Shown: piece after piece, positions 1 to 64,000 of the stretch
How the letters are laid out: each line of letters opens with the position of its first letter
Position numbering within the stretch: position 1 is the first letter of the stretch
Source: Sulfurovaceae bacterium
GTDB lineage: Bacteria; Campylobacterota; Campylobacteria; Campylobacterales; Sulfurovaceae
Length of the DNA stretch: 64,000 nucleotides
Assembly (NCBI GenBank): GCA_028715055.1
Contig: JAQTLE010000001.1
Coordinates: 248,001-312,000, forward strand
Reading direction: 5' to 3'
Translations under genes and position numbers: made by a program
Notes under the pieces: generated by a model
Databases searched by the model: none
The model's input: only the letters and a program-made list of their open reading frames with translations
Told to the model about the DNA's origin: nothing

Positions 1-949
1 CTTTTATTTCGCCGCCTTCACCTTTATGACTGATCAATTTTTTGCCCAAACGTGAAGAGTTGTGCTCAATTAGGGTATTGGCAGCATTTAATATAGGTTT
101 TGTTGATCGGTAGTTGGTGTCCAATATAATAGTTTTGGTTTTTGGAAAAATTTGTGCAAAATCCAGAATATTACGAATATTTGCTCCCCTCCATCCATAT
201 ATACTTTGATCATCATCACCGACTACGCATAGATTATTATGTTCACTGGCTAAATGATTAAGAAGTTTAAATTGCAACTCATTAGTATCTTGATATTCAT
301 CAACCATAATATAAGTATATCTTTGGCTAATTTCTTTTCTTAAAACAGGATCTTGGTCTAGTATTTCATAAGACAACATAAGCAGGTCATCAAAATCTAC
401 TAAATTATTTTCAACTATATTTTTTTGGTAAGCTTCATAAATCCGAGCAACTTTTTGATAGTCCGGAAGTTGAGCTTTTTCTATTATGATTTCAGGAGAA
501 AGTAAAGAGTTTTTATATTTTGAAATTTCACTGGCCACAAAGGATGTACTAAGATCTATTTTGAGTTCTTTGGCAATAGTGCGAATTAGTCGCTTTTTAT
601 CATCTGTATCTATAATGACAAAATTATTTTTTCTACCCAATTTTTCTATATGAAATTTTAAAAATAAAAGTCCGAATTTATGAAAAGTACAAAGCAAAGG
701 AGGATATGCAGTCTGGTTGTCTATAAGCTTTAAAGCCCTTTCCCGCATTTCCATAGCCGCTTTATTTGTAAAAGTCAGTGTAAGTGTATTTGCCGGGTCA
801 ATTCCTACCTCTCCAATGAGGTATGCAAGACGAGATGTAAGAGTTTTAGTTTTTCCGCTACCCGCACCTGCCAATATAAGCAAAGGACCGTCAATGTGTT
901 TTACTGCTTCTTGTTGTGTCTCATTTAAATTGTGAAACAGTTCGTTCAT
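1..949 (-). CDS. UvrD/Rep-family SF1 DNA helicase, N-terminal 316 residues (partial)
   Basis: ATP-dependent 3'-5' DNA helicase of superfamily 1, of the kind used in repair and replication restart. The frame starts at an ATG at 949 and stays open to base 1, so the C-terminal half lies outside the window. Visible motifs are the N-terminal Q-motif region (NETQQEA), Walker A GAGSGKT at residues 28-34, motif Ia (LTFTNKAA), the Walker B motif DEYQDT, motif III (DDQSIYGWRGA) and motif IV (NYRS). The order and spacing fit UvrD/PcrA/Rep. Rep and UvrD cannot be told apart without the C-terminal part. It is divergent from the LysR gene; the 200-bp gap between them is AT-rich with no clear structure. Confidence 0.9.
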   Translation of the reverse strand, partial: MNELFHNLNETQQEAVKHIDGPLLILAGAGSGKTKTLTSRLAYLIGEVGIDPANTLTLTFTNKAAMEMRERALKLIDNQTAYPPLLCTFHKFGLLFLKFHIEKLGRKNNFVIIDTDDKKRLIRTIAKELKIDLSTSFVASEISKYKNSLLSPEIIIEKAQLPDYQKVARIYEAYQKNIVENNLVDFDDLLMLSYEILDQDPVLRKEISQRYTYIMVDEYQDTNELQFKLLNHLASEHNNLCVVGDDDQSIYGWRGANIRNILDFAQIFPKTKTIILDTNYRSTKPILNAANTLIEHNSSRLGKKLISHKGEGGEIK

Positions 950-1150
950 AATCTTTTCTCCTAATATATAGATATTATATCGTTAAAATAATTAAAAATA
1001 GAGAGACGACTAAAATCAAATTCAGTATCTAACAAAATAAGAATTATTTGATTAAAAAATAATCAACTATTAATTTTTTTATAGTATAATAATTCTAAAT
1101 AAATTTTTTATATCATAGAAAACGGTTCTACTACCTAAAGGAGAGTGTAT

Positions 1151-2053
1151 ATGCTCAAAGATTTTGTGAAATTAGAGACATTTTTGACGACTGTTCGTGA
1201 AAGGAGTTTTTCAAGAGCCTCGGCCAAACTCGGCATTTCTCAACCAGCAGTTACCCAACAAATAAAATATATAGAAAGTCATCTTGGTGTTCCGATCATT
1301 GAGCGTAAAAAAAACGGTATTAAGCTTACAGCGGCAGGAGAAGAACTTTATAAAATTGTCGTAAGACTTGAAAAAGCCATTCAAAGTGCTGAACTTGAAG
1401 TACTTAAGATTATTAATAAAAAAATGACCTTCCGTTTGGGAGCATCTTTTACCATAGGTACATATGTCATACCGGGTGAATGTTTAACCAATCTAAGTAA
1501 AGCTATAAACAATGATGTAACTTTAACTGTTGATCTAAGCCAAGAGATTATCAATCAGATTAAAGATAAAAAGATAGACGTCGGGCTTATTGAATCCCCG
1601 ATTATGGATAATGATATCATATATAGAGAATGGCTCGAAGACGAACTTGTTGTTGTTAGTAATGTGCCGATTCCAAAAATATTGCAAACTGAAGATTTGT
1701 ATAATTTTGAATGGATTTGTAGAGAAGAGAGCAGTCATACCAGAAAAATGGTATCAGAAGTTTTTGAAGAGTTAGGTGTTTTTTGTGAAGATTTCAAAAT
1801 GAGAAGCGAAGTTGGCAATACAACTGCTGTTTTGCAAGGTATTAAACGAAGCAAAAAAGATCCGGCCAACCCTGTAGTTTCTATTATTTCAAAACATGCA
1901 GTTACCGATGAGGTGCAAAACGGTCAATTTTTTGAAGCCCGCATCAGGGGTTACAATATGACAAGAAAATTCTATGTTATTTATTCCAAAGAAAACAAAA
2001 GAAATGCATATATCGACAATATAGTAGATTATATATTATCAGGTAACTGCTAA
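1151..2053 (+). CDS. LysR-family transcriptional regulator
   Basis: A 300-residue LysR-type regulator: an N-terminal winged helix-turn-helix (about residues 4-65, with SFSRASAKLGISQPAVTQQI as the recognition part) and a substrate-binding-like effector domain behind it. The start is taken as the ATG at 1151. AAGGAG at 1138-1143 lies 7 bases upstream of it, whereas the alternative GTG at 1145 is too close to that site. It is divergent from the helicase gene and convergent with the SspB-like gene, whose stop is 2 bases away. The effector ligand and targets cannot be read from the sequence. Close relatives with the same 'KLETFLT..RE.SFS.ASAKLG' N-terminus are common in Campylobacterota. Confidence 0.9.
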   Translation: MLKDFVKLETFLTTVRERSFSRASAKLGISQPAVTQQIKYIESHLGVPIIERKKNGIKLTAAGEELYKIVVRLEKAIQSAELEVLKIINKKMTFRLGASFTIGTYVIPGECLTNLSKAINNDVTLTVDLSQEIINQIKDKKIDVGLIESPIMDNDIIYREWLEDELVVVSNVPIPKILQTEDLYNFEWICREESSHTRKMVSEVFEELGVFCEDFKMRSEVGNTTAVLQGIKRSKKDPANPVVSIISKHAVTDEVQNGQFFEARIRGYNMTRKFYVIYSKENKRNAYIDNIVDYILSGNC

Positions 2054-2054
2054 G

Positions 2055-2525
2055 TTATATTTTTTTTCCTCTTTTTTTGAGGAGACCCTGATTTTCAGGA
2101 TTGCTGAGCAATGCTTCCATTGAATTTTTTACTTGAGAACTTTGCGTGATCTCTTTTTTAGGTTGCGGTTCGGCAAAATTCATAACTATTGGCGGAAGAT
2201 CCTCGCTTATAAAAATTTGAACTATAGCCAATAGTGGAATATTGACTCTGGCCCCTACGTTTTCTTCTCCAAATCCTGCTTCAAATATTAATGTATCATT
2301 TTCAATAGAGGCACTTTCAAAGCTGTACTCTGATATATCAAATATTATTATGTCACTAAATTTTTGAGAAATATGAATTGGAAGTTCAGGTATAAACTCT
2401 ATATGGTTTTTATTGCAAATTATTCTAAATTCAATATCTTTTTCAAATAATAATTCTATCATTTGATGTAAATGTTGTTGCATAATATTTTGATATTCGG
2501 ATGATTTGAAAATAGATGACGGCAT
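2055..2525 (-). CDS. SspB-like ClpXP adaptor (ClpXP protease specificity-enhancing factor family)
   Basis: A 156-residue protein whose middle resembles SspB. An N-terminal helix (residues 10-28) is followed by beta strands, including a segment 'FEAGFG....RVNIPLLAIVQIFISE' that matches the SspB core pattern 'FNARFGG....VSVPLAAVLAIYARE'. The tail is charged and low in complexity and ends in KKRGKK. SspB binds ssrA-tagged and other proteins and tethers them to ClpX; its flexible tail normally carries the ClpX-docking peptide. That role here is an inference from the fold pattern, not from strong identity. It is the last gene of a compact operon, with 2 bases between it and the aminotransferase. 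Confidence 0.55.
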   Translation of the reverse strand: MPSSIFKSSEYQNIMQQHLHQMIELLFEKDIEFRIICNKNHIEFIPELPIHISQKFSDIIIFDISEYSFESASIENDTLIFEAGFGEENVGARVNIPLLAIVQIFISEDLPPIVMNFAEPQPKKEITQSSQVKNSMEALLSNPENQGLLKKRGKKI

Positions 2526-2527
2526 TG

Positions 2528-3106
2528 TTATCCTTTGATGTTGTAATCGTTAATCGGTGCAAATCCTATCATAGCATTTATTAATGCAAAGCCTTGAAAT
2601 GATGAGAGTTGATCTTTGGTAATCGGTTTTTCTTTCAAAAAACCATCTTTTAGCAATTTTGTTCTCATGGTGCCTTTAAGTAACGGGTTTGATGGCGTGA
2701 TCCACTCTCCATGCTCCCAAAACGCAATATTGGATATAGTGGTATCTGTGAGATAACCATTTTTTTCGATAATGATCTCATCATTTTGCGGATAAAGACT
2801 CTTTAGATTTTCCAATATGCTTCTATCGGCAAATTTATACGAGTAGTCTATATCGCTTTTTACAATGGTAAATGTTTTTAAATCTTTTGGAGTGTAAGGA
2901 ATATATTCTATAGATCTTATATCCGTATCATATAAGATGCGACAGCGAATTAAGCCAAAAGGCGGTGCAATTATCTTGGATTTTAGATCCAAGGGCGCAA
3001 TATTGTCAAATAAAGCTCTACGACTATTATCAAATCTTTGTTGGTGATACTCCAGATTTTCTACCTTTCCATTATTTATACGGATCGTTTCTAATAAAAG
3101 CGGCAT
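2528..3106 (-). CDS. Class IV PLP-dependent aminotransferase/lyase (PabC-like)
   Basis: A 192-residue member of the branched-chain aminotransferase / 4-amino-4-deoxychorismate lyase fold. It has the N-terminal 'LLLETIRI..G...NLEYHQQR' pattern and a candidate PLP lysine in 'DYSYKFADR', where PabC has its K-x-L-N-R lysine. The conserved Glu-Gly segment (EIIIEKNGYLTDTTISNIAF) binds the cofactor pyridine nitrogen. It is much shorter than E. coli PabC (about 269 residues) but looks complete at both ends. Aminodeoxychorismate lyase activity in folate synthesis is the best guess. The operon neighbours carbonic anhydrase and pyrC do not add specificity. Confidence 0.7.
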   Translation of the reverse strand: MPLLLETIRINNGKVENLEYHQQRFDNSRRALFDNIAPLDLKSKIIAPPFGLIRCRILYDTDIRSIEYIPYTPKDLKTFTIVKSDIDYSYKFADRSILENLKSLYPQNDEIIIEKNGYLTDTTISNIAFWEHGEWITPSNPLLKGTMRTKLLKDGFLKEKPITKDQLSSFQGFALINAMIGFAPINDYNIKG

Positions 3107-3108
3107 AT

Positions 3109-3753
3109 TTAGAGTTCCAAAGGTTTAAAAGAATCACTCTCATCATCATAATAAGAGATAACCCCGGTTATTATGTCGTAATACCATCCATGCAAAAATA
3201 AACTGCGCTCATTAACCCTTTTCTTTACCATAGGATATGTAAGTAGATTGTCTAATTGGAATAGTACGGATATTTTTTCCGTATAATGCAATAGTTCTTC
3301 TTTTGGGGCATTAGGAAAAAGCGAGAGTGCTTGTTCTTTGGCAGGAGTGCCAAGTTCTAGCCACTTTAAAGTATGTATTATATCTTCAGAATATGCAACA
3401 TCATTGTATAATGCATTGATAGCACCGCAATGTGAGTGCCCACATATGATAATATCTGAAATTCCTAATACTCCAACGGCATATTCTATAGCAGATGCCG
3501 TAGCATGATAATCTTCATCTGGCTTAAATGGTGCTACAAAATTACCGATATTTCTAACTATAAACAAATCTCCGGGATTACTTCCTGTGATAAGTTCCGG
3601 AACAACTCTGGAGTCACTGCAGCCGATAAAGAGAGCTTTTGGATTTTGACCATCATAGACAAGTCTTTTAAATCTATTTTCATTTTGTTTGAAGTTTAAA
3701 TCTTGGAAATTATGATGCCCTTGTATCAACGCTTTTATATTTTTTTTGCCCAC
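3109..3753 (-). CDS. can: Beta-class carbonic anhydrase
   Basis: Interconverts CO2 and bicarbonate in the cytoplasm. The 214-residue protein has the beta-class signature: CSDSR at residues 45-49 (zinc ligand C45, catalytic dyad D47/R49), and H106 and C109 in GHSHCGA as the other zinc ligands. No signal peptide is seen. It lies 2 bases upstream of the aminotransferase and 9 bases downstream of pyrC. Linkage to pyrC is plausible because bicarbonate feeds carbamoyl phosphate and thus pyrimidines, and because CO2-fixing Campylobacterota need bicarbonate for the reductive TCA cycle; both are inferences. Confidence 0.93.
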   Translation of the reverse strand: MGKKNIKALIQGHHNFQDLNFKQNENRFKRLVYDGQNPKALFIGCSDSRVVPELITGSNPGDLFIVRNIGNFVAPFKPDEDYHATASAIEYAVGVLGISDIIICGHSHCGAINALYNDVAYSEDIIHTLKWLELGTPAKEQALSLFPNAPKEELLHYTEKISVLFQLDNLLTYPMVKKRVNERSLFLHGWYYDIITGVISYYDDESDSFKPLEL

Positions 3754-3762
3754 ATCGTTTCC

Positions 3763-4770
3763 TTAGATTATTTCTTTTATACTCCACGAAAGAGTTTCTC
3801 CGGCAAACATAGGTACAACGCTTCCGCACGAGGATGGCACGTTCATTGGGGTTTTTTCCAATATAACTTTTTTCTCAGGCGGTGTTATGCCATAAATCGA
3901 TTTTGCATTATCGGATACAAATTTTTGTAAGTTTTCTAATTTATGATGTTTGTCAAACAGTTCAGCTAAGGCTGCTAAAGCTATTGGCGCAGTAAATACT
4001 CCGGCTGCACATCCGCAGCTCTCTTTTGCCTCTTTTGGATGAGGTGCAGAGTCTGAACCGAACATGACTTTAGGGTGAGCATTTAGTGCAACTTTTTGCA
4101 ACGCTTCCCTGTCAATCGGTCTTTTGGCTATAGGCTTGCAAAATAGATGAGGTCTAAGCATTCCTCCTACCACGTCATCCAGAGTTATCAATAAATGATG
4201 CAGTGTGATCGTGGCATATAGATTTTCGTATCGATCGAGGGCATCAATACTTTCTTTGGTGGTTATGTGCTCCATAATTATCTTTAATTTTGGGAAATTT
4301 GAAGCGAGATTTTCGTATATTGAAACGAACTCTTTTTCTCTATCCATTACAAATCCATTTGTCTCTCCGTGAATACAAAGCGGCAATCCAAGTTCGCTCA
4401 TAGCTTCCAGTGCTGGGCGAAGTGTATCTATATCAAATCCGCTTACGCCACCTTCCGAATTTGTAGTGATGCCTGCCGGATATAATTTAAGTGCTGTCAA
4501 ACTATCTCCAAAACCGGCTAAAAAATCATAATCATAATTTTCTCTAAAAAATAGAGTCATATATGGTTTGAAAATATCACCTTTTGTAGCATCCAATATC
4601 CTATCTCTATAAGCCAAAAGAGCTTCTTTTGTATCGATTGGCGGGACTAGATTTGGCATGATCAATGCCCCTGCAAAACTCTCGCTGCTTAATGGTGCTA
4701 CAGTGCGAAGCATATCCCCATCCCTGAGATGCAAGTGCATGTCAAGCGGGCTATTTAGTTCTGTGGTCAT
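3763..4770 (-). CDS. pyrC: Dihydroorotase
   Basis: Cyclises N-carbamoyl-aspartate to dihydroorotate in pyrimidine synthesis. The 335-residue length fits the short PyrC class (about 345). The metal ligands begin with H12 and H14 in [10 protein letters not shown], followed by the 'LKLYPAG' lysine (usually carbamylated), the IHGE and MEHIT histidines and the 'FGSDSAPHP' aspartate. It overlaps the end of yidD by 20 bases, so the two are translated from one message. Confidence 0.96.
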
Positions 4771-5104
4771 TAAAGTCCTTTACTACATAATAGTATTTTT
4801 TATCTTTGGGCACAATCCAATATTTTATATCCATTTTGCCATAATCGTAGTTAATATTTGTTTTAAGTATAGATAATTTAGGCGGTTTGTATGTAATTAG
4901 GGGGTAGTCTATGCCGCTTTTGAAAAATTGATTGCATCTCAAAATTCTAAGAGCAGAGGATATAAATGCGCTTGCAGGATTTGTATTTTCGAACTGCCAT
5001 TTCGCGTACTCTGAGCAAGTAGGATAATATCTGCAATTGCCCGGAGTCATTCGTGATATGTACTGATAGGCTTTGATAGGAAGCGTGAAAAACTTTTTTG
5101 TCAT
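4751..5104 (-). CDS. yidD: Membrane protein insertion efficiency factor YidD
   Basis: A small (117-residue) cytoplasmic-face protein of the YidD family, which helps YidC insert membrane proteins. The diagnostic block '[11 protein letters not shown]' is at residues 23-33, followed by '[19 protein letters not shown]'. An amphipathic N-terminal helix precedes it. In many bacteria yidD sits with rnpA and yidC; here it is the first gene of an operon with pyrC, with a 20-base overlap. The tail after residue 75 is longer than in E. coli (85 residues) and variable. Confidence 0.9.
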
Positions 5105-5246
5105 ATTTTGCTTTTGTTTTTTGGAATATTATCATAAAATTAGTGAGCATTGGATTTTGCTGTGTTTATTTGCGATATCGTTTTAAAATTTTATATACAT
5201 TCTCATCGTCCTTGATGGGAATGTAGACTTGTTTTATTTGAGTTTT

Positions 5247-5660
5247 TTATTGCCTTGGGATCATTGAAAGCAGCTGCTCATATCTGGCTTTCAATGATTT
5301 CCAAGACTCTTGATCGCCATCTAGTTGCTCTACATGAAAATTTGCAACCGTGAAGATTTTCTCAACGATATCACGACAAAGGAATTTGCCTTCATTCATG
5401 CTATCATAGAATCCGCCGTTAAAGTCATTATATAGATTGTTAAGTTTTCCTATCTGTTCTAGATCACCGAGAAATGTAAGGGTGTTAAATAAACAATCGA
5501 CATCTTTATCTAGCGTAACGATCCTAAGGGCAAATTGATTTTGCAGTCCCCCGTTATCATTCGGATTGTCTTTTATCTGTTTGTAGAGTTTGCTCATCTG
5601 CAAAAGAATCTCTCTTGTTCCATTCCAGTAAAAATCGAAGCCTTGATTACATTCTGCCAT
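5247..5660 (-). CDS. Hypothetical protein, 137 residues
   Basis: I do not recognise this gene. The product is a soluble, probably all-helical protein with no signal peptide or membrane segment. It is rich in aromatic and acidic residues (FDFYWNGTREIL, FNGGFYDSMNEGKF). It starts at ATG 5660 with GGATATC upstream as a weak ribosome site. It stands alone between yidD and the acyltransferase-like gene, all on the minus strand but separated by more than 120 bases on each side, so it is probably transcribed separately. Confidence 0.6.
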   Translation of the reverse strand: MAECNQGFDFYWNGTREILLQMSKLYKQIKDNPNDNGGLQNQFALRIVTLDKDVDCLFNTLTFLGDLEQIGKLNNLYNDFNGGFYDSMNEGKFLCRDIVEKIFTVANFHVEQLDGDQESWKSLKARYEQLLSMIPRQ

Positions 5661-5781
5661 TTGATATCCTTGCCTGGTAAGATATTCAAATTATACTATA
5701 AGCGTAGATTGTTTTACAAATTTATAGAGTCGTTTTTCATTCCCCTATATCAATAATCCATTTTGAGACGACTAAATTTCT

Positions 5782-7014
5782 CTATATAAAGTCTCTCAAA
5801 GATCTTAAAAAGATACGTTCAGAAAGTTCTGGCGGAACAACGTTTGACTTAAGTGTATCGTCTCCCTGAGGAAGATAGATAAAAAGTTTAGATAAGCCGG
5901 GATAGAAGTAATCCTTGTCGATCTGTTCTATCAATTTCCTAGAAATCATTTCTTTGCTATTCACAAAGACCGCGCCGCACGGTGAGTCTTGATTGTCAAA
6001 GATAAATGGGTTGTTCTCAAGAAATGCTCGTGTTGCTGGCGTATCCGATAGGATCTTGAGGGCAAATTTTTTTGAGGACATATTGATAATTCGGTGACCC
6101 CATTTTCTTTTGTATTGAAGCACTCCATCGCGCAAGAATGTCCTAGACATGCCGGCGTTCATTTTTGAAAAGCCTTTGTCTTCCGCATGTTGTAAAGAAA
6201 AATGGTATAAAGCTCCCATTGCACCATAACCCAGATACTCAGTATTCCCATCCTGAATTCCTAACGATGATAGTAGCGGGTTACCTTTGGAATACCTAAT
6301 TAAAATTCCGGCAATATACTTTTTGCTTTTTGTTACCAAAAGCAATTCATTATCCTGAAATTGCTTTTTCTTGACTTCATATGAGTGAAGATATGCGCTA
6401 CTGCCGTGTGCTCTAGTAATATAAGGGACATACATATTGTGGTAGAAATCATCGAATTGCTGTATCTCTTGTGTGATTTCAAATTCAAGAACATTTTTTT
6501 TGATCCTGCGGAGATCAGATTTGAAGCTTTCTCTACTCATGATCTTCGGGCTCAATGGCAAATCAATGGCTCCACTTACCCAATCAGGAATATAAAAACA
6601 ATTGTCTATTTTCAAAAATTTTCGTCGAGAGTTTTTTATACTGACTAATAACATAGAATATTCTTGTCCAATTTCATCGACTATTTTTCTGACATTCCAT
6701 AACCAGGATCGACCGAAATAAAACTCACTATAGGCTGATCCGAAAACCAGTCTTGCAAGATAACTCCTGTCTTGATCATTTGCGGCGCACAGAATGGAAA
6801 GTGATGTCTGGCTATTTGTCTCTTTGCCTTCAATGATCCAAAAATCAATTCTGTATTTGTTGATGAATTTTCCGAGTGATCGGTAACAGAGCGCGAATAG
6901 ATAAAGAATCCAGCGTGGATTGTTGGGTATTTTATGATAGATCGCGTTCGCCAATCCATATAATTTACTCATACTATATTTCTTGGGTTCAATATTATCT
7001 TTTATCTGTTTCAT
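5782..7014 (-). CDS. GNAT/FemAB-like acyltransferase
   Basis: A protein of about 410 residues whose C-terminal half has the GNAT-fold features of the FemAB / Acetyltransf_6 group: 'ELLLVTKSKKYIAGILIRY', 'GALYHFSLQHAEDKGFSKMNAGMS' and 'LQYKRKWGHRI'. The last resembles the conserved 'Y.FK..WG' of sugar- and peptidoglycan-modifying acyltransferases. The start is set at ATG 7014: an upstream GTG at 7047 in the same frame has no ribosome site, while GAG at an acceptable distance precedes 7014. The substrate is unknown. It lies near lnt but with a gap of about 125 bases. Confidence 0.55.
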   Translation of the reverse strand: MKQIKDNIEPKKYSMSKLYGLANAIYHKIPNNPRWILYLFALCYRSLGKFINKYRIDFWIIEGKETNSQTSLSILCAANDQDRSYLARLVFGSAYSEFYFGRSWLWNVRKIVDEIGQEYSMLLVSIKNSRRKFLKIDNCFYIPDWVSGAIDLPLSPKIMSRESFKSDLRRIKKNVLEFEITQEIQQFDDFYHNMYVPYITRAHGSSAYLHSYEVKKKQFQDNELLLVTKSKKYIAGILIRYSKGNPLLSSLGIQDGNTEYLGYGAMGALYHFSLQHAEDKGFSKMNAGMSRTFLRDGVLQYKRKWGHRIINMSSKKFALKILSDTPATRAFLENNPFIFDNQDSPCGAVFVNSKEMISRKLIEQIDKDYFYPGLSKLFIYLPQGDDTLKSNVVPPELSERIFLRSLRDFI

Positions 7015-7139
7015 CTTAATTATCTCATTCTGTTCGTAATGGAACACTTTATTTGATTTTATAGCAAAGTATACAAAAATTATTTAGTATTCCAATTATG
7101 TCAAATTAATACATTTTTCATTACATGATCTAAAAGATT

Positions 7140-8447
7140 CTATTTAGCCCAAAAGACCTTGCCGCCGGATATGATGTATGAAGGTGACATATTGATGCTA
7201 TGATATATGGTAGTGCCATATTTGAGGCTATAATATTGCAGCAATAATCTTTGAAGCGTAGGTTCTATCGAAGGCGAAAACCAACCGTTATTGCTAAGCA
7301 CTATCATATTTTTCGGATCACCTATGTAAAGCTTTTCACTAGTAGCTTCATAGCATATTGCATTTCTATATATTGTGCCATCTAGTCTATAATCGCCTAC
7401 ATTATCACTAGCTACATAATCGAGCACCCCTTCTTTGTAAAAGATCTTGTTTACAAATTTCCCAAGCCACTGCGGTAATGGATTTTGTTCTCCGAATGGC
7501 ACCAGAACAACTTTGTTGATTACGCTTACTTGATCCCGTTGAAAAACATAAGTGCTGTTTCTTGGTATATCTTTGTCCCAATAAAGTCCACCTATGACCA
7601 TGTCTATTTTTTGTGATTTTTCTTGAAGAGCTTTTAATAGTTCCGGTTCGAGATTTAGAAATAGCGGAAATATCGATTCAGGAAATACAATGATCTTTTT
7701 GTGATGATCTATGGCATTGTCTATGGTATTAAAAATCATTTTAAAGACTTCTTTTTGGTGATCTTGCTGCCATTTTGTATCCATGGTTATATGCGTGGTA
7801 ACTAGCTGCATATCAGGAGATATGGGATTGGATGCATTATCGATTTGATTAGAAAATGCCAGAATTATCAGCCACAGATATCTTAGTTTGTGCGTAATGC
7901 GAGCAATAGATATAGACAAAAGTACAATGGCAAATTGCCATTTTTTTATGCCGATATAGCTTTCTATAAAAACTAATTCAGGCTTGAACCAGTCAAATTC
8001 AAATGGATGGATAAAACTCATGCACCAAATTGCCAATGCATGCAAAAGAACTAACGGGATCTTTGTTTTTTTTGATGCATAGCTTGAAATCCACGCCAAT
8101 AATAAAAATTCAAGCCCATATGAAATTGCAACTAAAAAAGTGCCTATTGGTATAGCCCATTCCATATTGTAGAAACGAAAGCTAAGCAGTATCCACCAAA
8201 ACCATGCCAAAGATATAAAAAATCCACTCCAAAACCATGCTCTATTTGAGCTTCCGACAAGAAGAAAAAAACCGATTATGCCAAGCACAGAATTGAGCCA
8301 TTTTAGCTCTATATCCATGTATGATAGATATATAAACAGCGATAATGAAAATGATATGATTAAGCCCTTTGCTATATCACCAATGGTAAAATATCTGCGA
8401 ATATTATTACTATACAAAAGGATTATCCCATGAACGGTGCTGGACAA
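7140..8447 (-). CDS. lnt: Apolipoprotein N-acyltransferase
   Basis: Transfers the third acyl chain to the N-terminal cysteine of lipoproteins in the inner membrane. About six hydrophobic helices occupy residues 25-205, then a nitrilase-type domain follows with the catalytic triad E257 (FPESIF), K312 (NKVVLVPFGE) and C365 (AICYEA), numbered from a TTG at 8447. The true start is uncertain: no ATG lies near the beginning, and the TTG at 8447 would be inside yajC on the other strand. A TTG at 8417 is an alternative giving 425 residues. At about 430 residues it is shorter than E. coli Lnt (512), as is usual in Campylobacterota. Confidence 0.9.
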   Translation of the reverse strand: MSSTVHGIILLYSNNIRRYFTIGDIAKGLIISFSLSLFIYLSYMDIELKWLNSVLGIIGFFLLVGSSNRAWFWSGFFISLAWFWWILLSFRFYNMEWAIPIGTFLVAISYGLEFLLLAWISSYASKKTKIPLVLLHALAIWCMSFIHPFEFDWFKPELVFIESYIGIKKWQFAIVLLSISIARITHKLRYLWLIILAFSNQIDNASNPISPDMQLVTTHITMDTKWQQDHQKEVFKMIFNTIDNAIDHHKKIIVFPESIFPLFLNLEPELLKALQEKSQKIDMVIGGLYWDKDIPRNSTYVFQRDQVSVINKVVLVPFGEQNPLPQWLGKFVNKIFYKEGVLDYVASDNVGDYRLDGTIYRNAICYEATSEKLYIGDPKNMIVLSNNGWFSPSIEPTLQRLLLQYYSLKYGTTIYHSINMSPSYIISGGKVFWAK

Positions 8448-8723
8448 GGTAGTACGTTGCTATCATTTTTACCTCTAGTTGCTTTATTTGCTATTTTTTA
8501 TTTTTTGATCATAAGACCACAGCAAAAGCAACAACAAAAACACAAGGAGATGATTGCTTCTTTAGAAAAAGGCGATCAGATCATCACAAATGGCGGATTG
8601 TATGCCGAGGTCGTTAAAACTGAAGAGAATTTTATCAAAATTAAGTTAAATGAGAATACTATAGTCAAAATTGACAAAGCATTCGTTGCTAAAAAAGTAG
8701 AAACATTAAATGAAAAAGCTTAA
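8430..8723 (+). CDS. yajC: Preprotein translocase accessory subunit YajC
   Basis: A 97-residue single-pass membrane protein with one N-terminal transmembrane helix (about residues 10-27), then the YajC motif 'IIRPQQKQQQKHKEM' and a beta-rich tail 'GDQIITNGGLYAEV'. AAGGA 8 bases upstream supports the ATG at 8430. It overlaps secD by 14 bases, giving the conserved yajC-secD-secF order, and is divergent from lnt with the two 5' ends touching. Confidence 0.96.
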   Translation: MNGAGQGSTLLSFLPLVALFAIFYFLIIRPQQKQQQKHKEMIASLEKGDQIITNGGLYAEVVKTEENFIKIKLNENTIVKIDKAFVAKKVETLNEKA

Positions 8724-10284
8724 TTTTAGAGTTGTTATTTTTATACTTGCTTTTTTATTTGGTGTAGTATTTTCTCTGCCGTCTTTGTTGCAAAGCGATT
8801 GGGGCAAGAAGATTACTCTAGGGCTAGACTTGCAAGGTGGACTTCATATGGTACTCGGTGTAAAAAGTGATGTTGCCATAGAATCTCGCACAAAATCTAT
8901 CGCAACGTCTATTAAGTATTTGCTCGATGATCAAGAGATTATTTATGACAATGTGATGATTACTCCAAAGGGAGTGACATTGGAATTGCTTGATAATGAT
9001 GATGTACCAAAATTTAAAGCAATCGTTCAAAAAGAGCTTGAAGGAACAAAGTTAACCCAGAATGGCCTTAATTTTACTATAGCTTTGACACCGGAAGAGA
9101 TAGAGCGCACTAAATTAAATGCCGTATCTCAAGCAGTTGAAACGATTAGAAGCCGGTTAGATTTATTTGGATTGGCAGAACCAACTGTTGCAAAACAAGG
9201 TGAAGATAAGATACTTGTAGAAATTCCCGGCGTGAAAACTCCAGCAGATGAACAAAGGATCAGAGAGCTTATAGCCAAAACAGCACATCTTCAAATGATG
9301 GCAGTAGATGAAGATAAGGCGGCTAGAGCATCAGTTATGAGTCAAGCTGAGGCATCCGGGTACGGTGATGTGATATTAAATGATCTGAAAACACCTGAAA
9401 AATATCTATTGAAAGAGATACCAGTCTTGGACGGTTCGATGCTAACAGACGCCAGTGTCGGCTATAGCCAAAGCAATCAACCTGTAATTAATTTCGTATT
9501 AAACGGAGAAGGCGCCAAGATCTTTGGAGATTTTTCCGGTAAGAGCGTTGGCAAGCGAATGGCGATCGTACTAGATAATAAAGTATATTCAGCTCCCGTG
9601 ATAAATGAGAGAATCGGCGGCGGAAAAGGGCAGATATCCGGTAATTTTACTCAACAAGAAGCTCATGATATAGCCATAGCTTTGAGATCGGGGGCATTGC
9701 TCGCACCTGTAGTAATGGAAGAAAAAAGAAGTATAGGACCTAGCCTTGGAGCTGATAGTATCAAAGCCAGTTCTATGGCACTTGCTGTCGGATTTTTATC
9801 TGTATTTGTATTTATGATGGTTTATTATCGAATTGCCGGGATAATTGCCAATGCTGCGCTTATCGTAAATATTTTTTTAATTTTGGCAGTTATGTCATTG
9901 TTTGGGGCTACATTGACTTTGCCGGGCATGGCCGGGATTGTACTTACCGTAGGTATCGCAGTTGACTCCAATATTATAATAAACGAAAGAGTGAGGGAAT
10001 TACTGCATCAAGGTGTGGGTATCCGTAAAGCATTAAAAGAAGGTTATGATAAGGCCATGCGCGCGATTTTGGATTCGAATGTAACTCAAATCTTGGTTAG
10101 TATCGTGCTTTATGCTTATGGAACAGGTGCAATAAAAGGATTTGCTTTGACACTTAGCATAGGTATTATGGCATCTATGTTAACTGCTATTTTGGGGACT
10201 TATGGGATATACTTGATGCTTATGCCAAAACTTGAAAAAGCTAAAACTTATCGTCAATGGTTTGGCATAGAGGAGAGTAGATAA
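8710..10284 (+). CDS. secD: Protein translocase subunit SecD
   Basis: Proton-driven accessory subunit of the Sec translocon that pulls exported proteins on the periplasmic side. The 524-residue protein has an N-terminal helix, the family box 'GLDLQGGLHMVLGV' (about residues 38-51), a large periplasmic domain and five further membrane helices in the C-terminal third, with 'GIAVDSNIIINERVRE' carrying the proton-path aspartate. It is one base upstream of secF and overlaps yajC, so the three form an operon. Confidence 0.97.
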   Translation: MKKLNFRVVIFILAFLFGVVFSLPSLLQSDWGKKITLGLDLQGGLHMVLGVKSDVAIESRTKSIATSIKYLLDDQEIIYDNVMITPKGVTLELLDNDDVPKFKAIVQKELEGTKLTQNGLNFTIALTPEEIERTKLNAVSQAVETIRSRLDLFGLAEPTVAKQGEDKILVEIPGVKTPADEQRIRELIAKTAHLQMMAVDEDKAARASVMSQAEASGYGDVILNDLKTPEKYLLKEIPVLDGSMLTDASVGYSQSNQPVINFVLNGEGAKIFGDFSGKSVGKRMAIVLDNKVYSAPVINERIGGGKGQISGNFTQQEAHDIAIALRSGALLAPVVMEEKRSIGPSLGADSIKASSMALAVGFLSVFVFMMVYYRIAGIIANAALIVNIFLILAVMSLFGATLTLPGMAGIVLTVGIAVDSNIIINERVRELLHQGVGIRKALKEGYDKAMRAILDSNVTQILVSIVLYAYGTGAIKGFALTLSIGIMASMLTAILGTYGIYLMLMPKLEKAKTYRQWFGIEESR

Positions 10285-10285
10285 T

Positions 10286-11260
10286 ATGGAAATATTTAAA
10301 TCACATACAAAAGTTTATAATATTTTAGAAAAAGGCAAAATTTTCTTTTTTCTTTCGATCATTACATTTGTTGCTGCTATTGTATTGGTATTTACGAAAG
10401 GCTTGGTGCTTGGTATAGATTTTGCCGGTGGTACTGTGGTGCAAGTTAAATATGACAAAACCCCGCCAATTGATATGATTCGTCAAAAATTAGTTCAAAG
10501 TCCACTGTTTTCAAAAGCTTCAGTTACACCTTTTGGCAATAATGGCGAGATTGTAATAAAAACTCCTGCTTTGGAACAAAAGCTTGATCGCGATATGACA
10601 GATATAGTCAAAGAAGCACTTAATGGAACAGGAAACTTTGAGATCCGTAAGGTAGATATGGTCGGTCCGAAGGTTGGTGATGAGTTGCGAACTAAGGGAG
10701 TGACCGCATTGTTGCTTGCTCTTGGAGTCATTTTGCTGTCAATTACATTCAGGTATGAATTTCGTTTTGCTTTTGCAGGTGTGATCGCGCTATTGCATGA
10801 TATAGTGATAACTATAGGAGCTATATCATTGTTTGGCATAGATGTAAATATAGAAACTATAGCTGCGATCTTAACGATTTTGGGTTATTCCATCCATGAT
10901 ACGATCATAGTATTTGATAGGGTAAGGGAATATATCCAAGAGAGCAAAGAAACAGACTTCAAAAAGATCATCAATGAAGCTGTTTCAAGGACTTTGTCTA
11001 GAACTTTGCTGACATCTTTAACCGTTTTCTTTGTGGTTTTAACCCTTTATCTATTTGGCGGAGAGATCATGCATAGTTTTAGTTTCCCGATGCTTGTAGG
11101 TGTAACCGTGGGGACATATAGTTCAGTATTTGTTGCTGCACAACTTGTTATTTGGACTGGATTTGATGTAAAAAAATATCGAGCAAAACAAGCTGAAAAA
11201 GAAAAAAGAGAAAAAGAAAAAGAACGTATGCGTTCTATGTATGAGCAAGGAACTTTATAA
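10286..11260 (+). CDS. secF: Protein translocase subunit SecF
   Basis: Partner of SecD. The 324-residue protein has one N-terminal helix, the SecF box 'GIDFAGGT' (about residues 43-50), a short periplasmic domain and five C-terminal membrane helices including 'GYSIHDTIIVFDRVRE'. The C-terminal tail is strongly charged (KEKREKEKERMRS). It ends the yajC-secD-secF operon and is followed by a good stem-loop terminator. Confidence 0.97.
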   Translation: MEIFKSHTKVYNILEKGKIFFFLSIITFVAAIVLVFTKGLVLGIDFAGGTVVQVKYDKTPPIDMIRQKLVQSPLFSKASVTPFGNNGEIVIKTPALEQKLDRDMTDIVKEALNGTGNFEIRKVDMVGPKVGDELRTKGVTALLLALGVILLSITFRYEFRFAFAGVIALLHDIVITIGAISLFGIDVNIETIAAILTILGYSIHDTIIVFDRVREYIQESKETDFKKIINEAVSRTLSRTLLTSLTVFFVVLTLYLFGGEIMHSFSFPMLVGVTVGTYSSVFVAAQLVIWTGFDVKKYRAKQAEKEKREKEKERMRSMYEQGTL

Positions 11261-11290
11261 ATAGGTATAAAATATTAAAATAAGTTATAA

Positions 11291-11335
11291 GAGATACAAA
11301 AAACTATTTTAAAATAGTTTGAGGGTCTCTTTTTG
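11291..11335 (+). terminator. Intrinsic terminator of yajC-secD-secF
   Basis: The outer pair GAGAyAC/GGGTCTC encloses a perfect inverted repeat AAACTATTTT-AAAATAGTTT (11301-11320), and the structure is followed directly by a T run (TCTTTTTG). It lies 30 bases after the secF stop. Confidence 0.75.
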
Positions 11336-11447
11336 ATTTGACAAAACTTCCAAAGATAAATACTTGAAGCAATCCGCATCATATTTATCTTTGTATATAT
11401 ACACTCTAAAACTCTCAATATATAGCCAGACTAAAAATATCCTATGC

Positions 11448-11676
11448 TATAATCACAAAAACAAAATAAATAATTGCTCATAAAACGGTGCAGATAAATG
11501 CAGGGATTGATAGCAGAAATCCTTTTGGCACAAGAGGCACTAAGGTTACGCATATGATGAAAGTATAAATAACCGCTTTCACTTAGATAATAATTGATAA
11601 AATCAAAATAGTCCAAAAGAGAATTAAATTTCTATCAAACCAATCCCGGTTAATGAAGCTTACAAAAGGATAAATA
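11448..11676 (+). promoter_or_regulatory. Promoter and long 5' leader of dacB
   Basis: A TATAAT box at 11448-11453 is the only clear promoter between secF and dacB. It would give a leader of about 215 bases before the dacB ATG. The leader holds small potential stems such as GGGATT/AAATCC around 11502-11521 and a possible 19-codon frame at about 11497. I could not match it to a known riboswitch or RNA gene. The 11336-11447 stretch shows nothing recognisable. Confidence 0.4.
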
Positions 11677-13350
11677 ATGTTTTTAAAACAAATATTAGTA
11701 TGGCTTGTGTTTGTTACTATTGTTTTTGCACAACTACCTAACGAAATAGAAGATATGATATCAAGATCTGGAATACCATCCGAAGATATAAGCATATCTA
11801 TAAAAGAGGCAGGCATTTCAGGCAGAAGAGTGGCTTCATTAAATCCAGAGGTAGAGAGAATGCCTGCCTCGACCATAAAGATAGCTACTACTTATGCTGC
11901 TCTTTTGGAACTAGGTTCCAATTATAAATGGAAAACAGTTATATATACTGCAGGAGAAATAAAAAATGGTGTTCTTGATGGAGATCTTGTCATTAAGGGA
12001 TACGGCGATCCTACTTTTAGTACAGATGATGTAATTCAAATTTCTAGAGTATTATATTCTAAAGGTATAAGATCAATAAATGGCGATATTATCATAGATA
12101 GAAGTTATTTTGAGCCGTCAAATAATAGCAGTGCACACTTTGATGATCATCCATATAGCCCGTACAATGCCATGCCCGATGCAATGATGTTCAACCAAAA
12201 TACAACCACTTTATATGTAAAGGGAGATAATGTTTCCAGCGATGTGGCAGACCAAAGTTATGATATAGAAAATGAACTTGTGAGCGTAGATAATTCATGT
12301 ACCGGAAGATATTCTTGGCCTTTTGTACAGATAATCCCATCAGCTATAAAACCAAAAATAGTTTTCTCCGGCAAGATGTCTTCACGTTGCTCGCAGAGGA
12401 AGATCACGCAAATTTTGACCAAATCATATTTGGCTTGTTATTATAGTTTCTATGAACAGTTAAATCGTGCAGGTATCAGATTTTCAGGTAGACTTAAATT
12501 GGGAAATGTTCCATCCAATGCAAAAGAAAATATAATATATTATTCTAAACCACTAATTGAGATAATCTCAGAAACAAACAAAGAAAGCAACAATCTTTTC
12601 GCAAGACAGATCTTTTTAACGCTTGGCGCGCAATTGTATGGTCCTACAAGCACATTAGGCAAATCCCGCAAAGCATTGACAGCCATTTTAAATAAACATA
12701 ATGTTAGTTATGCATCAATGTTAAAAGCTGACAACGGAAGCGGTTTATCAAAAAGCGATAGAGTGACCTCTGCGGCATTTGAGAGTTTACTTGGAGATGC
12801 TTATTCCAAATATAATCAAACCTGGTTACAAACTCTTTCAATTGCCGGAGTTGACGGTACGATAAAAAGACGATTTCCATCATATCTACATCGCCGCATA
12901 TGGATGAAGACAGGAACTATCAAAGGGGTAAAAAATATAGCAGGATACGTGAACTCAAAAGACGGCAAAGCTTATACGGTAGTAATATTGATAAATTCTC
13001 CAAAAGCCAGTTCATCCGGAGTTGTGCTTGAGAATAATATTATAAAATGGGTAGGCGATGGGGCATCTTATGCGCAAAGCGTTCAGCCAAAAAATGAAAC
13101 AAATTCATCAGCTCCGACAAAGCAAGCCTTGGATGACAAATATTTCATACAAGTAGGCACATTTAGCGGCAGCATTAAACATAAATTACTTAACAGCATA
13201 AAATCAAACGGCTTTGATTATCGTTTATTATCGACAAAAATCGGATCAAAGGTTTTGATTGGTCCATATGATAGCAGAAAAGATGCTAAATCATCTTTGA
13301 GAGATGTGCGTAAATTGGTATCTCATGAAGCGTTTATTGTTACTTTTTAA
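11677..13350 (+). CDS. dacB: D-alanyl-D-alanine carboxypeptidase/endopeptidase (PBP4) with C-terminal SPOR domain
   Basis: Periplasmic class C penicillin-binding protein that trims or cleaves peptidoglycan peptides. A signal peptide covers residues 1-18 (cleavage after VFA). The active-site motifs are S65-x-x-K68 (PASTIK), S304-x-N306 (ESNNLF) and KTG at 411-413. A linker around residues 470-483 leads to a SPOR-like domain (about 485-557: 'YFIQVGTFSG...FDYRLLSTK..SKVLIGPYDSRKDAKSSLRDVR') that should bind denuded glycan at division sites. PBP4 proteins normally lack SPOR, so this is an unusual fusion. ATG 11677 has AAAAGGA upstream. Confidence 0.9.
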   Translation: MFLKQILVWLVFVTIVFAQLPNEIEDMISRSGIPSEDISISIKEAGISGRRVASLNPEVERMPASTIKIATTYAALLELGSNYKWKTVIYTAGEIKNGVLDGDLVIKGYGDPTFSTDDVIQISRVLYSKGIRSINGDIIIDRSYFEPSNNSSAHFDDHPYSPYNAMPDAMMFNQNTTTLYVKGDNVSSDVADQSYDIENELVSVDNSCTGRYSWPFVQIIPSAIKPKIVFSGKMSSRCSQRKITQILTKSYLACYYSFYEQLNRAGIRFSGRLKLGNVPSNAKENIIYYSKPLIEIISETNKESNNLFARQIFLTLGAQLYGPTSTLGKSRKALTAILNKHNVSYASMLKADNGSGLSKSDRVTSAAFESLLGDAYSKYNQTWLQTLSIAGVDGTIKRRFPSYLHRRIWMKTGTIKGVKNIAGYVNSKDGKAYTVVILINSPKASSSGVVLENNIIKWVGDGASYAQSVQPKNETNSSAPTKQALDDKYFIQVGTFSGSIKHKLLNSIKSNGFDYRLLSTKIGSKVLIGPYDSRKDAKSSLRDVRKLVSHEAFIVTF

Positions 13351-13362
13351 CTCCAACTTTGC

Positions 13363-13368
13363 TATAAT
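13363..13368 (+). promoter_or_regulatory. -10 box of the aminotransferase-murC-mutS2 operon
   Basis: TATAAT at 13363-13368 in the 39-base gap after dacB, 21 bases upstream of the ATG at 13390. No convincing -35 box, as is normal for Campylobacterota housekeeping promoters. Confidence 0.6.
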
Positions 13369-13389
13369 CTATATCAAAAAGAGACATTA

Positions 13390-14517
13390 ATGCAATTTGA
13401 GTCATATCCATTTGAAAAGCTAAACAACTTGCTAGACGGCATAACGCCAAACAGTGAGTTTGCGCCTCTTAGTCTTACTATCGGTGAACCGCAATTTGAA
13501 ACACCGATATTTATCCAAGAAGCTCTTTGCGATAATGTAAATTTACTTAATAAATATCCAAAAAGTGCCGGTGAGAATGAACTTAGAGTAGGTATGCTAA
13601 AATATCTAAAAGAGAGATTCGGGCTTGCCCTTAGTGACAAGCAGATCATTCCTACCTTTGGTACCAGAGAGGTATTATTTAACTTTCCGCAATTTTTGCT
13701 TCATGATAAACCAAATCCGACCATGGTATTTCCAAATCCGTTTTATCAAATTTATGAGGGAGCCGCTATTGCTTCAAGAGCCAAAGTTCATTATCTTTCA
13801 TTAGAGGCAAAAAATGATTTTTTACCTCAAATAGATGAGTCTATTTTGAAAGATGCTGACTTGGTCATTTTGAACTCTCCAAATAATCCGACCGGTTCTG
13901 TCATGAGTTCCCAGAGTATGCAAGAATGGATCAAATTGGCTTTGAAATATGATTTTGTGCTATTAAATGATGAGTGCTATGTAGATCTTTATACAAATGA
14001 TCCGCTGCCGTCTATTCTAAATGCAAGCATTGCCGCGGGTAATAAGGAATTTAAAAATATTTTGACACTAAATTCTATATCCAAACGTTCATCTGCACCA
14101 GGGCTCCGTAGTGGATTTATAGCAGGGGACGCTGAGATTTTAAAAAGTTATCTGGAGTATCGTACATATGTAGGATGCGCATCTCCGTTGCCTATGCAAT
14201 TTGCAGCTGCAGCCGCATGGAGCGAGCAGAGTCATGTTGATGTGTTCCGCAGCCAATATAAAATAAATTTAAAACAAGCTCGAGAGATTTTAGAAGTAGA
14301 TGTGCCTGAAGCTACATTTTACGTTTGGTTAGAGGTTGATAATGATTTAGAGTTTACCAAGAAGCTTTATAGTGATTTTAATCTCAAAGTATTGCCGGGA
14401 TCATTTTTGGGAAGAGACGGAGCAGGAAAAGGATACGTGAGATTGGCACTAGTTTATGATACGCAAACTACTAAAGACGCACTTTTTAGAATTAAAAAAG
14501 CACTTAATAAGGATTAA
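13390..14517 (+). CDS. Class I/II aminotransferase, probable succinyl-diaminopimelate transaminase (DapC-like)
   Basis: A PLP-dependent fold-type I aminotransferase of 375 residues. Visible features are 'SLTIGEPQFETP' at the N-terminus, 'NSPNNPTGSVMS' (the Asn that binds the cofactor ring), 'NDECYVDLY' (Asp/Tyr) and the Schiff-base lysine in 'NSISKRSSAPGLRSGF'. The last is followed by the Arg that binds the carboxylate ('GYVRLAL' near the end). In this phylum such genes upstream of murC are usually annotated as the aminotransferase of the lysine/diaminopimelate pathway. That fits its place next to peptidoglycan genes, but the substrate cannot be proved here. Confidence 0.75.
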   Translation: MQFESYPFEKLNNLLDGITPNSEFAPLSLTIGEPQFETPIFIQEALCDNVNLLNKYPKSAGENELRVGMLKYLKERFGLALSDKQIIPTFGTREVLFNFPQFLLHDKPNPTMVFPNPFYQIYEGAAIASRAKVHYLSLEAKNDFLPQIDESILKDADLVILNSPNNPTGSVMSSQSMQEWIKLALKYDFVLLNDECYVDLYTNDPLPSILNASIAAGNKEFKNILTLNSISKRSSAPGLRSGFIAGDAEILKSYLEYRTYVGCASPLPMQFAAAAAWSEQSHVDVFRSQYKINLKQAREILEVDVPEATFYVWLEVDNDLEFTKKLYSDFNLKVLPGSFLGRDGAGKGYVRLALVYDTQTTKDALFRIKKALNKD

Positions 14518-14519
14518 TA

Positions 14520-15110
14520 ATGCAAGAAAATATGAATATAGAAGAGTTGAAGCAAAACAAAGAATTTTTAGATTTTTTAAAAACCCTTGAGACCCAGATG
14601 AAAGAAGAATCAAGCATTGCTAAAGGATATCAGCTTTTGGACGCCAAAATATTGATGGGCAATAATGAAGATGAAGTAAATGATGTATTTACATTTTTAG
14701 TTACTACGGCATTTGATAAATTATCTGATCATTTGGCAAATAATATTAAATTTGATATTAACAACAGCGAGGATCTCGCAACAGCCAGAGCTTTGTACGA
14801 GCATGCTATGCAAAGTTTCAGCGAGGATGATAAAAAAAGAGCAAAAGAGTTATTTTTGGCATTGACCCATACAATAAGTGATGAATCGGTAAAAGAAACT
14901 ATGCTGATTCATGCTGTTGCCGTAATGGCCGGATACAGCTTTGATGAGTTTATTGAAAAATTGGTAGATAATGACATAGATATGACCGAGAATGTATCAT
15001 ATTTTATACAAAACTTTACTCAACCAAACAGCATTTTGCTAGCAATGTTTTCAAAATATGTAAAAGAAGCGAATGAGATATTAGATAAACTTGAAGGAAC
15101 TAATAAATGA
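14520..15110 (+). CDS. Conserved hypothetical protein, 196 residues
   Basis: I do not recognise a named family. It is acidic, helical and soluble, without signal peptide or membrane segment; the first 30 residues look coiled-coil-like (NIEELKQNKEFLDFLKTLETQMKEE). It begins 3 bases after the aminotransferase stop and overlaps murC by 4 bases (ATGA), so it is firmly inside the operon. A role linked to cell-wall synthesis is only guilt by association. Confidence 0.75.
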   Translation: MQENMNIEELKQNKEFLDFLKTLETQMKEESSIAKGYQLLDAKILMGNNEDEVNDVFTFLVTTAFDKLSDHLANNIKFDINNSEDLATARALYEHAMQSFSEDDKKRAKELFLALTHTISDESVKETMLIHAVAVMAGYSFDEFIEKLVDNDIDMTENVSYFIQNFTQPNSILLAMFSKYVKEANEILDKLEGTNK

Positions 15111-16423
15111 ACACGCACTTTATAGGAATTGGTGGGATAGGACTTTCGGCACTTGCCAAATTTTTAGCTAATGAAGGCGAGCATATAAGTGGTTCAGATA
15201 TTAGACAGAGTGAAATTACAAATGATCTAGCAATAAATTTCAATGCAAAAGTAACTATACCGCATCACGAAGATGCTGTTAAAGGAGCAGATAGAGTTAT
15301 TTATTCTGCCGCAGTTAGGCCAAACAATCCTGAATATCAAAATGCAAAAAAACTCGGTATTGATATATACTCGAGAAAAGATGCATTGAAGTTCATATTG
15401 TGCGATAAAGAGGTTTATGCAGTAGGCGGAGCACATGGCAAGAGTACAACATCGGCGATCTTGGCTTCTTTGATCCCTGATTCAAATGCTCTTATTGGCG
15501 CGATAAGCAAAGAATTCGGCTCAAATGTTAGATATTGCAATAACAACAAAGTAGTTTTTGAAGCTGATGAAAGTGATGAGAGTTTTCTTAATTCAAATCC
15601 ATATCTAGCAATTGTGACAAACGTTGAACCAGAGCATATGGAATATTATGAATATGATGAAAATAGATTTTACAATGCATACAAAAATTTCTTGTCACTG
15701 GCAAAGATCCGTGTCATAAATGCAGAGGATGAATTTTTGAACAGTTTGGATATGGATTCAATAAAACTATATCCGTCAAAAGATATTTTAAATATAGAAT
15801 TTGTTTTGGTAGATGATAAACCGTATACAAAGTTCGAGTTAAAAGATCTTGGTGTTTTTGAAGTTTTTGGATTTGGAGATCATATAGCGCTTGATGCGTC
15901 TTTGGCTATCATGGCTGCAAAAGAACTTGGAGAAGATATTGAAGATATTAGAAATAGGCTAAAAAAATATAAAGGCATAAAAAAAAGATTTGATATTATT
16001 CAAAATAATAAAAATTGCATCGTAATCGATGATTACGGGCATCATCCTACAGAGATAAAAGCAACGATCAAAGCTTTAAAAGTTTTCAAAGACCTAAGAG
16101 GTTTAGATAAACTTACTATTATCTGGCAGCCGCATAAATATAGCAGAACTATTGATAATCTACCTGGATTTGTAAAATGTTTTGAGGGTGTTGATAAGCT
16201 TGTGATACTTCCTATTTGGAGTGCAGGTGAACTTGAGGTTGCAATAGATCTAAAAGGTGCATTTTCATCATATAGTCCTATAATGGCTGATAGAATTACA
16301 AAAGAAGACAACATAGTAAAAGTCTATAAAGACAATCATGTAATAAAAGAAATAAGTGACGGCTTGATCACTGCTTTTGGAGCAGGAGATATTACCTATC
16401 AGATCCGCGGGGAGAGTCATTGA
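15107..16423 (+). CDS. murC: UDP-N-acetylmuramate--L-alanine ligase
   Basis: Adds L-alanine to UDP-MurNAc, the first amino acid step of peptidoglycan synthesis. The 438-residue protein has the N-terminal nucleotide-sugar box 'HFIGIGGIGLSALAKFL' (residues 4-20), the ATP loop 'GAHGKSTTSA' (about residues 108-117), the Mur central-domain signature 'FEADESDESFLN' and the 'DDYGHHPTEI' motif near residue 307. It is slightly shorter than E. coli MurC (491) in the C-terminal domain. Its start overlaps the upstream hypothetical gene. Confidence 0.95.
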   Translation: MNTHFIGIGGIGLSALAKFLANEGEHISGSDIRQSEITNDLAINFNAKVTIPHHEDAVKGADRVIYSAAVRPNNPEYQNAKKLGIDIYSRKDALKFILCDKEVYAVGGAHGKSTTSAILASLIPDSNALIGAISKEFGSNVRYCNNNKVVFEADESDESFLNSNPYLAIVTNVEPEHMEYYEYDENRFYNAYKNFLSLAKIRVINAEDEFLNSLDMDSIKLYPSKDILNIEFVLVDDKPYTKFELKDLGVFEVFGFGDHIALDASLAIMAAKELGEDIEDIRNRLKKYKGIKKRFDIIQNNKNCIVIDDYGHHPTEIKATIKALKVFKDLRGLDKLTIIWQPHKYSRTIDNLPGFVKCFEGVDKLVILPIWSAGELEVAIDLKGAFSSYSPIMADRITKEDNIVKVYKDNHVIKEISDGLITAFGAGDITYQIRGESH

Positions 16424-16426
16424 TCT

Positions 16427-18634
16427 ATGTCTAATTCCTCTTTGTTTAAAAAACTAGATCTTGAGGAATATATAAATAGCTTTGAGAAATTTTTGGCTCG
16501 TCATAAGCCTATTGCGATACAAGGCGATACAGCCTTGCATTATAAATACATCCAAGCTTTATCTTCATTGGAATTCAAACCCCCAAAGCCGGCGCCTCCT
16601 TTGAATGTTCAATTAAATCGTCTCAAAAAACAAGCTATATTATCTTTGAGCGAAATGCATGCTTTTGTGCAAATCATCCAATATTTTAAATCTCTTCAGG
16701 CATTATCATTGCCGATCTTGTTAAAAGAATGGATTGGTGCGATTGAAGTGCCAAAAGAGATTGAAACAGTAATGGGATATTTTACGGACGAAGGTGAAAT
16801 AAATAGCCAAAAAGATGATGAACTGCTTGGTATCAATGAAGCGATCATTCGAAACAAAAAAGCCATAAAAGAGTCATTACAAAATATTTTGCATTCTAAA
16901 AATATTCAAGAGTATCTGGTTGATACGCAAATCCATTTTATAAATGATGAAGAGACCATTCTTGTACGAGGAGGATTTTCCAGTGTTATCAAAGCTACGG
17001 TTGTGGCAAGAAGTGCCAGCGGATTTTTTTATATATTACCTCAATCTCTTAGCGACCTAAAGAATAAAGAAGCGTCTTTGCTAAGTCAAAAAGAGACTAT
17101 CATATTTCGTTATTGCAAAGAGTTTTCGTTTGTTTTTTCGACATGGGAAAGATTTCTATCATTTATAAACAAAGAATTTGACAGGTTTGATCATTATCAA
17201 GCTAGGGTAGCATTTGCCAAAGCAAAAGATTACGAATTTGTATTGCCCGAAAAAAGCAGCAAAGTAATTTTGAGTGAGTTTTCTCATCCTGCGCTTGAAA
17301 ATCCCAAACCTATTTCTATAAATGTAGATAAAAATATTTTACTTATCACAGGCGTAAATGCCGGCGGTAAAACAATGCTTCTTAAATCTATACTGGGCGC
17401 AGTATATATGAGCAAATATCTTCTTCCGTTTGCGTGCAATGTATCCAAAACCAAAATCGGACAGTTCCATGATGTTGCAGCTATCATAGAAGATCCTCAA
17501 AACGTAAAAAATGACATATCAACATTTGCCGGCCGTATGGTAGAGTTTTCAAAGCTATTTGATAAAAAGAACACTATTGTGGGGGTAGATGAGATAGAAC
17601 TAGGAACTGATAGCGATGAAGCTGCTAGTTTGTTTCGAGTGCTGCTTGATACTTTAGCCAAAAGAGATATAGTTTTTGTAGTTACGACTCACCATAAAAG
17701 ACTAGCTTCACTTATGGCTTCACATGAATCAGTTGAGCTCGTAGCAGCATTATATGATGAAAAAAAGAGATTACCTACATATACTTTTTTACAAGGAAGC
17801 ATAGGCAAAAGTTATGCTTTTGAAACAGCCGAGAGATATGGCATACCTTTGTCTGTTGTAGCAAAAGCCAAAGAAGTGCATGGAGAGGACAAAGAGAGAT
17901 TAAATGATCTTATTGAGAGATCTACAATTCTTGAAAGTCAGATGCGTACAAAGATAAAAGAGATAGAACTTCAAAAAAACAAATTGGATAAAAAATATTT
18001 AAAACTTGAAGAACTAGAAGAGGATCTGCAAAATAGATTTGAACTAGAAAAAGATACTATGGAATCGGCATATCAAGAGGCAATATTAAAAGCCAGAGAA
18101 GCGGCTAAAGCCAAAGAGTCAAAAGAGAGTAGAAGACTCCTCAATGAAGCTTTTAAAGCTAAAAGCCATAAAGAAACCAATATCGTTGAAGCCAAAGCAA
18201 AAGAACCTTTAAAGGTCGGAGATAGGATCAAATATCGTTCACACAAGGGAGAAATTATTTCTATAAGCGGAGATAATGCGATCATAGAAGTTGACGGCAT
18301 GAAAATGCGAGTATCACTTTCTATGCTTAAAAAAATTCATGAAACGGCTCCACCGCCTAAGCCAAAAATACCAAAAGCAACAGCCAATGTTGAAAAAGGC
18401 GGAGCCTCGGTATCTATAAAGCTTATAGGCATGTTCGGCGATGAGGCCATAGATGCTTTGGACCGTTTTATATCAGATGCTTTGGTGCACAATCTAAGAG
18501 AAGTACAAGTCATTCATGGCGGCGGTAAAGGAATATTGGCAAAATTAGTAAGCGAATATCTAAGTTCTCATCCTAAAATAGCCAAATTTTATAGGATGCC
18601 CGGGAATTTGGGCATAACGGTTGTAGAGTTATAA
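16427..18634 (+). CDS. mutS2: Endonuclease MutS2 with Smr domain
   Basis: A MutS-family ATPase lacking the mismatch-recognition domain. In Campylobacterota it limits recombination or acts in oxidative DNA damage repair and ribosome rescue. The 735-residue protein has core/lever helices, then Walker A 'GVNAGGKT' at about residue 308, Walker B 'VGVDEIELGTD', a long coiled coil (about residues 490-590), a KOW-like region and a C-terminal Smr nuclease domain with 'VIHGGGKGIL'. It follows murC by 3 bases. Confidence 0.94.
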   Translation: MSNSSLFKKLDLEEYINSFEKFLARHKPIAIQGDTALHYKYIQALSSLEFKPPKPAPPLNVQLNRLKKQAILSLSEMHAFVQIIQYFKSLQALSLPILLKEWIGAIEVPKEIETVMGYFTDEGEINSQKDDELLGINEAIIRNKKAIKESLQNILHSKNIQEYLVDTQIHFINDEETILVRGGFSSVIKATVVARSASGFFYILPQSLSDLKNKEASLLSQKETIIFRYCKEFSFVFSTWERFLSFINKEFDRFDHYQARVAFAKAKDYEFVLPEKSSKVILSEFSHPALENPKPISINVDKNILLITGVNAGGKTMLLKSILGAVYMSKYLLPFACNVSKTKIGQFHDVAAIIEDPQNVKNDISTFAGRMVEFSKLFDKKNTIVGVDEIELGTDSDEAASLFRVLLDTLAKRDIVFVVTTHHKRLASLMASHESVELVAALYDEKKRLPTYTFLQGSIGKSYAFETAERYGIPLSVVAKAKEVHGEDKERLNDLIERSTILESQMRTKIKEIELQKNKLDKKYLKLEELEEDLQNRFELEKDTMESAYQEAILKAREAAKAKESKESRRLLNEAFKAKSHKETNIVEAKAKEPLKVGDRIKYRSHKGEIISISGDNAIIEVDGMKMRVSLSMLKKIHETAPPPKPKIPKATANVEKGGASVSIKLIGMFGDEAIDALDRFISDALVHNLREVQVIHGGGKGILAKLVSEYLSSHPKIAKFYRMPGNLGITVVEL

Positions 18635-18652
18635 ATAACAGTTTTTATAAGG

Positions 18653-18658
18653 TATAAT
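18653..18658 (+). promoter_or_regulatory. -10 box upstream of the YfgM-like gene and xerH
   Basis: TATAAT at 18653-18658, 26 bases before the ATG at 18684, with TTGGAGAG as ribosome site. Only about 50 bases separate the genes, so read-through from mutS2 is also possible. Confidence 0.55.
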
Positions 18659-18683
18659 ATATTAAATAGTTTGGAGAGAATAA

Positions 18684-19268
18684 ATGAGTATAAAAGAAAA
18701 TGCAAAATACGTTAAAAATGAGCTTAGCAGTGATGAAAAACTTTTAGAGAGTGTTTTGAAGTTCGAATCTCTCTATAAGAAACACAAAGTTAAAGTCTGG
18801 GCTATATTGGCTGCTATTGCGTTATTTTTTGTTAGTGTCGCAGCATCTCAGGCATGGAAAGATCATAAAAATGAAAAAGCAAACGAAGCTCTTATGAAAT
18901 TGGCTGCAGATCCTAATGATAAAGTTGCATTAGCTGAACTGGAGAAAAACAATCAACCGCTTTATGAATTATACAGTTATCAAATAGCTAGTCAAAAAAA
19001 TGATAATAAACAACTTCAAGAATTGTCAAAAAGCAATAATCAAATGATCGCGGATTTGAGTGGATATGCAGTTGGCAGTTTGACTAATAAACCGAAAGAT
19101 TCAGTTTATTATCAAGATTTGGCTACTATCGAAAAAGCCTATGAGGCTATATCTAAAAAAGATTTTGTAAAAGCAAAAGAACTGCTTGATACAATAGATG
19201 AAAAATCACCGATGTATAGTGTAGCAAAATTATATAAACATTATACAATTAGCGGTGTGGCTAGATAA
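18684..19268 (+). CDS. YfgM/TPR-like single-pass membrane protein
   Basis: A 194-residue protein with a short charged cytoplasmic N-terminus, one transmembrane helix (about residues 38-57, 'VWAILAAIALFFVSVAASQAW') and a helical periplasmic domain with repeat-like helices ending in 'KAYEAISKKDFVKAKELLDTI'. This matches the YfgM / tetratricopeptide-like family, whose E. coli member is an accessory of the SecYEG translocon and periplasmic chaperone network. The family call rests on layout. It lies 15 bases before xerH. Confidence 0.55.
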   Translation: MSIKENAKYVKNELSSDEKLLESVLKFESLYKKHKVKVWAILAAIALFFVSVAASQAWKDHKNEKANEALMKLAADPNDKVALAELEKNNQPLYELYSYQIASQKNDNKQLQELSKSNNQMIADLSGYAVGSLTNKPKDSVYYQDLATIEKAYEAISKKDFVKAKELLDTIDEKSPMYSVAKLYKHYTISGVAR

Positions 19269-19283
19269 TTGCAAATGTAGATC

Positions 19284-20108
19284 ATGAATGATTTATTGGT
19301 AGCATTTGAGGAATATTTGAGTATCGTCAAAGTCCTTGGAAAGACTACTATATCTTCATATATCAGTGATCTATCCGGACTTGAAACTCTTATATCTCCC
19401 AAAAAACTTACAGAATTAAACACCGATGAGGTGCTTGGATTTTTAGCGGCATTTTCAAATAAACGCACCCTCAACCGTAAACTCTCTGCGATCAATACAT
19501 TTTTTCGTTTTTGTTATGAATATCATTTTGAGCATACCAAGATAACAGTCCCTATGGCAAAATTGCCGCAAAATCTGCCAAAGTATCTAGATTATGAAGA
19601 GATTGAAAGATCTCTCACTCTTATAGATAGAAGTACATTGGCCGGACTTAGAGATTATGCTTTGATATTGTTTTTGTATGCAAGCGGATGCCGAATTTCT
19701 GAAGCTCTTAACGTCCAAAAAAATGATATAAACGGAGAATGGCTAAAAATTCGTTTTGCGAAAGGTGAAAAAGAACGTATAGTGCCATTAGCCAAAGTAG
19801 CTATAGAAGCATTAAATGAATATCTAAAGTATCAGGATATTAGGAGCAGATATTTATGGTTAAATTACAAAGGTGAAAAGCTTAGCCGTATAAGCGCTTT
19901 TAAAGTGGTAAAAAAATATCTCGGTGCTTCGCCTCATGTGCTTCGTCATTCTTTCGCATCTGCACTCATAATCGGCGGTGCTGATTTGCGTGTAGTTCAA
20001 GAACTTTTGGGCCATAGTTCGCTGATAACAACGCAGATATATACTCATATCCAAAAACAAAATTTAGCCCATACTATAGAAAGTTATCATCCACTGAGGA
20101 GTTTTTGA
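19284..20108 (+). CDS. xerH: Tyrosine recombinase XerH
   Basis: A 274-residue tyrosine recombinase. The catalytic residues are R137 (ASGCRISEA), H218 and R221 (HVLRHSF), H244 (GHSS) and the nucleophile Y253 (TQIYTH), with a beta-strand lysine in 'FAKGEKERIVP'. Many Campylobacterota have one such recombinase, XerH, acting at difH to resolve chromosome dimers. The chromosomal setting and absence of phage or integron genes nearby support the housekeeping role. No dif-like site was found next to the gene. Its TGA overlaps the ATG of the next gene. Confidence 0.88.
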   Translation: MNDLLVAFEEYLSIVKVLGKTTISSYISDLSGLETLISPKKLTELNTDEVLGFLAAFSNKRTLNRKLSAINTFFRFCYEYHFEHTKITVPMAKLPQNLPKYLDYEEIERSLTLIDRSTLAGLRDYALILFLYASGCRISEALNVQKNDINGEWLKIRFAKGEKERIVPLAKVAIEALNEYLKYQDIRSRYLWLNYKGEKLSRISAFKVVKKYLGASPHVLRHSFASALIIGGADLRVVQELLGHSSLITTQIYTHIQKQNLAHTIESYHPLRSF

Positions 20109-20434
20109 TGAAAAGTGTAGTTGAATTTTTGAGTCAGAAAAAGATTATTTGCAAGTCCTTATCTTCGATATCGCCTTCAATACTTGAGTCAAGAAAAAAA
20201 GTTGATATATATTTTGGCGTCAATCTAAAAGGATACTATTGCAGTGTTTTTGCTATAACAAAAAAGAGCAGGATACTTCGCAAGGAAGCTGAAGAGCTCA
20301 CAGAATTACACTCAAGATTGGAAGCAAATAACAATTCAAAAATAAATCACAAATATCTTATTGTCCAAGCACCCCTCTGCTCGAAAGCCAAAGCATTTTT
20401 AGAAGAGCTTGACTGGAAAGTTTGGCAACTTTAA
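20108..20434 (+). CDS. Hypothetical protein, 108 residues
   Basis: Unrecognised small basic protein. Its start ATG at 20108 overlaps the xerH stop (TGATG), so it is translationally coupled to xerH; the TTG at 20105 is less likely. No signal peptide. The pattern 'VDIYFGVNLKGYYCSVFAITKKSRILRKEAEEL...LEELDWKVWQL' suggests a small alpha/beta fold of the kind seen in hypothetical proteins of this phylum. It is convergent with the membrane protein gene that ends at 20465. Confidence 0.65.
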   Translation: MKSVVEFLSQKKIICKSLSSISPSILESRKKVDIYFGVNLKGYYCSVFAITKKSRILRKEAEELTELHSRLEANNNSKINHKYLIVQAPLCSKAKAFLEELDWKVWQL

Positions 20435-20464
20435 TGAGCATTTCTTTAAATATTTAGGATTGTA

Positions 20465-21103
20465 TTATAGTCTTATGACTCCAAAATATATTAAAACCCC
20501 GAGCAATATTAGCAATAATGCGGAAAATAACTTTATCTCTTTTTTAAATCTCGCAAGTTCAGTGACTATCGTTGAAGTGATCTTAAAAATAAAAAAATAA
20601 AAAAACAAAAACGGAATAATAACTACACCCAAGCCAAAAGAAACACCATACAGAAGAGATGTTAAAAATGAGCCACTTAAAGCACTGGTAGCTATCAATG
20701 TGCCAACAGGCAAACAAAAACTAAAAGAGCTAAAAAAACCAATCCCAAAAAATCCAAATTTTGACGAAGTTGTGCAACTCGCAGAACAAGTTTTATTTGA
20801 AAAAAATGCACGATACAAAGAATAAAGTCCAACTATGAATATTGTAATTCCGCCTATTTTGGTAAAGACCAGATCATCTTGAATATATTTCTTGACTACA
20901 TCCGCACCAAAAAATGCAACCGACGAGATAGTGGTGTAAGCCAAAATTTTTCCACTGAAATACTGGATCAAAATATAAATACCATCTTGTTTATTGGACG
21001 CATTACCAAGCAAAATAGGTGTCATGATAGGCATACAGCTAATCGCACAAGCAGTAGCTCCCAGCTGTAGACCCATGACAAAAATAGCAAAAAATACGAG
21101 CAT
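20465..21103 (-). CDS. CcdA/TauE-SafE-like six-helix membrane protein
   Basis: A 212-residue polytopic membrane protein with about six helices. It has the N-terminal 'GLQLGATACAISCMPIMTPILLG', a central 'CLPVGTLIATSALSGS' repeat-like segment and a glycine/proline pattern typical of the DsbD/CcdA - UreH-type sulfite exporter superfamily. The cysteines in the first helix and the second half-repeat fit a CcdA-like thiol or electron carrier across the membrane. It overlaps the activase gene by one base and closes the operon. A role in passing reductant or metal in the same pathway is an inference. Confidence 0.6.
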   Translation of the reverse strand: MLVFFAIFVMGLQLGATACAISCMPIMTPILLGNASNKQDGIYILIQYFSGKILAYTTISSVAFFGADVVKKYIQDDLVFTKIGGITIFIVGLYSLYRAFFSNKTCSASCTTSSKFGFFGIGFFSSFSFCLPVGTLIATSALSGSFLTSLLYGVSFGLGVVIIPFLFFYFFIFKITSTIVTELARFKKEIKLFSALLLILLGVLIYFGVIRL

Positions 21104-21906
21104 CAGTTATTTTCGTAGTTGTATGAATCAACACCCATAATAGCTGCTCCAAATGAAGTTGTAATTTGTGGATGCTTTGGTACAAATATTCTTTGTCCTA
21201 TTTCATTTTCTATAGCATTAACGAGGCCGTCATTGAGTGCTGGACCGCCATCAAAATAGATGCCTTCTTTGATGCCGACCCTTTTGACTAGTTTTACTAT
21301 TCGTTTCGCTATGGAGTAGTGTACCCCGCAAACAATGTCTTCAATGCCATGATCATTGCCCAAAAGTCCAATTATCTCTGATTCTGCAAAAACGGCGCAA
21401 GTGCTGCTAACAGATAGTGGAGTGCCCTTGGATCTGAAATGGTATTCTCCGAGCATATTTACGTCCATCTCGAGTTTAAGTGCAACAACATCCAAAAACT
21501 TTCCAGTTCCTGCAGCACATCTATCATTCATGGCGAAATTAACTACATTTCCCTCGTTGTCGAGCGAGATTGCTTTGCTGTCTTGACCGCCGATGTTTAT
21601 AATGGTCTTGATCTCTCCAAACTCACTTGCCGCAGCTCTAGCTCCTATAGCATTTGCTGTTATTTCACTTATGTTTTCATCGGCTTCTTTGTATAGTTTT
21701 CTTCCATAGCCGGTGGCTACTATATAGACTATATCATTATTGTTTAACCCTAGTTCGCTTATAAGTGCATCCAGTGTTTCTTGGGCATACTTATAAAACA
21801 TACTTCCACTGGCACTTATTTTAAAACCCAATAGATTTTTATTTTCATCTACAATAGATATTTTAATAGCGGTTGAGCCGATATCTATCCCTGCAAAATA
21901 TTTCAT
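21103..21906 (-). CDS. ATP-dependent activator of a 2-hydroxyacyl-CoA dehydratase-type protein (BadF/HgdC family)
   Basis: A 267-residue ASKHA-fold ATPase that uses ATP to push an electron to a very low potential. The nucleotide loops are 'GIDIGSTAIKISIVD' at residues 6-20 and 'NIGGQDSKAI'. The two cysteines that in the homodimer hold a shared [4Fe-4S] cluster lie in 'DRCAAGTGKF' and 'STCAVFAESE'. It is transcribed with the dehydratase-family gene (4-base overlap), its obvious partner. By comparison with the double-cubane protein reductase described in Carboxydothermus, it may energise that protein rather than a true acyl-CoA dehydratase. Confidence 0.88.
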   Translation of the reverse strand: MKYFAGIDIGSTAIKISIVDENKNLLGFKISASGSMFYKYAQETLDALISELGLNNNDIVYIVATGYGRKLYKEADENISEITANAIGARAAASEFGEIKTIINIGGQDSKAISLDNEGNVVNFAMNDRCAAGTGKFLDVVALKLEMDVNMLGEYHFRSKGTPLSVSSTCAVFAESEIIGLLGNDHGIEDIVCGVHYSIAKRIVKLVKRVGIKEGIYFDGGPALNDGLVNAIENEIGQRIFVPKHPQITTSFGAAIMGVDSYNYENN

Positions 21907-23177
21907 TTTTTATTTCTCCGTCTGGTTTTCAATGACTCTATAAATGCTTCTACTCTCGTACTTAGCTGACCGCCTTGTGACGGGCTATAATCACTCTCCA
22001 AATAAAGGATCGGAATTCCTTCTTTCTCCATAGCTTCAAGCACACTTCTTTGTTCCATTTCATAGACAGTACATCCGGCAAATGCTTGATATATTACCCC
22101 ATCAGCTTTGTATTCTCTTGCTAGTTGTACAACTCTTCTGATGCGGTCCTCATTTTTGGTAAAAATAGGGCAGGTGCATGCTTTGAGATATTTATCTGAT
22201 ATAGAATCCATCATATCGTATATATTCCACTCATCTACAGCTACCATATCATTGAACATTCTATTGGAACTGCATGTTTCATCTGCTACTATGATGCCAT
22301 CAGATTCTTCTATGATCTGTGGGATCTTATAGTTTGGAAATATCGGCGGTGAACCGGTGTAAATTATCCTTGGACTGGCTTTGCCTGTTACGGTTATCTT
22401 TTCTTTTGCTCTTATCTCAAGTTCGCTTAGGAGTTTTTCGGTAGCTTCTATCCAATTGTCGATTTTGTCAAAGAAGAAAGCATTTGTTACCAAAAACACA
22501 TCCATCCCCAAAATAGGAATGATATCATTTTTTCTGAATTCTGATAATTTATGATAAAGTGATTGAGCGTAGCCTATCTTCTTTATTGCATTTCTTAGGT
22601 TGGTTTTTGTAAGTTTTTTACCTTGAAATTTGGACAGTTCTACGGCAAATTGTTTGACGCTTCTTCTCCAGTATTCACGACTTGCTTCACTCTCTTTCGT
22701 CCTTGGAAAATCTACATCGATAAGTTTGTATCCAAAACTTTCTATGGTAGTTCCTGCTTTTGTTTTTTGGTCACAAGTAGTAGGGGAAAAGACAATATCA
22801 GGTTTATCGGTGAAATTTCCAGAAGCAAAATGTCCAACAGTTGCTTTGATAAGCGGACAAGCTTTTTGAGGCATGAGGTCACTTCCTATCTCGTCATCTG
22901 TATAAAACCCATTACAAAGGCGTATCGGCACACCATCGAGTGCATAAATGATCTCGGAAGGTATCTGAATGCACATAGTTCCTATTTTTGTTTTATCATC
23001 ATGCAAAGATTCATGTTTGCAATGGACTCTTTCAAATAGATCATAGAAATACTCCATGCTTTCAATCGGTTCCTTGAAGTCTTCTCTGAGAGTATTTAAA
23101 AGCTTAATAGCTTCCATGGCTTTGTGTCTATTTTGTTTCTCTTTTGGTGATTCTATATTGTGATTTGTGTTACTCAT
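21903..23177 (-). CDS. 2-hydroxyacyl-CoA dehydratase D-component / double-cubane cluster protein-like
   Basis: A 424-residue HgdB/DCCP-family protein with two similar domains. Candidate cluster cysteines are spread through the chain in 'RLCNGFY', 'KACPLIK', 'TTCDQK', 'DETCSSN', 'KACTCPIF' and 'FAGCTVYE'. A single subunit with one activase and no CoA-transferase or second dehydratase subunit is the arrangement known for double-cubane [8Fe-9S] proteins, which reduce small molecules with ATP. The substrate is unknown. It overlaps the NapH-like gene by 8 bases, linking it to a membrane polyferredoxin and a TonB-dependent receptor. Confidence 0.8.
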   Translation of the reverse strand: MSNTNHNIESPKEKQNRHKAMEAIKLLNTLREDFKEPIESMEYFYDLFERVHCKHESLHDDKTKIGTMCIQIPSEIIYALDGVPIRLCNGFYTDDEIGSDLMPQKACPLIKATVGHFASGNFTDKPDIVFSPTTCDQKTKAGTTIESFGYKLIDVDFPRTKESEASREYWRRSVKQFAVELSKFQGKKLTKTNLRNAIKKIGYAQSLYHKLSEFRKNDIIPILGMDVFLVTNAFFFDKIDNWIEATEKLLSELEIRAKEKITVTGKASPRIIYTGSPPIFPNYKIPQIIEESDGIIVADETCSSNRMFNDMVAVDEWNIYDMMDSISDKYLKACTCPIFTKNEDRIRRVVQLAREYKADGVIYQAFAGCTVYEMEQRSVLEAMEKEGIPILYLESDYSPSQGGQLSTRVEAFIESLKTRRRNKK

Positions 23178-24168
23178 GCAATTCCTTTTGTTGACTCATA
23201 GCCATTCTTAGTATAAATCCCTCTTTGGTGGATTCAAAAATTGTAATTCCGATAAAATTTGCTTCCAGACATCCATCTTCCGGGCAAGCAGCGATACATT
23301 TTAAGCATAGTATGCAATCCTCGGTAACTAAATTTTTACTTTTAACATCATCTGCGATCTCCAAAATATCCATATCGCAAGCTCTGTAGCAATCACCGCA
23401 TCTAGTACATTTAGCACCATCTTTGTAGAGCTTGAGAAGTGCAGGCTTGGAAAATATATATTGCAATGCAGCCATTGGACAAAAATAGCAAAAAAACCTT
23501 TTTTTGATAAATGAACCGACTAAAAATAGACCTACAATTATCATACCCAAAGTCGTCATGACCAAATCAGTCTTAGATGAAAAATCAATATAGAATTGAT
23601 TGAAATTACCAGTAAAAGCTGGAATTAACATTCTGCCAGGGCAAATATCGCAAAATGGCATGGATAGGCCATTTGGAAGTTTTGGGAGTCCTAGGATGGA
23701 ATTGCTTATCATGACAGGGATTATTAGCAGAAGTATCAAAAGTATGTATTTAATGATTTTGATGTTGCCCCTGGAAGCCCATGAGTACTCAGAAAATCTT
23801 ATTTTTAACTTTTCTCTTAATGCTGTAAGCCAATCTTGCATAGTACCAAGTGGACACACAAAACCACACCAGCTTTTATTTAAGACCCAAAACCATACCA
23901 TAAACATAATTAGTGAGATGAGAAAAGTGTACCCGGCAAACCCAATAAATGTTTCAAATGGTTGCTTTAAATTGTGTTGCAGCTCTCCCACATAACATTT
24001 TCCGCCAGTACCTTCCCCATTAAATACACATGCAAATGTAGGTAGCTTGTCCCCTAGATCAAGGCTTACGTAACCACCATAGACTATCAATGCAAATGCT
24101 ATGATCTGAAACCAAAAACGGAATCGCGTAAGATTTATATTGTTGATTTTTCGTTTTAAGTCAAACAT
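23170..24168 (-). CDS. NapH/NosR-like membrane polyferredoxin (set 1)
   Basis: An inner-membrane protein of about 332 residues with four to five helices and iron-sulfur motifs. Two cytoplasmic 'CxxxCP' motifs are present (WCGFVCPLG, FFCYFCPMA) plus 'FCDICPG', and the C-terminus has a 2[4Fe-4S] ferredoxin domain 'CTRCGDCYRACDMDI' and 'CILCLKCIAACPEDG'. This is the NapH/NosR/RnfE-type architecture that moves quinol electrons. The start is the ATG at 24168 behind GGGGGA; the GTG at 24180 is less likely. It is paralogous to 27650-28615. The neighbourhood suggests a role in electron supply for metal or substrate reduction rather than nitrate reduction, as no nap gene is nearby. Confidence 0.85.
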   Translation of the reverse strand: MFDLKRKINNINLTRFRFWFQIIAFALIVYGGYVSLDLGDKLPTFACVFNGEGTGGKCYVGELQHNLKQPFETFIGFAGYTFLISLIMFMVWFWVLNKSWCGFVCPLGTMQDWLTALREKLKIRFSEYSWASRGNIKIIKYILLILLLIIPVMISNSILGLPKLPNGLSMPFCDICPGRMLIPAFTGNFNQFYIDFSSKTDLVMTTLGMIIVGLFLVGSFIKKRFFCYFCPMAALQYIFSKPALLKLYKDGAKCTRCGDCYRACDMDILEIADDVKSKNLVTEDCILCLKCIAACPEDGCLEANFIGITIFESTKEGFILRMAMSQQKELHE

Positions 24169-24198
24169 CTTTTCCCCCACGTAAAAATATTTAGTATC

Positions 24199-25155
24199 TT
24201 ATTTTTCATCAAACCAAATCTCCTTGGGAGTTTTTCGTTTTTTTCTTCGGTTATAATACAGTCCTAAAGAAAAGACCAACATGACACCTATAGCAGTTGC
24301 AAATCCCAAAAATTTTGATTCGTATTCAAGGGGAGATTGGCCAAATGATAGAGGCATGGTCATTGTATATTCTATGGTATGATAGGCTTGCCCATTGTAG
24401 ACACCCGATTCATTTACCCTATATACTGCTTCAACGATCATTTTTTCAGAATATTTTTTCTCTTTTTCTGTTTTAGCATATGTGTTTCTTGGTATTTCGA
24501 ATGATATAACTCCATCATCATATGGTTTGATCACATTGACCCATCCTGTCTCCATAGTAACTTTCAGAGGTATGTTTTTTTGAAGTTTTCCTTGGTAATA
24601 AATCTTGAAAGGGGCAATGTCGCCTGAATATAAACAGCAATTGATGTGGTGTTTTCTGATCGGTTTTTCCATAATAATTTCAAATGGTAATTGTGTTAAA
24701 GGTTCTCTTGCATACTTAGAATCAATCGTTTTACCTCTCACTTCTTTTAGTAAAGATTTGGTTATATTTCCTTCTTTGTTGTACACTCTGAGCGAAGAAA
24801 GTGTTACGTGGAGTATCTCGTTTTGTACAGATTTTTGTTCAAAAAACAGGTAATAATTTCCCTTGTATGCAGGAATAAAAGAGATTTTCCCCCCACTAAC
24901 ATTTTGTTCAGTAATTTGATTGTCCATATCTCTTATATATAATTTTGCATTTTTTAGGTCATAGACAGTTTCACTATTTTCCAGATCGCCATTTTTGATT
25001 ATGAACTCTTTATGCTTTGGTTCTTTGGTTTCTGTGGTCTTGCAACATGATTTTGCTTTTAACTCTTCAATCCACATAGAACCGTCTGCAAAAGCCGGAA
25101 CGCTTATGCAAAATGTACTAATGGCTAAAATGGTTTTTAAAATGATCGTTTTCAA
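24199..25155 (-). CDS. Secreted, membrane-anchored periplasmic protein (DUF4198-like, set 1)
   Basis: A 318-residue protein with a signal peptide (about residues 1-23, ending PAFA), a periplasmic beta-rich domain and a C-terminal transmembrane helix (about 283-302) followed by a short basic tail ending 'KEIWFDEK'. The segment 'FKIYYQGKLQKNIPLKVTMETGW...DDGVISFEIPR' resembles DUF4198/NikK-type metal-linked periplasmic proteins. CC pairs near residues 37-38 and 173-174 could bind metal. Translation probably starts at TTG 25155, since GGAG sits 7 bases upstream and no ATG fits. The same layout and tail recur in the protein at 28605-29690. Confidence 0.6.
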   Translation of the reverse strand: MKTIILKTILAISTFCISVPAFADGSMWIEELKAKSCCKTTETKEPKHKEFIIKNGDLENSETVYDLKNAKLYIRDMDNQITEQNVSGGKISFIPAYKGNYYLFFEQKSVQNEILHVTLSSLRVYNKEGNITKSLLKEVRGKTIDSKYAREPLTQLPFEIIMEKPIRKHHINCCLYSGDIAPFKIYYQGKLQKNIPLKVTMETGWVNVIKPYDDGVISFEIPRNTYAKTEKEKKYSEKMIVEAVYRVNESGVYNGQAYHTIEYTMTMPLSFGQSPLEYESKFLGFATAIGVMLVFSLGLYYNRRKKRKTPKEIWFDEK

Positions 25156-25178
25156 TGTATTCTCCGAACTTTGATATA

Positions 25179-27365
25179 TTAGAATTTAAAAGTCAATTCA
25201 CCATAAAACGTTCGTCCAGGGGTCAGTGATGACTGATAATATTCTCTATCAAAAATATTATTAACCGCCAAAGAAACAGCTACCCATTTTTTGAGTTGAT
25301 ATTGCAATTTAGCATTTGCGGTAAAATAGGATTCATATCCTCCATACGTTGATTTGTATATATCGGAATTGTCGTCTTTTGTCGTTATGTCATCCACATA
25401 ACTTCCCATTATTGACCCACTCCAATCACCTTGTTTACCATTAATTCCGATATTAAATTGTCTTTCTGGAACATATGTTACTCGTTTGCCTACAATAGAT
25501 GGATTATTTTTATTTTCAGTGATTTCTGTATGATTGAACGTAACATTTGCAAAAGCATTGAGTCCGTCATAAAGCTCTTGCTGAACCTCTAGCTCTATTC
25601 CTTTTATTTCAGCTTTTCCGGCATTTCTTTTTTCATTCAATGTTGTGCTGATATCTGTCGTATACATCAGATCTTTGAGATAATTTTCATAATATGTTGT
25701 TTTGAAATGAGTATTAGTATCGAAAATATGTTCATACCCGATCTCCCATGATGTTAACGTTTCTGGTTTTAGATCTGGACTTCCTTGGTATAATTTATTT
25801 CCTGCATAAAAAGACGAATATAGATCACTTAATGAAGGAGCCCTGAATGCTTGTCCGGCAGACGTTCTAAAAGTTGTATGTTCATCGGGCGTATATACAA
25901 GAGATACTTTTGGGCTAAATTGAGAATCTTCTCTTTCTGGATATATAGTAGTTGTTGCTTTTGTGTAATCGATATAATTTCCTGAAGTTTTCCAAGTATC
26001 ATACCTACCGCCTACATAAGCAACCAATTGATTTGTAATATCTATTGTGTCTTGTATATATATTGCTTTTGTTGTGCTATTGCCATTTGATTCACTATTG
26101 AGCGTTGTTTTTGCTTCGTCATCTGTCCAGTTTGGCAAAACATTTACTTTTTTAGCAAGTTCATTTCTGTTTGCATCTGTACCGATTACAATATAATGTG
26201 TATCTCCGAACGAAAAATTAAATTGCAATGATCCATATGCAGTATTATTTGGTATGTCAGTATATGTTCCGGGACCTCCTGTTGAGGTCGCCCCTGTTGC
26301 TTGAGAAATATACCAATATCCATATTTTGAATAGCTGGTATTAAATTTAACATTAACATCATCTAAAATTTTGGTTTCATAGCTTAATGTATATCTATCT
26401 GTTTTTTCTCCGGTAGGACCAAATAAAAAATCTTTTTCAGAAAGTGATGTTTTTGATGTCGGATCTAATTGTACTGTTCCGGAAAAAATAGGATCCCCGG
26501 AAGTATTGGTCAAATATGTATTGAAGCTATCAAAGTCTGTTGCATCATTGTGATGAGAATAGCCAAATACAGCCTTTGTATAATCATTAAAATCATAAAA
26601 TAATTTAATGCCTTCATTATTTTCATGCCATGGTTTTTTGCCTTTATCGCCAACTACATAAACCGTTTTACCGGTAGGATCGATTGTTTTTTGAGCTCCG
26701 AATACAGGTATTCCTCCTGTGCCCGCAGTCGGTGTCTTAACAACAAGTTCGTTGATATATCCATCGCTTGATTTGTCATTAAAATTTAAAGAAATTCCGA
26801 GTTTATCTGTTATTTTGTCTTTATACAAGATATCTAAATTCTTAAAATCATTGCTTCCATATCCTGTTTTTATGATAACTTCTCTTTTGATCGGTTCTTT
26901 TGTTATTATATTTATTACTCCGCTCATCGCATTTCCACCATATAGCGAGGAAAATGGACCTTTCACGACTTCTATCTTTTCTATATCATCAACAGGAATA
27001 TTTGACCAGTTTACCCCGGAAGAAAATGCATTATTTAGTGATATTCCATCAATCAAAACAGCTGTGCGATAGTACATCGGAATTCCGCGCAACGTTACAG
27101 AGTTACTCCAACTATTTGGTGTATGGTCTCCGTCCGCTCTGACATATACACCAGCCACTTCTTTAATTGCTTCATCAGCTCTTAGAACTGATTTTTCTTC
27201 GATCTTTTCTTTGTTGACAACACTTATGCTTGCTGGAGATTTCAAAGTGCTTTGTTCTGTTTTTGTGGCCGTAACTGACATATCCCCTAAATCAATATTT
27301 TCAGCCATGGCATTAGTCATACTTATAGCAAATATAGCTATAGTTGACAACGCAATTGTTTTCAT
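25179..27365 (-). CDS. TonB-dependent outer-membrane receptor (set 1)
   Basis: A 728-residue receptor with a signal peptide (MKTIALSTIAIFAISMTNAMA), a TonB box-like 'DMSVTATK', a plug domain (about residues 40-150, with 'VLIDGISLNNAF' and 'KVEVVKGPFSSLYGGNAMSGVINI') and a 22-strand barrel ending in the aromatic 'GELTFKF'. 'GRTFYGELTF' at the end is typical. The start is set at ATG 27365, preceded by AAGGGG. An upstream in-frame extension to 27440 would lie in the conserved leader and is rejected. First gene of an operon with the DUF4198-like, NapH-like, double-cubane, activase and CcdA-like genes. Substrate unknown. Confidence 0.92.
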   Translation of the reverse strand: MKTIALSTIAIFAISMTNAMAENIDLGDMSVTATKTEQSTLKSPASISVVNKEKIEEKSVLRADEAIKEVAGVYVRADGDHTPNSWSNSVTLRGIPMYYRTAVLIDGISLNNAFSSGVNWSNIPVDDIEKIEVVKGPFSSLYGGNAMSGVINIITKEPIKREVIIKTGYGSNDFKNLDILYKDKITDKLGISLNFNDKSSDGYINELVVKTPTAGTGGIPVFGAQKTIDPTGKTVYVVGDKGKKPWHENNEGIKLFYDFNDYTKAVFGYSHHNDATDFDSFNTYLTNTSGDPIFSGTVQLDPTSKTSLSEKDFLFGPTGEKTDRYTLSYETKILDDVNVKFNTSYSKYGYWYISQATGATSTGGPGTYTDIPNNTAYGSLQFNFSFGDTHYIVIGTDANRNELAKKVNVLPNWTDDEAKTTLNSESNGNSTTKAIYIQDTIDITNQLVAYVGGRYDTWKTSGNYIDYTKATTTIYPEREDSQFSPKVSLVYTPDEHTTFRTSAGQAFRAPSLSDLYSSFYAGNKLYQGSPDLKPETLTSWEIGYEHIFDTNTHFKTTYYENYLKDLMYTTDISTTLNEKRNAGKAEIKGIELEVQQELYDGLNAFANVTFNHTEITENKNNPSIVGKRVTYVPERQFNIGINGKQGDWSGSIMGSYVDDITTKDDNSDIYKSTYGGYESYFTANAKLQYQLKKWVAVSLAVNNIFDREYYQSSLTPGRTFYGELTFKF

Positions 27366-27531
27366 ATTTTCCCCTTGTATTGTGTATAATGATAAAAAAA
27401 GAGACTTGGCTAGAAGAATTGTGATATTCTTTTGTTGCATTTTTGTGTGTAATGCTTCTTATTCATATATAAATTTATATTTTCTTAACATTATTTATGA
27501 ATAAGTCCCCTCATCAAACGCATAAGTATAA
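27366..27531 (-). promoter_or_regulatory. Conserved 5' leader upstream of receptor 1
   Basis: On the minus strand a TATACT -10 box is the reverse complement of AGTATA in 27525-27530. From there a leader of roughly 155 bases runs to the ATG. Blocks shared with the region upstream of receptor 2 include TTATTTATGAA, AGGGGACUU (27503-27511), a GCAUU..AAUGC hairpin around 27435-27455, AAGUCUCUUUUUUU (27393-27407) and the ribosome site AAGGGG (27371-27376). AGGGGACUU and AAGGGG can each pair with the AAGUCUCUU segment, so the leader may switch between two folds. Confidence 0.5.
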
Positions 27532-27540
27532 ACGAGAAAT

Positions 27541-27575
27541 GTTAATTCAGTGTTAAACCTTAACACTGAATTAAC
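27541..27575. promoter_or_regulatory. Perfect 16-bp inverted-repeat operator (site 1)
   Basis: GTTAATTCAGTGTTAA and its exact inverse are separated by ACC. The site is about 10 bases upstream of the likely -10 box of receptor 1, so a bound regulator would touch the -35 region. The same left arm and a near-identical right arm occur at 32108-32142 before receptor 2. The regulator is not identified. Confidence 0.75.
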
Positions 27576-27588
27576 ATTTTGGTCTTGT

Positions 27589-27620
27589 TTTTTATGCAAA
27601 GTTTTATATTTGCATAAAAA
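27589..27620. repeat. 12-bp inverted repeat after the NapH-like gene of set 2
   Basis: TTTTTATGCAAA and TTTGCATAAAAA with an 8-base loop, 30 bases downstream of the set-2 operon stop. It could act as a weak terminator for that operon, although no clean U run follows on the minus strand. Confidence 0.4.
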
Positions 27621-27649
27621 TGAAATTTTTCATTGAAGCATTGAAAGCT

Positions 27650-28615
27650 TTATTGCTCCAGGTTCATTCTTTTTTCAAACCCTTGTCTTGTAGAGCTAAA
27701 AGCTTTTATATTCAAGATGTCAAAATGCAGTGCATCATCTTCCGGACACGCAGCTACGCATTTCAGGCACAAGATACAATCATCTCTTAGTATATTGTTG
27801 CTTGTGACATCATCGGCTATGTCTTTGATCTGCATATCGCATACTGCGTAACAATCACCGCATCTAGTGCATCTGTTGCCGTCTTTTCTGAATTTTACAA
27901 TGGATGTATTTGCAAATATATAATGCAATGCGCTCATTGGGCAAAAGAAACAAAAAAATCTTTTTTTGACAAATGAACCAACGAAAAATAAAGATGCAAA
28001 AGATACACCAAGAGCAGTCAGTATCATATTTGTTTTTGAAGAGAAATCAATTCTCCATTGCGAGAAATCACCTGAAAACATAGGACTTATTACTCTCGCT
28101 GGGCACATTTGGCAAAACGGTGCTGACCAGTTATTTGAAAGTGCCCCTGTACCTATCAAAATAGGGAATAGTAAAGCTATGATCAAAAATAGATATTTGA
28201 TTTTTGAAAGTTCTTCAAATTGTCTTTGCGTGTAAGTACTAAATCTAACGCCCATTTTTCTTCGCAAACTCGTTATCCAATCTTGCAGTGTGCCAAATGG
28301 ACACATGTACCCGCACCATGCTTTATTTAAGATCATAAACCAAGCTATAAATGTGACCAACCCTATCAGGATAGATATAAATGCAGGAGAAAAAAGGACT
28401 TTTGCTGGCATTGAAAGCTGATGCTGCAATGAAATTAGGTAACAAGTAGCACCGGCATGTCCATTGTAAGGGCATGCAAATACAGGAAAGCTAGAGCCAA
28501 GATTTATAGCCCAGTATCCTCCATAAACAAACAGTATAAAGCTAATGAGTTGTATCCAAAATCTTACTTTTCTCAAATCACCGTTATTTATGAAGTTTTT
28601 GATTTTATTCTTCAT
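27650..28615 (-). CDS. NapH/NosR-like membrane polyferredoxin (set 2)
   Basis: A 321-residue paralogue of 23170-24168 with the same order of motifs: 'WCGYMCPFGTLQDW', 'FCQMCPA', 'FFCFFCPMSALHYIF', then 'CTRCGDCYAVCDMQI' and 'CILCLKCVAACPEDD'. Membrane helices alternate with these motifs. Its start ATG at 28615 overlaps the end of the anchored periplasmic protein by 11 bases. Unlike set 1 it is not followed by a dehydratase-family protein. The likely role is moving quinol electrons across or to the periplasmic face for uptake or reduction of the receptor's cargo; that is an inference from the repeated gene order. Confidence 0.85.
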   Translation of the reverse strand: MKNKIKNFINNGDLRKVRFWIQLISFILFVYGGYWAINLGSSFPVFACPYNGHAGATCYLISLQHQLSMPAKVLFSPAFISILIGLVTFIAWFMILNKAWCGYMCPFGTLQDWITSLRRKMGVRFSTYTQRQFEELSKIKYLFLIIALLFPILIGTGALSNNWSAPFCQMCPARVISPMFSGDFSQWRIDFSSKTNMILTALGVSFASLFFVGSFVKKRFFCFFCPMSALHYIFANTSIVKFRKDGNRCTRCGDCYAVCDMQIKDIADDVTSNNILRDDCILCLKCVAACPEDDALHFDILNIKAFSSTRQGFEKRMNLEQ

Positions 28616-29690
28616 ATCTTATCTCTCTAAACGGCTTAGTTCTATTTCTTCTGTATATGTAGATAATTATTCCAGATAGCGTAAATACAAAAATACCTAT
28701 TATTAAGCCAAAACCATAAGACAGATAATCGATGCCGTTTGGATAATAAGACAAAGGATAAGTCAGTATATAGTTTATAGATTTATACTTTTGATCACCC
28801 ATGGTACCGTTATTTTCTTCATTGTATTGCAATGTTATAAGCATATCCTGTTTGAAACGTTTATCAAACTTATCCCAAAAAGGAAAATAATCTCTAATAA
28901 TAGTAAAGCTGGCTATCCCATTCTCGTCTGTCTTGATATGTTTGCTCCACCCGCTCTCCAAATCTATTATGAGATCCGCATTTTTTAACGGTTTCCCATC
29001 AAGCATAGCTTTGAATTTTAGAGTTTCCCCCATGCTGATAGTATAAAGAAAACTATTTTCATTTTTATCTTTTAATCTTATGAGGTCTATTTTTGTTTTG
29101 TCGGTTTTCAGCTCTTTTTTTACATTATCGTTATAGATATCTTTGCTTCCATGTTTGCCGTTAAGATATTCCAGCTTGGCTACTCTATAAAAAAGAGTAT
29201 TACCATCTATGGTTTCATTTTTGGCTATCAAGTTATAATAACCGCTTTTTGGCACTTCAAAACTATATGTCGCAACACCCATTTTGTTATCAGCTTTGAC
29301 ATTTTTTTGTTTTTGCGCAGTGTCAAAAACAAAAGTTTCCAGATCCAAATTTGATACAAGATTATTATCCCCAAAAACAAGCCATACTTTTTTAGACGGA
29401 ATTTTTGATTTTTCGTAGCCATCCATTTGCATACGCATTCCGCCTTTATCCCCGCCTCTTTTTGCAGGATCTGACAATGTAAAATATATCGGAGTTTCCG
29501 GATCCATTTTTTTGGCATTTGAAACTTTTTCGCATTTTTGACATTGCTGTTCTTGTTTGTTTGTTTCTTTTGCCGCATAGCCTTTGTGTACATATCTTTT
29601 GTAGGTTTGGACACCTGCAAAAAAAAGTATCAAAATTGCTAGAGAAAATAAAAATATTTTCTTTTTATTTCTCTTTTTTGATGTTTTCAT
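28605..29690 (-). CDS. Membrane-anchored periplasmic protein (DUF4198-like, set 2)
   Basis: A 361-residue protein with an N-terminal hydrophobic helix (residues 11-27), a CxxC pair in 'EQQCQKCEKV' (about residues 49-52), a periplasmic beta domain with 'LKFKAMLDGKPLKNADLIIDLESGW...DENGIASFTI' and a C-terminal helix (about 325-346) followed by 'KPFREIRYEE'. The same overall layout and tail occur at 24199-25155, so the two are paralogues. It may be a periplasmic metal-binding or docking subunit for the NapH-like protein; function unproved. It is 10 bases downstream of receptor 2. Confidence 0.6.
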   Translation of the reverse strand: MKTSKKRNKKKIFLFSLAILILFFAGVQTYKRYVHKGYAAKETNKQEQQCQKCEKVSNAKKMDPETPIYFTLSDPAKRGGDKGGMRMQMDGYEKSKIPSKKVWLVFGDNNLVSNLDLETFVFDTAQKQKNVKADNKMGVATYSFEVPKSGYYNLIAKNETIDGNTLFYRVAKLEYLNGKHGSKDIYNDNVKKELKTDKTKIDLIRLKDKNENSFLYTISMGETLKFKAMLDGKPLKNADLIIDLESGWSKHIKTDENGIASFTIIRDYFPFWDKFDKRFKQDMLITLQYNEENNGTMGDQKYKSINYILTYPLSYYPNGIDYLSYGFGLIIGIFVFTLSGIIIYIYRRNRTKPFREIRYEE

Positions 29691-29700
29691 ATGTTATCCT

Positions 29701-31932
29701 CTAAAATTTAACTTGCATACCTATATTGATCGTTCGACCCTCGTTCACTGTTATGGAAATATCTTCGTCGGTGTAAAGGCCATCTCCATTTCCATCACCT
29801 GAAACTCTAGCTGTGTTGTAGTAATATTTGTCAAACAAATTGTCTACCCTTGCATAAAAATCTGTATTAAAACCATACAATTTGGTTTTATAATCCAGAT
29901 TAAGATTTACAACCCCATGTCCAGGTATTTTGAAACGGTTCAATTCATCAGCATAGTAGCTTGATGTCACATCGATTTCAGGTGATATCGTGAAATTTGC
30001 AGTCGGTTTATAATCCAAATATGCATTGAAGTGGTGTTCAGGTACTCTTGGAACATGATTTCCCTTTAGGTTGTAATGTACTGTTGAATAGTTACCGTAC
30101 TGGTTTCCAAGAGATAGGTTAAAGTTATCATATTTTGTAAATTCGGCATCTATATATGTATAGGCCAGATGTGAACTTAGCTGATCTGATATCTGGCTTT
30201 GCAAGGATGCCTCTATACCACTATTGCGCATACCGCCGATATTTTCATATCGTCCTATACTAGTTTTATCTTTCAAATCAACTTTTGAATATTGTCCCAA
30301 AGAAGACATTATATAATCATCTCTATCCATCACGAAAAATCCAAGTTCATAGCTGTGTTTCATGTCAAAAGCATCACTTTTGCCTCGCACTCCTATATCA
30401 AAACTTTTTGTAACCTCCGGTTTTAGATCAGGGTTATTCTCTGTTTTGCCATCCATGTTTATGCTGCCTGCAAAAAGCTGCTGCACAGAAGGAGCCCTAA
30501 ATCCGGTTGATACAGCCGTGTAAAAAGCAGTATTGTCATTTAATTGATAATTCGCACCCGCTCTATAAGATGTTTGATTGAAGCTTTTTTCCACCTGCAG
30601 CATTGGTTGCTTGTTGCTGTAATCATAGTTGATATAGTCATAGCGTAGATTCGATGTCGCACTCCATTTGTCATTGAATTTATATTTGTATTCACCATAA
30701 AGCCCGCATACGCTTTCATCCATATTGTCGTCTGTTGTAACTGTTCCTTTGCTATAGTTATACCATCCGCTCGGTCTTTTTGGTTTAGACCAATCAGTTG
30801 CATAAGAGACGTTGTTTTTATAGTTATTCGCTCTTAAATCCACCCCGATCATATAAGCATTGTTGTCTCCGATATTTCCTCTAAACTCACTTTTTATGCC
30901 TCTTTGTACCTGTTTATAATCATTGAGATTTGGTTTTATTCTCGGATCGGTATTTGGTGTATGTGTGTCGGTATTAGGATCCCATAAATAATCTACATAG
31001 CCTGAATAGAAAATAGTATGGTCGTTGTATTGATAAAGACTGACCAAAAGGTTTTTGCCTTTTTCAAATTCTTTGGAATATGTTGTATAAAGTTTCATAA
31101 GGTTAACATCAAACATTGCAGCATAATCTCTGTCAGTCCAGCCTTTTGACGGGTCGTAAATACTTCTAGGATTGTCATAGGCTTCTTTAACACCCTGGAC
31201 CGTTCCGTGGGAATTTTTGTTGCGCTTAGAATACTCAAAACCTGCGGTTATATCGCTAGTATCGTCTATATAATATTGCGCTTTACCATTGAGATAATCG
31301 GTACGATAATCCCCGTCTTCATAGTATCCGTCTTTTTTTCTTTGGCTTGCTTGAATAAAGGCATTGTATTTTTCTTTTGATACACCGTATTTGGCTAGAT
31401 ATTTTTCATATCCGTAAGTTCCGTTTTCTACTTCTGCTTTGGCACCTGCATTTTTGGCGCCTTTTTTGGTAGTAATGACAACTGCACCGGATAATGCATC
31501 ATCCCCAAAAAGATAACTTGCTCCGCCTTTTATGACCTTTATGCTTTCAATATTATCTAAGTCTATATTAACGCTTCCGGTTCTCTCAAATACAGGAACA
31601 CCGTCTATCACGACAGCAACACCTGGTTTTTCACCCATATAAACCTGATTTTCTATTCCCCTGATATGAATTTTTAGAGAATCGCCGTCTGTTAATTCAG
31701 TAGTAATTCCTGTAACCGATTGCAAAGTTCTTTGGATGTTCTCTGCTTTTTTTGCATCTATTGTTTCGCCTTTGATCGTTGTGGTTGAAGAAACTTCATT
31801 TCTTTTGGATTCAAATTTATCATCGATCGTTGATGAATCGACATGAATGACCCCCATGTCTTCTTGTGCATGAATAGCAGTTATCGTTGTGATTAAAGCT
31901 GAAGCAATAATGCTAAGCTTGATTGTTTTCAT
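29701..31932 (-). CDS. TonB-dependent outer-membrane receptor (set 2)
   Basis: A 743-residue receptor with signal peptide (ending 'TAIHA'), plug domain (about residues 45-155 with 'GVAVVIDGVPVFER' and 'KVIKGGASYLFGDDALSGAVVI') and a barrel ending 'GRTINIGMQVKF'. The ribosome site AAGGGGGA immediately precedes the ATG. It is only distantly similar to receptor 1, so the two probably import different ligands although their promoters are alike. It is divergent from exbB-exbD-tonB across a 264-base gap that holds the shared operator. Confidence 0.93.
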   Translation of the reverse strand: MKTIKLSIIASALITTITAIHAQEDMGVIHVDSSTIDDKFESKRNEVSSTTTIKGETIDAKKAENIQRTLQSVTGITTELTDGDSLKIHIRGIENQVYMGEKPGVAVVIDGVPVFERTGSVNIDLDNIESIKVIKGGASYLFGDDALSGAVVITTKKGAKNAGAKAEVENGTYGYEKYLAKYGVSKEKYNAFIQASQRKKDGYYEDGDYRTDYLNGKAQYYIDDTSDITAGFEYSKRNKNSHGTVQGVKEAYDNPRSIYDPSKGWTDRDYAAMFDVNLMKLYTTYSKEFEKGKNLLVSLYQYNDHTIFYSGYVDYLWDPNTDTHTPNTDPRIKPNLNDYKQVQRGIKSEFRGNIGDNNAYMIGVDLRANNYKNNVSYATDWSKPKRPSGWYNYSKGTVTTDDNMDESVCGLYGEYKYKFNDKWSATSNLRYDYINYDYSNKQPMLQVEKSFNQTSYRAGANYQLNDNTAFYTAVSTGFRAPSVQQLFAGSINMDGKTENNPDLKPEVTKSFDIGVRGKSDAFDMKHSYELGFFVMDRDDYIMSSLGQYSKVDLKDKTSIGRYENIGGMRNSGIEASLQSQISDQLSSHLAYTYIDAEFTKYDNFNLSLGNQYGNYSTVHYNLKGNHVPRVPEHHFNAYLDYKPTANFTISPEIDVTSSYYADELNRFKIPGHGVVNLNLDYKTKLYGFNTDFYARVDNLFDKYYYNTARVSGDGNGDGLYTDEDISITVNEGRTINIGMQVKF

Positions 31933-32098
31933 TTAGTCCCCCTTGTTTTATGTATAGCGATAAAAAGGGACTAAACGATAATAATTTTATATTTTTTCGT
32001 TGCATTTTTTATATTATGATGCTCTCATAAATATCAAATTTTAATTGAGCAATAACGTTATTTATGAACATGTCCCCTTATCCAACTCAAAAGTATAA
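31933..32098 (-). promoter_or_regulatory. Conserved 5' leader upstream of receptor 2
   Basis: Same organisation as the receptor-1 leader. On the minus strand: TATACT -10 region near 32092, AAGGGGACA (32071-32079), a GCAU..AUGC hairpin (about 32002-32024), UUUAGUCCCUU followed by U's (31965-31975) and the ribosome site AAGGGGGACUAAAUG (31930-31944). UUUAGUCCCUU can pair with the ribosome site over about 11 bases or, alternatively, with AAGGGGACA at the 5' end. Confidence 0.5.
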
Positions 32099-32107
32099 AA
32101 GCAAATT

Positions 32108-32142
32108 GTTAATTCAGTGTTAAAACTTAACACAAAATTAAC
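32108..32142. promoter_or_regulatory. Inverted-repeat operator (site 2)
   Basis: The left arm GTTAATTCAGTGTTAA is identical to site 1; the spacer is AAC; the right arm TTAACACAAAATTAAC differs from perfect symmetry at two positions. It lies between the divergent receptor 2 and exbB genes, 55 bases from the exbB ATG, so one regulator could control both. Confidence 0.7.
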
Positions 32143-32196
32143 ATTTTTATCTTATTATTTCAATAATAAATATTTACAAATGGGGTTATAAATAAA

Positions 32197-32649
32197 ATGG
32201 ACATGGAACAATTAAGAAATTTGGTCGATTACGGAATAATAGGTTTGCTTGGAATAATGAGCTTTTTAGTTGTATTCTTTTGGATAGAAAGACTGCTTTT
32301 TTATAAAAAACTTGATATAAAAAATTATTCTACCAAAGAAGCTTTAGAGCTTGATGTTTCTCAAAATATATCTATCATATCCAGTTTTGGTGCAAACGCT
32401 CCATACATCGGTTTGCTTGGAACTGTTTTGGGTATCATAGTTACATTTTATACATTGGGCCAAAGCGGTAATATGGATGTAAAAACGATCATGACATCTC
32501 TTGCGTTGGCCCTGAAGGCCACTGCAATGGGTCTTGCTGTAGCGATTCCGGCAATATTTTTTTATAACCATATAGCAAGAAAGATAGAAGTTATTATGAC
32601 AAAATGGGAGATATATCAAAAGGAAAACAATGCAAATCAAAAAGTTTGA
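32197..32649 (+). CDS. exbB: TonB-system energiser ExbB
   Basis: A 150-residue inner-membrane proton-channel subunit (MotA/TolQ/ExbB family) with three helices: about residues 14-32, 63-90 ('GANAPYIGLLGTVLGIIVTFYTL') and 108-128 ('LKATAMGLAVAIPAIFFYN'). This is the short ExbB form common in Campylobacterota. It overlaps exbD by 20 bases. Its promoter probably includes operator site 2. Confidence 0.92.
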   Translation: MDMEQLRNLVDYGIIGLLGIMSFLVVFFWIERLLFYKKLDIKNYSTKEALELDVSQNISIISSFGANAPYIGLLGTVLGIIVTFYTLGQSGNMDVKTIMTSLALALKATAMGLAVAIPAIFFYNHIARKIEVIMTKWEIYQKENNANQKV

Positions 32650-33010
32650 TTCTATAAATGTAGTTCCTTTTATAGATATTATGCTCGTACTTCTTGTCAT
32701 AGTTTTGACAACGGCATCTTTTATCCAAATGGGAGTTATAAAAGTTGATCTTCCGTCATCAAGTGCTGCAATCGAAGAAAAACCGAAAAAAGAAATTAAA
32801 GTTTCTATAGACAAAGACGGCAGGATTTATATAGACAAGATTGAAATAAAAAGAGAAGAGTTCGAAGCAAAGATTTTGACAAATAGCAAAGATACTCCGA
32901 TCTATCTATTTTGTGATAAAAATGCTAAGTTTGACAATTTTGTTTTTTTACTTGATATCTTAAAAAATAACGGTTATGAAAAATTGGGGATAGTTACGAC
33001 AAATGAATAG
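32630..33010 (+). CDS. exbD: TonB-system subunit ExbD
   Basis: A 126-residue ExbD/TolR protein with one N-terminal helix containing the essential Asp in 'VVPFIDIMLVLLVI' (D16 region) and a periplasmic domain 'IKVSIDKDGRIYIDK'. AAAAGGAAAACA precedes the ATG inside the exbB end. It overlaps tonB by 8 bases. Confidence 0.93.
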   Translation: MQIKKFDSINVVPFIDIMLVLLVIVLTTASFIQMGVIKVDLPSSSAAIEEKPKKEIKVSIDKDGRIYIDKIEIKREEFEAKILTNSKDTPIYLFCDKNAKFDNFVFLLDILKNNGYEKLGIVTTNE

Positions 33011-33638
33011 ATATACGCACTCTTTTTTGATTTCATCTTTTTTGTACAGCATTTTATTTTTTGGCTTAATGTATATGATGAGTAAGGCTCCTAAGGCATT
33101 TAGCGAAAGAGTCATAAAAATAGCTATGGTAGTCCCGCAAGAAGAATCGATTCAGCAACAAGCAGTCAATGAACCTGTGAAAGAAAAGGTCGAAGAGCAA
33201 AAAGAAGATAAGCCGGTACAAAAAGTAGAAAAAACAAAACCGATTCAAACTAATTCAAAGGCTATAATAAAACAACCGGATATATCTAAACAAGCCGAAC
33301 AGCATGACGTTAAAAAACAACAGGTCGCACAAAAAACATATGTAAGTTCTCAAGTTGAAAAAAATGAATTTATATCAGAAATAAAAAGCGAAATTAGACG
33401 AAACAAATATTATCCGGAAGCAGCAAGAAGAAGAGGGCAGGAAGGAACGGTAGCAATTTCATTTCATGTTAACACCGACGGCAGTGCAAGCAATGTTATT
33501 TGCAATGGCGAGCATTCAGTACTAAATGGCGCAGCAAAAGATGCAGTAAACAAGGCTTTCCCTGTCAAAATAACCCAAAATATTGCTAGTGCGTTACCAA
33601 TGGATCTTTCATTGGTTTTGGATTTCAAACTTGATTAA
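33003..33638 (+). CDS. tonB: TonB energy-transducing protein
   Basis: A 211-residue protein with one N-terminal helix (about residues 9-26), a Lys/Glu/Gln-rich periplasmic linker (residues 45-115) in place of the classical Pro-rich one, and a C-terminal TonB domain with 'YYPEAARRRGQEGTVAISFHV' and 'LPMDLSLVLDFKLD'. The last gene of exbB-exbD-tonB. It presumably powers both adjacent receptors. Confidence 0.92.
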   Translation: MNRYTHSFLISSFLYSILFFGLMYMMSKAPKAFSERVIKIAMVVPQEESIQQQAVNEPVKEKVEEQKEDKPVQKVEKTKPIQTNSKAIIKQPDISKQAEQHDVKKQQVAQKTYVSSQVEKNEFISEIKSEIRRNKYYPEAARRRGQEGTVAISFHVNTDGSASNVICNGEHSVLNGAAKDAVNKAFPVKITQNIASALPMDLSLVLDFKLD

Positions 33639-33717
33639 TCGTTATAGCCTAAATTACTAATATTTTGTCAGCATATATATGATAAACTCATTATTATGAT
33701 TGATCAAGGATTTCTTT

Positions 33718-34353
33718 ATGCTTTTAGCAGATATTGGTAATACCAGGGCGCATATATACGACGGCAAGAGCATAGTACATCTTTCGCATAGAGAGGCTTT
33801 TATTCAATATCATAATGTACCATTACTATATATATGTGTTAATCATTCCGTTAAATCATCTTTAAAACATATGACTGAATGGAAAGATATATCCGGTTCA
33901 ATTAGCATTAAAGGCGAATACGAGACTATGGGAGTGGATAGAAAAGCACTCTGCTTAAGTCATAAAAATGGTATTTTTGTAGATGCCGGAAGTGCAATAA
34001 CTGTAGATATAGTTAAGAACGGTATATACCAAGGTGGTTTTATTTTGCCCGGTATTAAGGCATATCTCGAAGCATATAAGTCAATTTCTCCGGCTTTAGA
34101 CATAGAACTAAATCGTGAATACAAACCAGAATATCTACCTACTACAACCAAAGATAGTGTAAGCTATGGTATAATCGCGTCTATTAAAACTGTAATAGAC
34201 AGACATAAAACTAATTTATCTCTTTATTTTACCGGAGGAGATGGAAAGTGGCTATCGTCGTTTTTCCCAGATAGCAAGTTTGATGAATCATTGATATTTA
34301 TAGGGATACAGAAAGCATTAAAGGACCATCATGTTAACCATAGCACTTCCTAA
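33718..34353 (+). CDS. coaX: Type III pantothenate kinase
   Basis: Phosphorylates pantothenate, the first step of coenzyme A synthesis. The 211-residue ASKHA-fold protein has 'MLLADIGNTRAHIYDG' (phosphate 1 loop, D5) and 'GVDRKALC' and 'FVDAGSAITVDIV' (phosphate 2 loop), then 'GGFILPGIKAYLEA' and 'FTGGDG'. The start is the ATG at 33718 with AAGGA 7 bases upstream; the in-frame TTG at 33700 is rejected. Short for CoaX (about 255 residues), as is usual in this phylum. It overlaps hisG by 23 bases. Confidence 0.9.
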   Translation: MLLADIGNTRAHIYDGKSIVHLSHREAFIQYHNVPLLYICVNHSVKSSLKHMTEWKDISGSISIKGEYETMGVDRKALCLSHKNGIFVDAGSAITVDIVKNGIYQGGFILPGIKAYLEAYKSISPALDIELNREYKPEYLPTTTKDSVSYGIIASIKTVIDRHKTNLSLYFTGGDGKWLSSFFPDSKFDESLIFIGIQKALKDHHVNHSTS

Positions 34354-34948
34354 AGGGCGTATAGCTGAAGAAACTTTAGATATTTTTTCTAAAATATTTA
34401 ATGAAGATTTTGCATTTGACAGCAGAAAGCTCATTCTTGAAGCTCATGGATTTAGATTCTTGAATGTTAGAAATCAAGACGTACCGACTTATGTAGCTCA
34501 CGGTGCTGCCGATTTGGGTGTAGTTGGGCTAGATGTAATTACCGAGCAAGAGCTTGATATCGTAGATCTATTAGATATGCGTCTTGGGCGCTGCAAAGTA
34601 GCTATAGGAATAAAAGACGAAGATACGCTTGATTGGAGTAAACCGGATATCAAAATAGCAACAAAAATGGTAAATATTACCAAAAATTATTTCGCTCAAA
34701 AAGCAGTAGGCGTACAAGTAATCAAGCTTTATGGATCTATCGAGCTTGCGCCGCTTGTTGGGCTTGCAGATGCAATAGTAGATATAGTGGATACCGGAGC
34801 TACCATGAGAGAAAACGGACTCAAGATAGCCGAGGAAATTATGAGTTCTTCAGCCCACTTGATTGCTAATAATAATAGCTTTTATGCCAAAAAGAATGAA
34901 ATTTTATCTATTTATGATAAGATAAAGAAAGTTGTTGACAGTAATTAG
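34331..34948 (+). CDS. hisG: ATP phosphoribosyltransferase (short form)
   Basis: First enzyme of histidine synthesis, condensing ATP and PRPP. The 205-residue length marks the short HisG_S form, which lacks the C-terminal regulatory domain and normally needs HisZ; hisZ is not in the window. Motifs are 'LTIALPKGRIAEETLD' at the N-terminus, 'GAADLGVVGLDVI' and the PRPP loop 'VDIVDTGATMRENGL'. ATG 34331 is preceded by AAAGGA and overlaps the end of coaX. Confidence 0.94.
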   Translation: MLTIALPKGRIAEETLDIFSKIFNEDFAFDSRKLILEAHGFRFLNVRNQDVPTYVAHGAADLGVVGLDVITEQELDIVDLLDMRLGRCKVAIGIKDEDTLDWSKPDIKIATKMVNITKNYFAQKAVGVQVIKLYGSIELAPLVGLADAIVDIVDTGATMRENGLKIAEEIMSSSAHLIANNNSFYAKKNEILSIYDKIKKVVDSN

Positions 34949-34964
34949 CCATAAAGGATAAAAC

Positions 34965-35330
34965 ATGAGTCAAGAAAATGATATATCAAATAACTTTCAA
35001 GATCCCAATAAAAATCTTGCTTTGATCGTTTATGGATTGCAAATACTAGGCATATTGACTGGAGGCATCGCTTGGATAATAGGCATAATTATAAATTATA
35101 TTAAAAAAGACGATGTCAAAGGTACGTGGATAGAATCTCATTTTTTATGGCAGATACGCACATTTTGGATCGGCCTGTTTTGGGGCATTATAAGCTTGAT
35201 ACTTTTAATTACTATAGTTTTGGCTCCAGTTGCTTGGATTGTTTGGGTTATTGTGGGAATTTGGATTATTTATCGTGTCATAAAAGGGCTTTTAGATTTG
35301 CTTGATAACAAAGCTTTATTATCAAAATAA
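34965..35330 (+). CDS. Small membrane protein (DUF4870-like)
   Basis: A 121-residue protein with three to four hydrophobic helices (about residues 19-47, 62-85 and 85-110) and a soluble, Asn/Asp-rich N-terminus. 'ESHFLWQIRTFWIG' between the helices is a common feature of the DUF4870/Tic20-like small membrane proteins. Function unknown. It follows hisG by 16 bases with AAAGGA as ribosome site, so it is probably cotranscribed. Confidence 0.65.
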   Translation: MSQENDISNNFQDPNKNLALIVYGLQILGILTGGIAWIIGIIINYIKKDDVKGTWIESHFLWQIRTFWIGLFWGIISLILLITIVLAPVAWIVWVIVGIWIIYRVIKGLLDLLDNKALLSK

Positions 35331-35378
35331 TAATAATGGATTTGTCATAATTTGAAGATTTAGGATTTGTTGAATATA

Positions 35379-35394
35379 TCCGCCAAAAGGCGGA
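35379..35394. terminator. Stem-loop between convergent genes
   Basis: TCCGCC-AAAA-GGCGGA lies in the 77-base gap between the DUF4870-like gene and rpsR, which converge. The stem is strong but no U run follows on either strand, so it may work as a bidirectional transcription or decay barrier rather than a classic terminator. Confidence 0.45.
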
Positions 35395-35407
35395 ATTGAA
35401 GTATAAT

Positions 35408-35674
35408 TTATCTATTGCTAGTTTCAAATGGAGCATCAACTACATTTTTTCTATCCACAATGTATGGGATAAGTGCAGTTTGTCTAGCTCTTTTAATCGC
35501 AACAGTTACTAACTCTTGATGTCTTTTGCAGTTTCCTGTAAGACGTCTAGGCATGATTTTGTATCTTTCGCTTAGTGAAAATTTAAGTCCTGCTACATCT
35601 TTATAATCAATGTAATCTACTTTGCTTTCGCAATATTTACAAAATCTTTTTTTGAATTTTCTTTCTCTCATCAT
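35408..35674 (-). CDS. rpsR: 30S ribosomal protein S18
   Basis: An 88-residue basic S18 with the family core '[20 protein letters not shown]'. The extra cysteines 'CKYCESK' with the later C and H suggest a zinc-binding (C+) form. AAGGA lies 7 bases before ATG 35674. It ends the rpsF-ssb-rpsR operon. Confidence 0.96.
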
Positions 35675-35686
35675 TTTTTAATCCTT

Positions 35687-36136
35687 CTAAAACGGTATTT
35701 CATCATCATTGATGTCTATCTCAGGTATGGTTTGCTCTTGTTGTTGTGCAGGTGCAATGTTTTGTTGCGTTGCTGCTCCATTATAAGAGCTATTGGTACC
35801 TTGTGAAGCCTCTTTGCCTCCAAGCATTTGCAAGCTCTCTACTGCAACAGTATGTTTGCTTCTTTTGCTTCCGTCAGTGGCCGTCCATTGCTCCAATGTC
35901 AAGCGTCCCTCAATTAGTACTTGTGAACCTTTGCGGAGATATTGATTTGCTATCTCAGCTGTGCGTCCCCAAAATGTAATGTCGATGAACATCGTTTCAT
36001 CTTTCATTTCGCCGCTTTGGGCTTTGTATTTACGATTTACTGCAATTGCTGTTGTTGCAACCGCCGTACCGCTTTGCAAATATCTGATTTCGATGTCACG
36101 GGCTAGATTTCCAGCCAAAATTACCTTATTAAACAT
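35687..36136 (-). CDS. ssb: Single-stranded DNA-binding protein
   Basis: A 149-residue SSB with an OB fold ('NKVILAGNLARDIEIRYLQSGTAVA', 'FIDITFWGRTAEIANQYLRKGSQVLIEGRL'), a Gln/Ala/Ser-rich linker and the acidic tip 'DINDDEIPF' that recruits partners such as RecO and helicases. AGGAGG precedes the ATG. It sits between rpsF and rpsR, the usual arrangement. Confidence 0.97.
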   Translation of the reverse strand: MFNKVILAGNLARDIEIRYLQSGTAVATTAIAVNRKYKAQSGEMKDETMFIDITFWGRTAEIANQYLRKGSQVLIEGRLTLEQWTATDGSKRSKHTVAVESLQMLGGKEASQGTNSSYNGAATQQNIAPAQQQEQTIPEIDINDDEIPF

Positions 36137-36155
36137 TGAGAGCCTCCTTTTTGGA

Positions 36156-36557
36156 TTATGCCTCTTGTGCTACTGTTTCTTGAGCCGCCGCTTCTTTTTC
36201 TTTAGTTGCAGATTCTTTTTTGCCTTTGCCTATAGAAGCAACCATTTTATCGAATTGAGCCATCTCTTTTTTTGTACTGTATTTTACAGTAAGAAATTTG
36301 ATGATATCTTCATTGATTCTGAGATTTCTTTCGATTTCTGCGATTTTGCTACCTTCAGCTTTATAGTAAAGTACTGTATAGTAACCTCTAGTTTGTTTTT
36401 CTACAGCATATGCAAGGCGTCTCATGCCCATATCATCTGTAGCAATAAGTTCTGCACCTTCTCTTGCCAAAATATCTTTTATTTTGGTAACTTGTGATGC
36501 AATTTCTTGTTCAGTCAATGTTGGTTTGACTACAAAAAGTGTTTCGTAACAATTCAT
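36156..36557 (-). CDS. rpsF: 30S ribosomal protein S6
   Basis: A 133-residue S6 with the N-terminal 'NCYETLFVVKPTLTEQEI' and 'YYTVLYYKAEGSKIAEIERNLRINEDIIKFL' core. A basic/acidic low-complexity tail (KGKKESATKEKEAAAQE) extends beyond the usual length, as in many Campylobacterota. First gene of the operon. Confidence 0.96.
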   Translation of the reverse strand: MNCYETLFVVKPTLTEQEIASQVTKIKDILAREGAELIATDDMGMRRLAYAVEKQTRGYYTVLYYKAEGSKIAEIERNLRINEDIIKFLTVKYSTKKEMAQFDKMVASIGKGKKESATKEKEAAAQETVAQEA

Positions 36558-36655
36558 TTCTTTCCTTTGGTTTTGTAGCCCATAATTTCACACTCTTTAT
36601 GAGTTTTGGAAATCATGAGCAAGAATTTTGAACAATTATTATATGATAAATATAC

Positions 36656-37630
36656 TTATAGATAGCTTTGTAGTTTTATAAACATACCGTATAGAAGTGT
36701 ATCTTTTTGCGGAGCTGATGTGGATTTGATCTCGAGTTCACTGCGAAGAAGATGTTCTAAAATTTTCAATAATGATGAAGATTTGATACGGCTTGCAAGC
36801 GCTGCTTTTTGTTCTTCTATTTGTTTTGGAAGTTTATATCCCAAGATTTCTGCTGAATTTACGTTTCCGTGAATTTTGATATAAGCTTGAAACAATAAAA
36901 TTTGATTCATAAATACTTGCGTTGAACGCAAGAGATAGGCAGCATCTTCTCCGAGTTCCAAAAGAGTGTTTATTGTATTTGTGACAGGTTTTTTGTTGCA
37001 AAGGTCGATAAACAATTTTTCTATCCCTAGAGGTGCATCAGAATATACCAACGTATCTATATCTTTTGCCGTAATTGGTTTATTCAATGTAGATAGTTTT
37101 TCAAGTTCATTGACGCAAAGCATTAGATTGTTATTTAGCATTACTATCAAATGTCCTATAGCATAAGAATCGATCTGGATTTGCAAGGCATCTGATTTTT
37201 TTTGCAATATGGCAGTACTTTCTCGCATTGATGGTTCAAACAGTCTTACTTCGATAGCATCATCATTGCGAAATAGCGCTGCGGCTTGTTTGATGTCTTT
37301 TTGAACTCCTAAAAAAGCATATACCATATAATTGTTGCTATTCTTTTTTATTATCTCCAATAATTCTTCCAGTTCTTTTTTTGGTAATGCTTTATCATGT
37401 TTTATGATGATTAAATTAGTACCGCCAAATAATGAACTTTGAGATAGATATCCTTTGGCTTGTTCGAAATTGTATTCATCGAAATACAATTTAAGCATAT
37501 CATCTTTGGCGTCAAGTTCGGTAATGTAATGAGAGATATATTGTTCTATGACATATTGATTCTCTCCATAAACCAAAAGCGCGCTTGGCAGTCGTTTTTG
37601 GAGAATTTGTTCAAAATCTTTTTGATACAC
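36656..37630 (-). CDS. holA: DNA polymerase III subunit delta
   Basis: The clamp-loader wrench that opens the beta sliding clamp. The 324-residue protein shows a degenerate AAA+ N-terminal domain 'SALLVYGENQYVIEQYI', a 'SLFGG.NLIIIKHDKALPKKELEELLE' segment, and a helical C-terminal collar. It has no true Walker A motif, as expected for delta. Its start overlaps the rnr stop by one base, so the two are cotranscribed. Confidence 0.9.
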   Translation of the reverse strand: MYQKDFEQILQKRLPSALLVYGENQYVIEQYISHYITELDAKDDMLKLYFDEYNFEQAKGYLSQSSLFGGTNLIIIKHDKALPKKELEELLEIIKKNSNNYMVYAFLGVQKDIKQAAALFRNDDAIEVRLFEPSMRESTAILQKKSDALQIQIDSYAIGHLIVMLNNNLMLCVNELEKLSTLNKPITAKDIDTLVYSDAPLGIEKLFIDLCNKKPVTNTINTLLELGEDAAYLLRSTQVFMNQILLFQAYIKIHGNVNSAEILGYKLPKQIEEQKAALASRIKSSSLLKILEHLLRSELEIKSTSAPQKDTLLYGMFIKLQSYL

Positions 37631-39600
37631 TAAAGCTCCGTTGTGTCTTTTGATATTTTTTCTACCACCGTAGCCATTATAATAGCTTGAGCTAGATTAA
37701 CCTCTGTTATTGCTACTTTTATTTTGTCAAAAAGCAATAGGTTATCACCTTTTATATTTACCACGATGCCGTTTATAACCGTATCTAAGACAGCTTTGGA
37801 GTTATCCCCGGTTTCTATTACATGAGCTTCAAATATTTCATTTTTGTGTTCTAGCACCCATCTGGCAAATTTTCGATCTCTAAAGTCCCATTCTGTTTTG
37901 GTTGTTTTTCTCTCCAATTCACTCACTCTTGCACACAGTTGAACTATATTTCTTAATAGATATTCTCTTTCTTGTTCATCGTTGTCAAGCTGAGTTTTTA
38001 TTAACCTATGAAGAATAAGATCGCTATATCGTCTGATAGGAGATGTGAAATGGCTATAGTGACTGAATCCAAGTCCAAAGTGACCGATATTTTCAGGGCT
38101 GTAACTTGCTTGTTTTAGGGATTTGATGATCATATTATCAACTTCACTTGCTATTCCCATAACTAGTGCTTCTTTTTGAATAGCTCGTATGCACGAAGGT
38201 GCATCTTCATATTGATCCACATAGAGACCGATAGTTGCCAATTTGCCAAGCAACTCTTCTATTTTTGATAATTGTGGCGGTTCATGTACACGGAAAATAC
38301 CGTCATTTTCTCCTGTGAACCTTTTTGCCGCTGCCTGGTTGGCAAGCAACATACATTCTTCAATAAGAGAATGAGAAGGTGTACCGGTTTCTATTTGGGT
38401 TTTGACAAGAAGATGGTCATTATTTATCGTCAGTTTCATCTCTTCTGTACGAAAATCAAAACCTTTTTTTAGCCTTCTTTCTCTCAATTTCATGGTAATA
38501 CTATATAATTTGGATAGATTTTGCCATAAACGAGTCACTGTTTCACTTGTTTCAATATTGCCCGCCGAGATCAATTCATCGATTTGATCATAATTAAATC
38601 TATGTTTAGAGTGTATAACGGCTTCAAAAAATTCTTCTTTTATCGGTTGAAGTGTTTTTTTGTCAAGTGCAATCTTCGATACAAATGCAAGTCTATCAAC
38701 GCGTGGTTTGAGTGAGCATATATTTTCACTCAGTTCTCTTGGAAGCATTGGAAAAGCCTTATGAGGCAAATATGTAGTAAATCCTCTCTTTTTTGCTTCT
38801 TGATCAATAGGAGAGAAATATTCTACATAATGGCTTACATCTGCTATGGCAACATATAAAATAAATTCATCGGTATCAAAGTAAATCGCATCATCAAAAT
38901 CTTTAGCAGTAACCGGGTCAATAGTGCAAAAATCCAAAGGTGTCAAATCTACGCGGTTTGGATAATCTTTTTTATTTACTTCAAGAGGAGTTTTTTTTGC
39001 TTGATCCAAACAGGCTTGTGGAAATTCATCTTCTCTTTCAAAAAGCGCAAGTGATATTTTCTCATCTATTTTTGGATCATCGAGATTACCCAAAATTTCT
39101 ATAACTTTATCGTTATCTACATCAACTTTTAAAACACTTCCAAGTTTGAGTATTTTTAGATCCAAATCTTCCATCCAAGCTGTTGTGGGTTCATTTGTAC
39201 GTATATTTAGGATAAGGAAATTACCGGCTTCATCTTTGTGAGTATAAACTAGATTGTACAGATGTGCTTTTTGAGCTATCAGTACTATTTTACCGCTGGC
39301 TCTGCCTCGTCTAGCTATGATACGTTTGGCTACTACTACATCCCCATGTTTTGAATTTTCAAGATGTTCTGGTTCTATGAGCAGGTCAGCTTCTGTTTTT
39401 TGTGTAGCTTCTACATATCCTTTTCCGTCTTTCCCCATATATAGCGTACCCATTCTATATAGACTTGTAAGACGAAAGAGTCCTGAAGATTCTTGCGATA
39501 TCGCTCCAACACGCAGGAGCTTTTCAAAAGCATTTAAGTTTTCCGGCTCTATATCCGATGGCAGACAGCCAAGTGTTAATTGTAATGCAAAAGGAGACAT
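37630..39600 (-). CDS. rnr: Ribonuclease R (RNB-family 3'-5' exoribonuclease)
   Basis: A 656-residue hydrolytic exoribonuclease. An N-terminal winged-helix/cold-shock region is followed by the RNB catalytic domain with 'LTPLDFCTIDPVTAKDFDDAIYFD' holding the metal-binding aspartates (about residues 225-245), 'YLPHKAFPMLPRELSENICSL' and 'FGLGFSHYSHFTSPIRRYSDL'. A C-terminal S1-like stretch ends the protein. It is the only RNase II/R-type gene in the window. Confidence 0.94.
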   Translation of the reverse strand: MSPFALQLTLGCLPSDIEPENLNAFEKLLRVGAISQESSGLFRLTSLYRMGTLYMGKDGKGYVEATQKTEADLLIEPEHLENSKHGDVVVAKRIIARRGRASGKIVLIAQKAHLYNLVYTHKDEAGNFLILNIRTNEPTTAWMEDLDLKILKLGSVLKVDVDNDKVIEILGNLDDPKIDEKISLALFEREDEFPQACLDQAKKTPLEVNKKDYPNRVDLTPLDFCTIDPVTAKDFDDAIYFDTDEFILYVAIADVSHYVEYFSPIDQEAKKRGFTTYLPHKAFPMLPRELSENICSLKPRVDRLAFVSKIALDKKTLQPIKEEFFEAVIHSKHRFNYDQIDELISAGNIETSETVTRLWQNLSKLYSITMKLRERRLKKGFDFRTEEMKLTINNDHLLVKTQIETGTPSHSLIEECMLLANQAAAKRFTGENDGIFRVHEPPQLSKIEELLGKLATIGLYVDQYEDAPSCIRAIQKEALVMGIASEVDNMIIKSLKQASYSPENIGHFGLGFSHYSHFTSPIRRYSDLILHRLIKTQLDNDEQEREYLLRNIVQLCARVSELERKTTKTEWDFRDRKFARWVLEHKNEIFEAHVIETGDNSKAVLDTVINGIVVNIKGDNLLLFDKIKVAITEVNLAQAIIMATVVEKISKDTTEL

Positions 39601-39677
39601 TATATACCTCTTTGAGAAATGTATAATGTTTTAAAATGATAGTCTGGTTTTTTATTCATGATAGATTGTATCATATT

Positions 39678-40511
39678 TTATTTTAGTGCTTCTAGTTTTT
39701 CAATTCTTTGTTCGGTCGTTGGGTGAGTGCTAAAAAGCTGCCTCATAGAATCCCCAACCCCCAAAAACGGATTAATTATAAACATATGTGCATTTTGCGG
39801 CTGTGCATCATTCAAAACTCTTATATGGGCATAATGATCAAGTTTTCTTAATGCGCTTTGAAGCCATTCCGGATGCCCGGTTAATCTAGCCGCTCCTTCG
39901 TCAGCCATAAATTCACGGCTTCTGCTTATAGTCATTTGTATCAAACTAGCAGCAATAGGCATTATTATCATTAAAGCTATCATTACAATCGGATTTGGTC
40001 TATCTTCTTGGTCATGTCCTCCGAATAACATTCCAAAATTGCCAAGCATCGCAATAGCCCCTGCTATAGTAGCAGCAATAGTGCCTATTAACATATCATA
40101 ATGTTTAACGTGACTAAGTTCATGCGCAATAACAGCTTCTACTTCTTCGGGTGTTAGAAGTCTTAATAATCCTTCAGTGACCGCAACGGCAGCATGATCA
40201 TAATTTCGTCCTGTAGCAAAGGCGTTTGGCACTTCATCGGGAATTATATAAAGTGCCGGCATAGGTAGATTAGATCTTTTTGTTAATTTTTCTACTATTT
40301 CATAAAGCCCACTGGCTGAGCCTTTGCTGATAGGAATTGCATTATAGTGCTTAAGGACTTGCTGATCGCTATAATAGTACGCATAAAAATTCATTCCGAT
40401 TGCAATAACAAATGCTATCAACATTCCTGATTTGCCGCCGATCAAGCTTCCAAACCAAATAAATATCAATGTAAGCCCGATCATAAGGGCGTATGTTTTT
40501 AATTTTTCCAT
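39678..40511 (-). CDS. htpX: Membrane-bound zinc protease HtpX
   Basis: A 277-residue M48 metalloprotease that degrades misfolded membrane proteins. Two N-terminal helices, then the zinc motif 'HELSHVKH', two more helices and the third ligand in '[15 protein letters not shown]'. The C-terminal '[14 protein letters not shown]' is the family end signature. Confidence 0.95.
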
Positions 40512-40619
40512 TTTTTTTCCATAAAGATTAAATATATTTTACAATTATAATTATAGCCAAAATGAAGTGGAAATTATGAACTATTACTTTTTGATATACG
40601 CAAATCAAAAAATTAGATG

Positions 40620-40625
40620 TATAAT
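40620..40625 (+). promoter_or_regulatory. -10 box of the DUF805 gene
   Basis: TATAAT at 40620-40625, 31 bases before ATG 40656, with AAAGGA as ribosome site. Confidence 0.55.
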
Positions 40626-40655
40626 TGTAGAGTAATATAATTTAAAGGATTTGCA

Positions 40656-41018
40656 ATGACTTTTTTTGAATCGATATCTACTTGCTTTAAGAAATATAGT
40701 GATTTTGACGGCAGAGCTTCTAGATCTGAATATTGGTGGTTTGCACTTTTTATAATATTAGGAGATATTTTATTTTCTATTTCGAATTCTTGTGAAAGCA
40801 TGAGTTTTAGCGAAATATTATATATTATATTTAATCTTATAGTATTATTGCCATCTTTGGCAGTAGGAGCACGTCGGCTTCATGATACCGGCAAGAGTGG
40901 TTGGTGGCAATTAATAGGTTTAATTCCTATAGCTGGCGCTATTGTATTAATTGTATTTTTTGCTCAAAAACCACAAGATGGTGATAATCAGTATGGACAT
41001 GAGATTGCATTGTCTTGA
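40656..41018 (+). CDS. DUF805 family inner-membrane protein
   Basis: A 120-residue protein with the DUF805 (YhaH-like) signature: N-terminal 'KKYSDFDGRASRSEYWWFALF', then 'LPSLAVGARRLHDTGKSGWWQLI' and a final 'GDNQYGHEI'. Three to four membrane helices. The biological role of the family is not known. It stands alone with its own -10 box, upstream of ilvC. Confidence 0.88.
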   Translation: MTFFESISTCFKKYSDFDGRASRSEYWWFALFIILGDILFSISNSCESMSFSEILYIIFNLIVLLPSLAVGARRLHDTGKSGWWQLIGLIPIAGAIVLIVFFAQKPQDGDNQYGHEIALS

Positions 41019-41026
41019 AAATATGA

Positions 41027-42112
<1,086 letters not shown>

Positions 42113-42390
42113 ATTAGTTCTCAAATTTGGAGCAAAGCTCCAAATTAGGTCTTCAGCAGACAGCTCTCGCGACTAGTCGCTCTTTTTAAATTCTCAAGCA
42201 CAACTAAACAAAAATTCATAAATAAAATTTTTTCGCTCAAACACTCCTTGTGCTCGCACTCTCTTTGAGAAATCTACAGTAAACTAAACAAAAATACTTT
42301 TTTAACAACCTGTTTTTAAAAAATTTCATTTTGACATTTTTTTAATCTATTTTTTGTGCACATGGCATAATTTCCAAAAAAGGAAATTTT
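42113..42390 (+). other. Gap between ilvC and the broken dprA
   Basis: The 278-base gap holds an inverted repeat AATTTGGAGC-AAA-GCTCCAAATT (42124-42146) and a palindrome GCGACTAGTCGC (42169-42180) followed by TCTTTTT, which together probably end ilvC transcription. A 14-base direct repeat AACTAAACAAAAAT occurs at 42202 and 42282. CATAAT at 42366-42371 with AAAAGGA behind it looks like the promoter and ribosome site of dprA. No gene seen. Confidence 0.5.
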
Positions 42391-42662
42391 GTGTCCCGAA
42401 TAATATTAGAAAAAATTGCTCAGCTTGAATCTATGGCAAGTTATCCTAAAAATCTTTATTATAAAGGCAATATTTCTCTTTTGAAACGTCCAAAAGTATC
42501 CATAGTCGGAAGTCGTAAACCAATTCCTTATACCAAGCAATATACATACACTCTAGCACAAGAATTATCAAAAAGAGGAGTTTGCATAGTCAGCGGAGGA
42601 GCTATGGGAGTTGATGCTATTGCTCATGAAGGTGCAGGAGCCGATAATACCATAGCAATACT
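42391..42662 (+). pseudogene. dprA: dprA, 5' fragment (host copy interrupted by the transposon)
   Basis: DprA loads RecA on incoming single-stranded DNA during natural transformation. This fragment encodes the first 90 residues from a GTG start with AAGGA upstream, including the Rossmann-fold motif 'VSIVGSRKPIPYTKQ' and 'CIVSGGAMGVDAIAHEGAG'. The frame is cut at 42662 by the transposon and runs on for about 25 foreign codons to a stop at 42738. Joined to 63207-63714 it gives an intact frame of 780 bases (259 residues), the normal length for Campylobacterota DprA. No other damage is visible in either piece, so the insertion looks recent. Confidence 0.95.
42658..42662. repeat. Target site duplication, left copy
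   Basis: ATACT directly before the transposon end TGTCAT. The same five bases follow the right end at 63202-63206. Five-base duplications are the rule for Tn7-type transposition. Confidence 0.93.
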
Positions 42663-42707
42663 TGTCATATACAAGAACAAACTTAACTCTACAATAATAA
42701 ACTTAAC
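42663..42707. repeat. Left transposon end with two TnsB-type binding sites
   Basis: The terminal TGTCAT is followed by TACAAGAACAAACTTAAC (42670-42687) and TACAATAATAAACTTAAC (42690-42707), two closely packed copies of an 18-base element. The same element occurs three times, inverted and more widely spaced, at the right end. Asymmetric arrays are typical for Tn7-like ends and set transposon polarity, although here the left end has fewer sites than the right. Confidence 0.85.
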
Positions 42708-42718
42708 TGGAAATAGAT

Positions 42719-44371
42719 ATGTCTCAAACTATAGATGAATTATTTGAATCAAAATCGTATGACACTTTTGAACTTGGTATCATATTGGATATAGATATAC
42801 AAAAAGCTCCATACTATTTTATGGCCGTCATGATTAATGTCAAAACAAAATGGAATGAAAATATTCTAATACCACCAGAACAGCTAAGATCTAAATATAA
42901 GGTTGGGTACTGTTATCAAAATGGCAAAAGAGTTATCAGTAGTTATGCTATAAAGAAAGATTTTATAGAAATAGACATTTCATCTCATATTTCATTGCAT
43001 AGAAACAGCAATTTTTTTAACAATATTTGTACTGTAAATGATAGTGTTAATGAATATAACAATAAGTATTTTCTCAAGCAACTGTCGTATAAAATTGACA
43101 TGAAGGGTTATATATTGATTGTGCCAAGTTATACTATAGCATTACGATATTATTTTTTATCATCATCCATGAAAAATGCAATCATGGACGGTAACCTTAA
43201 TGAACTTCACTACAAGGATTCTTGTTATATTCAAGATGATTGTGTAAATATACATATAAAGAAAAAAGCCGGTATCAAAGATTTACCTTTTTTGTGCAGG
43301 TTCCTTATTAATCCACAGGCATTTTCCAGAATGAAACGTCATAATCACCAGCGCTCTAATGCCAAATATCCGAATACCCAAATTTTAAGCACATTCCCAA
43401 TTGATGGTAAAATAGGGTTAAGTTGTTCATATAAAGTACTTGACTTCAAAATAGATGAAAAACCAGTTTATTATGTTTTGGATATTCAGAACGATGATTC
43501 ACCTTTAGGTTTTAGTAAAATAAACTATAAACGATATTCCTCAAAAGAATCAGAAAAAAATGCTGAACTAATATCACTTATGATGCCAAGACCAAATAGA
43601 TTCAAGAAAAGAGACTTTTTGCACAAAGATAATATTGCAAGGAAAGGCTCGCCATCAATACATAATGCATATGAAGCTATTCTTGAAAAGAAAGAAAAAG
43701 ATTTAAATACCAAAGATTTAATTATAAACGGTTCAAATATATATATGCCATCCAATGGAAGTGTTGAGCATGAATTTGTTGATGAAACAGGAAGCAATAG
43801 TTTTGAACCGGTAAGAAACAATGGGGATCCAAGGCTCTCAAATGCAACATATTATGAAACAGAATATGATCAAAACGAAACGATATTTGCACTGAATGAT
43901 TTTATTCAATTTTATGATACGCTCATGACTTACCCCGGCGTAATTGAGTTGGATGAAATTAAATTTTATGATATTGAAAAATCTTCAAACAAACAAGTTA
44001 GATCTAAATATATTATTAAAAATACTAGGCAAGCTCGTCAATTTTTATTTTCTATTTTTGCTTATGATGATAGATTTGTTTATATAATTGAAATAGAACA
44101 AGATAGATCATGGCAACTAGCTACATGGTTTTTTGTTTCAAACGTAGGTGAAGATACGGTTTATGATGTAAGTTTTGCTCATGATATTATACAAACATTT
44201 ATTGATAATGATTCAACGTATAAAAAACTTGAAGAAGATGTTTTGGAAACATATTCATTGACCTTAATTCACCATAACCATAAAAGAGGTGATGTTGATG
44301 ATATAGAAATAGACAGCTGGTGTGATGGAATATTGAATAAAATACTAAAACTTAATAATATGGATATCTAA
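42719..44371 (+). CDS. TnsE-like transposon target-selection protein
   Basis: A 550-residue protein that starts 56 bases inside the left end. By layout it resembles Tn7 TnsE (538 residues), which directs insertion to replicating DNA such as plasmids. Resemblances are an N-terminal beta-rich part, a central 'LIVPSYTIALRYYFLSSSMKNAI' segment like TnsE 'IPQLELARSLFLINSYFC', and a C-terminal domain with 'RQARQFLFSIFAYDDRFVYIIEIEQD' and a final 'DDIEIDSWCDGILNKIL' like TnsE's closing helix. There is no catalytic motif and no signal peptide. Identity is low, so the call rests on order of features, length and context. It lies 2 bases from the carried dprA. Being at the opposite end from tnsABC is unlike Tn7 itself. 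Confidence 0.6.
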   Translation: MSQTIDELFESKSYDTFELGIILDIDIQKAPYYFMAVMINVKTKWNENILIPPEQLRSKYKVGYCYQNGKRVISSYAIKKDFIEIDISSHISLHRNSNFFNNICTVNDSVNEYNNKYFLKQLSYKIDMKGYILIVPSYTIALRYYFLSSSMKNAIMDGNLNELHYKDSCYIQDDCVNIHIKKKAGIKDLPFLCRFLINPQAFSRMKRHNHQRSNAKYPNTQILSTFPIDGKIGLSCSYKVLDFKIDEKPVYYVLDIQNDDSPLGFSKINYKRYSSKESEKNAELISLMMPRPNRFKKRDFLHKDNIARKGSPSIHNAYEAILEKKEKDLNTKDLIINGSNIYMPSNGSVEHEFVDETGSNSFEPVRNNGDPRLSNATYYETEYDQNETIFALNDFIQFYDTLMTYPGVIELDEIKFYDIEKSSNKQVRSKYIIKNTRQARQFLFSIFAYDDRFVYIIEIEQDRSWQLATWFFVSNVGEDTVYDVSFAHDIIQTFIDNDSTYKKLEEDVLETYSLTLIHHNHKRGDVDDIEIDSWCDGILNKILKLNNMDI

Positions 44372-44373
44372 TA

Positions 44374-45150
44374 ATGATTGGTCGCATTTCGGAAAATATC
44401 GTTGAGTTTAATGTAATGAAAAAATATCCGAAAGAGATATTTTACAAGGGTAATGTTGAATTACTAAAAAAGCCAAAAATATCAATAGTCGGTAGTCGCA
44501 ATCCAAATCAATATGCACAGATGATGACACATGAAATTGCCTACAAACTTTCTTGTGCCGGCATCTGCATAGTTAGTGGCGGAGCTGTTGGAATCGATAC
44601 CATATCTCACAAAGCTGCCGGATTATATAATACTATTATGGTCGCAGGTACAGGGCTAGACAAAAGGTATCCCTCTATAAATAGACATTTGATACAAGAT
44701 ATAGAAAATTATGGTCTAGTACTTAGTCAATTTCAACTTGGAACACAATTTAATAAATATAATTTTCCCATAAGAAATGAGCTGGTTGTAGCGTTGGGAA
44801 ATATATTGATAGTTACTTATGCAGATATAGACTCTGGAACTATGAGAAGCGTGGAATATGCTATTAAAATGAAAAAGGATATATATGTATTGCCTCATCG
44901 AATTGGAGAGAGCGAGGGTACAAATGGATTGTTAAAACATGGACTTGCAAAAGCAATCTATGATATTGATGAATTTATAGCTAGTATAGGTGTAAATAAT
45001 TTATGTATTGATCCAGGAGACGAGTTTTTAAAGTATTGCAAAACAAATCCAACATTTGATGATGCTGTAGTAAAATATGGAGAGAAGGTATTTGAGTATG
45101 AATTGGACGGAAAGATAAAGGTAAATAATGGTCAAATTTATAGAATCTAA
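44374..45150 (+). CDS. dprA: DprA carried by the transposon (full-length second copy)
   Basis: A complete 258-residue DprA: 'ISIVGSRNPNQYAQM' and 'CIVSGGAVGIDTISHKAAG' (Rossmann fold, ssDNA-binding residues), 'FPIRNELVVALGN', 'DSGTMRSVEYA' and 'VLPHRIGESEGTNGLL', then the C-terminal extension 'FLKYCKTNPTFDDAVVKYGEKVFEYEL'. Each block has a counterpart in the interrupted host gene; by eye about half the residues agree, so it is a diverged homologue, not a recent duplication. It can replace the host protein. It follows the TnsE-like gene by 2 bases and points the same way as the broken dprA. Alternatively it serves the transposon directly, for example in handling single-stranded DNA. Confidence 0.93.
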   Translation: MIGRISENIVEFNVMKKYPKEIFYKGNVELLKKPKISIVGSRNPNQYAQMMTHEIAYKLSCAGICIVSGGAVGIDTISHKAAGLYNTIMVAGTGLDKRYPSINRHLIQDIENYGLVLSQFQLGTQFNKYNFPIRNELVVALGNILIVTYADIDSGTMRSVEYAIKMKKDIYVLPHRIGESEGTNGLLKHGLAKAIYDIDEFIASIGVNNLCIDPGDEFLKYCKTNPTFDDAVVKYGEKVFEYELDGKIKVNNGQIYRI

Positions 45151-45332
45151 AAACAAACAATGATTTTTGCCATCCAAAATATTATTAAAAAGATGATTTT
45201 ATTATTATTTGAGGTATTGAGATATTAAATTGTAGATTTTTTTCAAAAAAGCACAAAAATTAATCATACCTTATATCTATTTATTAGATAATTGAGATAA
45301 AATAATGTTTATTTTGGTTATTCAAGGGATGT

Positions 45333-47081
45333 TTGTTGAGAGTTGGTTTGTTGTTAGTATTATTGCTATTTGGATCCATTGAAGCGTTTGCACTATCTTC
45401 CCAAGAGATCGAAGCTATTCAATTACAGATAGCCAAAGAAAGAGAAAAAGCCATCCAAAATACTCAACCGGCAGCTCCAACGGTAAATCTCCAAGAAACA
45501 AACATTACTACCCCCAAAAAACTTACTATTATTGACAACGAAACCCCTTGTTTTAACATAAAAAATGTAGAACTTGTAGGCGAAGATGCCAGTATGTTTA
45601 AATCAAGTCTATCATCCGCACTGAAAAGTATCGGATTTCGATCAGGACAATGTATCGGTGCAAATAGTATCAACGCCATTCTTAGTGCTATTGGTAATGA
45701 GATCATACGCAATGGATTTGTAACTACTAGAGTTGTTGCCAATCCCCAGGACATAAAGAGCGGCAAACTTAAACTTACTGTAATGCCAGGAAAAGTAAAT
45801 GATATCAGATTTGAACAAAATCCACAAGTTGATACAAATATAGAGAGAGCAAATAGTTTCAATGCTATGCCTGTAAAGAAAGGTGATGTATTAAACATAA
45901 GAGATATAGAGCAGGGTTTGGAAAACTTCAAACGAGTGCCAACGGTCGAGGCTGATATGCAGATAGTTCCTTCCAAGGAGCAAGGGTCTTCAGATGTTGT
46001 CATCAAATGGATTCAAAGAGAAGTACCTTTTCGTCTTAATTTATCTATAGATGATGCAGGTACATCCAGCACGGGTAAATATCAAGGTGGAGTTACAATA
46101 GCAGCAGACAATCCATTTAGACTAAATGATATATTTTACTTTAGTTGTGGCAGTGATGTAGCAGGATATGGCAAAGCAACCGTATTGACTCCAAGCGGCT
46201 CTATTGATTCCATGAGAGGCAATTCAAAAAACTTTAGTTTGCATTATTCTATTCCATATGGATATTGGCTGCTTAGCTTTAATGAAAATAGATATAACTA
46301 TCATCAGGCAGTTGCAGGGGCAAACCAGGTATACGATTACAGTGGTCATAGTAACAATAAGGACATCTCTTTATCGTATCTTTTTCAAAGAAACTCTACT
46401 GGGAAAAGTTCTATATATTTAAAGGGCTGGGAGAGGTTTTCTGACAGCTTTATAGAAGATGCGGAGATAACTGTCCAACGCAGAAAAACTGCAGGATATG
46501 AAATAGGACTGACACATCAAGAACAAACAGGTAATGCTTTGTGGAATTTTGGATCGTCCTTTAGAAAAGGTACAGGCGCAATGGGTTCACTTCCGGCTCC
46601 TGAAGAAGCATTCAATGAAGGTACTAGCAGAATGGAGATCATAACAGCAGATGCGTCTGTGTTTACACCAGTCTACTCTTCGCCATTTATATATGAAGGT
46701 TCCATCCATGTACAATATAACAATACTCCTCTCGTCCCTCAAGACAGGCTTTCAATAGGAGGAAGATATACAGTAAGAGGATTTGATGGGGATTATACTC
46801 TGATGGCAGACAGGGGGGCTATATGGAGAAATGCTCTTGCCTATTCATATCTGGCCAATCATCAAATATACGGCGCGATTGACGGTGGATATGTAGATGG
46901 TCAGAGTGCAAAATTGTTAGTCGGTAAAACGCTGGCCGGAGCTGCTATCGGACTAAGAGGTCAGTTTGCATTTGGCGGCAATTTGTCTTACGATATATTC
47001 GCAGGAACCCCCATATACAAACCGGATAATTTTGAGACCAAAGATATAACATTTGGCTTTAGCCTAAATTATACACTATAA
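45333..47081 (+). CDS. Two-partner secretion outer-membrane transporter (TpsB/CdiB-like)
   Basis: A 582-residue Omp85-type transporter of the ShlB/FhaC/CdiB group that exports the adjacent exoprotein. Signal peptide about residues 1-20, an N-terminal plug helix region, a POTRA domain ('CFNIKNVELVGEDASMF...CIGANSINAILSAIGNEIIRNGFVTTRVV', residues 72-150), a second POTRA and a 16-strand barrel with the 'VRGFDGDYTLMADRGAIWRN' loop-6 motif. No ATG fits; TTG 45333 or 45336 behind AAGGGA is used. The 182 bases before it are AT-rich with a possible GATAAAAT -10 box. It lies 8 bases before the exoprotein gene. Confidence 0.9.
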   Translation: MLRVGLLLVLLLFGSIEAFALSSQEIEAIQLQIAKEREKAIQNTQPAAPTVNLQETNITTPKKLTIIDNETPCFNIKNVELVGEDASMFKSSLSSALKSIGFRSGQCIGANSINAILSAIGNEIIRNGFVTTRVVANPQDIKSGKLKLTVMPGKVNDIRFEQNPQVDTNIERANSFNAMPVKKGDVLNIRDIEQGLENFKRVPTVEADMQIVPSKEQGSSDVVIKWIQREVPFRLNLSIDDAGTSSTGKYQGGVTIAADNPFRLNDIFYFSCGSDVAGYGKATVLTPSGSIDSMRGNSKNFSLHYSIPYGYWLLSFNENRYNYHQAVAGANQVYDYSGHSNNKDISLSYLFQRNSTGKSSIYLKGWERFSDSFIEDAEITVQRRKTAGYEIGLTHQEQTGNALWNFGSSFRKGTGAMGSLPAPEEAFNEGTSRMEIITADASVFTPVYSSPFIYEGSIHVQYNNTPLVPQDRLSIGGRYTVRGFDGDYTLMADRGAIWRNALAYSYLANHQIYGAIDGGYVDGQSAKLLVGKTLAGAAIGLRGQFAFGGNLSYDIFAGTPIYKPDNFETKDITFGFSLNYTL

Positions 47082-47089
47082 GGAGTATT

Positions 47090-50000
47090 ATGAACCACGT
47101 ATTTAAAACAATCCATAAAAAGATGAAAGGCTTTGCAAACACAACTGTAGTTGTAAGCGAAAATGCCTCGTCCCTTTCTTGTGCAACAGATAACCGATCC
47201 GCTCTCAGTCAGGATATACAAATTACAGATATCTTTACTACCATAAAACAAACTCTGAGTGTGAGTATGGCATCGTTATTGTTTGTCAGTTCACTCCAAG
47301 CAGATATCATTGCAGATGCATCCGCCCCACATAATCAACAACCGACAATTTTGCTCACAAACAGCGGAGCAACGCAGGTAAATATCCAAACACCAACAGC
47401 CGGCGGTGTATCTATGAACCAATATACCCAGTTTGATACCAAGAATAATGGAACGATCATAAACAATTCCAGAACAAACACAAACACTGCCACGGCCGGT
47501 TGGGTACAAGCCAATCCATGGCTTGCCACAGGGAGTGCCAGTGTAATAGTAAACCAGGTAAACTCATCCAATCCAAGTAACCTAACAGGTAATATAGAAA
47601 TCGCAGGAAGCAAAGCAGACTTTATCATAGCAAATCCAAACGGCATAAGCATAGACGGAGCAACTATTATCAATGCCGGAGGTACGACATTAACCACAGG
47701 CACCCCGCTTCTTAATAACGGAAATTTAGATGGATTTAGTATCAACAATGGAACGGTTAGCATACAAGGTTCAGGATTAAATGCACTTGGTTCTGACTAT
47801 ACTAGCATACTTGCTCGTGCTGCAGTGATAAATGCCGGCATCTGGGCAAATGACCTGAAAGTGGTTACAGGAACAAACACCATTTCTGCCGATAGTACAA
47901 ATATAGAAGCCAATACACCGAACACTCCAGCACCGCTCTTTGCTATTGACAGCTCGGTCCTTGGCGGAATGTATGCGAACAAGATCACATTCATAGGGAC
48001 TGAAAGTGGAGTAGGGATCAATAATGCCGGAACTATAAATGCAGGCACCATCTCAATAGACACAAACGGTATGCTAACCAATCGTGGACTTATAGATGGA
48101 AGTCAAACGACAGTAAAAGCAGACACAATAAACAACATAGGAACGGGAAGAATATACGGCGACTTCCTGGCATTGCAAGCAGTTACGTTAAACAATACAG
48201 ATGAAACAATAGGCGGCATAAACGCTTCAGCCATTGTAGCTGCAAGAGAAAATCTGCAGATCGGAGTACAAACGCTGAACAATATAGAGCATTCTTCTTT
48301 GTATAGTGGTGGAGATATGTATATAGGCGGCTATTTGGATGAAAACAATCTTGTTGCCGGCAAAGCCTCGGAGATCAATAATATATCTGCCACTATAGAA
48401 TCAAAAGGGAATATGAGTTTGGCAAGTGATAAAATAAACAACATTAATAATCATTTGGAAATCCAACAAGTAATAGACTCTATTATATATGAGGCGTATA
48501 TTTTACCAGACGCTCGTTACGAAGTTGGCAAATCAGGAGAATGGTTCTCGCTAGGTGAGTGCAGCGGAATATTTGGCAAACAGGATGATAACTATTGCGG
48601 TACAGAAGCACTTGCTATTTTAAAACAAATAGAAGATATCAAGGCAAGTTATAGTAAAAACAGCACTACCAACCCTTTTTATATCAACAGTTCACCTTTG
48701 GGATATATTGTAGACAAAGAGTATCAAAGGCTTATGAAACTTTTGACTCCTTATACATTCGAAGATTATACTGTGATCAAACAATACACTACTACATCAC
48801 ACACCGAGCTGGTTTCCTCTGATCCGGCTGAGATAATCAGCGGTGGGGATATGTATATAGACGGATTGTTATACAATAAAGACAGCCATGTAATAGCAGG
48901 CGGAACTATACTTACTTCGCAAAATCCTATAAATGAAGAGACCAAAGGTCAGGATATCATATCATTTGACGGCAGCACCATTGAGAGAACAACCGTAGAG
49001 TCTAGTGGACTATTTGGCAACAGTCATAAAAGAAAATGGCATGGCAAGGCTTCATATGACCTGGCAGACATTTATAGCGAGCTTTATACCCTCGGATCCA
49101 ATCAAAATCTGGAGGATCCGCAAGACCAAATAAATGGAGCTATAATTAGTGCCTCAAGTATAATAACAACCGGCAGCAATGATCTATTTAATAATGGCAC
49201 TATCATAGCATACAATGCCATAAGCCTAAACAGTGCAGGATTGATTAACAATGATACGGGTAATATAAAAGCAGACGGCATTGCACTAAGAGCCAATGAT
49301 ATAAACATAAACCGCGGAAATGTAGAAGCTAACAGCGTCATGATACTTGACGCTGCAAACAATATCAATATAGCTTCCCAGACATACTCTACATCAAACA
49401 CAGACGGAAAAAGCAGCTTTAGTCGTACAGGCATGCAGAATAATGCCAATATAGCAGTAAACAATAGTGATGGTTTGCTGCTGGTAAATGCCGGCAATGA
49501 TATTAATCTAAACAGCGCTGACATAATAAACAATGGAATATTCACACAATTTCAAGCAGGCAATGATATAAACCTTGGCACTATTCAAACTTCGCAGCAA
49601 GACAATGTCATATGGAACAGCAAAAACCACCGTATAGAGGGATACTCTCACGAAGTCGGAAATACTATACAAACGAATGGAGATAATACCATAATAGCCG
49701 GCAATGATATAAATGTCATCGCAGGCACTATAGACAGCTTTTACGGTACCACTGCGTTAATGGCGATTAATAATATCAACATATTATCAGGAACTGATAC
49801 CACCAATTACGATGAAGCTACTTATATCAAAACAAGTTCTTTGCTGGGCACCACAAAAACCACTACACTTGAGACCAAAGATACTACCACATCACAAGGC
49901 TCATATATAGGAGGAGACCGAGTACTAATTGCCAGCGGCAATGATCTAAAGATACAAGGAGGTGCGGTCATATCAGACAACGGCACGGCATTAAGCGCTA

Positions 50001-52870
50001 AAAATGATATAAATATACTATCACCGACAGATACTGTGTATCAGACATATTTTAATCAAGTAAAAAAATCAGGGCTGTTTAGCAACGGCGGATTGTCTGT
50101 AACACTTGGTAGTTCTATGAATTCTATAGATAGTGACAATTCATATACTATGCTTAATGGTTCTATGGTTGGAAGTCTTTATGGGGATACTATGATAACA
50201 GCAGGGAATGATCTGATCATAACAGCTTCTGATGTCATTGCCGGCAATGACATATTTGGAGTGGCAAAAAATATAACTGTTATAAAAGGAGAAAATGAAT
50301 ACGATAGTTCCGTAGAACAAAAGTTCAAATCCTCAGGATTAACTGTAAGTTTGGGCGGCACTATAGGCAATGCCGCCAATGCTATTGACTCAACTCTATC
50401 ACAAGCTAGTAGTGCAAATGATAGAGGCAATGATCGTCTAACAGCTGCATATGCTACCAAAGCAGCACTTATCGCTACTCAAGCAGGACAATCTATATAT
50501 CAAGATATAACCGATGTCTCAGATGCCTCTAAAGCTGCACAAGGTTCCATTATAGGAGTTTCGGTTTCCGTCGGCTCAAGTAAAAGCAAATCAATATTTA
50601 CAAGTAACAGTACAGAGACCGCAAGCTCTACTGTTACTGCAGGCAATCGTGCAACATTCATAGCTATAGGCGACGATATCGTTGATAGTGACGGCTATGC
50701 CAATAGCGGCAATCTGCTCATATATGGCTCAAATGTTTCAGGAAAATATGTGGATTTAATAGCAGCAAAAGATATGTACTTATTATCAGCAGCCAGTACA
50801 TCAGCAGAAAATAGCAATAATGAATCAAGTGGATTTGCCGTAGGAGCAAATGTAGGCATATCAGCTAGCGGTAATGTCGGAGTATCTGTATTTGTCAATG
50901 CAAATATGGCTGAAGGCCAAAGCGTTGGAGAAAATGTCACTTATGTGGAAAGCACAGTAAATGCTACAGATAATTTAAATATATTATCAGGCAGAGATAC
51001 CGACATAATCGGTGCCATAGCTTCCGGAAATAGCGTATATGCCAACATAGGAAGAGATCTAAATATAAGATCCCTTCAAGACAGTGCAACATATGACAGT
51101 AAACAAACAAGTGCAAGCGCAGGGATCGAAGTACCTATTGTAGGAGCAGGTGCGCTTAGCGGCAGTGTAAGCGCAAATCAACAAAAGATACTCAGTAACT
51201 ATGTCAGTGTTAATGAACAAAGCGGTATCATAGCGGGTAACGGTGGATTTGATATCACTGTAAAAAGCAATACAGACTTAAACGGAGGAACGATAGTGAG
51301 TGCAGCACCAAAAGAGCTAAACAGTCTGAATACAGGTTCGCTTACATTTAATAATCTGGAAAATTATGCCGAGTATAAAGTCTCTAGCAGTGGTATTGGT
51401 TTCAGCACAGGCGGAAGCTATAGCAATTTGGTCAAACGTACTATTGCATCTCAAGCCCCTCAAGCTCTAAATAACAGTGAAAAGGTTTCAAGCACCACAT
51501 ATGCAGCCCTCTCCTCGTCAAACGTAACCATAAATGGCAAAACAGCAACTGACGAACAACTCCAAGGTTTGGCAACAGTAAAAAGCGATAGCCATATAAA
51601 CACTATCTTTAATCTCCAAGATGTTCAAGACTCTATGGCACTAGCAAGTACTATAGGAGACATAGGAGTATTGAGCAATAATGTAATCTCTACAGCTCTT
51701 AGCAGAGACAGCTATGTAGCAAGGGATAAGGCTATAGCAAATGCTGAAGCAAATTATAAAGATAGTGTAAGCGAAGCTGCATGGAATGACTATGTAAAAA
51801 ATCCCGATGTAGGTATACTCCTGAAATTTGAATTTGATCAAAAATATGCAACAGATCCGTATTTTAGAGTTGCGTATGATTCATTAAGTGATGAAAAGAA
51901 AGTTACATTTATACAAGATTCTATAAATCAAGGCAATTATTTTGGTAGTGTGAGCCAAGCAGAAGCGCAGTGGCATCAAACCCAAACCATGTATGGTATA
52001 GGAAGTGATCTAGATAGAGCCACTCAAGCAATTACTGGAGCATTAAGTGCTCTTGCTATGGGTAATTCATCCGGTGCAGTAGCAAACCTTACCCAACCAT
52101 ATATAGCAAACGAGATAGGTAATTACTTCGATGATCCGAAAAACACAAACGAAACAGCTAGACTCTTTGCTCACGCAGCACTAGGAGCTGCGAGTGCTTA
52201 TATCAGCGGTAATGATGCAGCATCAGGAGCACTCGGAGCAGCAAGCGGAGAAGCTATAGCCATATTGGTCCAAAAAGAACTCTATGGAGATAAATCATCA
52301 AATGAATTAACCCAGCAAGAAAAAGAAACCATCCGAGCAGTAGCCACGCTTGCAAGCGGACTAGTCGGAGCTATGAGCGGAGGGAGTTTTGAGGATAGTG
52401 CTACAGCAGCTGCAGCGGGGTATAATGCTGCGGTGAATAATAAGCTTAAAACAGAAGCAGAGGCAGAGGCAAGCAACCTTAGAAATCAAGGTTTTTATTT
52501 CCTTGCAAAACAAGACAATCCAGACGACCCAAATAGTTGGTACGCTTATCCTGCTTTAAGTGCAGCTTATCAAATTGCCGTAGGACAAGAATCAGCTCCT
52601 CAATATTGGAATGGTTCTGCAAGAGAAACATTTGATAAAGTCATAAAAATTATCTCATATGCATTTTTAGGGAGTAAAATAATGATTGGAGTAGCAGAAG
52701 AAGTTGGCTATGGATGGAGTGTTCAAAAAGCTGCCGGACTTACAGGAGGAACATATGGGGCAGGCTTAGGAATGATAGATAATGCTAGTGGTATAAATTT
52801 TCAAGATTGGATCAGTCCGTCACATTATATAAATCAATTTTTTGAATCCCATGATTCAGCAACAAAGTAA
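47090..52870 (+). CDS. CdiA-like filamentous haemagglutinin exoprotein with C-terminal toxin region
   Basis: A 1926-residue TpsA protein. An extended signal peptide (residues 1-73, with the NHVFKTIHKKMKGF start) is followed by the TPS domain (about 75-300, 'PNGISIDGATIINAGGTTL'), then long beta-helix repeats with many 'AGNDINL' and 'SGNDL' motifs, a filamentous region and a pre-toxin domain (about 1665-1785) ending 'AAVNNKL', the place of the VENN motif of CdiA. The last 140 residues are unrelated to repeats and form the candidate toxin ('ETFDKVIKIISYAFLGSKIMIGVAEE' is hydrophobic). It is exported by the upstream TpsB. Toxin activity is not recognised. Confidence 0.85.
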   Translation: MNHVFKTIHKKMKGFANTTVVVSENASSLSCATDNRSALSQDIQITDIFTTIKQTLSVSMASLLFVSSLQADIIADASAPHNQQPTILLTNSGATQVNIQTPTAGGVSMNQYTQFDTKNNGTIINNSRTNTNTATAGWVQANPWLATGSASVIVNQVNSSNPSNLTGNIEIAGSKADFIIANPNGISIDGATIINAGGTTLTTGTPLLNNGNLDGFSINNGTVSIQGSGLNALGSDYTSILARAAVINAGIWANDLKVVTGTNTISADSTNIEANTPNTPAPLFAIDSSVLGGMYANKITFIGTESGVGINNAGTINAGTISIDTNGMLTNRGLIDGSQTTVKADTINNIGTGRIYGDFLALQAVTLNNTDETIGGINASAIVAARENLQIGVQTLNNIEHSSLYSGGDMYIGGYLDENNLVAGKASEINNISATIESKGNMSLASDKINNINNHLEIQQVIDSIIYEAYILPDARYEVGKSGEWFSLGECSGIFGKQDDNYCGTEALAILKQIEDIKASYSKNSTTNPFYINSSPLGYIVDKEYQRLMKLLTPYTFEDYTVIKQYTTTSHTELVSSDPAEIISGGDMYIDGLLYNKDSHVIAGGTILTSQNPINEETKGQDIISFDGSTIERTTVESSGLFGNSHKRKWHGKASYDLADIYSELYTLGSNQNLEDPQDQINGAIISASSIITTGSNDLFNNGTIIAYNAISLNSAGLINNDTGNIKADGIALRANDININRGNVEANSVMILDAANNINIASQTYSTSNTDGKSSFSRTGMQNNANIAVNNSDGLLLVNAGNDINLNSADIINNGIFTQFQAGNDINLGTIQTSQQDNVIWNSKNHRIEGYSHEVGNTIQTNGDNTIIAGNDINVIAGTIDSFYGTTALMAINNINILSGTDTTNYDEATYIKTSSLLGTTKTTTLETKDTTTSQGSYIGGDRVLIASGNDLKIQGGAVISDNGTALSAKNDINILSPTDTVYQTYFNQVKKSGLFSNGGLSVTLGSSMNSIDSDNSYTMLNGSMVGSLYGDTMITAGNDLIITASDVIAGNDIFGVAKNITVIKGENEYDSSVEQKFKSSGLTVSLGGTIGNAANAIDSTLSQASSANDRGNDRLTAAYATKAALIATQAGQSIYQDITDVSDASKAAQGSIIGVSVSVGSSKSKSIFTSNSTETASSTVTAGNRATFIAIGDDIVDSDGYANSGNLLIYGSNVSGKYVDLIAAKDMYLLSAASTSAENSNNESSGFAVGANVGISASGNVGVSVFVNANMAEGQSVGENVTYVESTVNATDNLNILSGRDTDIIGAIASGNSVYANIGRDLNIRSLQDSATYDSKQTSASAGIEVPIVGAGALSGSVSANQQKILSNYVSVNEQSGIIAGNGGFDITVKSNTDLNGGTIVSAAPKELNSLNTGSLTFNNLENYAEYKVSSSGIGFSTGGSYSNLVKRTIASQAPQALNNSEKVSSTTYAALSSSNVTINGKTATDEQLQGLATVKSDSHINTIFNLQDVQDSMALASTIGDIGVLSNNVISTALSRDSYVARDKAIANAEANYKDSVSEAAWNDYVKNPDVGILLKFEFDQKYATDPYFRVAYDSLSDEKKVTFIQDSINQGNYFGSVSQAEAQWHQTQTMYGIGSDLDRATQAITGALSALAMGNSSGAVANLTQPYIANEIGNYFDDPKNTNETARLFAHAALGAASAYISGNDAASGALGAASGEAIAILVQKELYGDKSSNELTQQEKETIRAVATLASGLVGAMSGGSFEDSATAAAAGYNAAVNNKLKTEAEAEASNLRNQGFYFLAKQDNPDDPNSWYAYPALSAAYQIAVGQESAPQYWNGSARETFDKVIKIISYAFLGSKIMIGVAEEVGYGWSVQKAAGLTGGTYGAGLGMIDNASGINFQDWISPSHYINQFFESHDSATK

Positions 52871-53108
52871 TAGTATGTGGTTTTTAATTAAAATTTTAGT
52901 TTCCATGTATTTGGTTGTAATCAGCATTTTAAATTTCATTGCTATATTTTATAATTCAAGAGAAGTTGTTAATTTTGTGCTACACTCACCATTTTATTTA
53001 ATTGCATGGGGCTATTTGATAATAACTTTTCGCAAAGAGTACAAACGAGATAAAGAACTAAAAGAGCAAGAGAATAAAGAAGGCTATGATGAGCCATCCA
53101 CCAAATAA
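52851..53108 (+). CDS. Candidate CDI immunity protein (small membrane protein)
   Basis: A protein of about 85 residues (or 77 if it starts at ATG 52875) with two hydrophobic helices ('MWFLIKILVSMYLVVISILNFIAIF', 'LHSPFYLIAWGYLIITF') and a charged C-terminal tail (KEYKRDKELKEQENKE). It overlaps or directly follows the exoprotein stop, the position of cdiI. A membrane immunity protein suggests that the toxin acts at the inner membrane. No family was recognised. Confidence 0.6.
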   Translation: MIQQQSNSMWFLIKILVSMYLVVISILNFIAIFYNSREVVNFVLHSPFYLIAWGYLIITFRKEYKRDKELKEQENKEGYDEPSTK

Positions 53109-53310
53109 TCTTACCCAATCATACATCGCAAATGAGATAGGTAATTACTTTGATAAAAACAACAATGAAACAGCTAGACTCTTTGCACACGCAGCACTAG
53201 GAGCTGCGAGTGCATACATAAGTGGCAATAGTGCAGCGTCTGGAGCACTCGGAGCTGCAAGCGGAGAAGCCCAATAGCCATATTGGTTCAAAAATAACTT
53301 TATAGTGATA
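53104..53310 (+). pseudogene. Orphan cdiA pre-toxin remnant
   Basis: A partial repeat of 52085-52291 (pre-toxin region 'NLTQSYIANEIGNYF...NETARLFAHAALGAASAYISG'), at high nucleotide identity but with scattered substitutions. After GCGGAGAAGC the copy has an extra base pair or two (CCAATAGCC instead of TATAGCC), which shifts the frame to a stop at 53277, and homology ends soon after. No toxin or immunity part follows. CDI loci often keep such orphan cdiA-CT modules as a reservoir; this one has lost its payload. Confidence 0.8.
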
Positions 53311-53363
53311 AACTGTCAACGCCTGACCAGTAATTTGATAAAAAGTGCTTTCTATTGCATTTA

Positions 53364-54629
53364 TTAGGTTGCCCTTAAAACAACAATACTTTCTCTCAAA
53401 CGTTTGGATGTTGCATTGCCCTCAAGCCATTTTTTCGCATTTTGCATAGAGTTGCGTAAATGTCTAGTTACAATAATTTCTTCTAATTCCCATCCAACTT
53501 TCGTTCCAATATCCGCCAAAATGAGATCTACTGGAATTTCAACACCTGCATATGCTGAAGTTGATACTACAAGCCATAAACTAGCATTTTTGTCAGCTTT
53601 ACTTTTTAATTGAGTGAGAATATTTTCCATATCTTCAAAATATGCTTGAATCATAGATGGTAAATTTGTATTCCAAAGTTGATCTTTTCTTTGAATGATT
53701 TCATTAATAATATTTGCGTACAAGAGTCCAAAATCGCTTTTAATAGGTTTGTCCCAATCAACTTGAATATGTGAACGCAATGTTTGGTATCTTAATTGAC
53801 GGAGTTCAGCATTATTATGAATAAATTTACCTAAAAATAATTCTGGTCTATAAATATCAGTATAATCAAATGAGTTTAGATAAGGTGGAGACGTAACACA
53901 GAGTTGAAATTTTTGATCTATTTGAGATGATATTTTTTTTCTTGAATCTCCAAGAATGATTTTTGATTTTTTATCAAGTTTAGAATGATCTAAATCATCG
54001 ATAATCCGATTTAATTTTTGTTCAAAAGAAGCTAAAAAATCATCTTGGCTATAAGATTTTTTTTCCCAATCTTTTTTGTATCGTAAACATTTTCCATCTT
54101 TTGCAGCATTGCAATTATCCATTACGGATGCAAGTAAGCTTAATTGAAAAATATTTTTTGTATCACGAGGCAAAGTATCTGCTTGTTGCCATCCGCCTTC
54201 AAAAGATCTCAAAACATCAAGATTAAAAAGCCATTTTTCTTTATCATTTTCTGTAAATGTGGAGAAATTTTCTAAAGAACTTTTAGCACCTTTTGTAATT
54301 GATTGAAGGATAGAATCTTTGTATTTAAGAATATTTTTTTTGCTAACATTTGATTGTTTTGCTTTTGCAATAAAAGCCATGAATGGATTTACTTCAAAAC
54401 CAACACTTTGCATATTTCTATTGCTGGCTACTAGAGGTGTGGTGCCGCTTCCGGAAAATGGATCAATAATAAAAGCATTCTCCTCTAAGCCGGTAGAATT
54501 AATAGCTTCCTCCACGAGGAGTGGAGAAAAGCCTTCTTTAAAATAATACCAATTATGTCTTGGTAGGTTTTTGGAATGTTCAAAATTGGAAAAATCTTTA
54601 TCAGTTAATTTATGACTATGATTAAACAT
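53364..54629 (-). CDS. DNA amino-methyltransferase (N4-cytosine/N6-adenine type)
   Basis: A 421-residue methyltransferase with the AdoMet loop 'DPFSGSGTT' (residues 56-64), 'GFEVNPFMAFIAKAK', and catalytic motif 'TSPPYLNSFDYTDIYRPE' at about residue 240. The SPPY motif favours N4-cytosine, though N6-adenine enzymes can share it. Last gene of the operon starting at 58224, with 2 bases to the nuclease-like gene. It would protect the element and host from a partner restriction activity. Confidence 0.9.
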   Translation of the reverse strand: MFNHSHKLTDKDFSNFEHSKNLPRHNWYYFKEGFSPLLVEEAINSTGLEENAFIIDPFSGSGTTPLVASNRNMQSVGFEVNPFMAFIAKAKQSNVSKKNILKYKDSILQSITKGAKSSLENFSTFTENDKEKWLFNLDVLRSFEGGWQQADTLPRDTKNIFQLSLLASVMDNCNAAKDGKCLRYKKDWEKKSYSQDDFLASFEQKLNRIIDDLDHSKLDKKSKIILGDSRKKISSQIDQKFQLCVTSPPYLNSFDYTDIYRPELFLGKFIHNNAELRQLRYQTLRSHIQVDWDKPIKSDFGLLYANIINEIIQRKDQLWNTNLPSMIQAYFEDMENILTQLKSKADKNASLWLVVSTSAYAGVEIPVDLILADIGTKVGWELEEIIVTRHLRNSMQNAKKWLEGNATSKRLRESIVVLRAT

Positions 54630-54631
54630 GC

Positions 54632-55684
54632 TTATCTACACTTTGGTTCTGCAAACATAATAAAAGGTTTTTCAAAATTCTCGTGAGATAATACATAGCT
54701 TTGATAATAAGAAGATAGATCTTCAGCAGAAAAATAAAGTCCATCTGCACAATTGATATCTGTCATGCCTTTGCTCAATCCTCTTCGTCTCCCATTTATT
54801 ACAATAAGATATCCCTTTGTGATTGACGTTGGATTGTCTGTGCGATCGAAGTCAAGATAATCTGCTAATTGTTTTGCACCATCAGTTACTCTTGAAGGTG
54901 AATATGATGTAGCAAATCTTCCATCAGGATGGCATGATTGTCCCAACCATTTTATTTCAATCATTGCATAACGGTTAGCCTCTGGCCAATGAACCATAAT
55001 ATCCACTGGTTTTGATGCATTCAAATTATATTCTCTTATTACTTGAGCACCTCTAATTTTGATTGACAGGTATTCTTTTAAAGAAATTTGTATATGTTTT
55101 TCGGGTAAATCTTTACCCCCACCTTGAAAAAATATTCTATTTGTTTGGAACCAAGCTTCGTTTAATAGGGCGCATGATGTATATCGTACTTTTTCTACAT
55201 TATATTTTTCTAGTGCTTCATATATTTCGTGATATTGAAGCGCATACCGGCTTGCACTATAATATCTATTTAATATTTCTATTTTTTGATTATTGGCGTA
55301 AAAGCATTCTTGTCTATTTTGATAAAAATAAAATAGAGCTTTGTTCGTTTTTACAAATGAAATTATGTCAATAGGATCACTAATCAAATGTATACTGCCA
55401 TTTTCAAAGATTTGTATAACTAATTGTTGAGCAGTATTATTTATAAGAAATGTTTTATCATATTTTGCTTGAGAATTAATATTAGGTAAAAGAGTATCGT
55501 CAAATGTTTGATAAATTAGAAGCTCACCTGCATAGTGCCCAGGTTCTAAATAGCGGTAAATTTCACCAATATTCTTAATTAAGTTACTGGCAAGACTTGT
55601 TGAACGAGGATCATGATCAAATGCCTGATAAATGGTTAAGAGGTAATTTTCTTTTATATTTGCATCTCTTGTAGTGGAATTCAT
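54632..55684 (-). CDS. PD-(D/E)XK nuclease-like protein
   Basis: A protein of about 350 residues. Its C-terminal half shows the restriction-endonuclease core: D228 in 'PVDIMVHW', then E243-x-K245 in 'AMIEIKWLG', and a following helix 'DGAKQLADYLD' with the conserved Gln. The N-terminal half is unrecognised and may recognise DNA or bind partners. The start is ATG 55684, next to the TGA of the gene before it; a TTG at 55693 is less likely. It is between the small helical protein and the methyltransferase, suggesting that it is the effector cutter of the system. No other nuclease motif is seen in the operon. Confidence 0.7.
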   Translation of the reverse strand: MNSTTRDANIKENYLLTIYQAFDHDPRSTSLASNLIKNIGEIYRYLEPGHYAGELLIYQTFDDTLLPNINSQAKYDKTFLINNTAQQLVIQIFENGSIHLISDPIDIISFVKTNKALFYFYQNRQECFYANNQKIEILNRYYSASRYALQYHEIYEALEKYNVEKVRYTSCALLNEAWFQTNRIFFQGGGKDLPEKHIQISLKEYLSIKIRGAQVIREYNLNASKPVDIMVHWPEANRYAMIEIKWLGQSCHPDGRFATSYSPSRVTDGAKQLADYLDFDRTDNPTSITKGYLIVINGRRRGLSKGMTDINCADGLYFSAEDLSSYYQSYVLSHENFEKPFIMFAEPKCR

Positions 55685-55685
55685 A

Positions 55686-56258
55686 TCAGTCAATACCTTT
55701 GTTTAATAGATACTGAATCCATCCTAAAGAAGGGATTATTAAATCGCCACTTGGCACACCAATGGCAGCACTCAACTCTTCAAATTTACTACTTGATAAA
55801 TCTTGTTTTAACGTTTGATTTCCAATTGCATTTGAAACACTTGGGTCACTTATTAGAGCTTTTATTGTTTCTTGATAAGGCATAAGTATACTGGTTGTAC
55901 ATGCTGCATCTAAATAGGACTCTCGTTTTTGAAAAATAGTTAAGTTTTTAAATTTATTGAGTTCATCAAGACCTCTTGCGCTTATTTTGAAATAATCAGT
56001 TCCACTTTTTTCAAGCCACCCGTTTTGGATATGTCTCTGTAAAGCTAGTGCTAGATCATCAGCATATGGGTAACCATTAAAAATTATATACTGATAATTC
56101 CAGTCGGCCGGTGTTTTACCATCATATAAAAATAAAATAGAGGCAAAATATGAAAATAAATGTATTTCTTCTAATTGAAATGCATCTAAAAAATCATCTA
56201 ATTTGTGTGCGATTGATAAACTATCGTAAAACGCTTCAGGTTTAACTTCTGACTGCAT
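55686..56258 (-). CDS. Small middle-component-like protein, probable winged helix
   Basis: A 190-residue soluble protein I do not recognise by name. The central part 'DLALALQRHIQNGWLEKSGTDYFKISARGLDELNKFKNL' looks like a winged-helix (helix, turn, wing, helix). Its position between an SMC-like ATPase and an effector is that of the 'middle component' of ABC-three-component conflict systems. It overlaps the ATPase gene by 17 bases. A role as adaptor between ATPase and nuclease is an inference. Confidence 0.5.
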   Translation of the reverse strand: MQSEVKPEAFYDSLSIAHKLDDFLDAFQLEEIHLFSYFASILFLYDGKTPADWNYQYIIFNGYPYADDLALALQRHIQNGWLEKSGTDYFKISARGLDELNKFKNLTIFQKRESYLDAACTTSILMPYQETIKALISDPSVSNAIGNQTLKQDLSSSKFEELSAAIGVPSGDLIIPSLGWIQYLLNKGID

Positions 56259-58224
56259 TGTCTTTTTCCTTCATAGCATTTTCAATTCTAAGATAAACTT
56301 CTTCAAAAAGAGATTCACCTTCTTTTTGAATAATTGATAAGTCAGTCCAGTCAAGCATACGTTTAAATGTCATCTTCTTGTGACCACATCTCTTCGCTAA
56401 AGAAAGTAATAGTTGAGAGGCATTAATATTGGCTGTAATGATTAGATGTTGATTCTTCTCTACAAAATCAGCAAACATTTGACCAACTCTGTTTTCGTAT
56501 GCAATATCTAATGAACCTTCCGGCGTATCTATCAAAATTGTAGCTTCATTATTTTTTTTAGATAGGTATACAGCCAGGGCCATACGAAGAGCTATATCGA
56601 TAAAAAATCTTTGGCTTTCGCTTAGTTGAAAATGAGCTGTGCGGGCAGTACTTTGTAATTCTAAAACTAATTTCATCATCTGAGCACTTTTTTCAAATGA
56701 GATATCCAAATCAAGACCAATAAAGCTTTTTGCAAATTTTTTGAATATAGGGACAAAGTCTAATTCAGCTTCTTTGTATGCATTAGAAATTTTTGTTTGC
56801 AATTGTATAAATGAGAGCTTTATTTGATCTCTAATCTTGTATTCTTCTTTTGATTCAAAATCAAGGATTTCATATTGTTTTTGATATTCATTAATTAACA
56901 TATCAATGCTTGATCCAGATGTCTGTTGAATTACGAGAGGATGCGAATATTCAAATTCATTTTTTAATTGCTGAACCTCTTTAAGCTCATATGCCACTTT
57001 TTCTAATTCTGCTTTTTTTGTATTGATTTCTAATGTTGTTTTTTCTAATGCAGTTGTTTTATCTGCTATATATTGGTCATGATTTTGAATTTGTGTTAAA
57101 AGCACAGCTTGATCATTCTTTGAATCTTCATCTATTGTTGTACCACATAAAGGACAGTGATCTTTATAAAGATTATTTTGGATGGTTGTATGTATTTGTT
57201 CACTTTTGGCATGACAAATACAGCATTCTTTGTTATCCATGGACATTTTTACAAAGACATTATTAAGTAAGATGGATCTGGGTTGTGAATATTTTGAAAA
57301 TAATTTTCCATGTTCAATTTTTAACTGTAATATTTCTGCATTTAAATAACTTTGATTTTTCAATAATGTTTGATATTCAATTTCAGTATTATTATATGCG
57401 TTAGTTGTCCTTTCGTACTCAGCAAAAATATTTTCATATTCTTCAAGTGTAGCTTTTGTATCAGATACAATTTCTTTGTCTTTTAATAAATGGTCAATTT
57501 TATTTTTTATCTGAGTTGCTTGCCATCTTTTATTACGTCCATCAGATTCATGTTTTTCCATTTTTCTTTTTAAGGATATTATTTCTTCTGTATCGGCCAA
57601 GTCAGTATTAAATGCAATTGATAAAGTATGTAGAGATGCTCGATCGTCCCAAAAGATCATTCTTCTACTCTCATCAAACGTAAAGACATATAATTGCAGG
57701 AACATAAAAAAGTCAAAGTTTTTAATATCTACGGCTTTAGCAATTTGTTTTTCATACTCTTTGTTTAATTCAGTGGGAGACATTGAGCTAGTGTCAATTT
57801 TAGGAATTTTCTTATTCTCAATAATTTGATAAATTTCCAATCCTCTTAATTGGTTTAATTCGAAAAAACCGCGGATAATGCGAAAATATAGTTCATTAAT
57901 TTTAAAGTGAAGCTCTACTTCCGCTACTTTTTCATCACTAGCATGGATACGACCTTTAAAATATTTAGTAGTGTACTTTTTATTCTCTTTTACTATTTCT
58001 CCTGGTGAAAAAACTTCCCTGTTTGGTTCTAAAACAATACCTGTATATCCAAAATTTATAGCATTTAAGAAAGTAGTTTTCCCTAATCCATTGGCACCGG
58101 CTAAACAAAAAACACCATCATAAATTTCTTCATCAATAATCTGAATCTGTTTGTTTTTAGTGTAAAGTGAAAAATTTCTCAAAATAATTTTTTGTAATTT
58201 TGGGAAGTTATATTTTCCACTCAT
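56242..58224 (-). CDS. SMC/Rad50-like ABC ATPase of a defence operon
   Basis: A 660-residue ATPase. Walker A 'LAGANGLGKT' is at residues 41-50, followed by a long coiled coil broken near residues 335-360 by two CxxC motifs ('CCICHAK', 'CPLCGTT') like a Rad50 zinc hook. A signature-like 'LSESQRFFIDIALRMALAVYL' (about 532) and Walker B 'ATILIDTPEGSLD' (about 562) complete the ABC head. It resembles DndD, RloC-type and ABC-three-component ATPases. First gene of the four-gene operon; AAAGG lies before the ATG. The 246-base gap to tniQ holds only AT-rich DNA with a possible TATGATAAAA -10 region. Confidence 0.82.
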   Translation of the reverse strand: MSGKYNFPKLQKIILRNFSLYTKNKQIQIIDEEIYDGVFCLAGANGLGKTTFLNAINFGYTGIVLEPNREVFSPGEIVKENKKYTTKYFKGRIHASDEKVAEVELHFKINELYFRIIRGFFELNQLRGLEIYQIIENKKIPKIDTSSMSPTELNKEYEKQIAKAVDIKNFDFFMFLQLYVFTFDESRRMIFWDDRASLHTLSIAFNTDLADTEEIISLKRKMEKHESDGRNKRWQATQIKNKIDHLLKDKEIVSDTKATLEEYENIFAEYERTTNAYNNTEIEYQTLLKNQSYLNAEILQLKIEHGKLFSKYSQPRSILLNNVFVKMSMDNKECCICHAKSEQIHTTIQNNLYKDHCPLCGTTIDEDSKNDQAVLLTQIQNHDQYIADKTTALEKTTLEINTKKAELEKVAYELKEVQQLKNEFEYSHPLVIQQTSGSSIDMLINEYQKQYEILDFESKEEYKIRDQIKLSFIQLQTKISNAYKEAELDFVPIFKKFAKSFIGLDLDISFEKSAQMMKLVLELQSTARTAHFQLSESQRFFIDIALRMALAVYLSKKNNEATILIDTPEGSLDIAYENRVGQMFADFVEKNQHLIITANINASQLLLSLAKRCGHKKMTFKRMLDWTDLSIIQKEGESLFEEVYLRIENAMKEKDNAVRS

Positions 58225-58470
58225 AGTTAGACCTTTGTTTTATCATATTCGAATATATTTTATCATAAAGTTTCTTCTATGACATTAGTATTCCTTGCAT
58301 TTTTTTGTTTAATTATTACGTTCTTCAATATGTGAAGCTATCGGAAAAGCATTAGCAGTTTCATTTGTTTATTAAATTAATTACGTAGAGTATAACATGC
58401 ATGTGTCTTATTAAGAAGCCTAGAAATATGTATTGGTCTATTTTGTTAAAATTATCATTATATTTGTTCA

Positions 58471-59589
58471 TTATCTTTTAAAATAATTCACATTTCCAAA
58501 CAACCTAGACAAATTTGCCTTTGTAATATCAAGTCCTTTGGAAACCAAATATTTTTTTCCATTTTCAATCTCTTCCTTTGTTACCATATTGCCAAAAGCA
58601 ATATATCTAGGAGATATATCATTCAGTAAATTCTCATACCAAAATGACACATATTTAATATCTTTGACCATATTCCAATGGGTCAGATTATTTTCCTTCA
58701 TGAAGCTGGTAAAGTTTTTAGGATATTTTTCAAACAAATACCAAATTAGACCGAAAAGTGCGAATTTTTCTTTGATATTAAGCTGAATATAGATTGACTT
58801 TGCTTGATTTGGTTTTCTATTGAATGATTTTTTTAGTATCGCAAACAATGGATGTTTGTTTATAAATTTTATGTTTTTTCTTGAAATGATAAGTTTTGTA
58901 AGTTGAATTATAACATCAAAAATATAAAATGAATATACACTTACATCATTATCTAGTTCGGCGTATCCTTTATCTGCTATATGTTGTAGATTTGCCTGTC
59001 CATGTATGCCCATTATATGCTTTTGATTGACGTTTATTTTTCTTGCTTTTTTGAATTCAAAGCCACATTTAGAACAGTATGTGAATGCAAATTTATCTTT
59101 GTGCATTTTTAGTATAGATAACTTGGAATTGCACTGCGGGCAAGAATCATACAAAAAGCAATTATGTAATGTACATACAGTCGAGAAAGCAAGTTTCCAA
59201 TATTTTCTAAAATATGGCACATTGTCTTTTCTAAGGCAAATTGGGCAAAATTTTAGATCACTAAAAAATCTATTTGATGCTATCTCTATATCATTTTCCT
59301 GTATATATCCTGAATATGTTTTTAATGTCAAGTTAAATACATCTACTTTGTCGTTGCACATAGTTTTGATTCTATTCAATAGTTTCATATTTAATGATGT
59401 ATCAATATTTTTCTTAAACAAGCTCCTGTTTTCCAGTCCAAAGTATAGGTTTATAAAAGTCTTTGGATGAAGGTAGTGGGCATATGAAAGTCTGGCAAAC
59501 CATGAACTAAAAAGTTCATCATTATATGGGATTGGTATTATGCTAAACGGTAAATATTGAAGATTGTTTGTTTTGATATTTTTAATCAT
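58471..59589 (-). CDS. TniQ/TnsD-family target-selection protein
   Basis: A 372-residue protein with the TniQ N-terminal pattern 'PYNDELFSSWFARLSYAHYLHP' (residues 21-42), a cysteine/histidine zinc-binding region (C115, C118, C139, H142, C144, C150, C153, C172, C175) and a C-terminal helix-turn-helix-like end ('DITKANLSRLFGN'). TnsD binds a chromosomal attachment site and recruits TnsC. It is shorter than Tn7 TnsD (508). Its ATG overlaps the tnsC stop by 4 bases. It is the natural candidate for recognising dprA, though the target sequence is not proved. Confidence 0.88.
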   Translation of the reverse strand: MIKNIKTNNLQYLPFSIIPIPYNDELFSSWFARLSYAHYLHPKTFINLYFGLENRSLFKKNIDTSLNMKLLNRIKTMCNDKVDVFNLTLKTYSGYIQENDIEIASNRFFSDLKFCPICLRKDNVPYFRKYWKLAFSTVCTLHNCFLYDSCPQCNSKLSILKMHKDKFAFTYCSKCGFEFKKARKINVNQKHIMGIHGQANLQHIADKGYAELDNDVSVYSFYIFDVIIQLTKLIISRKNIKFINKHPLFAILKKSFNRKPNQAKSIYIQLNIKEKFALFGLIWYLFEKYPKNFTSFMKENNLTHWNMVKDIKYVSFWYENLLNDISPRYIAFGNMVTKEEIENGKKYLVSKGLDITKANLSRLFGNVNYFKR

Positions 59590-60521
59590 ATGTCAAGTAA
59601 AGCTTCGTATTGTTTTGTGTTAGCCGTAGATGAATACCCACAATTTTTAATTTCATCAATAGTAATTTTTTCTTTATTGTTTTTTAATGCATAAATAGTT
59701 GCCTTTTTCAGTAGGCCAATTATGTCTCCTATATTTCCATCTGATATATTCAAAATCTCTTGAGCAGTTTTTGGGTTAAGAATATCAGACTCTTTGCTAA
59801 GTGGCAATGTAGTCAATATGGTTGCCAAGAGATTAACATAGTTTTTGTCCATTTTCCATTTGGTAAGATATGCCGGCCTAAATCTACTGCTTATTTGTGT
59901 ATCGGTGCTGACTGCTCTTAGTGCATCTTTTGTTCCAGATAAGATGATAGGAATTTTGAGATTATTGCTTAGATTTTTAATGGCATTTAACATTTGCTTT
60001 TGCCTGGCAACCGAACCGCTTAAAATATTATGTATTTCGTCAATTATCAGCATTTCAACATTTAAAATACCTAAATAATATTCTACTAGATATTGTTTTC
60101 TAGATACACTTTCACTTTCTTTAAATGGTGTATTTATACTTTTTAGTATTTCTCCATACAATCTTGTTTCGCTAGGTTCACTTGGTGAAACTATGTATAT
60201 AAGCGGAATACCGGTTGCATTATATTTTTCAAAAAATTCTTTTGTTAATTTTTCTGGATTTGTTGCAAATAGATCATATGAAGGATGAAGATCTATAAAT
60301 CTTTGCAAAATAGATGTTTTGCCATTGTTTGGCGATCCTACCAGCAGAACACTTGTGACTCTGGTTTTGCCTTGTTCATGTTTGAGTATATTTTCAAATT
60401 GATTTAGTGTATTTTGAGCTAATGGATAGTTTATCCATGTTTCTTGATTTATGTATGCTATTTTTTCATCCAGTGTCTTGTCCAGCATGGATATTGTTTC
60501 TTTTGTGAGATCAATCTTCAT
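59586..60521 (-). CDS. tnsC: Tn7-like regulator ATPase TnsC
   Basis: An AAA+ ATPase that links target recognition to the transposase. The protein is about 311 residues from ATG 60521, which follows AAGGGG by 7 bases; a start at 60554 further inside tnsB is less likely. Walker A 'GSPNNGKTS' is at 62-70 and Walker B 'MLIIDEIHN' has D161 and E162. Sensor-like 'ILSGTKDA' follows. It is shorter than Tn7 TnsC (555 residues) and close in size to TniB. It overlaps tnsB by 11 bases. Confidence 0.92.
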   Translation of the reverse strand: MKIDLTKETISMLDKTLDEKIAYINQETWINYPLAQNTLNQFENILKHEQGKTRVTSVLLVGSPNNGKTSILQRFIDLHPSYDLFATNPEKLTKEFFEKYNATGIPLIYIVSPSEPSETRLYGEILKSINTPFKESESVSRKQYLVEYYLGILNVEMLIIDEIHNILSGSVARQKQMLNAIKNLSNNLKIPIILSGTKDALRAVSTDTQISSRFRPAYLTKWKMDKNYVNLLATILTTLPLSKESDILNPKTAQEILNISDGNIGDIIGLLKKATIYALKNNKEKITIDEIKNCGYSSTANTKQYEALLDI

Positions 60522-62379
60522 ATCCATTCCCCTTATTAATTCGACTAATTTCATATGTTTCGATCTCTTCGAAAAGTGAATTTAAATTATTGACTGACGG
60601 ATTTTTGCTATCAAGTACTTTGTTATTGTTTAATTGAGAATGCCTGGGTGGCTTCGATTTTCTTAATTTTTGTTTTTTATGGGTTATTGTGGCATCTTGT
60701 TCCAGTCTCTCAAGCACTTCATATGCTTCAAAAAGTTCATCTTCTGAATAATTTGATATTTTGTTATCTTTTAGATATCTTTTGACAGCATATAGATCCC
60801 ATAATGTCATAACTGGTGCATACATTTTTCTATATGGTACTTCAAAATATTCTTTTAGCTCCGGATCATAAAAATACAGTTTTTGAATATTAAGTGGGTC
60901 TCGCTTAATTTTATGCTGGATTTTATTACCTTTATTGTCCGTTCTGCCTATCCAATGTCTTAATACATCCGAGTAATATGTGATACCATCCAGCGTAATG
61001 CCATCCTTTTGGATAGTTCTAAAATGAGTGGGTAGCAATGATATTTTTATGCTTTCGGTATCATCAAGGATTGGAGGCAGTATGCCAACGCCCGGGGTTT
61101 CATCATCTCCAATAATACCCTGTAAATATTTGGCTTCAGGCGTCATTTCTATACCGCTATGATATCTCTTATGGTAAATATTCACTATAAAATGAGTTAA
61201 CCATTTTATTAACTCTTCAAGAGTGAAAGTGGCTTCTTTTTGAGAGTTATATACTCCTTTTTGTACTATATCTGAGAATGTAGTGCCGGCCAGGTTATGT
61301 ACTTCTTTATTTATTGTACCAAGTATACGTTCTACATGAGCTCCGAATTGTGGTCTAGCAACAGGTCGTTTTAGGAGGGTTATGCCATATTCATCGCAAA
61401 CCCTTTGCATATCAGATGATACTAGATCTGCGCCATTGTCCACATGAATTACTCTTGGGATGCCGTATATATTCCAATCACCTTGGATTTGTTGTTCTTG
61501 TAAATACATATCTTTAGGGGTAAAAATGTTAAGTAGACATTGGCTGACATTAAAATATCCCGGTGCCTGTAATGATATATAGATCCCTGCAATCATTCTT
61601 GAATAAGTGTCCAGAGCTAATGTTAAATAAGGTCTTCCTATTGGCTGTCTATATGATTTGTCAACAACGATGATATCAAGAGGAGTGTGGTCTATCTGAA
61701 CAACATCCATCGGATAGTTACCTTCGGGGAACTCACCTTCATAGTTTGAATACTTTTCATTAGCGGCTTTATGCCCATATCTTTTTTTCATAGCTTCTTT
61801 TGGATCTATAACTTCTATTCTATTTCTGACTGTATTTTCATGAGGCACCGTAATACTTATTTTTTTACATTCCATTGCTATTTTTGTATATATTTTTCTA
61901 AAGCCGTATCTTTGTTTACTTAGGTACATTTCATCTAATATAGTTTTTATTATTGCTTCAGTTTTTTCATCAAGCCGACTGCCTCTTTTCCCTCTTTGGG
62001 ATGTTTTTGGAACAAGTGAACTAATCTGTGATGTTTGTTCGTATATATTTATCCAATTATAAATTGTTACAGCACTTAAATTGTTTTGTTTGCCAATTTC
62101 TTCAACCTCGTTTCTTGAACGCTTCGTAAAAACCACATCTTTGATAATTTCATATCTTTTTTTGGCTTCTTCCCATTCTTTGTCAGAATAATTATCTATA
62201 TGGTCATTGCTTAAATTTTCTGAAAGTTTTGAAGACAGTTGTTTTGTGTTCGCAATAATAATTATATTTGTAGTACAGTTTTCTAGCATTACTTCAGACA
62301 AGCTCATTGTTTTAATAATTTTATATCGTTCGTTTTGATAATAGACTATAGAATCTTTTTTTAAATCAATCCTGCTCAT
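60511..62379 (-). CDS. tnsB: Tn7-like transposase TnsB (DDE integrase)
   Basis: Binds the transposon ends and joins 3' ends to target DNA. The 622-residue protein has N-terminal helix-turn-helix domains (about residues 70-125, 'LSAVTIYNWINIYE'), an rve catalytic core with D230 (MDVVQIDHT), D314 (IHVDNGADL) and E350 (GAHVERILG), a Mu-type C-terminal beta barrel (about 470-540) and a basic tail that in relatives contacts TnsC. GAGG precedes ATG 62379. It overlaps tnsA by 14 bases. Confidence 0.95.
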   Translation of the reverse strand: MSRIDLKKDSIVYYQNERYKIIKTMSLSEVMLENCTTNIIIIANTKQLSSKLSENLSNDHIDNYSDKEWEEAKKRYEIIKDVVFTKRSRNEVEEIGKQNNLSAVTIYNWINIYEQTSQISSLVPKTSQRGKRGSRLDEKTEAIIKTILDEMYLSKQRYGFRKIYTKIAMECKKISITVPHENTVRNRIEVIDPKEAMKKRYGHKAANEKYSNYEGEFPEGNYPMDVVQIDHTPLDIIVVDKSYRQPIGRPYLTLALDTYSRMIAGIYISLQAPGYFNVSQCLLNIFTPKDMYLQEQQIQGDWNIYGIPRVIHVDNGADLVSSDMQRVCDEYGITLLKRPVARPQFGAHVERILGTINKEVHNLAGTTFSDIVQKGVYNSQKEATFTLEELIKWLTHFIVNIYHKRYHSGIEMTPEAKYLQGIIGDDETPGVGILPPILDDTESIKISLLPTHFRTIQKDGITLDGITYYSDVLRHWIGRTDNKGNKIQHKIKRDPLNIQKLYFYDPELKEYFEVPYRKMYAPVMTLWDLYAVKRYLKDNKISNYSEDELFEAYEVLERLEQDATITHKKQKLRKSKPPRHSQLNNNKVLDSKNPSVNNLNSLFEEIETYEISRINKGNGYED

Positions 62380-63094
62380 TTGTTAACCTCCGTTTATCTA
62401 GTGTCGTTTTCATAGTTAGTTTTTGCTGCAAATCTATGATTTTGATGTGATTGAAAATATAGTTCCATACATATGGCAAATACTCCAATTGTTTTTGTTG
62501 GTTGTCTGATAGACTTTCTATAATTTCTCTAATTGATATGCTACAAGACATATCTATGATTTTTGCTATGGCTTTTGTTTTAACATCTGATACTGGAATA
62601 AAAACAAACTTATATATAAATTTTAAATTTTCCATGTATTGTTTTGAGAAATTTTGATCAGTAAATATCTCAAAATCTAAATTATATTCATTTTTAATAT
62701 GTGCTCTTAAGGTTTTAATTTTTTGCTGAAGTTCAATGTCATTTTCTATTTCGTTTGCATATTTTACTTCAAACAATTTTTGACTATTAACTTTATATGT
62801 TACCAATGTATCCGGTGTATATCGTCTTTTTTGGTCATCGCTATAATCATAAATCAAGCTCAGCGGCTGTTCCTCATATCTTAGTACTTGTTCATCGAAT
62901 TCCAAAAACATATAAAAATCTCTTTCAAGCGTTGACTCAAATGCTATTTGAGTTTTGTTTTTATAGCTGGCAAAATAACCTGTACAAGAAATGTAACTTT
63001 TTTTAATTTTTCTGACACTCATATTAAGATTATATAGTATATTTTCTATATTTTTAATTGGTAGCATAGTTAAGTTTATTGTTGTGTTTTTCAT
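62366..63094 (-). CDS. tnsA: Tn7-like endonuclease TnsA
   Basis: Cuts the 5' ends of the transposon so that it moves by cut-and-paste. The 242-residue protein has the restriction-like catalytic set E57 (STLERDF), D95 (RYTPDTLV) and K111 (LFEVKYA), then a C-terminal winged-helix domain. ATG 63094 is preceded by AAAAGG; the next ATG lacks a ribosome site. The start codons overlap the innermost TnsB site of the right end, so TnsB binding may repress tnsABC. Confidence 0.93.
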   Translation of the reverse strand: MKNTTINLTMLPIKNIENILYNLNMSVRKIKKSYISCTGYFASYKNKTQIAFESTLERDFYMFLEFDEQVLRYEEQPLSLIYDYSDDQKRRYTPDTLVTYKVNSQKLFEVKYANEIENDIELQQKIKTLRAHIKNEYNLDFEIFTDQNFSKQYMENLKFIYKFVFIPVSDVKTKAIAKIIDMSCSISIREIIESLSDNQQKQLEYLPYVWNYIFNHIKIIDLQQKLTMKTTLDKRRLTNEQD

Positions 63095-63201
63095 TTTAAT
63101 TAACCTTTTTGTTGTAAATTGTTAAGTTTGTTATTGTAGAAAAAAGATCTATTTTTAGCATTTTGTGCAATCTCCAGTTAAGTTTGTTCTTGTAGATGAC
63201 A
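63069..63201. repeat. Right transposon end with three TnsB-type binding sites
   Basis: GTTAAGTTTGTTCTTGTA (63177-63194), GTTAAGTTTGTTATTGTA (63121-63138) and GTTAAGTTTATTGTTGTG (63069-63086) are inverse copies of the 18-base left-end element, spaced 52-56 bases apart. The element ends ATGACA at 63201. The third site lies in the first codons of tnsA. Confidence 0.85.
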
Positions 63202-63206
63202 ATACT
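63202..63206. repeat. Target site duplication, right copy
   Basis: ATACT directly after the terminal ATGACA, matching 42658-42662. Confidence 0.93.
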
Positions 63207-63714
63207 TGCTAGCGGAATTGATATATACTATCCTGCGGTAAATAAAGATTTATTAAAATCAATAGAACAACATGGCATGCTAATTAGTCAGTTTGAACCT
63301 AATTTTGCTGCAACAAATTGGAGTTTTGTTTTGAGAAATGAATTAGTTGTTGCCTTGGGAGAAGTATTGATCGTAACACAAGCACACATTGATAGTGGCT
63401 CTATGCGTTCAGTGGAATATGCACAAAAGATGGGAAAAAAAATATTTGTCCTGCCTCATAGAATAGGAGAGAGCGAAGGCACAAATAAACTTTTGCAAGA
63501 GGGTAAAGCATCCATCATATCAGATATAGAGAGTTTTGCTTCATTATACGGTAAAGCCCTAACTAATGATGCTATGGATAAAGATGATTTTTTTTATTTT
63601 TGTCAGCAAAATCCGATATTGGATGATGCTGTCGCCAAATTTGGCGAACGTATTTATGAAGCAGAACTTAGTGGTCAGATCATCATAAGCGAAGGGAGAG
63701 TTAAACTTATTTAG
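63207..63714 (+). pseudogene. dprA: dprA, 3' fragment (host copy)
   Basis: Encodes residues 91-259 of the host DprA in frame with the 5' fragment: 'ASGIDIYYPAVN', 'FVLRNELVVALGEVLIVTQAHIDSGSMRSVEYA', 'VLPHRIGESEGTNKLL' and the C-terminal domain ending 'IISEGRVKLI'. An ATG at 63196 inside the transposon end could in theory start a truncated product of 172 residues, but no ribosome site is seen and the Rossmann half is missing. It converges with the TlpA-like gene and overlaps its stop. Confidence 0.95.
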
Positions 63715-64000
63715 ACAATTCTTTTATGATTGATTCAAGACCAGCTTCACTTATCATGCCAACTTGTATATATTGAACTACTCCCTTTTTGTCTACTACT
63801 ACTAAAAATGGTATAGCGCCAGTCCAATTTGCTCTGCCAGCTATATAGTTGACAAAATATCCAGCCTTTTCTTGAGAAACGGTTGAATAATTTATGCCAT
63901 TTGTTTTAGCGAATGCTTTTAACTGGGCATTATCGAATCCTTGAACTTCCATGCTTATTATTGCTATATTATTTTTGTATTTGGTTTGCAAGTTTTTATA
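63707..64000 (-). CDS. TlpA/thioredoxin-like protein, C-terminal part (partial)
   Basis: The frame is open to the window edge and encodes the C-terminal 97 or so residues of a thioredoxin fold: 'IAIISMEVQGF', 'AGRANWTGAIPFLVVVDKKGVVQYIQVGMIS' with the cis-proline segment 'AIPFLVVV'. The CxxC active site, which would be upstream, is outside the window. It is probably a periplasmic TlpA/ResA-like reductant. Confidence 0.8.
   Translation of the reverse strand, partial: YKNLQTKYKNNIAIISMEVQGFDNAQLKAFAKTNGINYSTVSQEKAGYFVNYIAGRANWTGAIPFLVVVDKKGVVQYIQVGMISEAGLESIIKELSK

Follow-up and report, generated by a model that had tools for sequence, protein, structure and literature searches.

A double-cubane-type protein and its ATP-dependent activator in a TonB-receptor operon of a Sulfurovaceae bacterium: a possible electron supply to the periplasm

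The window analyzed here is a stretch of 64,000 nucleotides from a Sulfurovaceae bacterium, a sulfur-oxidising-type organism. Its reverse strand carries, in order of rising coordinates, genes for a DsbD_2-type membrane protein (20465-21103; PF13386, 54.9 bits) with conserved cysteines C19, C23, C106, and C130, a 267-residue ATP-dependent activator of the BcrAD_BadFG/CoA_E_activ type (21103-21906; TIGR00241, 218.5 bits; BcrAD_BadFG, 178 bits), a 424-residue protein of the double-cubane cluster type (DCCP; 21903-23177; PF06050, HGD-D, 315.9 bits), the four-helix polyferredoxin NapHa (23170-24180; Fer4_5/Fer4_10), the periplasmic DUF4198-fold protein PERa with one C-terminal membrane helix (24199-25155), and TonB-dependent receptor a (25179-27440, likely start near 27365; PF00593/PF07715). 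The HGD-D, BcrAD_BadFG, and DsbD_2 matches all lie far above their cut-offs. The DsbD_2 and activator genes have one base in common, those of the activator and DCCP overlap by 4 bases, and those of DCCP and NapHa by 8.

The first-pass annotation had described an HgdB/DCCP-like protein and its activator in overlapping frames with a NapH-like polyferredoxin, and all of these features are found where it put them. The protein that it called CcdA/TauE-like is of the DsbD_2 type instead, and its span of 20465-25155 was too narrow, as the unit extends to 33638 with two receptor-PER-NapH modules and a divergent ExbB-ExbD-TonB system. The second module (27650-31932, reverse strand) encodes NapHb (27650-28615), 50% identical to NapHa with an identical cysteine set, the second DUF4198-like membrane-anchored protein PERb (28605-29690), whose PF10670 score of 29.7 bits falls just under the cut-off, and receptor b (29701-31932; PF00593/PF07715). 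On the forward strand (32197-33638) lie the genes for ExbB (32197-32649; PF01618, 106 bits), the 126-residue ExbD (32630-33010), an open frame right after ExbB whose product is similar to the ExbD of relatives, and TonB (33003-33638; PF03544, 41 bits). For receptor a, the closest general model is TIGR01785 (heme/hemoglobin), matched below its cut-off. Upstream of this receptor, and assigned to no strand, is an operator-like palindrome (27540-27576), TGTTAATTCAGTGTTAA-N3-TTAACACTGAATTAACA, each arm of which is a direct TGTTAA repeat with an 11-base period. The palindrome could form a terminator-like hairpin; a candidate operator is nevertheless the preferred reading, because a second copy (32107-32143, likewise strandless) sits between the divergent genes for receptor b and ExbB. 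Neither this element nor the second module and the TonB-ExbBD genes figure in the first-pass annotation.

Judged by its sequence, the product of 21903-23177 is a genuine double-cubane-type protein with a predicted [8Fe-9S] cluster. Alignment with Ch-DCCP reveals all six cluster cysteines (C69, C107, C135, C302, C336, and C369), which are at least 95% conserved among 46 sequences. The score against NF040772 (double-cubane cluster protein), 334.6 bits, narrowly misses the cut-off of 350, while homologs reach 338 (L033) and 360 bits (the gamma homolog L044); the BzdN and HadC models give 81.9 and 81.5 bits. In a tree with DCCP, BzdN, and HadC references, several of them on very long branches, the protein forms its own clade, which groups with DCCP and apart from BzdN/HadC (98/91 split). 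DCCP is the nearest relative by profile, PDB sequence match (7yyl/6eno), and tree. Given this placement, the ligands, and the missed cut-off, the protein is named DCCP-type here and not a member of the NF040772 equivalog. Across the whole genome, which is 99.97% complete, PF06050 and PF01869 each occur once, with no second HGD-D subunit and no match to a CoA_transf_3/HadA-type CoA-transferase (PF02515). The earlier assignment as DCCP-type and not dehydratase is upheld, as is the reported lack of a CoA-transferase and a second dehydratase subunit. The first-pass annotation had named a placement among true acyl-CoA dehydratases as its own refutation, and the tree gave no such placement.

A single six-cysteine HGD-D protein paired with one BadF-type ATPase is likewise found in DCCP/DCCPR of Carboxydothermus hydrogenoformans (6ENO, 7YYL) and in YjiM-YjiL of E. 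coli, the latter, unlike the window, with no linked receptor, PER, or NapH. The window activator has conserved C130 and C170, as expected for a bridging [4Fe-4S] cluster, and is closer to the HAD activator (4eht, its best PDB match, 216 bits) than to DCCPR, DCCP's own activator (7yyl_E, 134 bits). Class I benzoyl-CoA reductase (BzdNOPQ) and HadBC/HadI have a homologous fold and an ATP-driven activator, and BzdN retains the double cubane; however, they are heterodimers with CoA substrates, whereas the window encodes one subunit in an operon without CoA chemistry.

NapHa has in common with NapH, NosR, and CcoG its membrane helices, CxxxCP and CxxCP motifs, and two cytosolic ferredoxin motifs. 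Aligned with E. coli NapH, it shows four additional cysteines (C51, C62, C177, and C180), nearly invariant in 50 sequences, on loops that hydropathy predicts to be periplasmic. With a NapH family score of 75.5 bits, far below the cut-off of 213, and no NapG partner in the operon, it would not qualify as the known quinol dehydrogenase subunit.

The AlphaFold2 model of PERa (pLDDT 78) matches Zcp (9mhj, Z 18.3) and Ni-DUF4198 (9gcb, Z 17.1), with the next match at 6.9; as modeled, PER folds like the DUF4198 proteins that bind Zn/Co/Cu/Ni. A model of a long PER protein (pLDDT 60) was set aside. The fold (Z 17-18) and the link to TonB receptors are common to PER and the DUF4198 proteins (Zcp, IsDUF4198, NikK-like), from which PER differs in its C-terminal membrane helix, in its fusions, and in the missing N-terminal histidine metal site: its probable mature N-terminus has no His. 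The Sulfurimonas types have PER joined to a second polyferredoxin in one protein, and at L029 such a fusion also bears a NosL copper-chaperone domain. H169, C173, and C174 are conserved among PERa proteins, and no His, Cys, or Met is invariant across 18 PER sequences. A Met/His loop (HSHGG, SHGGM), considered as a conserved metal ligand, is frequent but not universal in the family; in PERb a Met-rich GMRMQMDG segment stands in place of the HSHGG of its relatives. A search for PERa on plasmids gave no match.

The core PER-NapH-DCCP-activator, with or without DsbD_2, is found repeatedly across Campylobacterota and again in Gammaproteobacteria. Strong PER homologs and DCCPs of at least 59% identity occur in the identical set of 16 out of 298 genomes of the phylum (Fisher p 8e-27, kinship ignored). 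Among 48 loci with sufficient upstream sequence, the operon includes PER and NapH at 46, the activator at 43, a TonB receptor at 41, and ExbB/D at 19. The operon is conserved and, as in the first-pass annotation, coupled to a TonB receptor; in Gammaproteobacteria the receptor sometimes lies away from the core. DCCPs 88-98% identical to that of the window stand behind a-type modules only (L006), b-type modules only (L004, L005), or both (window, L003, L037). Since near-identical DCCPs are found with such differing receptor/PER/NapH modules, a generic electron source is a better fit than a reductase specific to one substrate. The operon, of which the literature searched gives no account, has no conserved catabolic enzyme. 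Nitrogenase was considered as a client and rejected: nifH is present in 5/5 DCCP-bearing congeners and absent from DCCP-bearing genomes of two other genera.

We tentatively favor, at somewhat less than an even chance, an ATP-driven reductive uptake. A TonB receptor, powered by its own ExbB-ExbD-TonB, would bring a tightly bound metal complex, most likely of iron or copper, into the periplasm, where membrane-anchored PER would hold it. In the cytosol, the activator would drive electrons, at the cost of ATP, from a donor of low potential, assumed to be ferredoxin, into the double-cubane cluster of DCCP, which may contact NapH and pass them to its ferredoxin domain. The clusters and periplasmic cysteines of NapH would then take them through the membrane as far as the complex on PER, freeing the metal; DsbD_2 may also have a part. 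A single DCCP/activator pair could serve several receptor-PER-NapH modules, as in the window.

This proposal is supported by the six cluster cysteines and tree position of DCCP, the PER fold, the extra NapH cysteines, the PER-polyferredoxin/NosL fusions, a PepSY_TM protein that lies beside a receptor at one locus, the co-occurrence and shared operons, the return of the core in Gammaproteobacteria, and the exchange of modules behind near-identical DCCPs. It is weakened by the lack of an invariant PER metal ligand and of the DUF4198 histidine, by a gamma receptor that does not always adjoin the core, by a NapH topology predicted from hydropathy, and by upstream Fur boxes that are not enriched (7.13 mismatches against 7.11 in shuffled sequence, with an E. 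coli-type consensus from which that of Campylobacterota may differ); on this signal, Fur regulation was not adopted. Reduction of iron and copper complexes does not usually call for a reductant of such strength, and we know of no published case of electron transfer from a DCCP to a membrane protein; both points count against the proposal. Precedents in its favor come from Alteromonas, where DUF4198 genes neighbor TonB receptors that respond to Fe (PMC7190382), from Caulobacter, where a DUF4198 gene occurs with one for a PepSY protein that is implicated in the reduction of ferric iron in the periplasm (PMC11870441), and from CcoG, a related polyferredoxin that is a cupric reductase (PMC8267372). 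These Caulobacter and Alteromonas loci (PepSY_TM/DUF2271/DUF4198) combine a DUF4198 protein with an inner-membrane reductase/permease and, in Alteromonas, a TonB receptor; unlike the window, their membrane protein is of the PepSY_TM type and there is no ATP-driven electron supply.

The first-pass annotation had suggested that an imported substrate or cofactor feeds an undescribed reductive pathway. The TonB link stands, and a usual metabolic substrate has become less likely, as DCCP is partnered by a polyferredoxin in the membrane and a protein with a metal-protein fold. An import of small molecules into the cytosol for reduction by DCCP itself, with NapH and PER serving uptake or regulation, nonetheless appears unlikely rather than far-fetched: a known DCCP reduces acetylene, azide, and hydrazine in vitro (PMC11971306), and the receptors and TonB system are linked to the core. 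However, the operon offers no further metabolic enzyme and, DsbD_2 possibly excepted, no conserved inner-membrane importer; DCCP changes little while the modules vary; and NapH and PER, its most constant partners, would be left unexplained. Improbable is a reverse flow, in which NapH would be fed by quinol or from the periplasm and pass the electrons on to the activator and DCCP for an unrelated cytosolic reduction while the receptor supplies iron. NapH-type proteins are named as quinol dehydrogenase components in NCBIfam, and the activator requires a donor that the operon does not encode; yet activators normally use ferredoxin, quinol is so weak a donor that much ATP would be needed to lift its electrons, and the PER-polyferredoxin fusions indicate an outside electron sink. 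Copper supply to NosZ or a cbb3 oxidase is more improbable still. It would account for the NosL domain that one long PER protein carries, for the two NosZ genes in 4/4 DCCP-bearing genomes of one related genus, and for the TGTTAA-N5-TGTTAA element that lies upstream of most operons and also of ccoNOQP, but neither the window genome nor its congeners with DCCP have NosZ, and cbb3 oxidase is far more widespread than the operon. An ordinary 2-hydroxyacyl-CoA dehydratase or benzoyl-CoA reductase, suggested by the common Pfam and activator families, is effectively ruled out by the lone HGD-D gene without CoA_transf_3, the tree, and six double-cubane cysteines against three in HadC.

A bolder form of reductive uptake is put forward with greater reserve: an ATP-driven transmembrane reductase in which DCCP sends electrons of very low potential out to the periplasm by way of a dedicated polyferredoxin, there to reduce metal complexes that TonB import brings in and that are beyond weaker reductants. 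If true, it would be a new metal-acquisition mechanism and the first physiological role for a DCCP; should electrons leave the cytosol via NapH at all, ATP-driven low-potential chemistry would reach the periplasm, which is undescribed in the literature searched. DCCPs are stated to have no known physiological role (PMC11971306), and the operon would give the family its first consistent physiological setting. A distinct clade with fixed partners, a receptor, and a putative operator makes the role testable. The TGTTAA element itself resembles the HP1043 site TTTAAG-N5-TTTAAG (PMC5253667).

The first-pass annotation had placed five genes here, among them those for the double-cubane cluster protein (DCCP; 21903-23177, minus strand) and its activator ATPase (21103-21906, minus strand). 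This placement was borne out, with all frames tight or overlapping on the minus strand. The family matches (DsbD_2, BcrAD_BadFG/CoA_E_activ, HGD-D, NapH-type polyferredoxin, and TonB receptor) lie far above chance in Pfam and NCBIfam, and the 24199-25155 protein (PERa) has no Pfam match by sequence. The span originally assigned to the unit holds for its genes but is too short: a second module lies upstream of the first at 27650-31932, comprising a TonB-dependent receptor (receptor b), a membrane-anchored DUF4198-like protein (PERb), and a polyferredoxin (NapHb), as do divergent ExbB-ExbD-TonB genes (32197-33638). NapHb is 50% identical to NapHa of the first, a-type module; PERa and PERb share 31% identity over the C-terminal 160 residues.

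One scan yielded 49 loci, mostly from Sulfurovum, Sulfurimonas, Sulfuricurvum, and Arcobacter-type MAGs, five being gammaproteobacterial or Sedimenticola-like (53-55% identity); some MAG names may reflect misbinned contigs (e.g., L016 'Petrimonas' and L041 'Polarisedimenticolaceae'). Among the 48 loci whose upstream sequence exceeds 5 kb, a few of which share one genome or are near-identical records, the operon contains PER and NapH in 46, the activator in 43, a receptor in 41, DsbD_2 in 39, ExbB/D in 19, and an RND permease in 12. Of 298 genomes from across the phylum, the 16 with strong PER matches are also the 16 that encode DCCPs of 59% identity or higher (p = 8e-27, with genomes treated as independent of phylogeny). 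The remaining DCCPs of the phylum (about 33% identical) lack PER, except in G392, which carries both kinds. In many genomes of family f3, genus g13 (G150, G170, G199, G229, G234, G270, G323, and others), this 33%-identity DCCP-like gene is reported to contain one in-frame stop, mostly TAG, which may be the gene's own stop inside the aligned frame, or decay. Within the family, DCCP is patchy (11/120 genomes), and in Sulfurovum mangrovi it is located on a plasmid (NZ_CP087125.1, a 395-kb replicon), both in keeping with horizontal spread. The plasmid operon is accompanied by an RND permease and one more TonB receptor. All four DCCP-bearing genomes of the related genus g3 (G064, G083, G105, G115) have two full-length NosZ genes, an association that may stem from common descent or from function.

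The modules are exchanged around a near-constant DCCP (88-98% identity among the window and loci L003-L006 and L037). Receptor b, PERb, and NapHb immediately precede DCCP in the close relatives L004 and L005, L006 has the a-type module alone, and in the window, L003, and L037 a single DCCP follows both modules. Some genomes (G357, G388) encode two DCCPs each, the a-type one without an activator of its own. Together, these arrangements suggest that DCCP and activator form a common supply, while specificity would reside in receptor, PER, and NapH.

In NapH, hydropathy and charge predict a cytosolic ferredoxin domain and place C51, C62, C177, and C180 on periplasmic loops. These cysteines are kept in at least 95% of the 50 sequences compared, have no counterparts in E. 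coli NapH, and could form a further cluster or metal site completing a transmembrane wire. The AlphaFold2 model of PERa (pLDDT 78) is most similar to Zcp (Z 18.3), whose structure was determined with Zn, Co, and Cu, and then to a DUF4198 protein with bound Ni (17.1); the next match scores 6.9. PER lacks the N-terminal histidine that is a feature of the DUF4198 family (PMC12537917), and PER proteins share no invariant His, Cys, or Met. Long PER forms carry a polyferredoxin at the N-terminus. The largest (about 910-918 aa; L029:1903-4659, L030, L034, L035, L048) unite it with a DUF4198-like domain in one membrane protein, an unusual architecture, and a NosL domain was detected in that of L029.

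The combination of a TonB receptor and a DUF4198 protein with an inner-membrane reductase or permease is already known from iron systems, and CcoG, a polyferredoxin related to NapH, is a copper reductase. Unlike in the known iron arrangements, the membrane protein here is a polyferredoxin, with an ATP-driven low-potential electron source nearly always encoded alongside. Most simply, a very stable metal complex would be reduced in the periplasm. Iron and copper are both candidate metals: the NosL domain and the Met/His loops point to copper, the precedents to iron. The main rival is that an imported small molecule is reduced in the cytosol. No description of DCCP associated with PER, NapH, and receptor was found in the searchable literature, outside which the two primary DCCP papers lie, and the association appears undescribed.

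A role as dehydratase is contradicted by the single HGD-D protein (with one activator) and the lack of any CoA_transf_3 protein in the 1.76 Mb, 99.97% complete genome, and by model scores, cysteines, and tree. The double-cubane NCBIfam model gives 334.6 bits, just below its curated cut-off of 350, against about 82 bits from the models of BzdN and HadC; a gammaproteobacterial protein of the same clade exceeds the cut-off. Six cysteines align with the Carboxydothermus hydrogenoformans protein (Ch-DCCP), only three of them kept in HadC. In the tree, of which the main split alone was used because several reference branches are very long, a Campylobacterota and Gammaproteobacteria clade containing the window protein falls on the side of Ch-DCCP and E. 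coli YjiM (98/91), with BzdN, MbdN, and HadC on the other. Although the equivalog cut-off is narrowly missed, ligands and tree give good support for grouping the protein with the DCCPs.

Most Campylobacterota operons are preceded by a direct repeat, TGTTAA-N5-TGTTAA, of 11-base period (mean best match 1.24 mismatches versus 3.22 in shuffles; 54 regions, gammaproteobacterial included); the repeat is absent from all five gammaproteobacterial loci. Its period and half-site are similar to those of the HP1043 site, TTTAAG-N5-TTTAAG (PMC5253667). In this genome, an inverted pair of the element occurs only at the cluster's two promoters. Six single sites lie elsewhere, all intergenic; one precedes ccoNOQP and another lies 47 bases upstream of a TonB receptor directly downstream of nifHDK. 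This receptor (L114:4371-6537, contig C3) matches the TonB-copper model over its full length (145 bits, below the cut-off of 472) and may import metal for nitrogenase.

Elsewhere in the window, 45333-52870 probably encodes a two-partner secretion pair, judged by eye: the transporter (582 aa) is TpsB-like and its partner (1926 aa) resembles filamentous haemagglutinin. The region 53364-63094 contains Tn7-like transposition genes (TnsA, TnsB, TniB, TniQ; 58471-63094); the genes beside them at 53364-58224, for a DNA methylase, an SMC-like ATPase, and two unknown proteins, may be defence cargo. Flanking the region are a DprA gene at 44374-45150 and a truncated DprA at 63196-63714, which suggests insertion at dprA.

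Follow-up and report, generated by a model that had tools for sequence, protein, structure and literature searches.

Tn7-like elements that split dprA, some of which carry a foreign intact dprA as a probable replacement

The stretch of DNA analysed here (64,000 nucleotides, referred to below as the window) contains a Tn7-like element which splits the host dprA and brings with it a complete, foreign dprA. Such elements insert precisely, at two recurrent sites in dprA, and an intact foreign dprA recurs among them, being limited, within the survey, to elements that split dprA. The explanation proposed, to which a probability of roughly 65% is given, is a dprA-targeting Tn7-like element of which some lineages have captured a foreign dprA supplying the DprA activity destroyed by insertion, thus lowering its cost. 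In this mechanism, a transposon with TnsA, TnsB, TnsC, TniQ and a TnsE-like protein would take the conserved dprA coding sequence as its chromosomal attachment site, and insertion there breaks dprA. Some lineages would have captured a foreign intact dprA, which lies towards the left end and points the same way as the broken gene; in the window, transcription from the upstream region of the host dprA would probably run through the truncated dprA and the TnsE-like gene into the carried copy, the three forming a single unit. The lost DprA activity would be replaced by the foreign copy, which would reduce the cost of insertion and could plausibly keep the host transformable.

The element of the window occupies positions 42663-63201 (20,539 bp), inside the host dprA. 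Its ends read TGTCAT...ATGACA, with 26 of the 30 terminal bases matching, and a 5-bp duplication, ATACT, immediately flanks both of them as a direct repeat. The left copy (42658-42662) closes the 5' part of the host gene, whose frame continues inside the element up to position 42738, and the right copy (63202-63206) opens the 3' part. When the flanks were rejoined in silico, an open DprA of 259 aa was obtained, and uninterrupted dprA genes, with about 81% DNA identity to the host gene of the window, are present in two genomes of the same genus (G139 and G250). The features of the locus are the following:

42391 to 42662, + strand: 5' part of the host dprA (PF02481, E 1.4e-24)
42670 to 42708, + strand: left-end repeats, two of about 19 bp, resembling TnsB sites
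42719 to 44371, + strand: predicted TnsE-like protein, 550 aa (C-terminal structure match)
44374 to 45150, + strand: carried complete dprA, 258 aa (PF02481 over residues 15-195, E 2.6e-52)
45333 to 47081, + strand: TpsB-like (ShlB/POTRA) outer-membrane transporter, cargo
47090 to 52870, + strand: 1926-aa cargo protein
53364 to 58224, - strand: four-gene cargo cluster with an N6/N4 DNA methylase, an SMC-like ATPase and two other proteins
58471 to 59589, - strand: tniQ (PF06527, E 4.9e-22)
59586 to 60554, - strand: tnsC (PF05621, E 7.9e-58)
60511 to 62379, - strand: tnsB (PF09299, E 5.7e-9; rve, E 2.1e-6)
62366 to 63094, - strand: tnsA (PF08722, E 1.6e-13; PF08721, E 5.2e-5)
63066 to 63196, - strand: right-end repeats, three of about 20 bp, resembling TnsB sites
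63202 to 63714, + strand: 3' part of the host dprA (PF02481, E 7.2e-26)

The right end of the element holds tnsA, tnsB, tnsC and tniQ, and its assignment as Tn7-like is based on these four genes, recognized by Pfam, on the TGT...ACA ends with their repeats, on the 5-bp duplication and on the oriented, site-specific insertion. Judged from its position and look, the 1926-aa cargo protein is probably the secreted partner of the TpsB-like transporter; proteins of 353 and 190 aa are also among the cargo. As regards the surroundings, a thioredoxin-like gene 3' of dprA is common to the window, G139 and G250, and ilvC precedes dprA in G139.

A preliminary description of this DNA had claimed a complete, diverged dprA at 44374-45150, of the same length class as the host protein, 1.7 kb from the break and pointing the same way, and all of this is borne out. 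Besides the PF02481 match, residues 215-252 of the carried protein align with a DprA fragment of solved structure (6gw7, E 6e-9), so that the C-terminal DprA domain is present; identity to the two host parts is 51% and 49%, and the 258 aa compare with 259 aa for the rejoined host protein. Its coordinates place the start of the carried gene 1.7 kb into the element from the left, in the orientation of the broken gene. Three DprA matches were found in the whole genome of the window, namely the two host parts and the carried gene, and the genome search revealed no intact dprA besides the carried copy. All five carried DprAs of the survey described below keep 48 of the 48 columns conserved in at least 95% of 44 native DprAs; natives scored one by one deviate in a median of 1, and at most 5, of these columns. 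The GC content of the carried gene differs clearly from that of the host dprA in G758 (0.353 vs 0.517), with no clear difference in the window genome, G000 (0.332 vs 0.360).

The survey began with a search for TnsB in 397 genomes of the phylum; 42 were positive, and these were then searched for DprA. In addition, a seven-protein TnsB profile was run through the four families holding split-dprA genomes (228, 44, 104 and 175 genomes), with a cut-off of E 1e-150 in the first family and 1e-180 in the other three, more distant elements being uncounted; the search for DprA was extended to 17 and later 6 further TnsB positives or overlaps, so that every TnsB positive was covered. An element splits dprA in 13 genomes (G000, which is the window, G240, G271, G030, G309, G345, G275, G389, G203, G449, G455, G410 and G758), the hosts including Sulfurospirillum (G240), Sulfurovum (G758), Sulfuricurvum (G389, G449, G455), a Sulfurimonadaceae bacterium (G410) and an Epsilonproteobacteria bacterium (G203). 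Ten of these elements are contiguous and three (G203, G758 and G449) lie in pieces over contigs, with possible gaps. The 5-bp duplication is present in all 13, the left end of the G240 element starting with TCT and not TGT, and the tnsA side always faces the 3' part of dprA. The duplication begins at dprA nucleotide 168 in eight elements (first site), and at nucleotide 267 (three elements), 265 (G030) or 276 (G240) in the remaining five (second site). A TniQ tree, built from 12 of the 13 elements together with an element that has a different target, unites the five second-site elements in a clade (100/99) and groups the seven first-site elements only weakly (56/14). The TnsB tree intermixes the sites, with three changes forced for the first-site label. 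Since the phylogeny of TniQ tracks the insertion site and that of TnsB is mixed, TniQ is likely the selector of the insertion position in dprA. Among 364 TnsB relatives from named genomes, of which 80 were kept, DprA matches were found at eight loci, seven being elements already counted and one a native gene; viral contigs yielded one distant TnsB (34% identity), and the plasmid TnsB matches listed (at least 5000) were all below 60% identity.

A complete second dprA is carried by 5 of the 13 elements in dprA (G000, G758, G389, G449 and G455), whereas genome searches gave no intact dprA in the other eight genomes (G240, G271, G030, G309, G345, G275, G203 and G410). Replacement is therefore optional and, as the searches gave no other intact dprA in those eight hosts, loss of dprA appears to be tolerated. 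As comparators, genomes with a related TnsB and a dprA unsplit by an element were used (33 + 8 + 5 = 46, with G526 excluded since it gave only a 44-residue dprA piece), and a second complete dprA was absent from all 46. Fisher's test of 5/13 against 0/46 gives p=2.6e-4, or p=0.0056 when the Sulfuricurvum trio is taken as one; counting two captures only leaves a modest association (p=0.029). In the sample of 397 genomes, a second dprA occurs, among the matches listed (to about 233 bits), in 2 of 9 split-dprA genomes vs 0 of 388 others (p=4.6e-4), 3 of these 388 having no DprA match whatever. The idea of a built-in replacement thus stands in so far as a whole heterologous dprA recurs among these elements and in no comparator, and falls as a fixed property; its universal version, tested by seeking related insertions in dprA without an internal copy, is contradicted by the eight such elements found.

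The possibility that a second dprA is a common feature was also considered and rejected: in 22 sample genomes with two matches, 21 of the second matches are distant (27-36% identity; frames of 260-449 aa). The second match in G066 is a piece of a broken dprA, and those in G195 and G314 are likewise distant and do not represent a complete second dprA. In G009, the native dprA appears as two adjacent pieces. When 61 DprAs were compared by tblastn with all 13 elements, a single dprA remnant was detected, a decayed tail in the carrier G389, and no decayed dprA was detected in the non-carrier elements; G389 also gave one weak antisense dprA match (E 0.007), which was taken as chance. Host incompetence was discarded as the reason for the non-carriers, since all 13 hosts have ComEC, whose presence does not separate the groups. 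The loss of DprA could therefore matter in all of these hosts, yet eight appear tolerant.

The origin of the carried genes, for which a phylogeny against the host DprA had been suggested as a check, was approached through a DprA tree of 61 sequences (44 native, 12 rejoined host and 5 carried, the host gene of G240 being left out), and the carried copies proved foreign. In fact, the host genes of the carriers group with natives of their own genus, while the carried gene of the window falls, with support of 99/94, among 15 natives and 2 hosts; the shortest paths lead from it to three natives of the Sulfurimonas/Sulfuricurvum family, its exact place being weakly supported and its identity to any of them at most 67%. 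The carried genes of the trio (G389, G449 and G455) form their own clade (100/100), and the placement of G758 is weak. A single origin of all five was rejected (AU p=2.8e-6), as it was for the window gene with the trio (p 1.2e-5) and with G758 (p 0.0125), while a single origin of the trio and G758 was not rejected (p 0.34); therefore, dprA has been captured at least twice. Within the trio, pairwise identity is 91% for the carried DprA, 91-94% for TnsB, 88-91% for TnsA and 73-78% for the host DprA, with 92% for the TnsE-like protein and 85% for TniQ in one pair each. The dN/dS of the carried dprA, obtained for the trio only, is 0.09-0.13 at a dS of 0.43-0.61. As its identity is like that of TnsB, its dN/dS is low and all 48 conserved columns are kept, the carried gene of the Sulfuricurvum trio moves together with the element and is under purifying selection.

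In the window, the break and the carried dprA are separated by the gene of the 550-aa protein, which is TnsE-like according to its structure model, with the C-terminal TnsE fold predicted to be present. In this model (mean pLDDT 68), the C-terminal part matches TnsE structures 9d5l (Z 13.0) and 5d17 (Z 12.2), the next unrelated structure reaching Z 6.5, and the best Foldseek E is 5.6e-3. Sequence searches with the protein gave no firm match: TnsE_C (PF18623) was matched weakly by 4 of 8 homologues (best E 0.01), with other families equally weak and DUF3600 better in one member (6.4e-4). A similar gene, of about 550-600 aa, is present in seven further elements and a related shorter form (341-421 aa) in four. 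G345 has it beside tniQ, and in the other elements it comes first at the left end; in G449 it is known from its start alone. Long and short forms are apart in the tree of these proteins, but long branches meet and therefore no inference is drawn from it.

As regards expression, the TnsE-like start overlaps the truncated dprA frame in G000 and the carried dprA begins two bases after the TnsE-like gene, while both junctions show overlapping open frames in G758. A search of 42050-45400 for terminator-like sites on the + strand gave none, and promoter-like matches were in no excess (26 vs 21.5, sd 4.9, in shuffles). Read from the sequence, this arrangement suggests that the carried gene could be expressed from the captured upstream region. 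Nevertheless, the carried dprA lies 1.4 kb beyond the TnsE-like gene in G389 and 5.3 kb beyond it in G455, and on a separate contig in G449; since the two genes do not adjoin each other in G389 and G455, the operon idea is not valid for all carriers.

Other explanations of the carried gene have to be weighed against this evidence. Recombination with foreign dprA DNA might occasionally leave a whole dprA in an element as an incidental passenger, unselected as a replacement. Such a course agrees with the fact that 8 of the 13 elements manage without a carried dprA, and with the second, decayed dprA tail of G389, by which dprA pieces come and go; but it is unlikely in view of the dN/dS of 0.09-0.13 in the trio, an identity at the level of the transposition genes and the retention of 48 of 48 conserved columns in five copies. 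The carried DprA might also serve the element itself, by handling incoming ssDNA in its own transfer, as a partner of the TnsE-like protein or as a guard against restriction, for which speak the position of the carried dprA directly after the TnsE-like gene in G000 and overlapping it in G758, and the methylase cluster among the cargo. However, TnsE-like genes also occur in same-target elements without dprA, the two genes are apart in G389 and G455, and a second dprA is found in 0 of the 46 comparators with a related TnsB, all of which makes this role distinctly unlikely. Finally, it is very improbable that the carried protein is the DprA-like part of a defence module of the ShosTA or PsyrTA type: although PADLOC gives a ShosA match (E 7.2e-44), native chromosomal DprAs match ShosA equally (6.8e-46 and 1.8e-47), the C-terminal DprA region is present, and, of the two neighbours, the upstream one is TnsE-like and without a match in PADLOC, the downstream one TpsB-like. 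The pair of a DprA-like protein and a toxin partner, which characterizes these modules, was not found at the window locus.

Under the preferred reading, in which the carried dprA replaces the activity lost by insertion, transformation would be restored and the spread of the element, which might itself proceed by transformation, might benefit. A bolder version, which is rather doubtful, would see two opposed strategies at dprA, transformation being silenced by elements without a carried copy, or dprA being swapped for one owned by the element; in the window and in G758, the captured upstream region would allow the TnsE-like selector and the replacement to be read together. If this were true, DNA uptake, the processing of foreign DNA and transposition to incoming DNA would be switched on together, and the element would own the DprA of its host. 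In any case, elements with one and the same target include plain breakers as well as breakers bringing a foreign intact dprA, and such natural pairs make it testable whether an element gains from competence being off, or from its being on with the element's own gene. Moreover, dprA is a candidate attachment gene for Tn7-like elements, with two insertion positions which follow the TniQ lineage.

Several known systems offer comparison. Some integrative elements regenerate a tRNA or a gene end at the att site, and the elements described here would resemble them in that the cost of insertion is eased by element sequence, with the difference that a whole foreign gene lies inside the element and the host parts stay separated. 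Tn7 inserts beside glmS, leaving this gene unharmed. The window element shares with it TnsA, TnsB, TnsC, a TniQ-family selector, a TnsE-like protein, the 5-bp duplication and the fixed orientation, but lies inside dprA and has its TnsE-like gene at the end opposite tnsA. In published work, TnsD is paired with glmS in Tn7, and TnsE homologues are nearly universal in glmS- and comM-targeting elements (PMC11406308). Tn6022 targets comM through TnsF, a disruption that could limit the transformation of other elements (PMC10293859). Like the window element, Tn6022/AbaR is Tn7-like with TnsE and inactivates a transformation gene from within (PMC10293859, PMC11406308); here, however, the target is dprA and not comM, TniQ tracks the site, and some elements bring an intact target gene. 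The disruption of competence genes by mobile elements has been described as an arms race, in which transformation can remove elements (PMC4774983), and comM inactivation has been treated in Acinetobacter, with DprA named only as a transformation protein (PMC11472951). In those accounts a mobile element likewise breaks a competence gene, but the gain comes from transformation being switched off, whereas some of the present elements bring a replacement (PMC4774983, PMC11472951). In the part of PMC4774983 covered, dprA occurs solely in two reference titles; cargo has been surveyed elsewhere (PMC8649781). The literature covered, mostly main texts of open papers, gave no account of a Tn7-like element that targets dprA or brings a replacement for it, and a target list elsewhere may name dprA.

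A last observation concerns the sequence at the insertion point. Recoding of the carried gene against re-insertion was considered and set aside, since the four first-site carriers keep the sequence beside the insertion point. GATAT, present in the four second-site hosts that were compared, is missing from the carried gene of the window; the lysine that this gene has there is common to two of its three nearest natives and, therefore, this difference may be inherited.

Read outward, the right terminus of the window element gives ATGACA, and the ATG that it supplies is in frame with the 3' part of the split dprA, forming a reading frame of 172 aa (63196-63714). The start of the target-site duplication coincides with a dprA codon boundary in 9 of the 10 contiguous elements that split this gene, the genome G030 being the sole exception.

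The TnsE-like gene is present in two related forms, a long one (548-602 aa) in 8 of the 13 dprA elements and a short one (341-421 aa) in those of the genomes G030, G309, G275 and G410. For four of the elements with a complete second dprA the whole of this gene was read, and in each case it is of the long form.

In the window element, the cargo includes the following features:

45333-52870: TpsB-like transporter and a 1926-aa protein
53364-58224: four-gene cluster including a DNA methylase and an SMC-like ATPase

The former resembles a two-partner secretion pair, and the latter appears to serve defence or modification.

In the element locus L073 of genome G389, a decayed dprA tail (L073:9098-9286) lies downstream of the intact carried dprA, and is 63% identical over 41 residues to the carried copy of G449. 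The presence of this remnant beside an intact copy suggests that dprA has been gained and lost repeatedly within the element.

Genome G327 holds two copies of a sister element (L076 and L077), both located away from its intact dprA; their TnsB matches score equally, and the sister TniQ is 42% identical to that of the window. A distant DprA-like paralogue (27-36% identity, frames of 260-449 aa) occurs in many Campylobacterota, as seen in 21 of the 22 genomes with two DprA matches that were checked singly.
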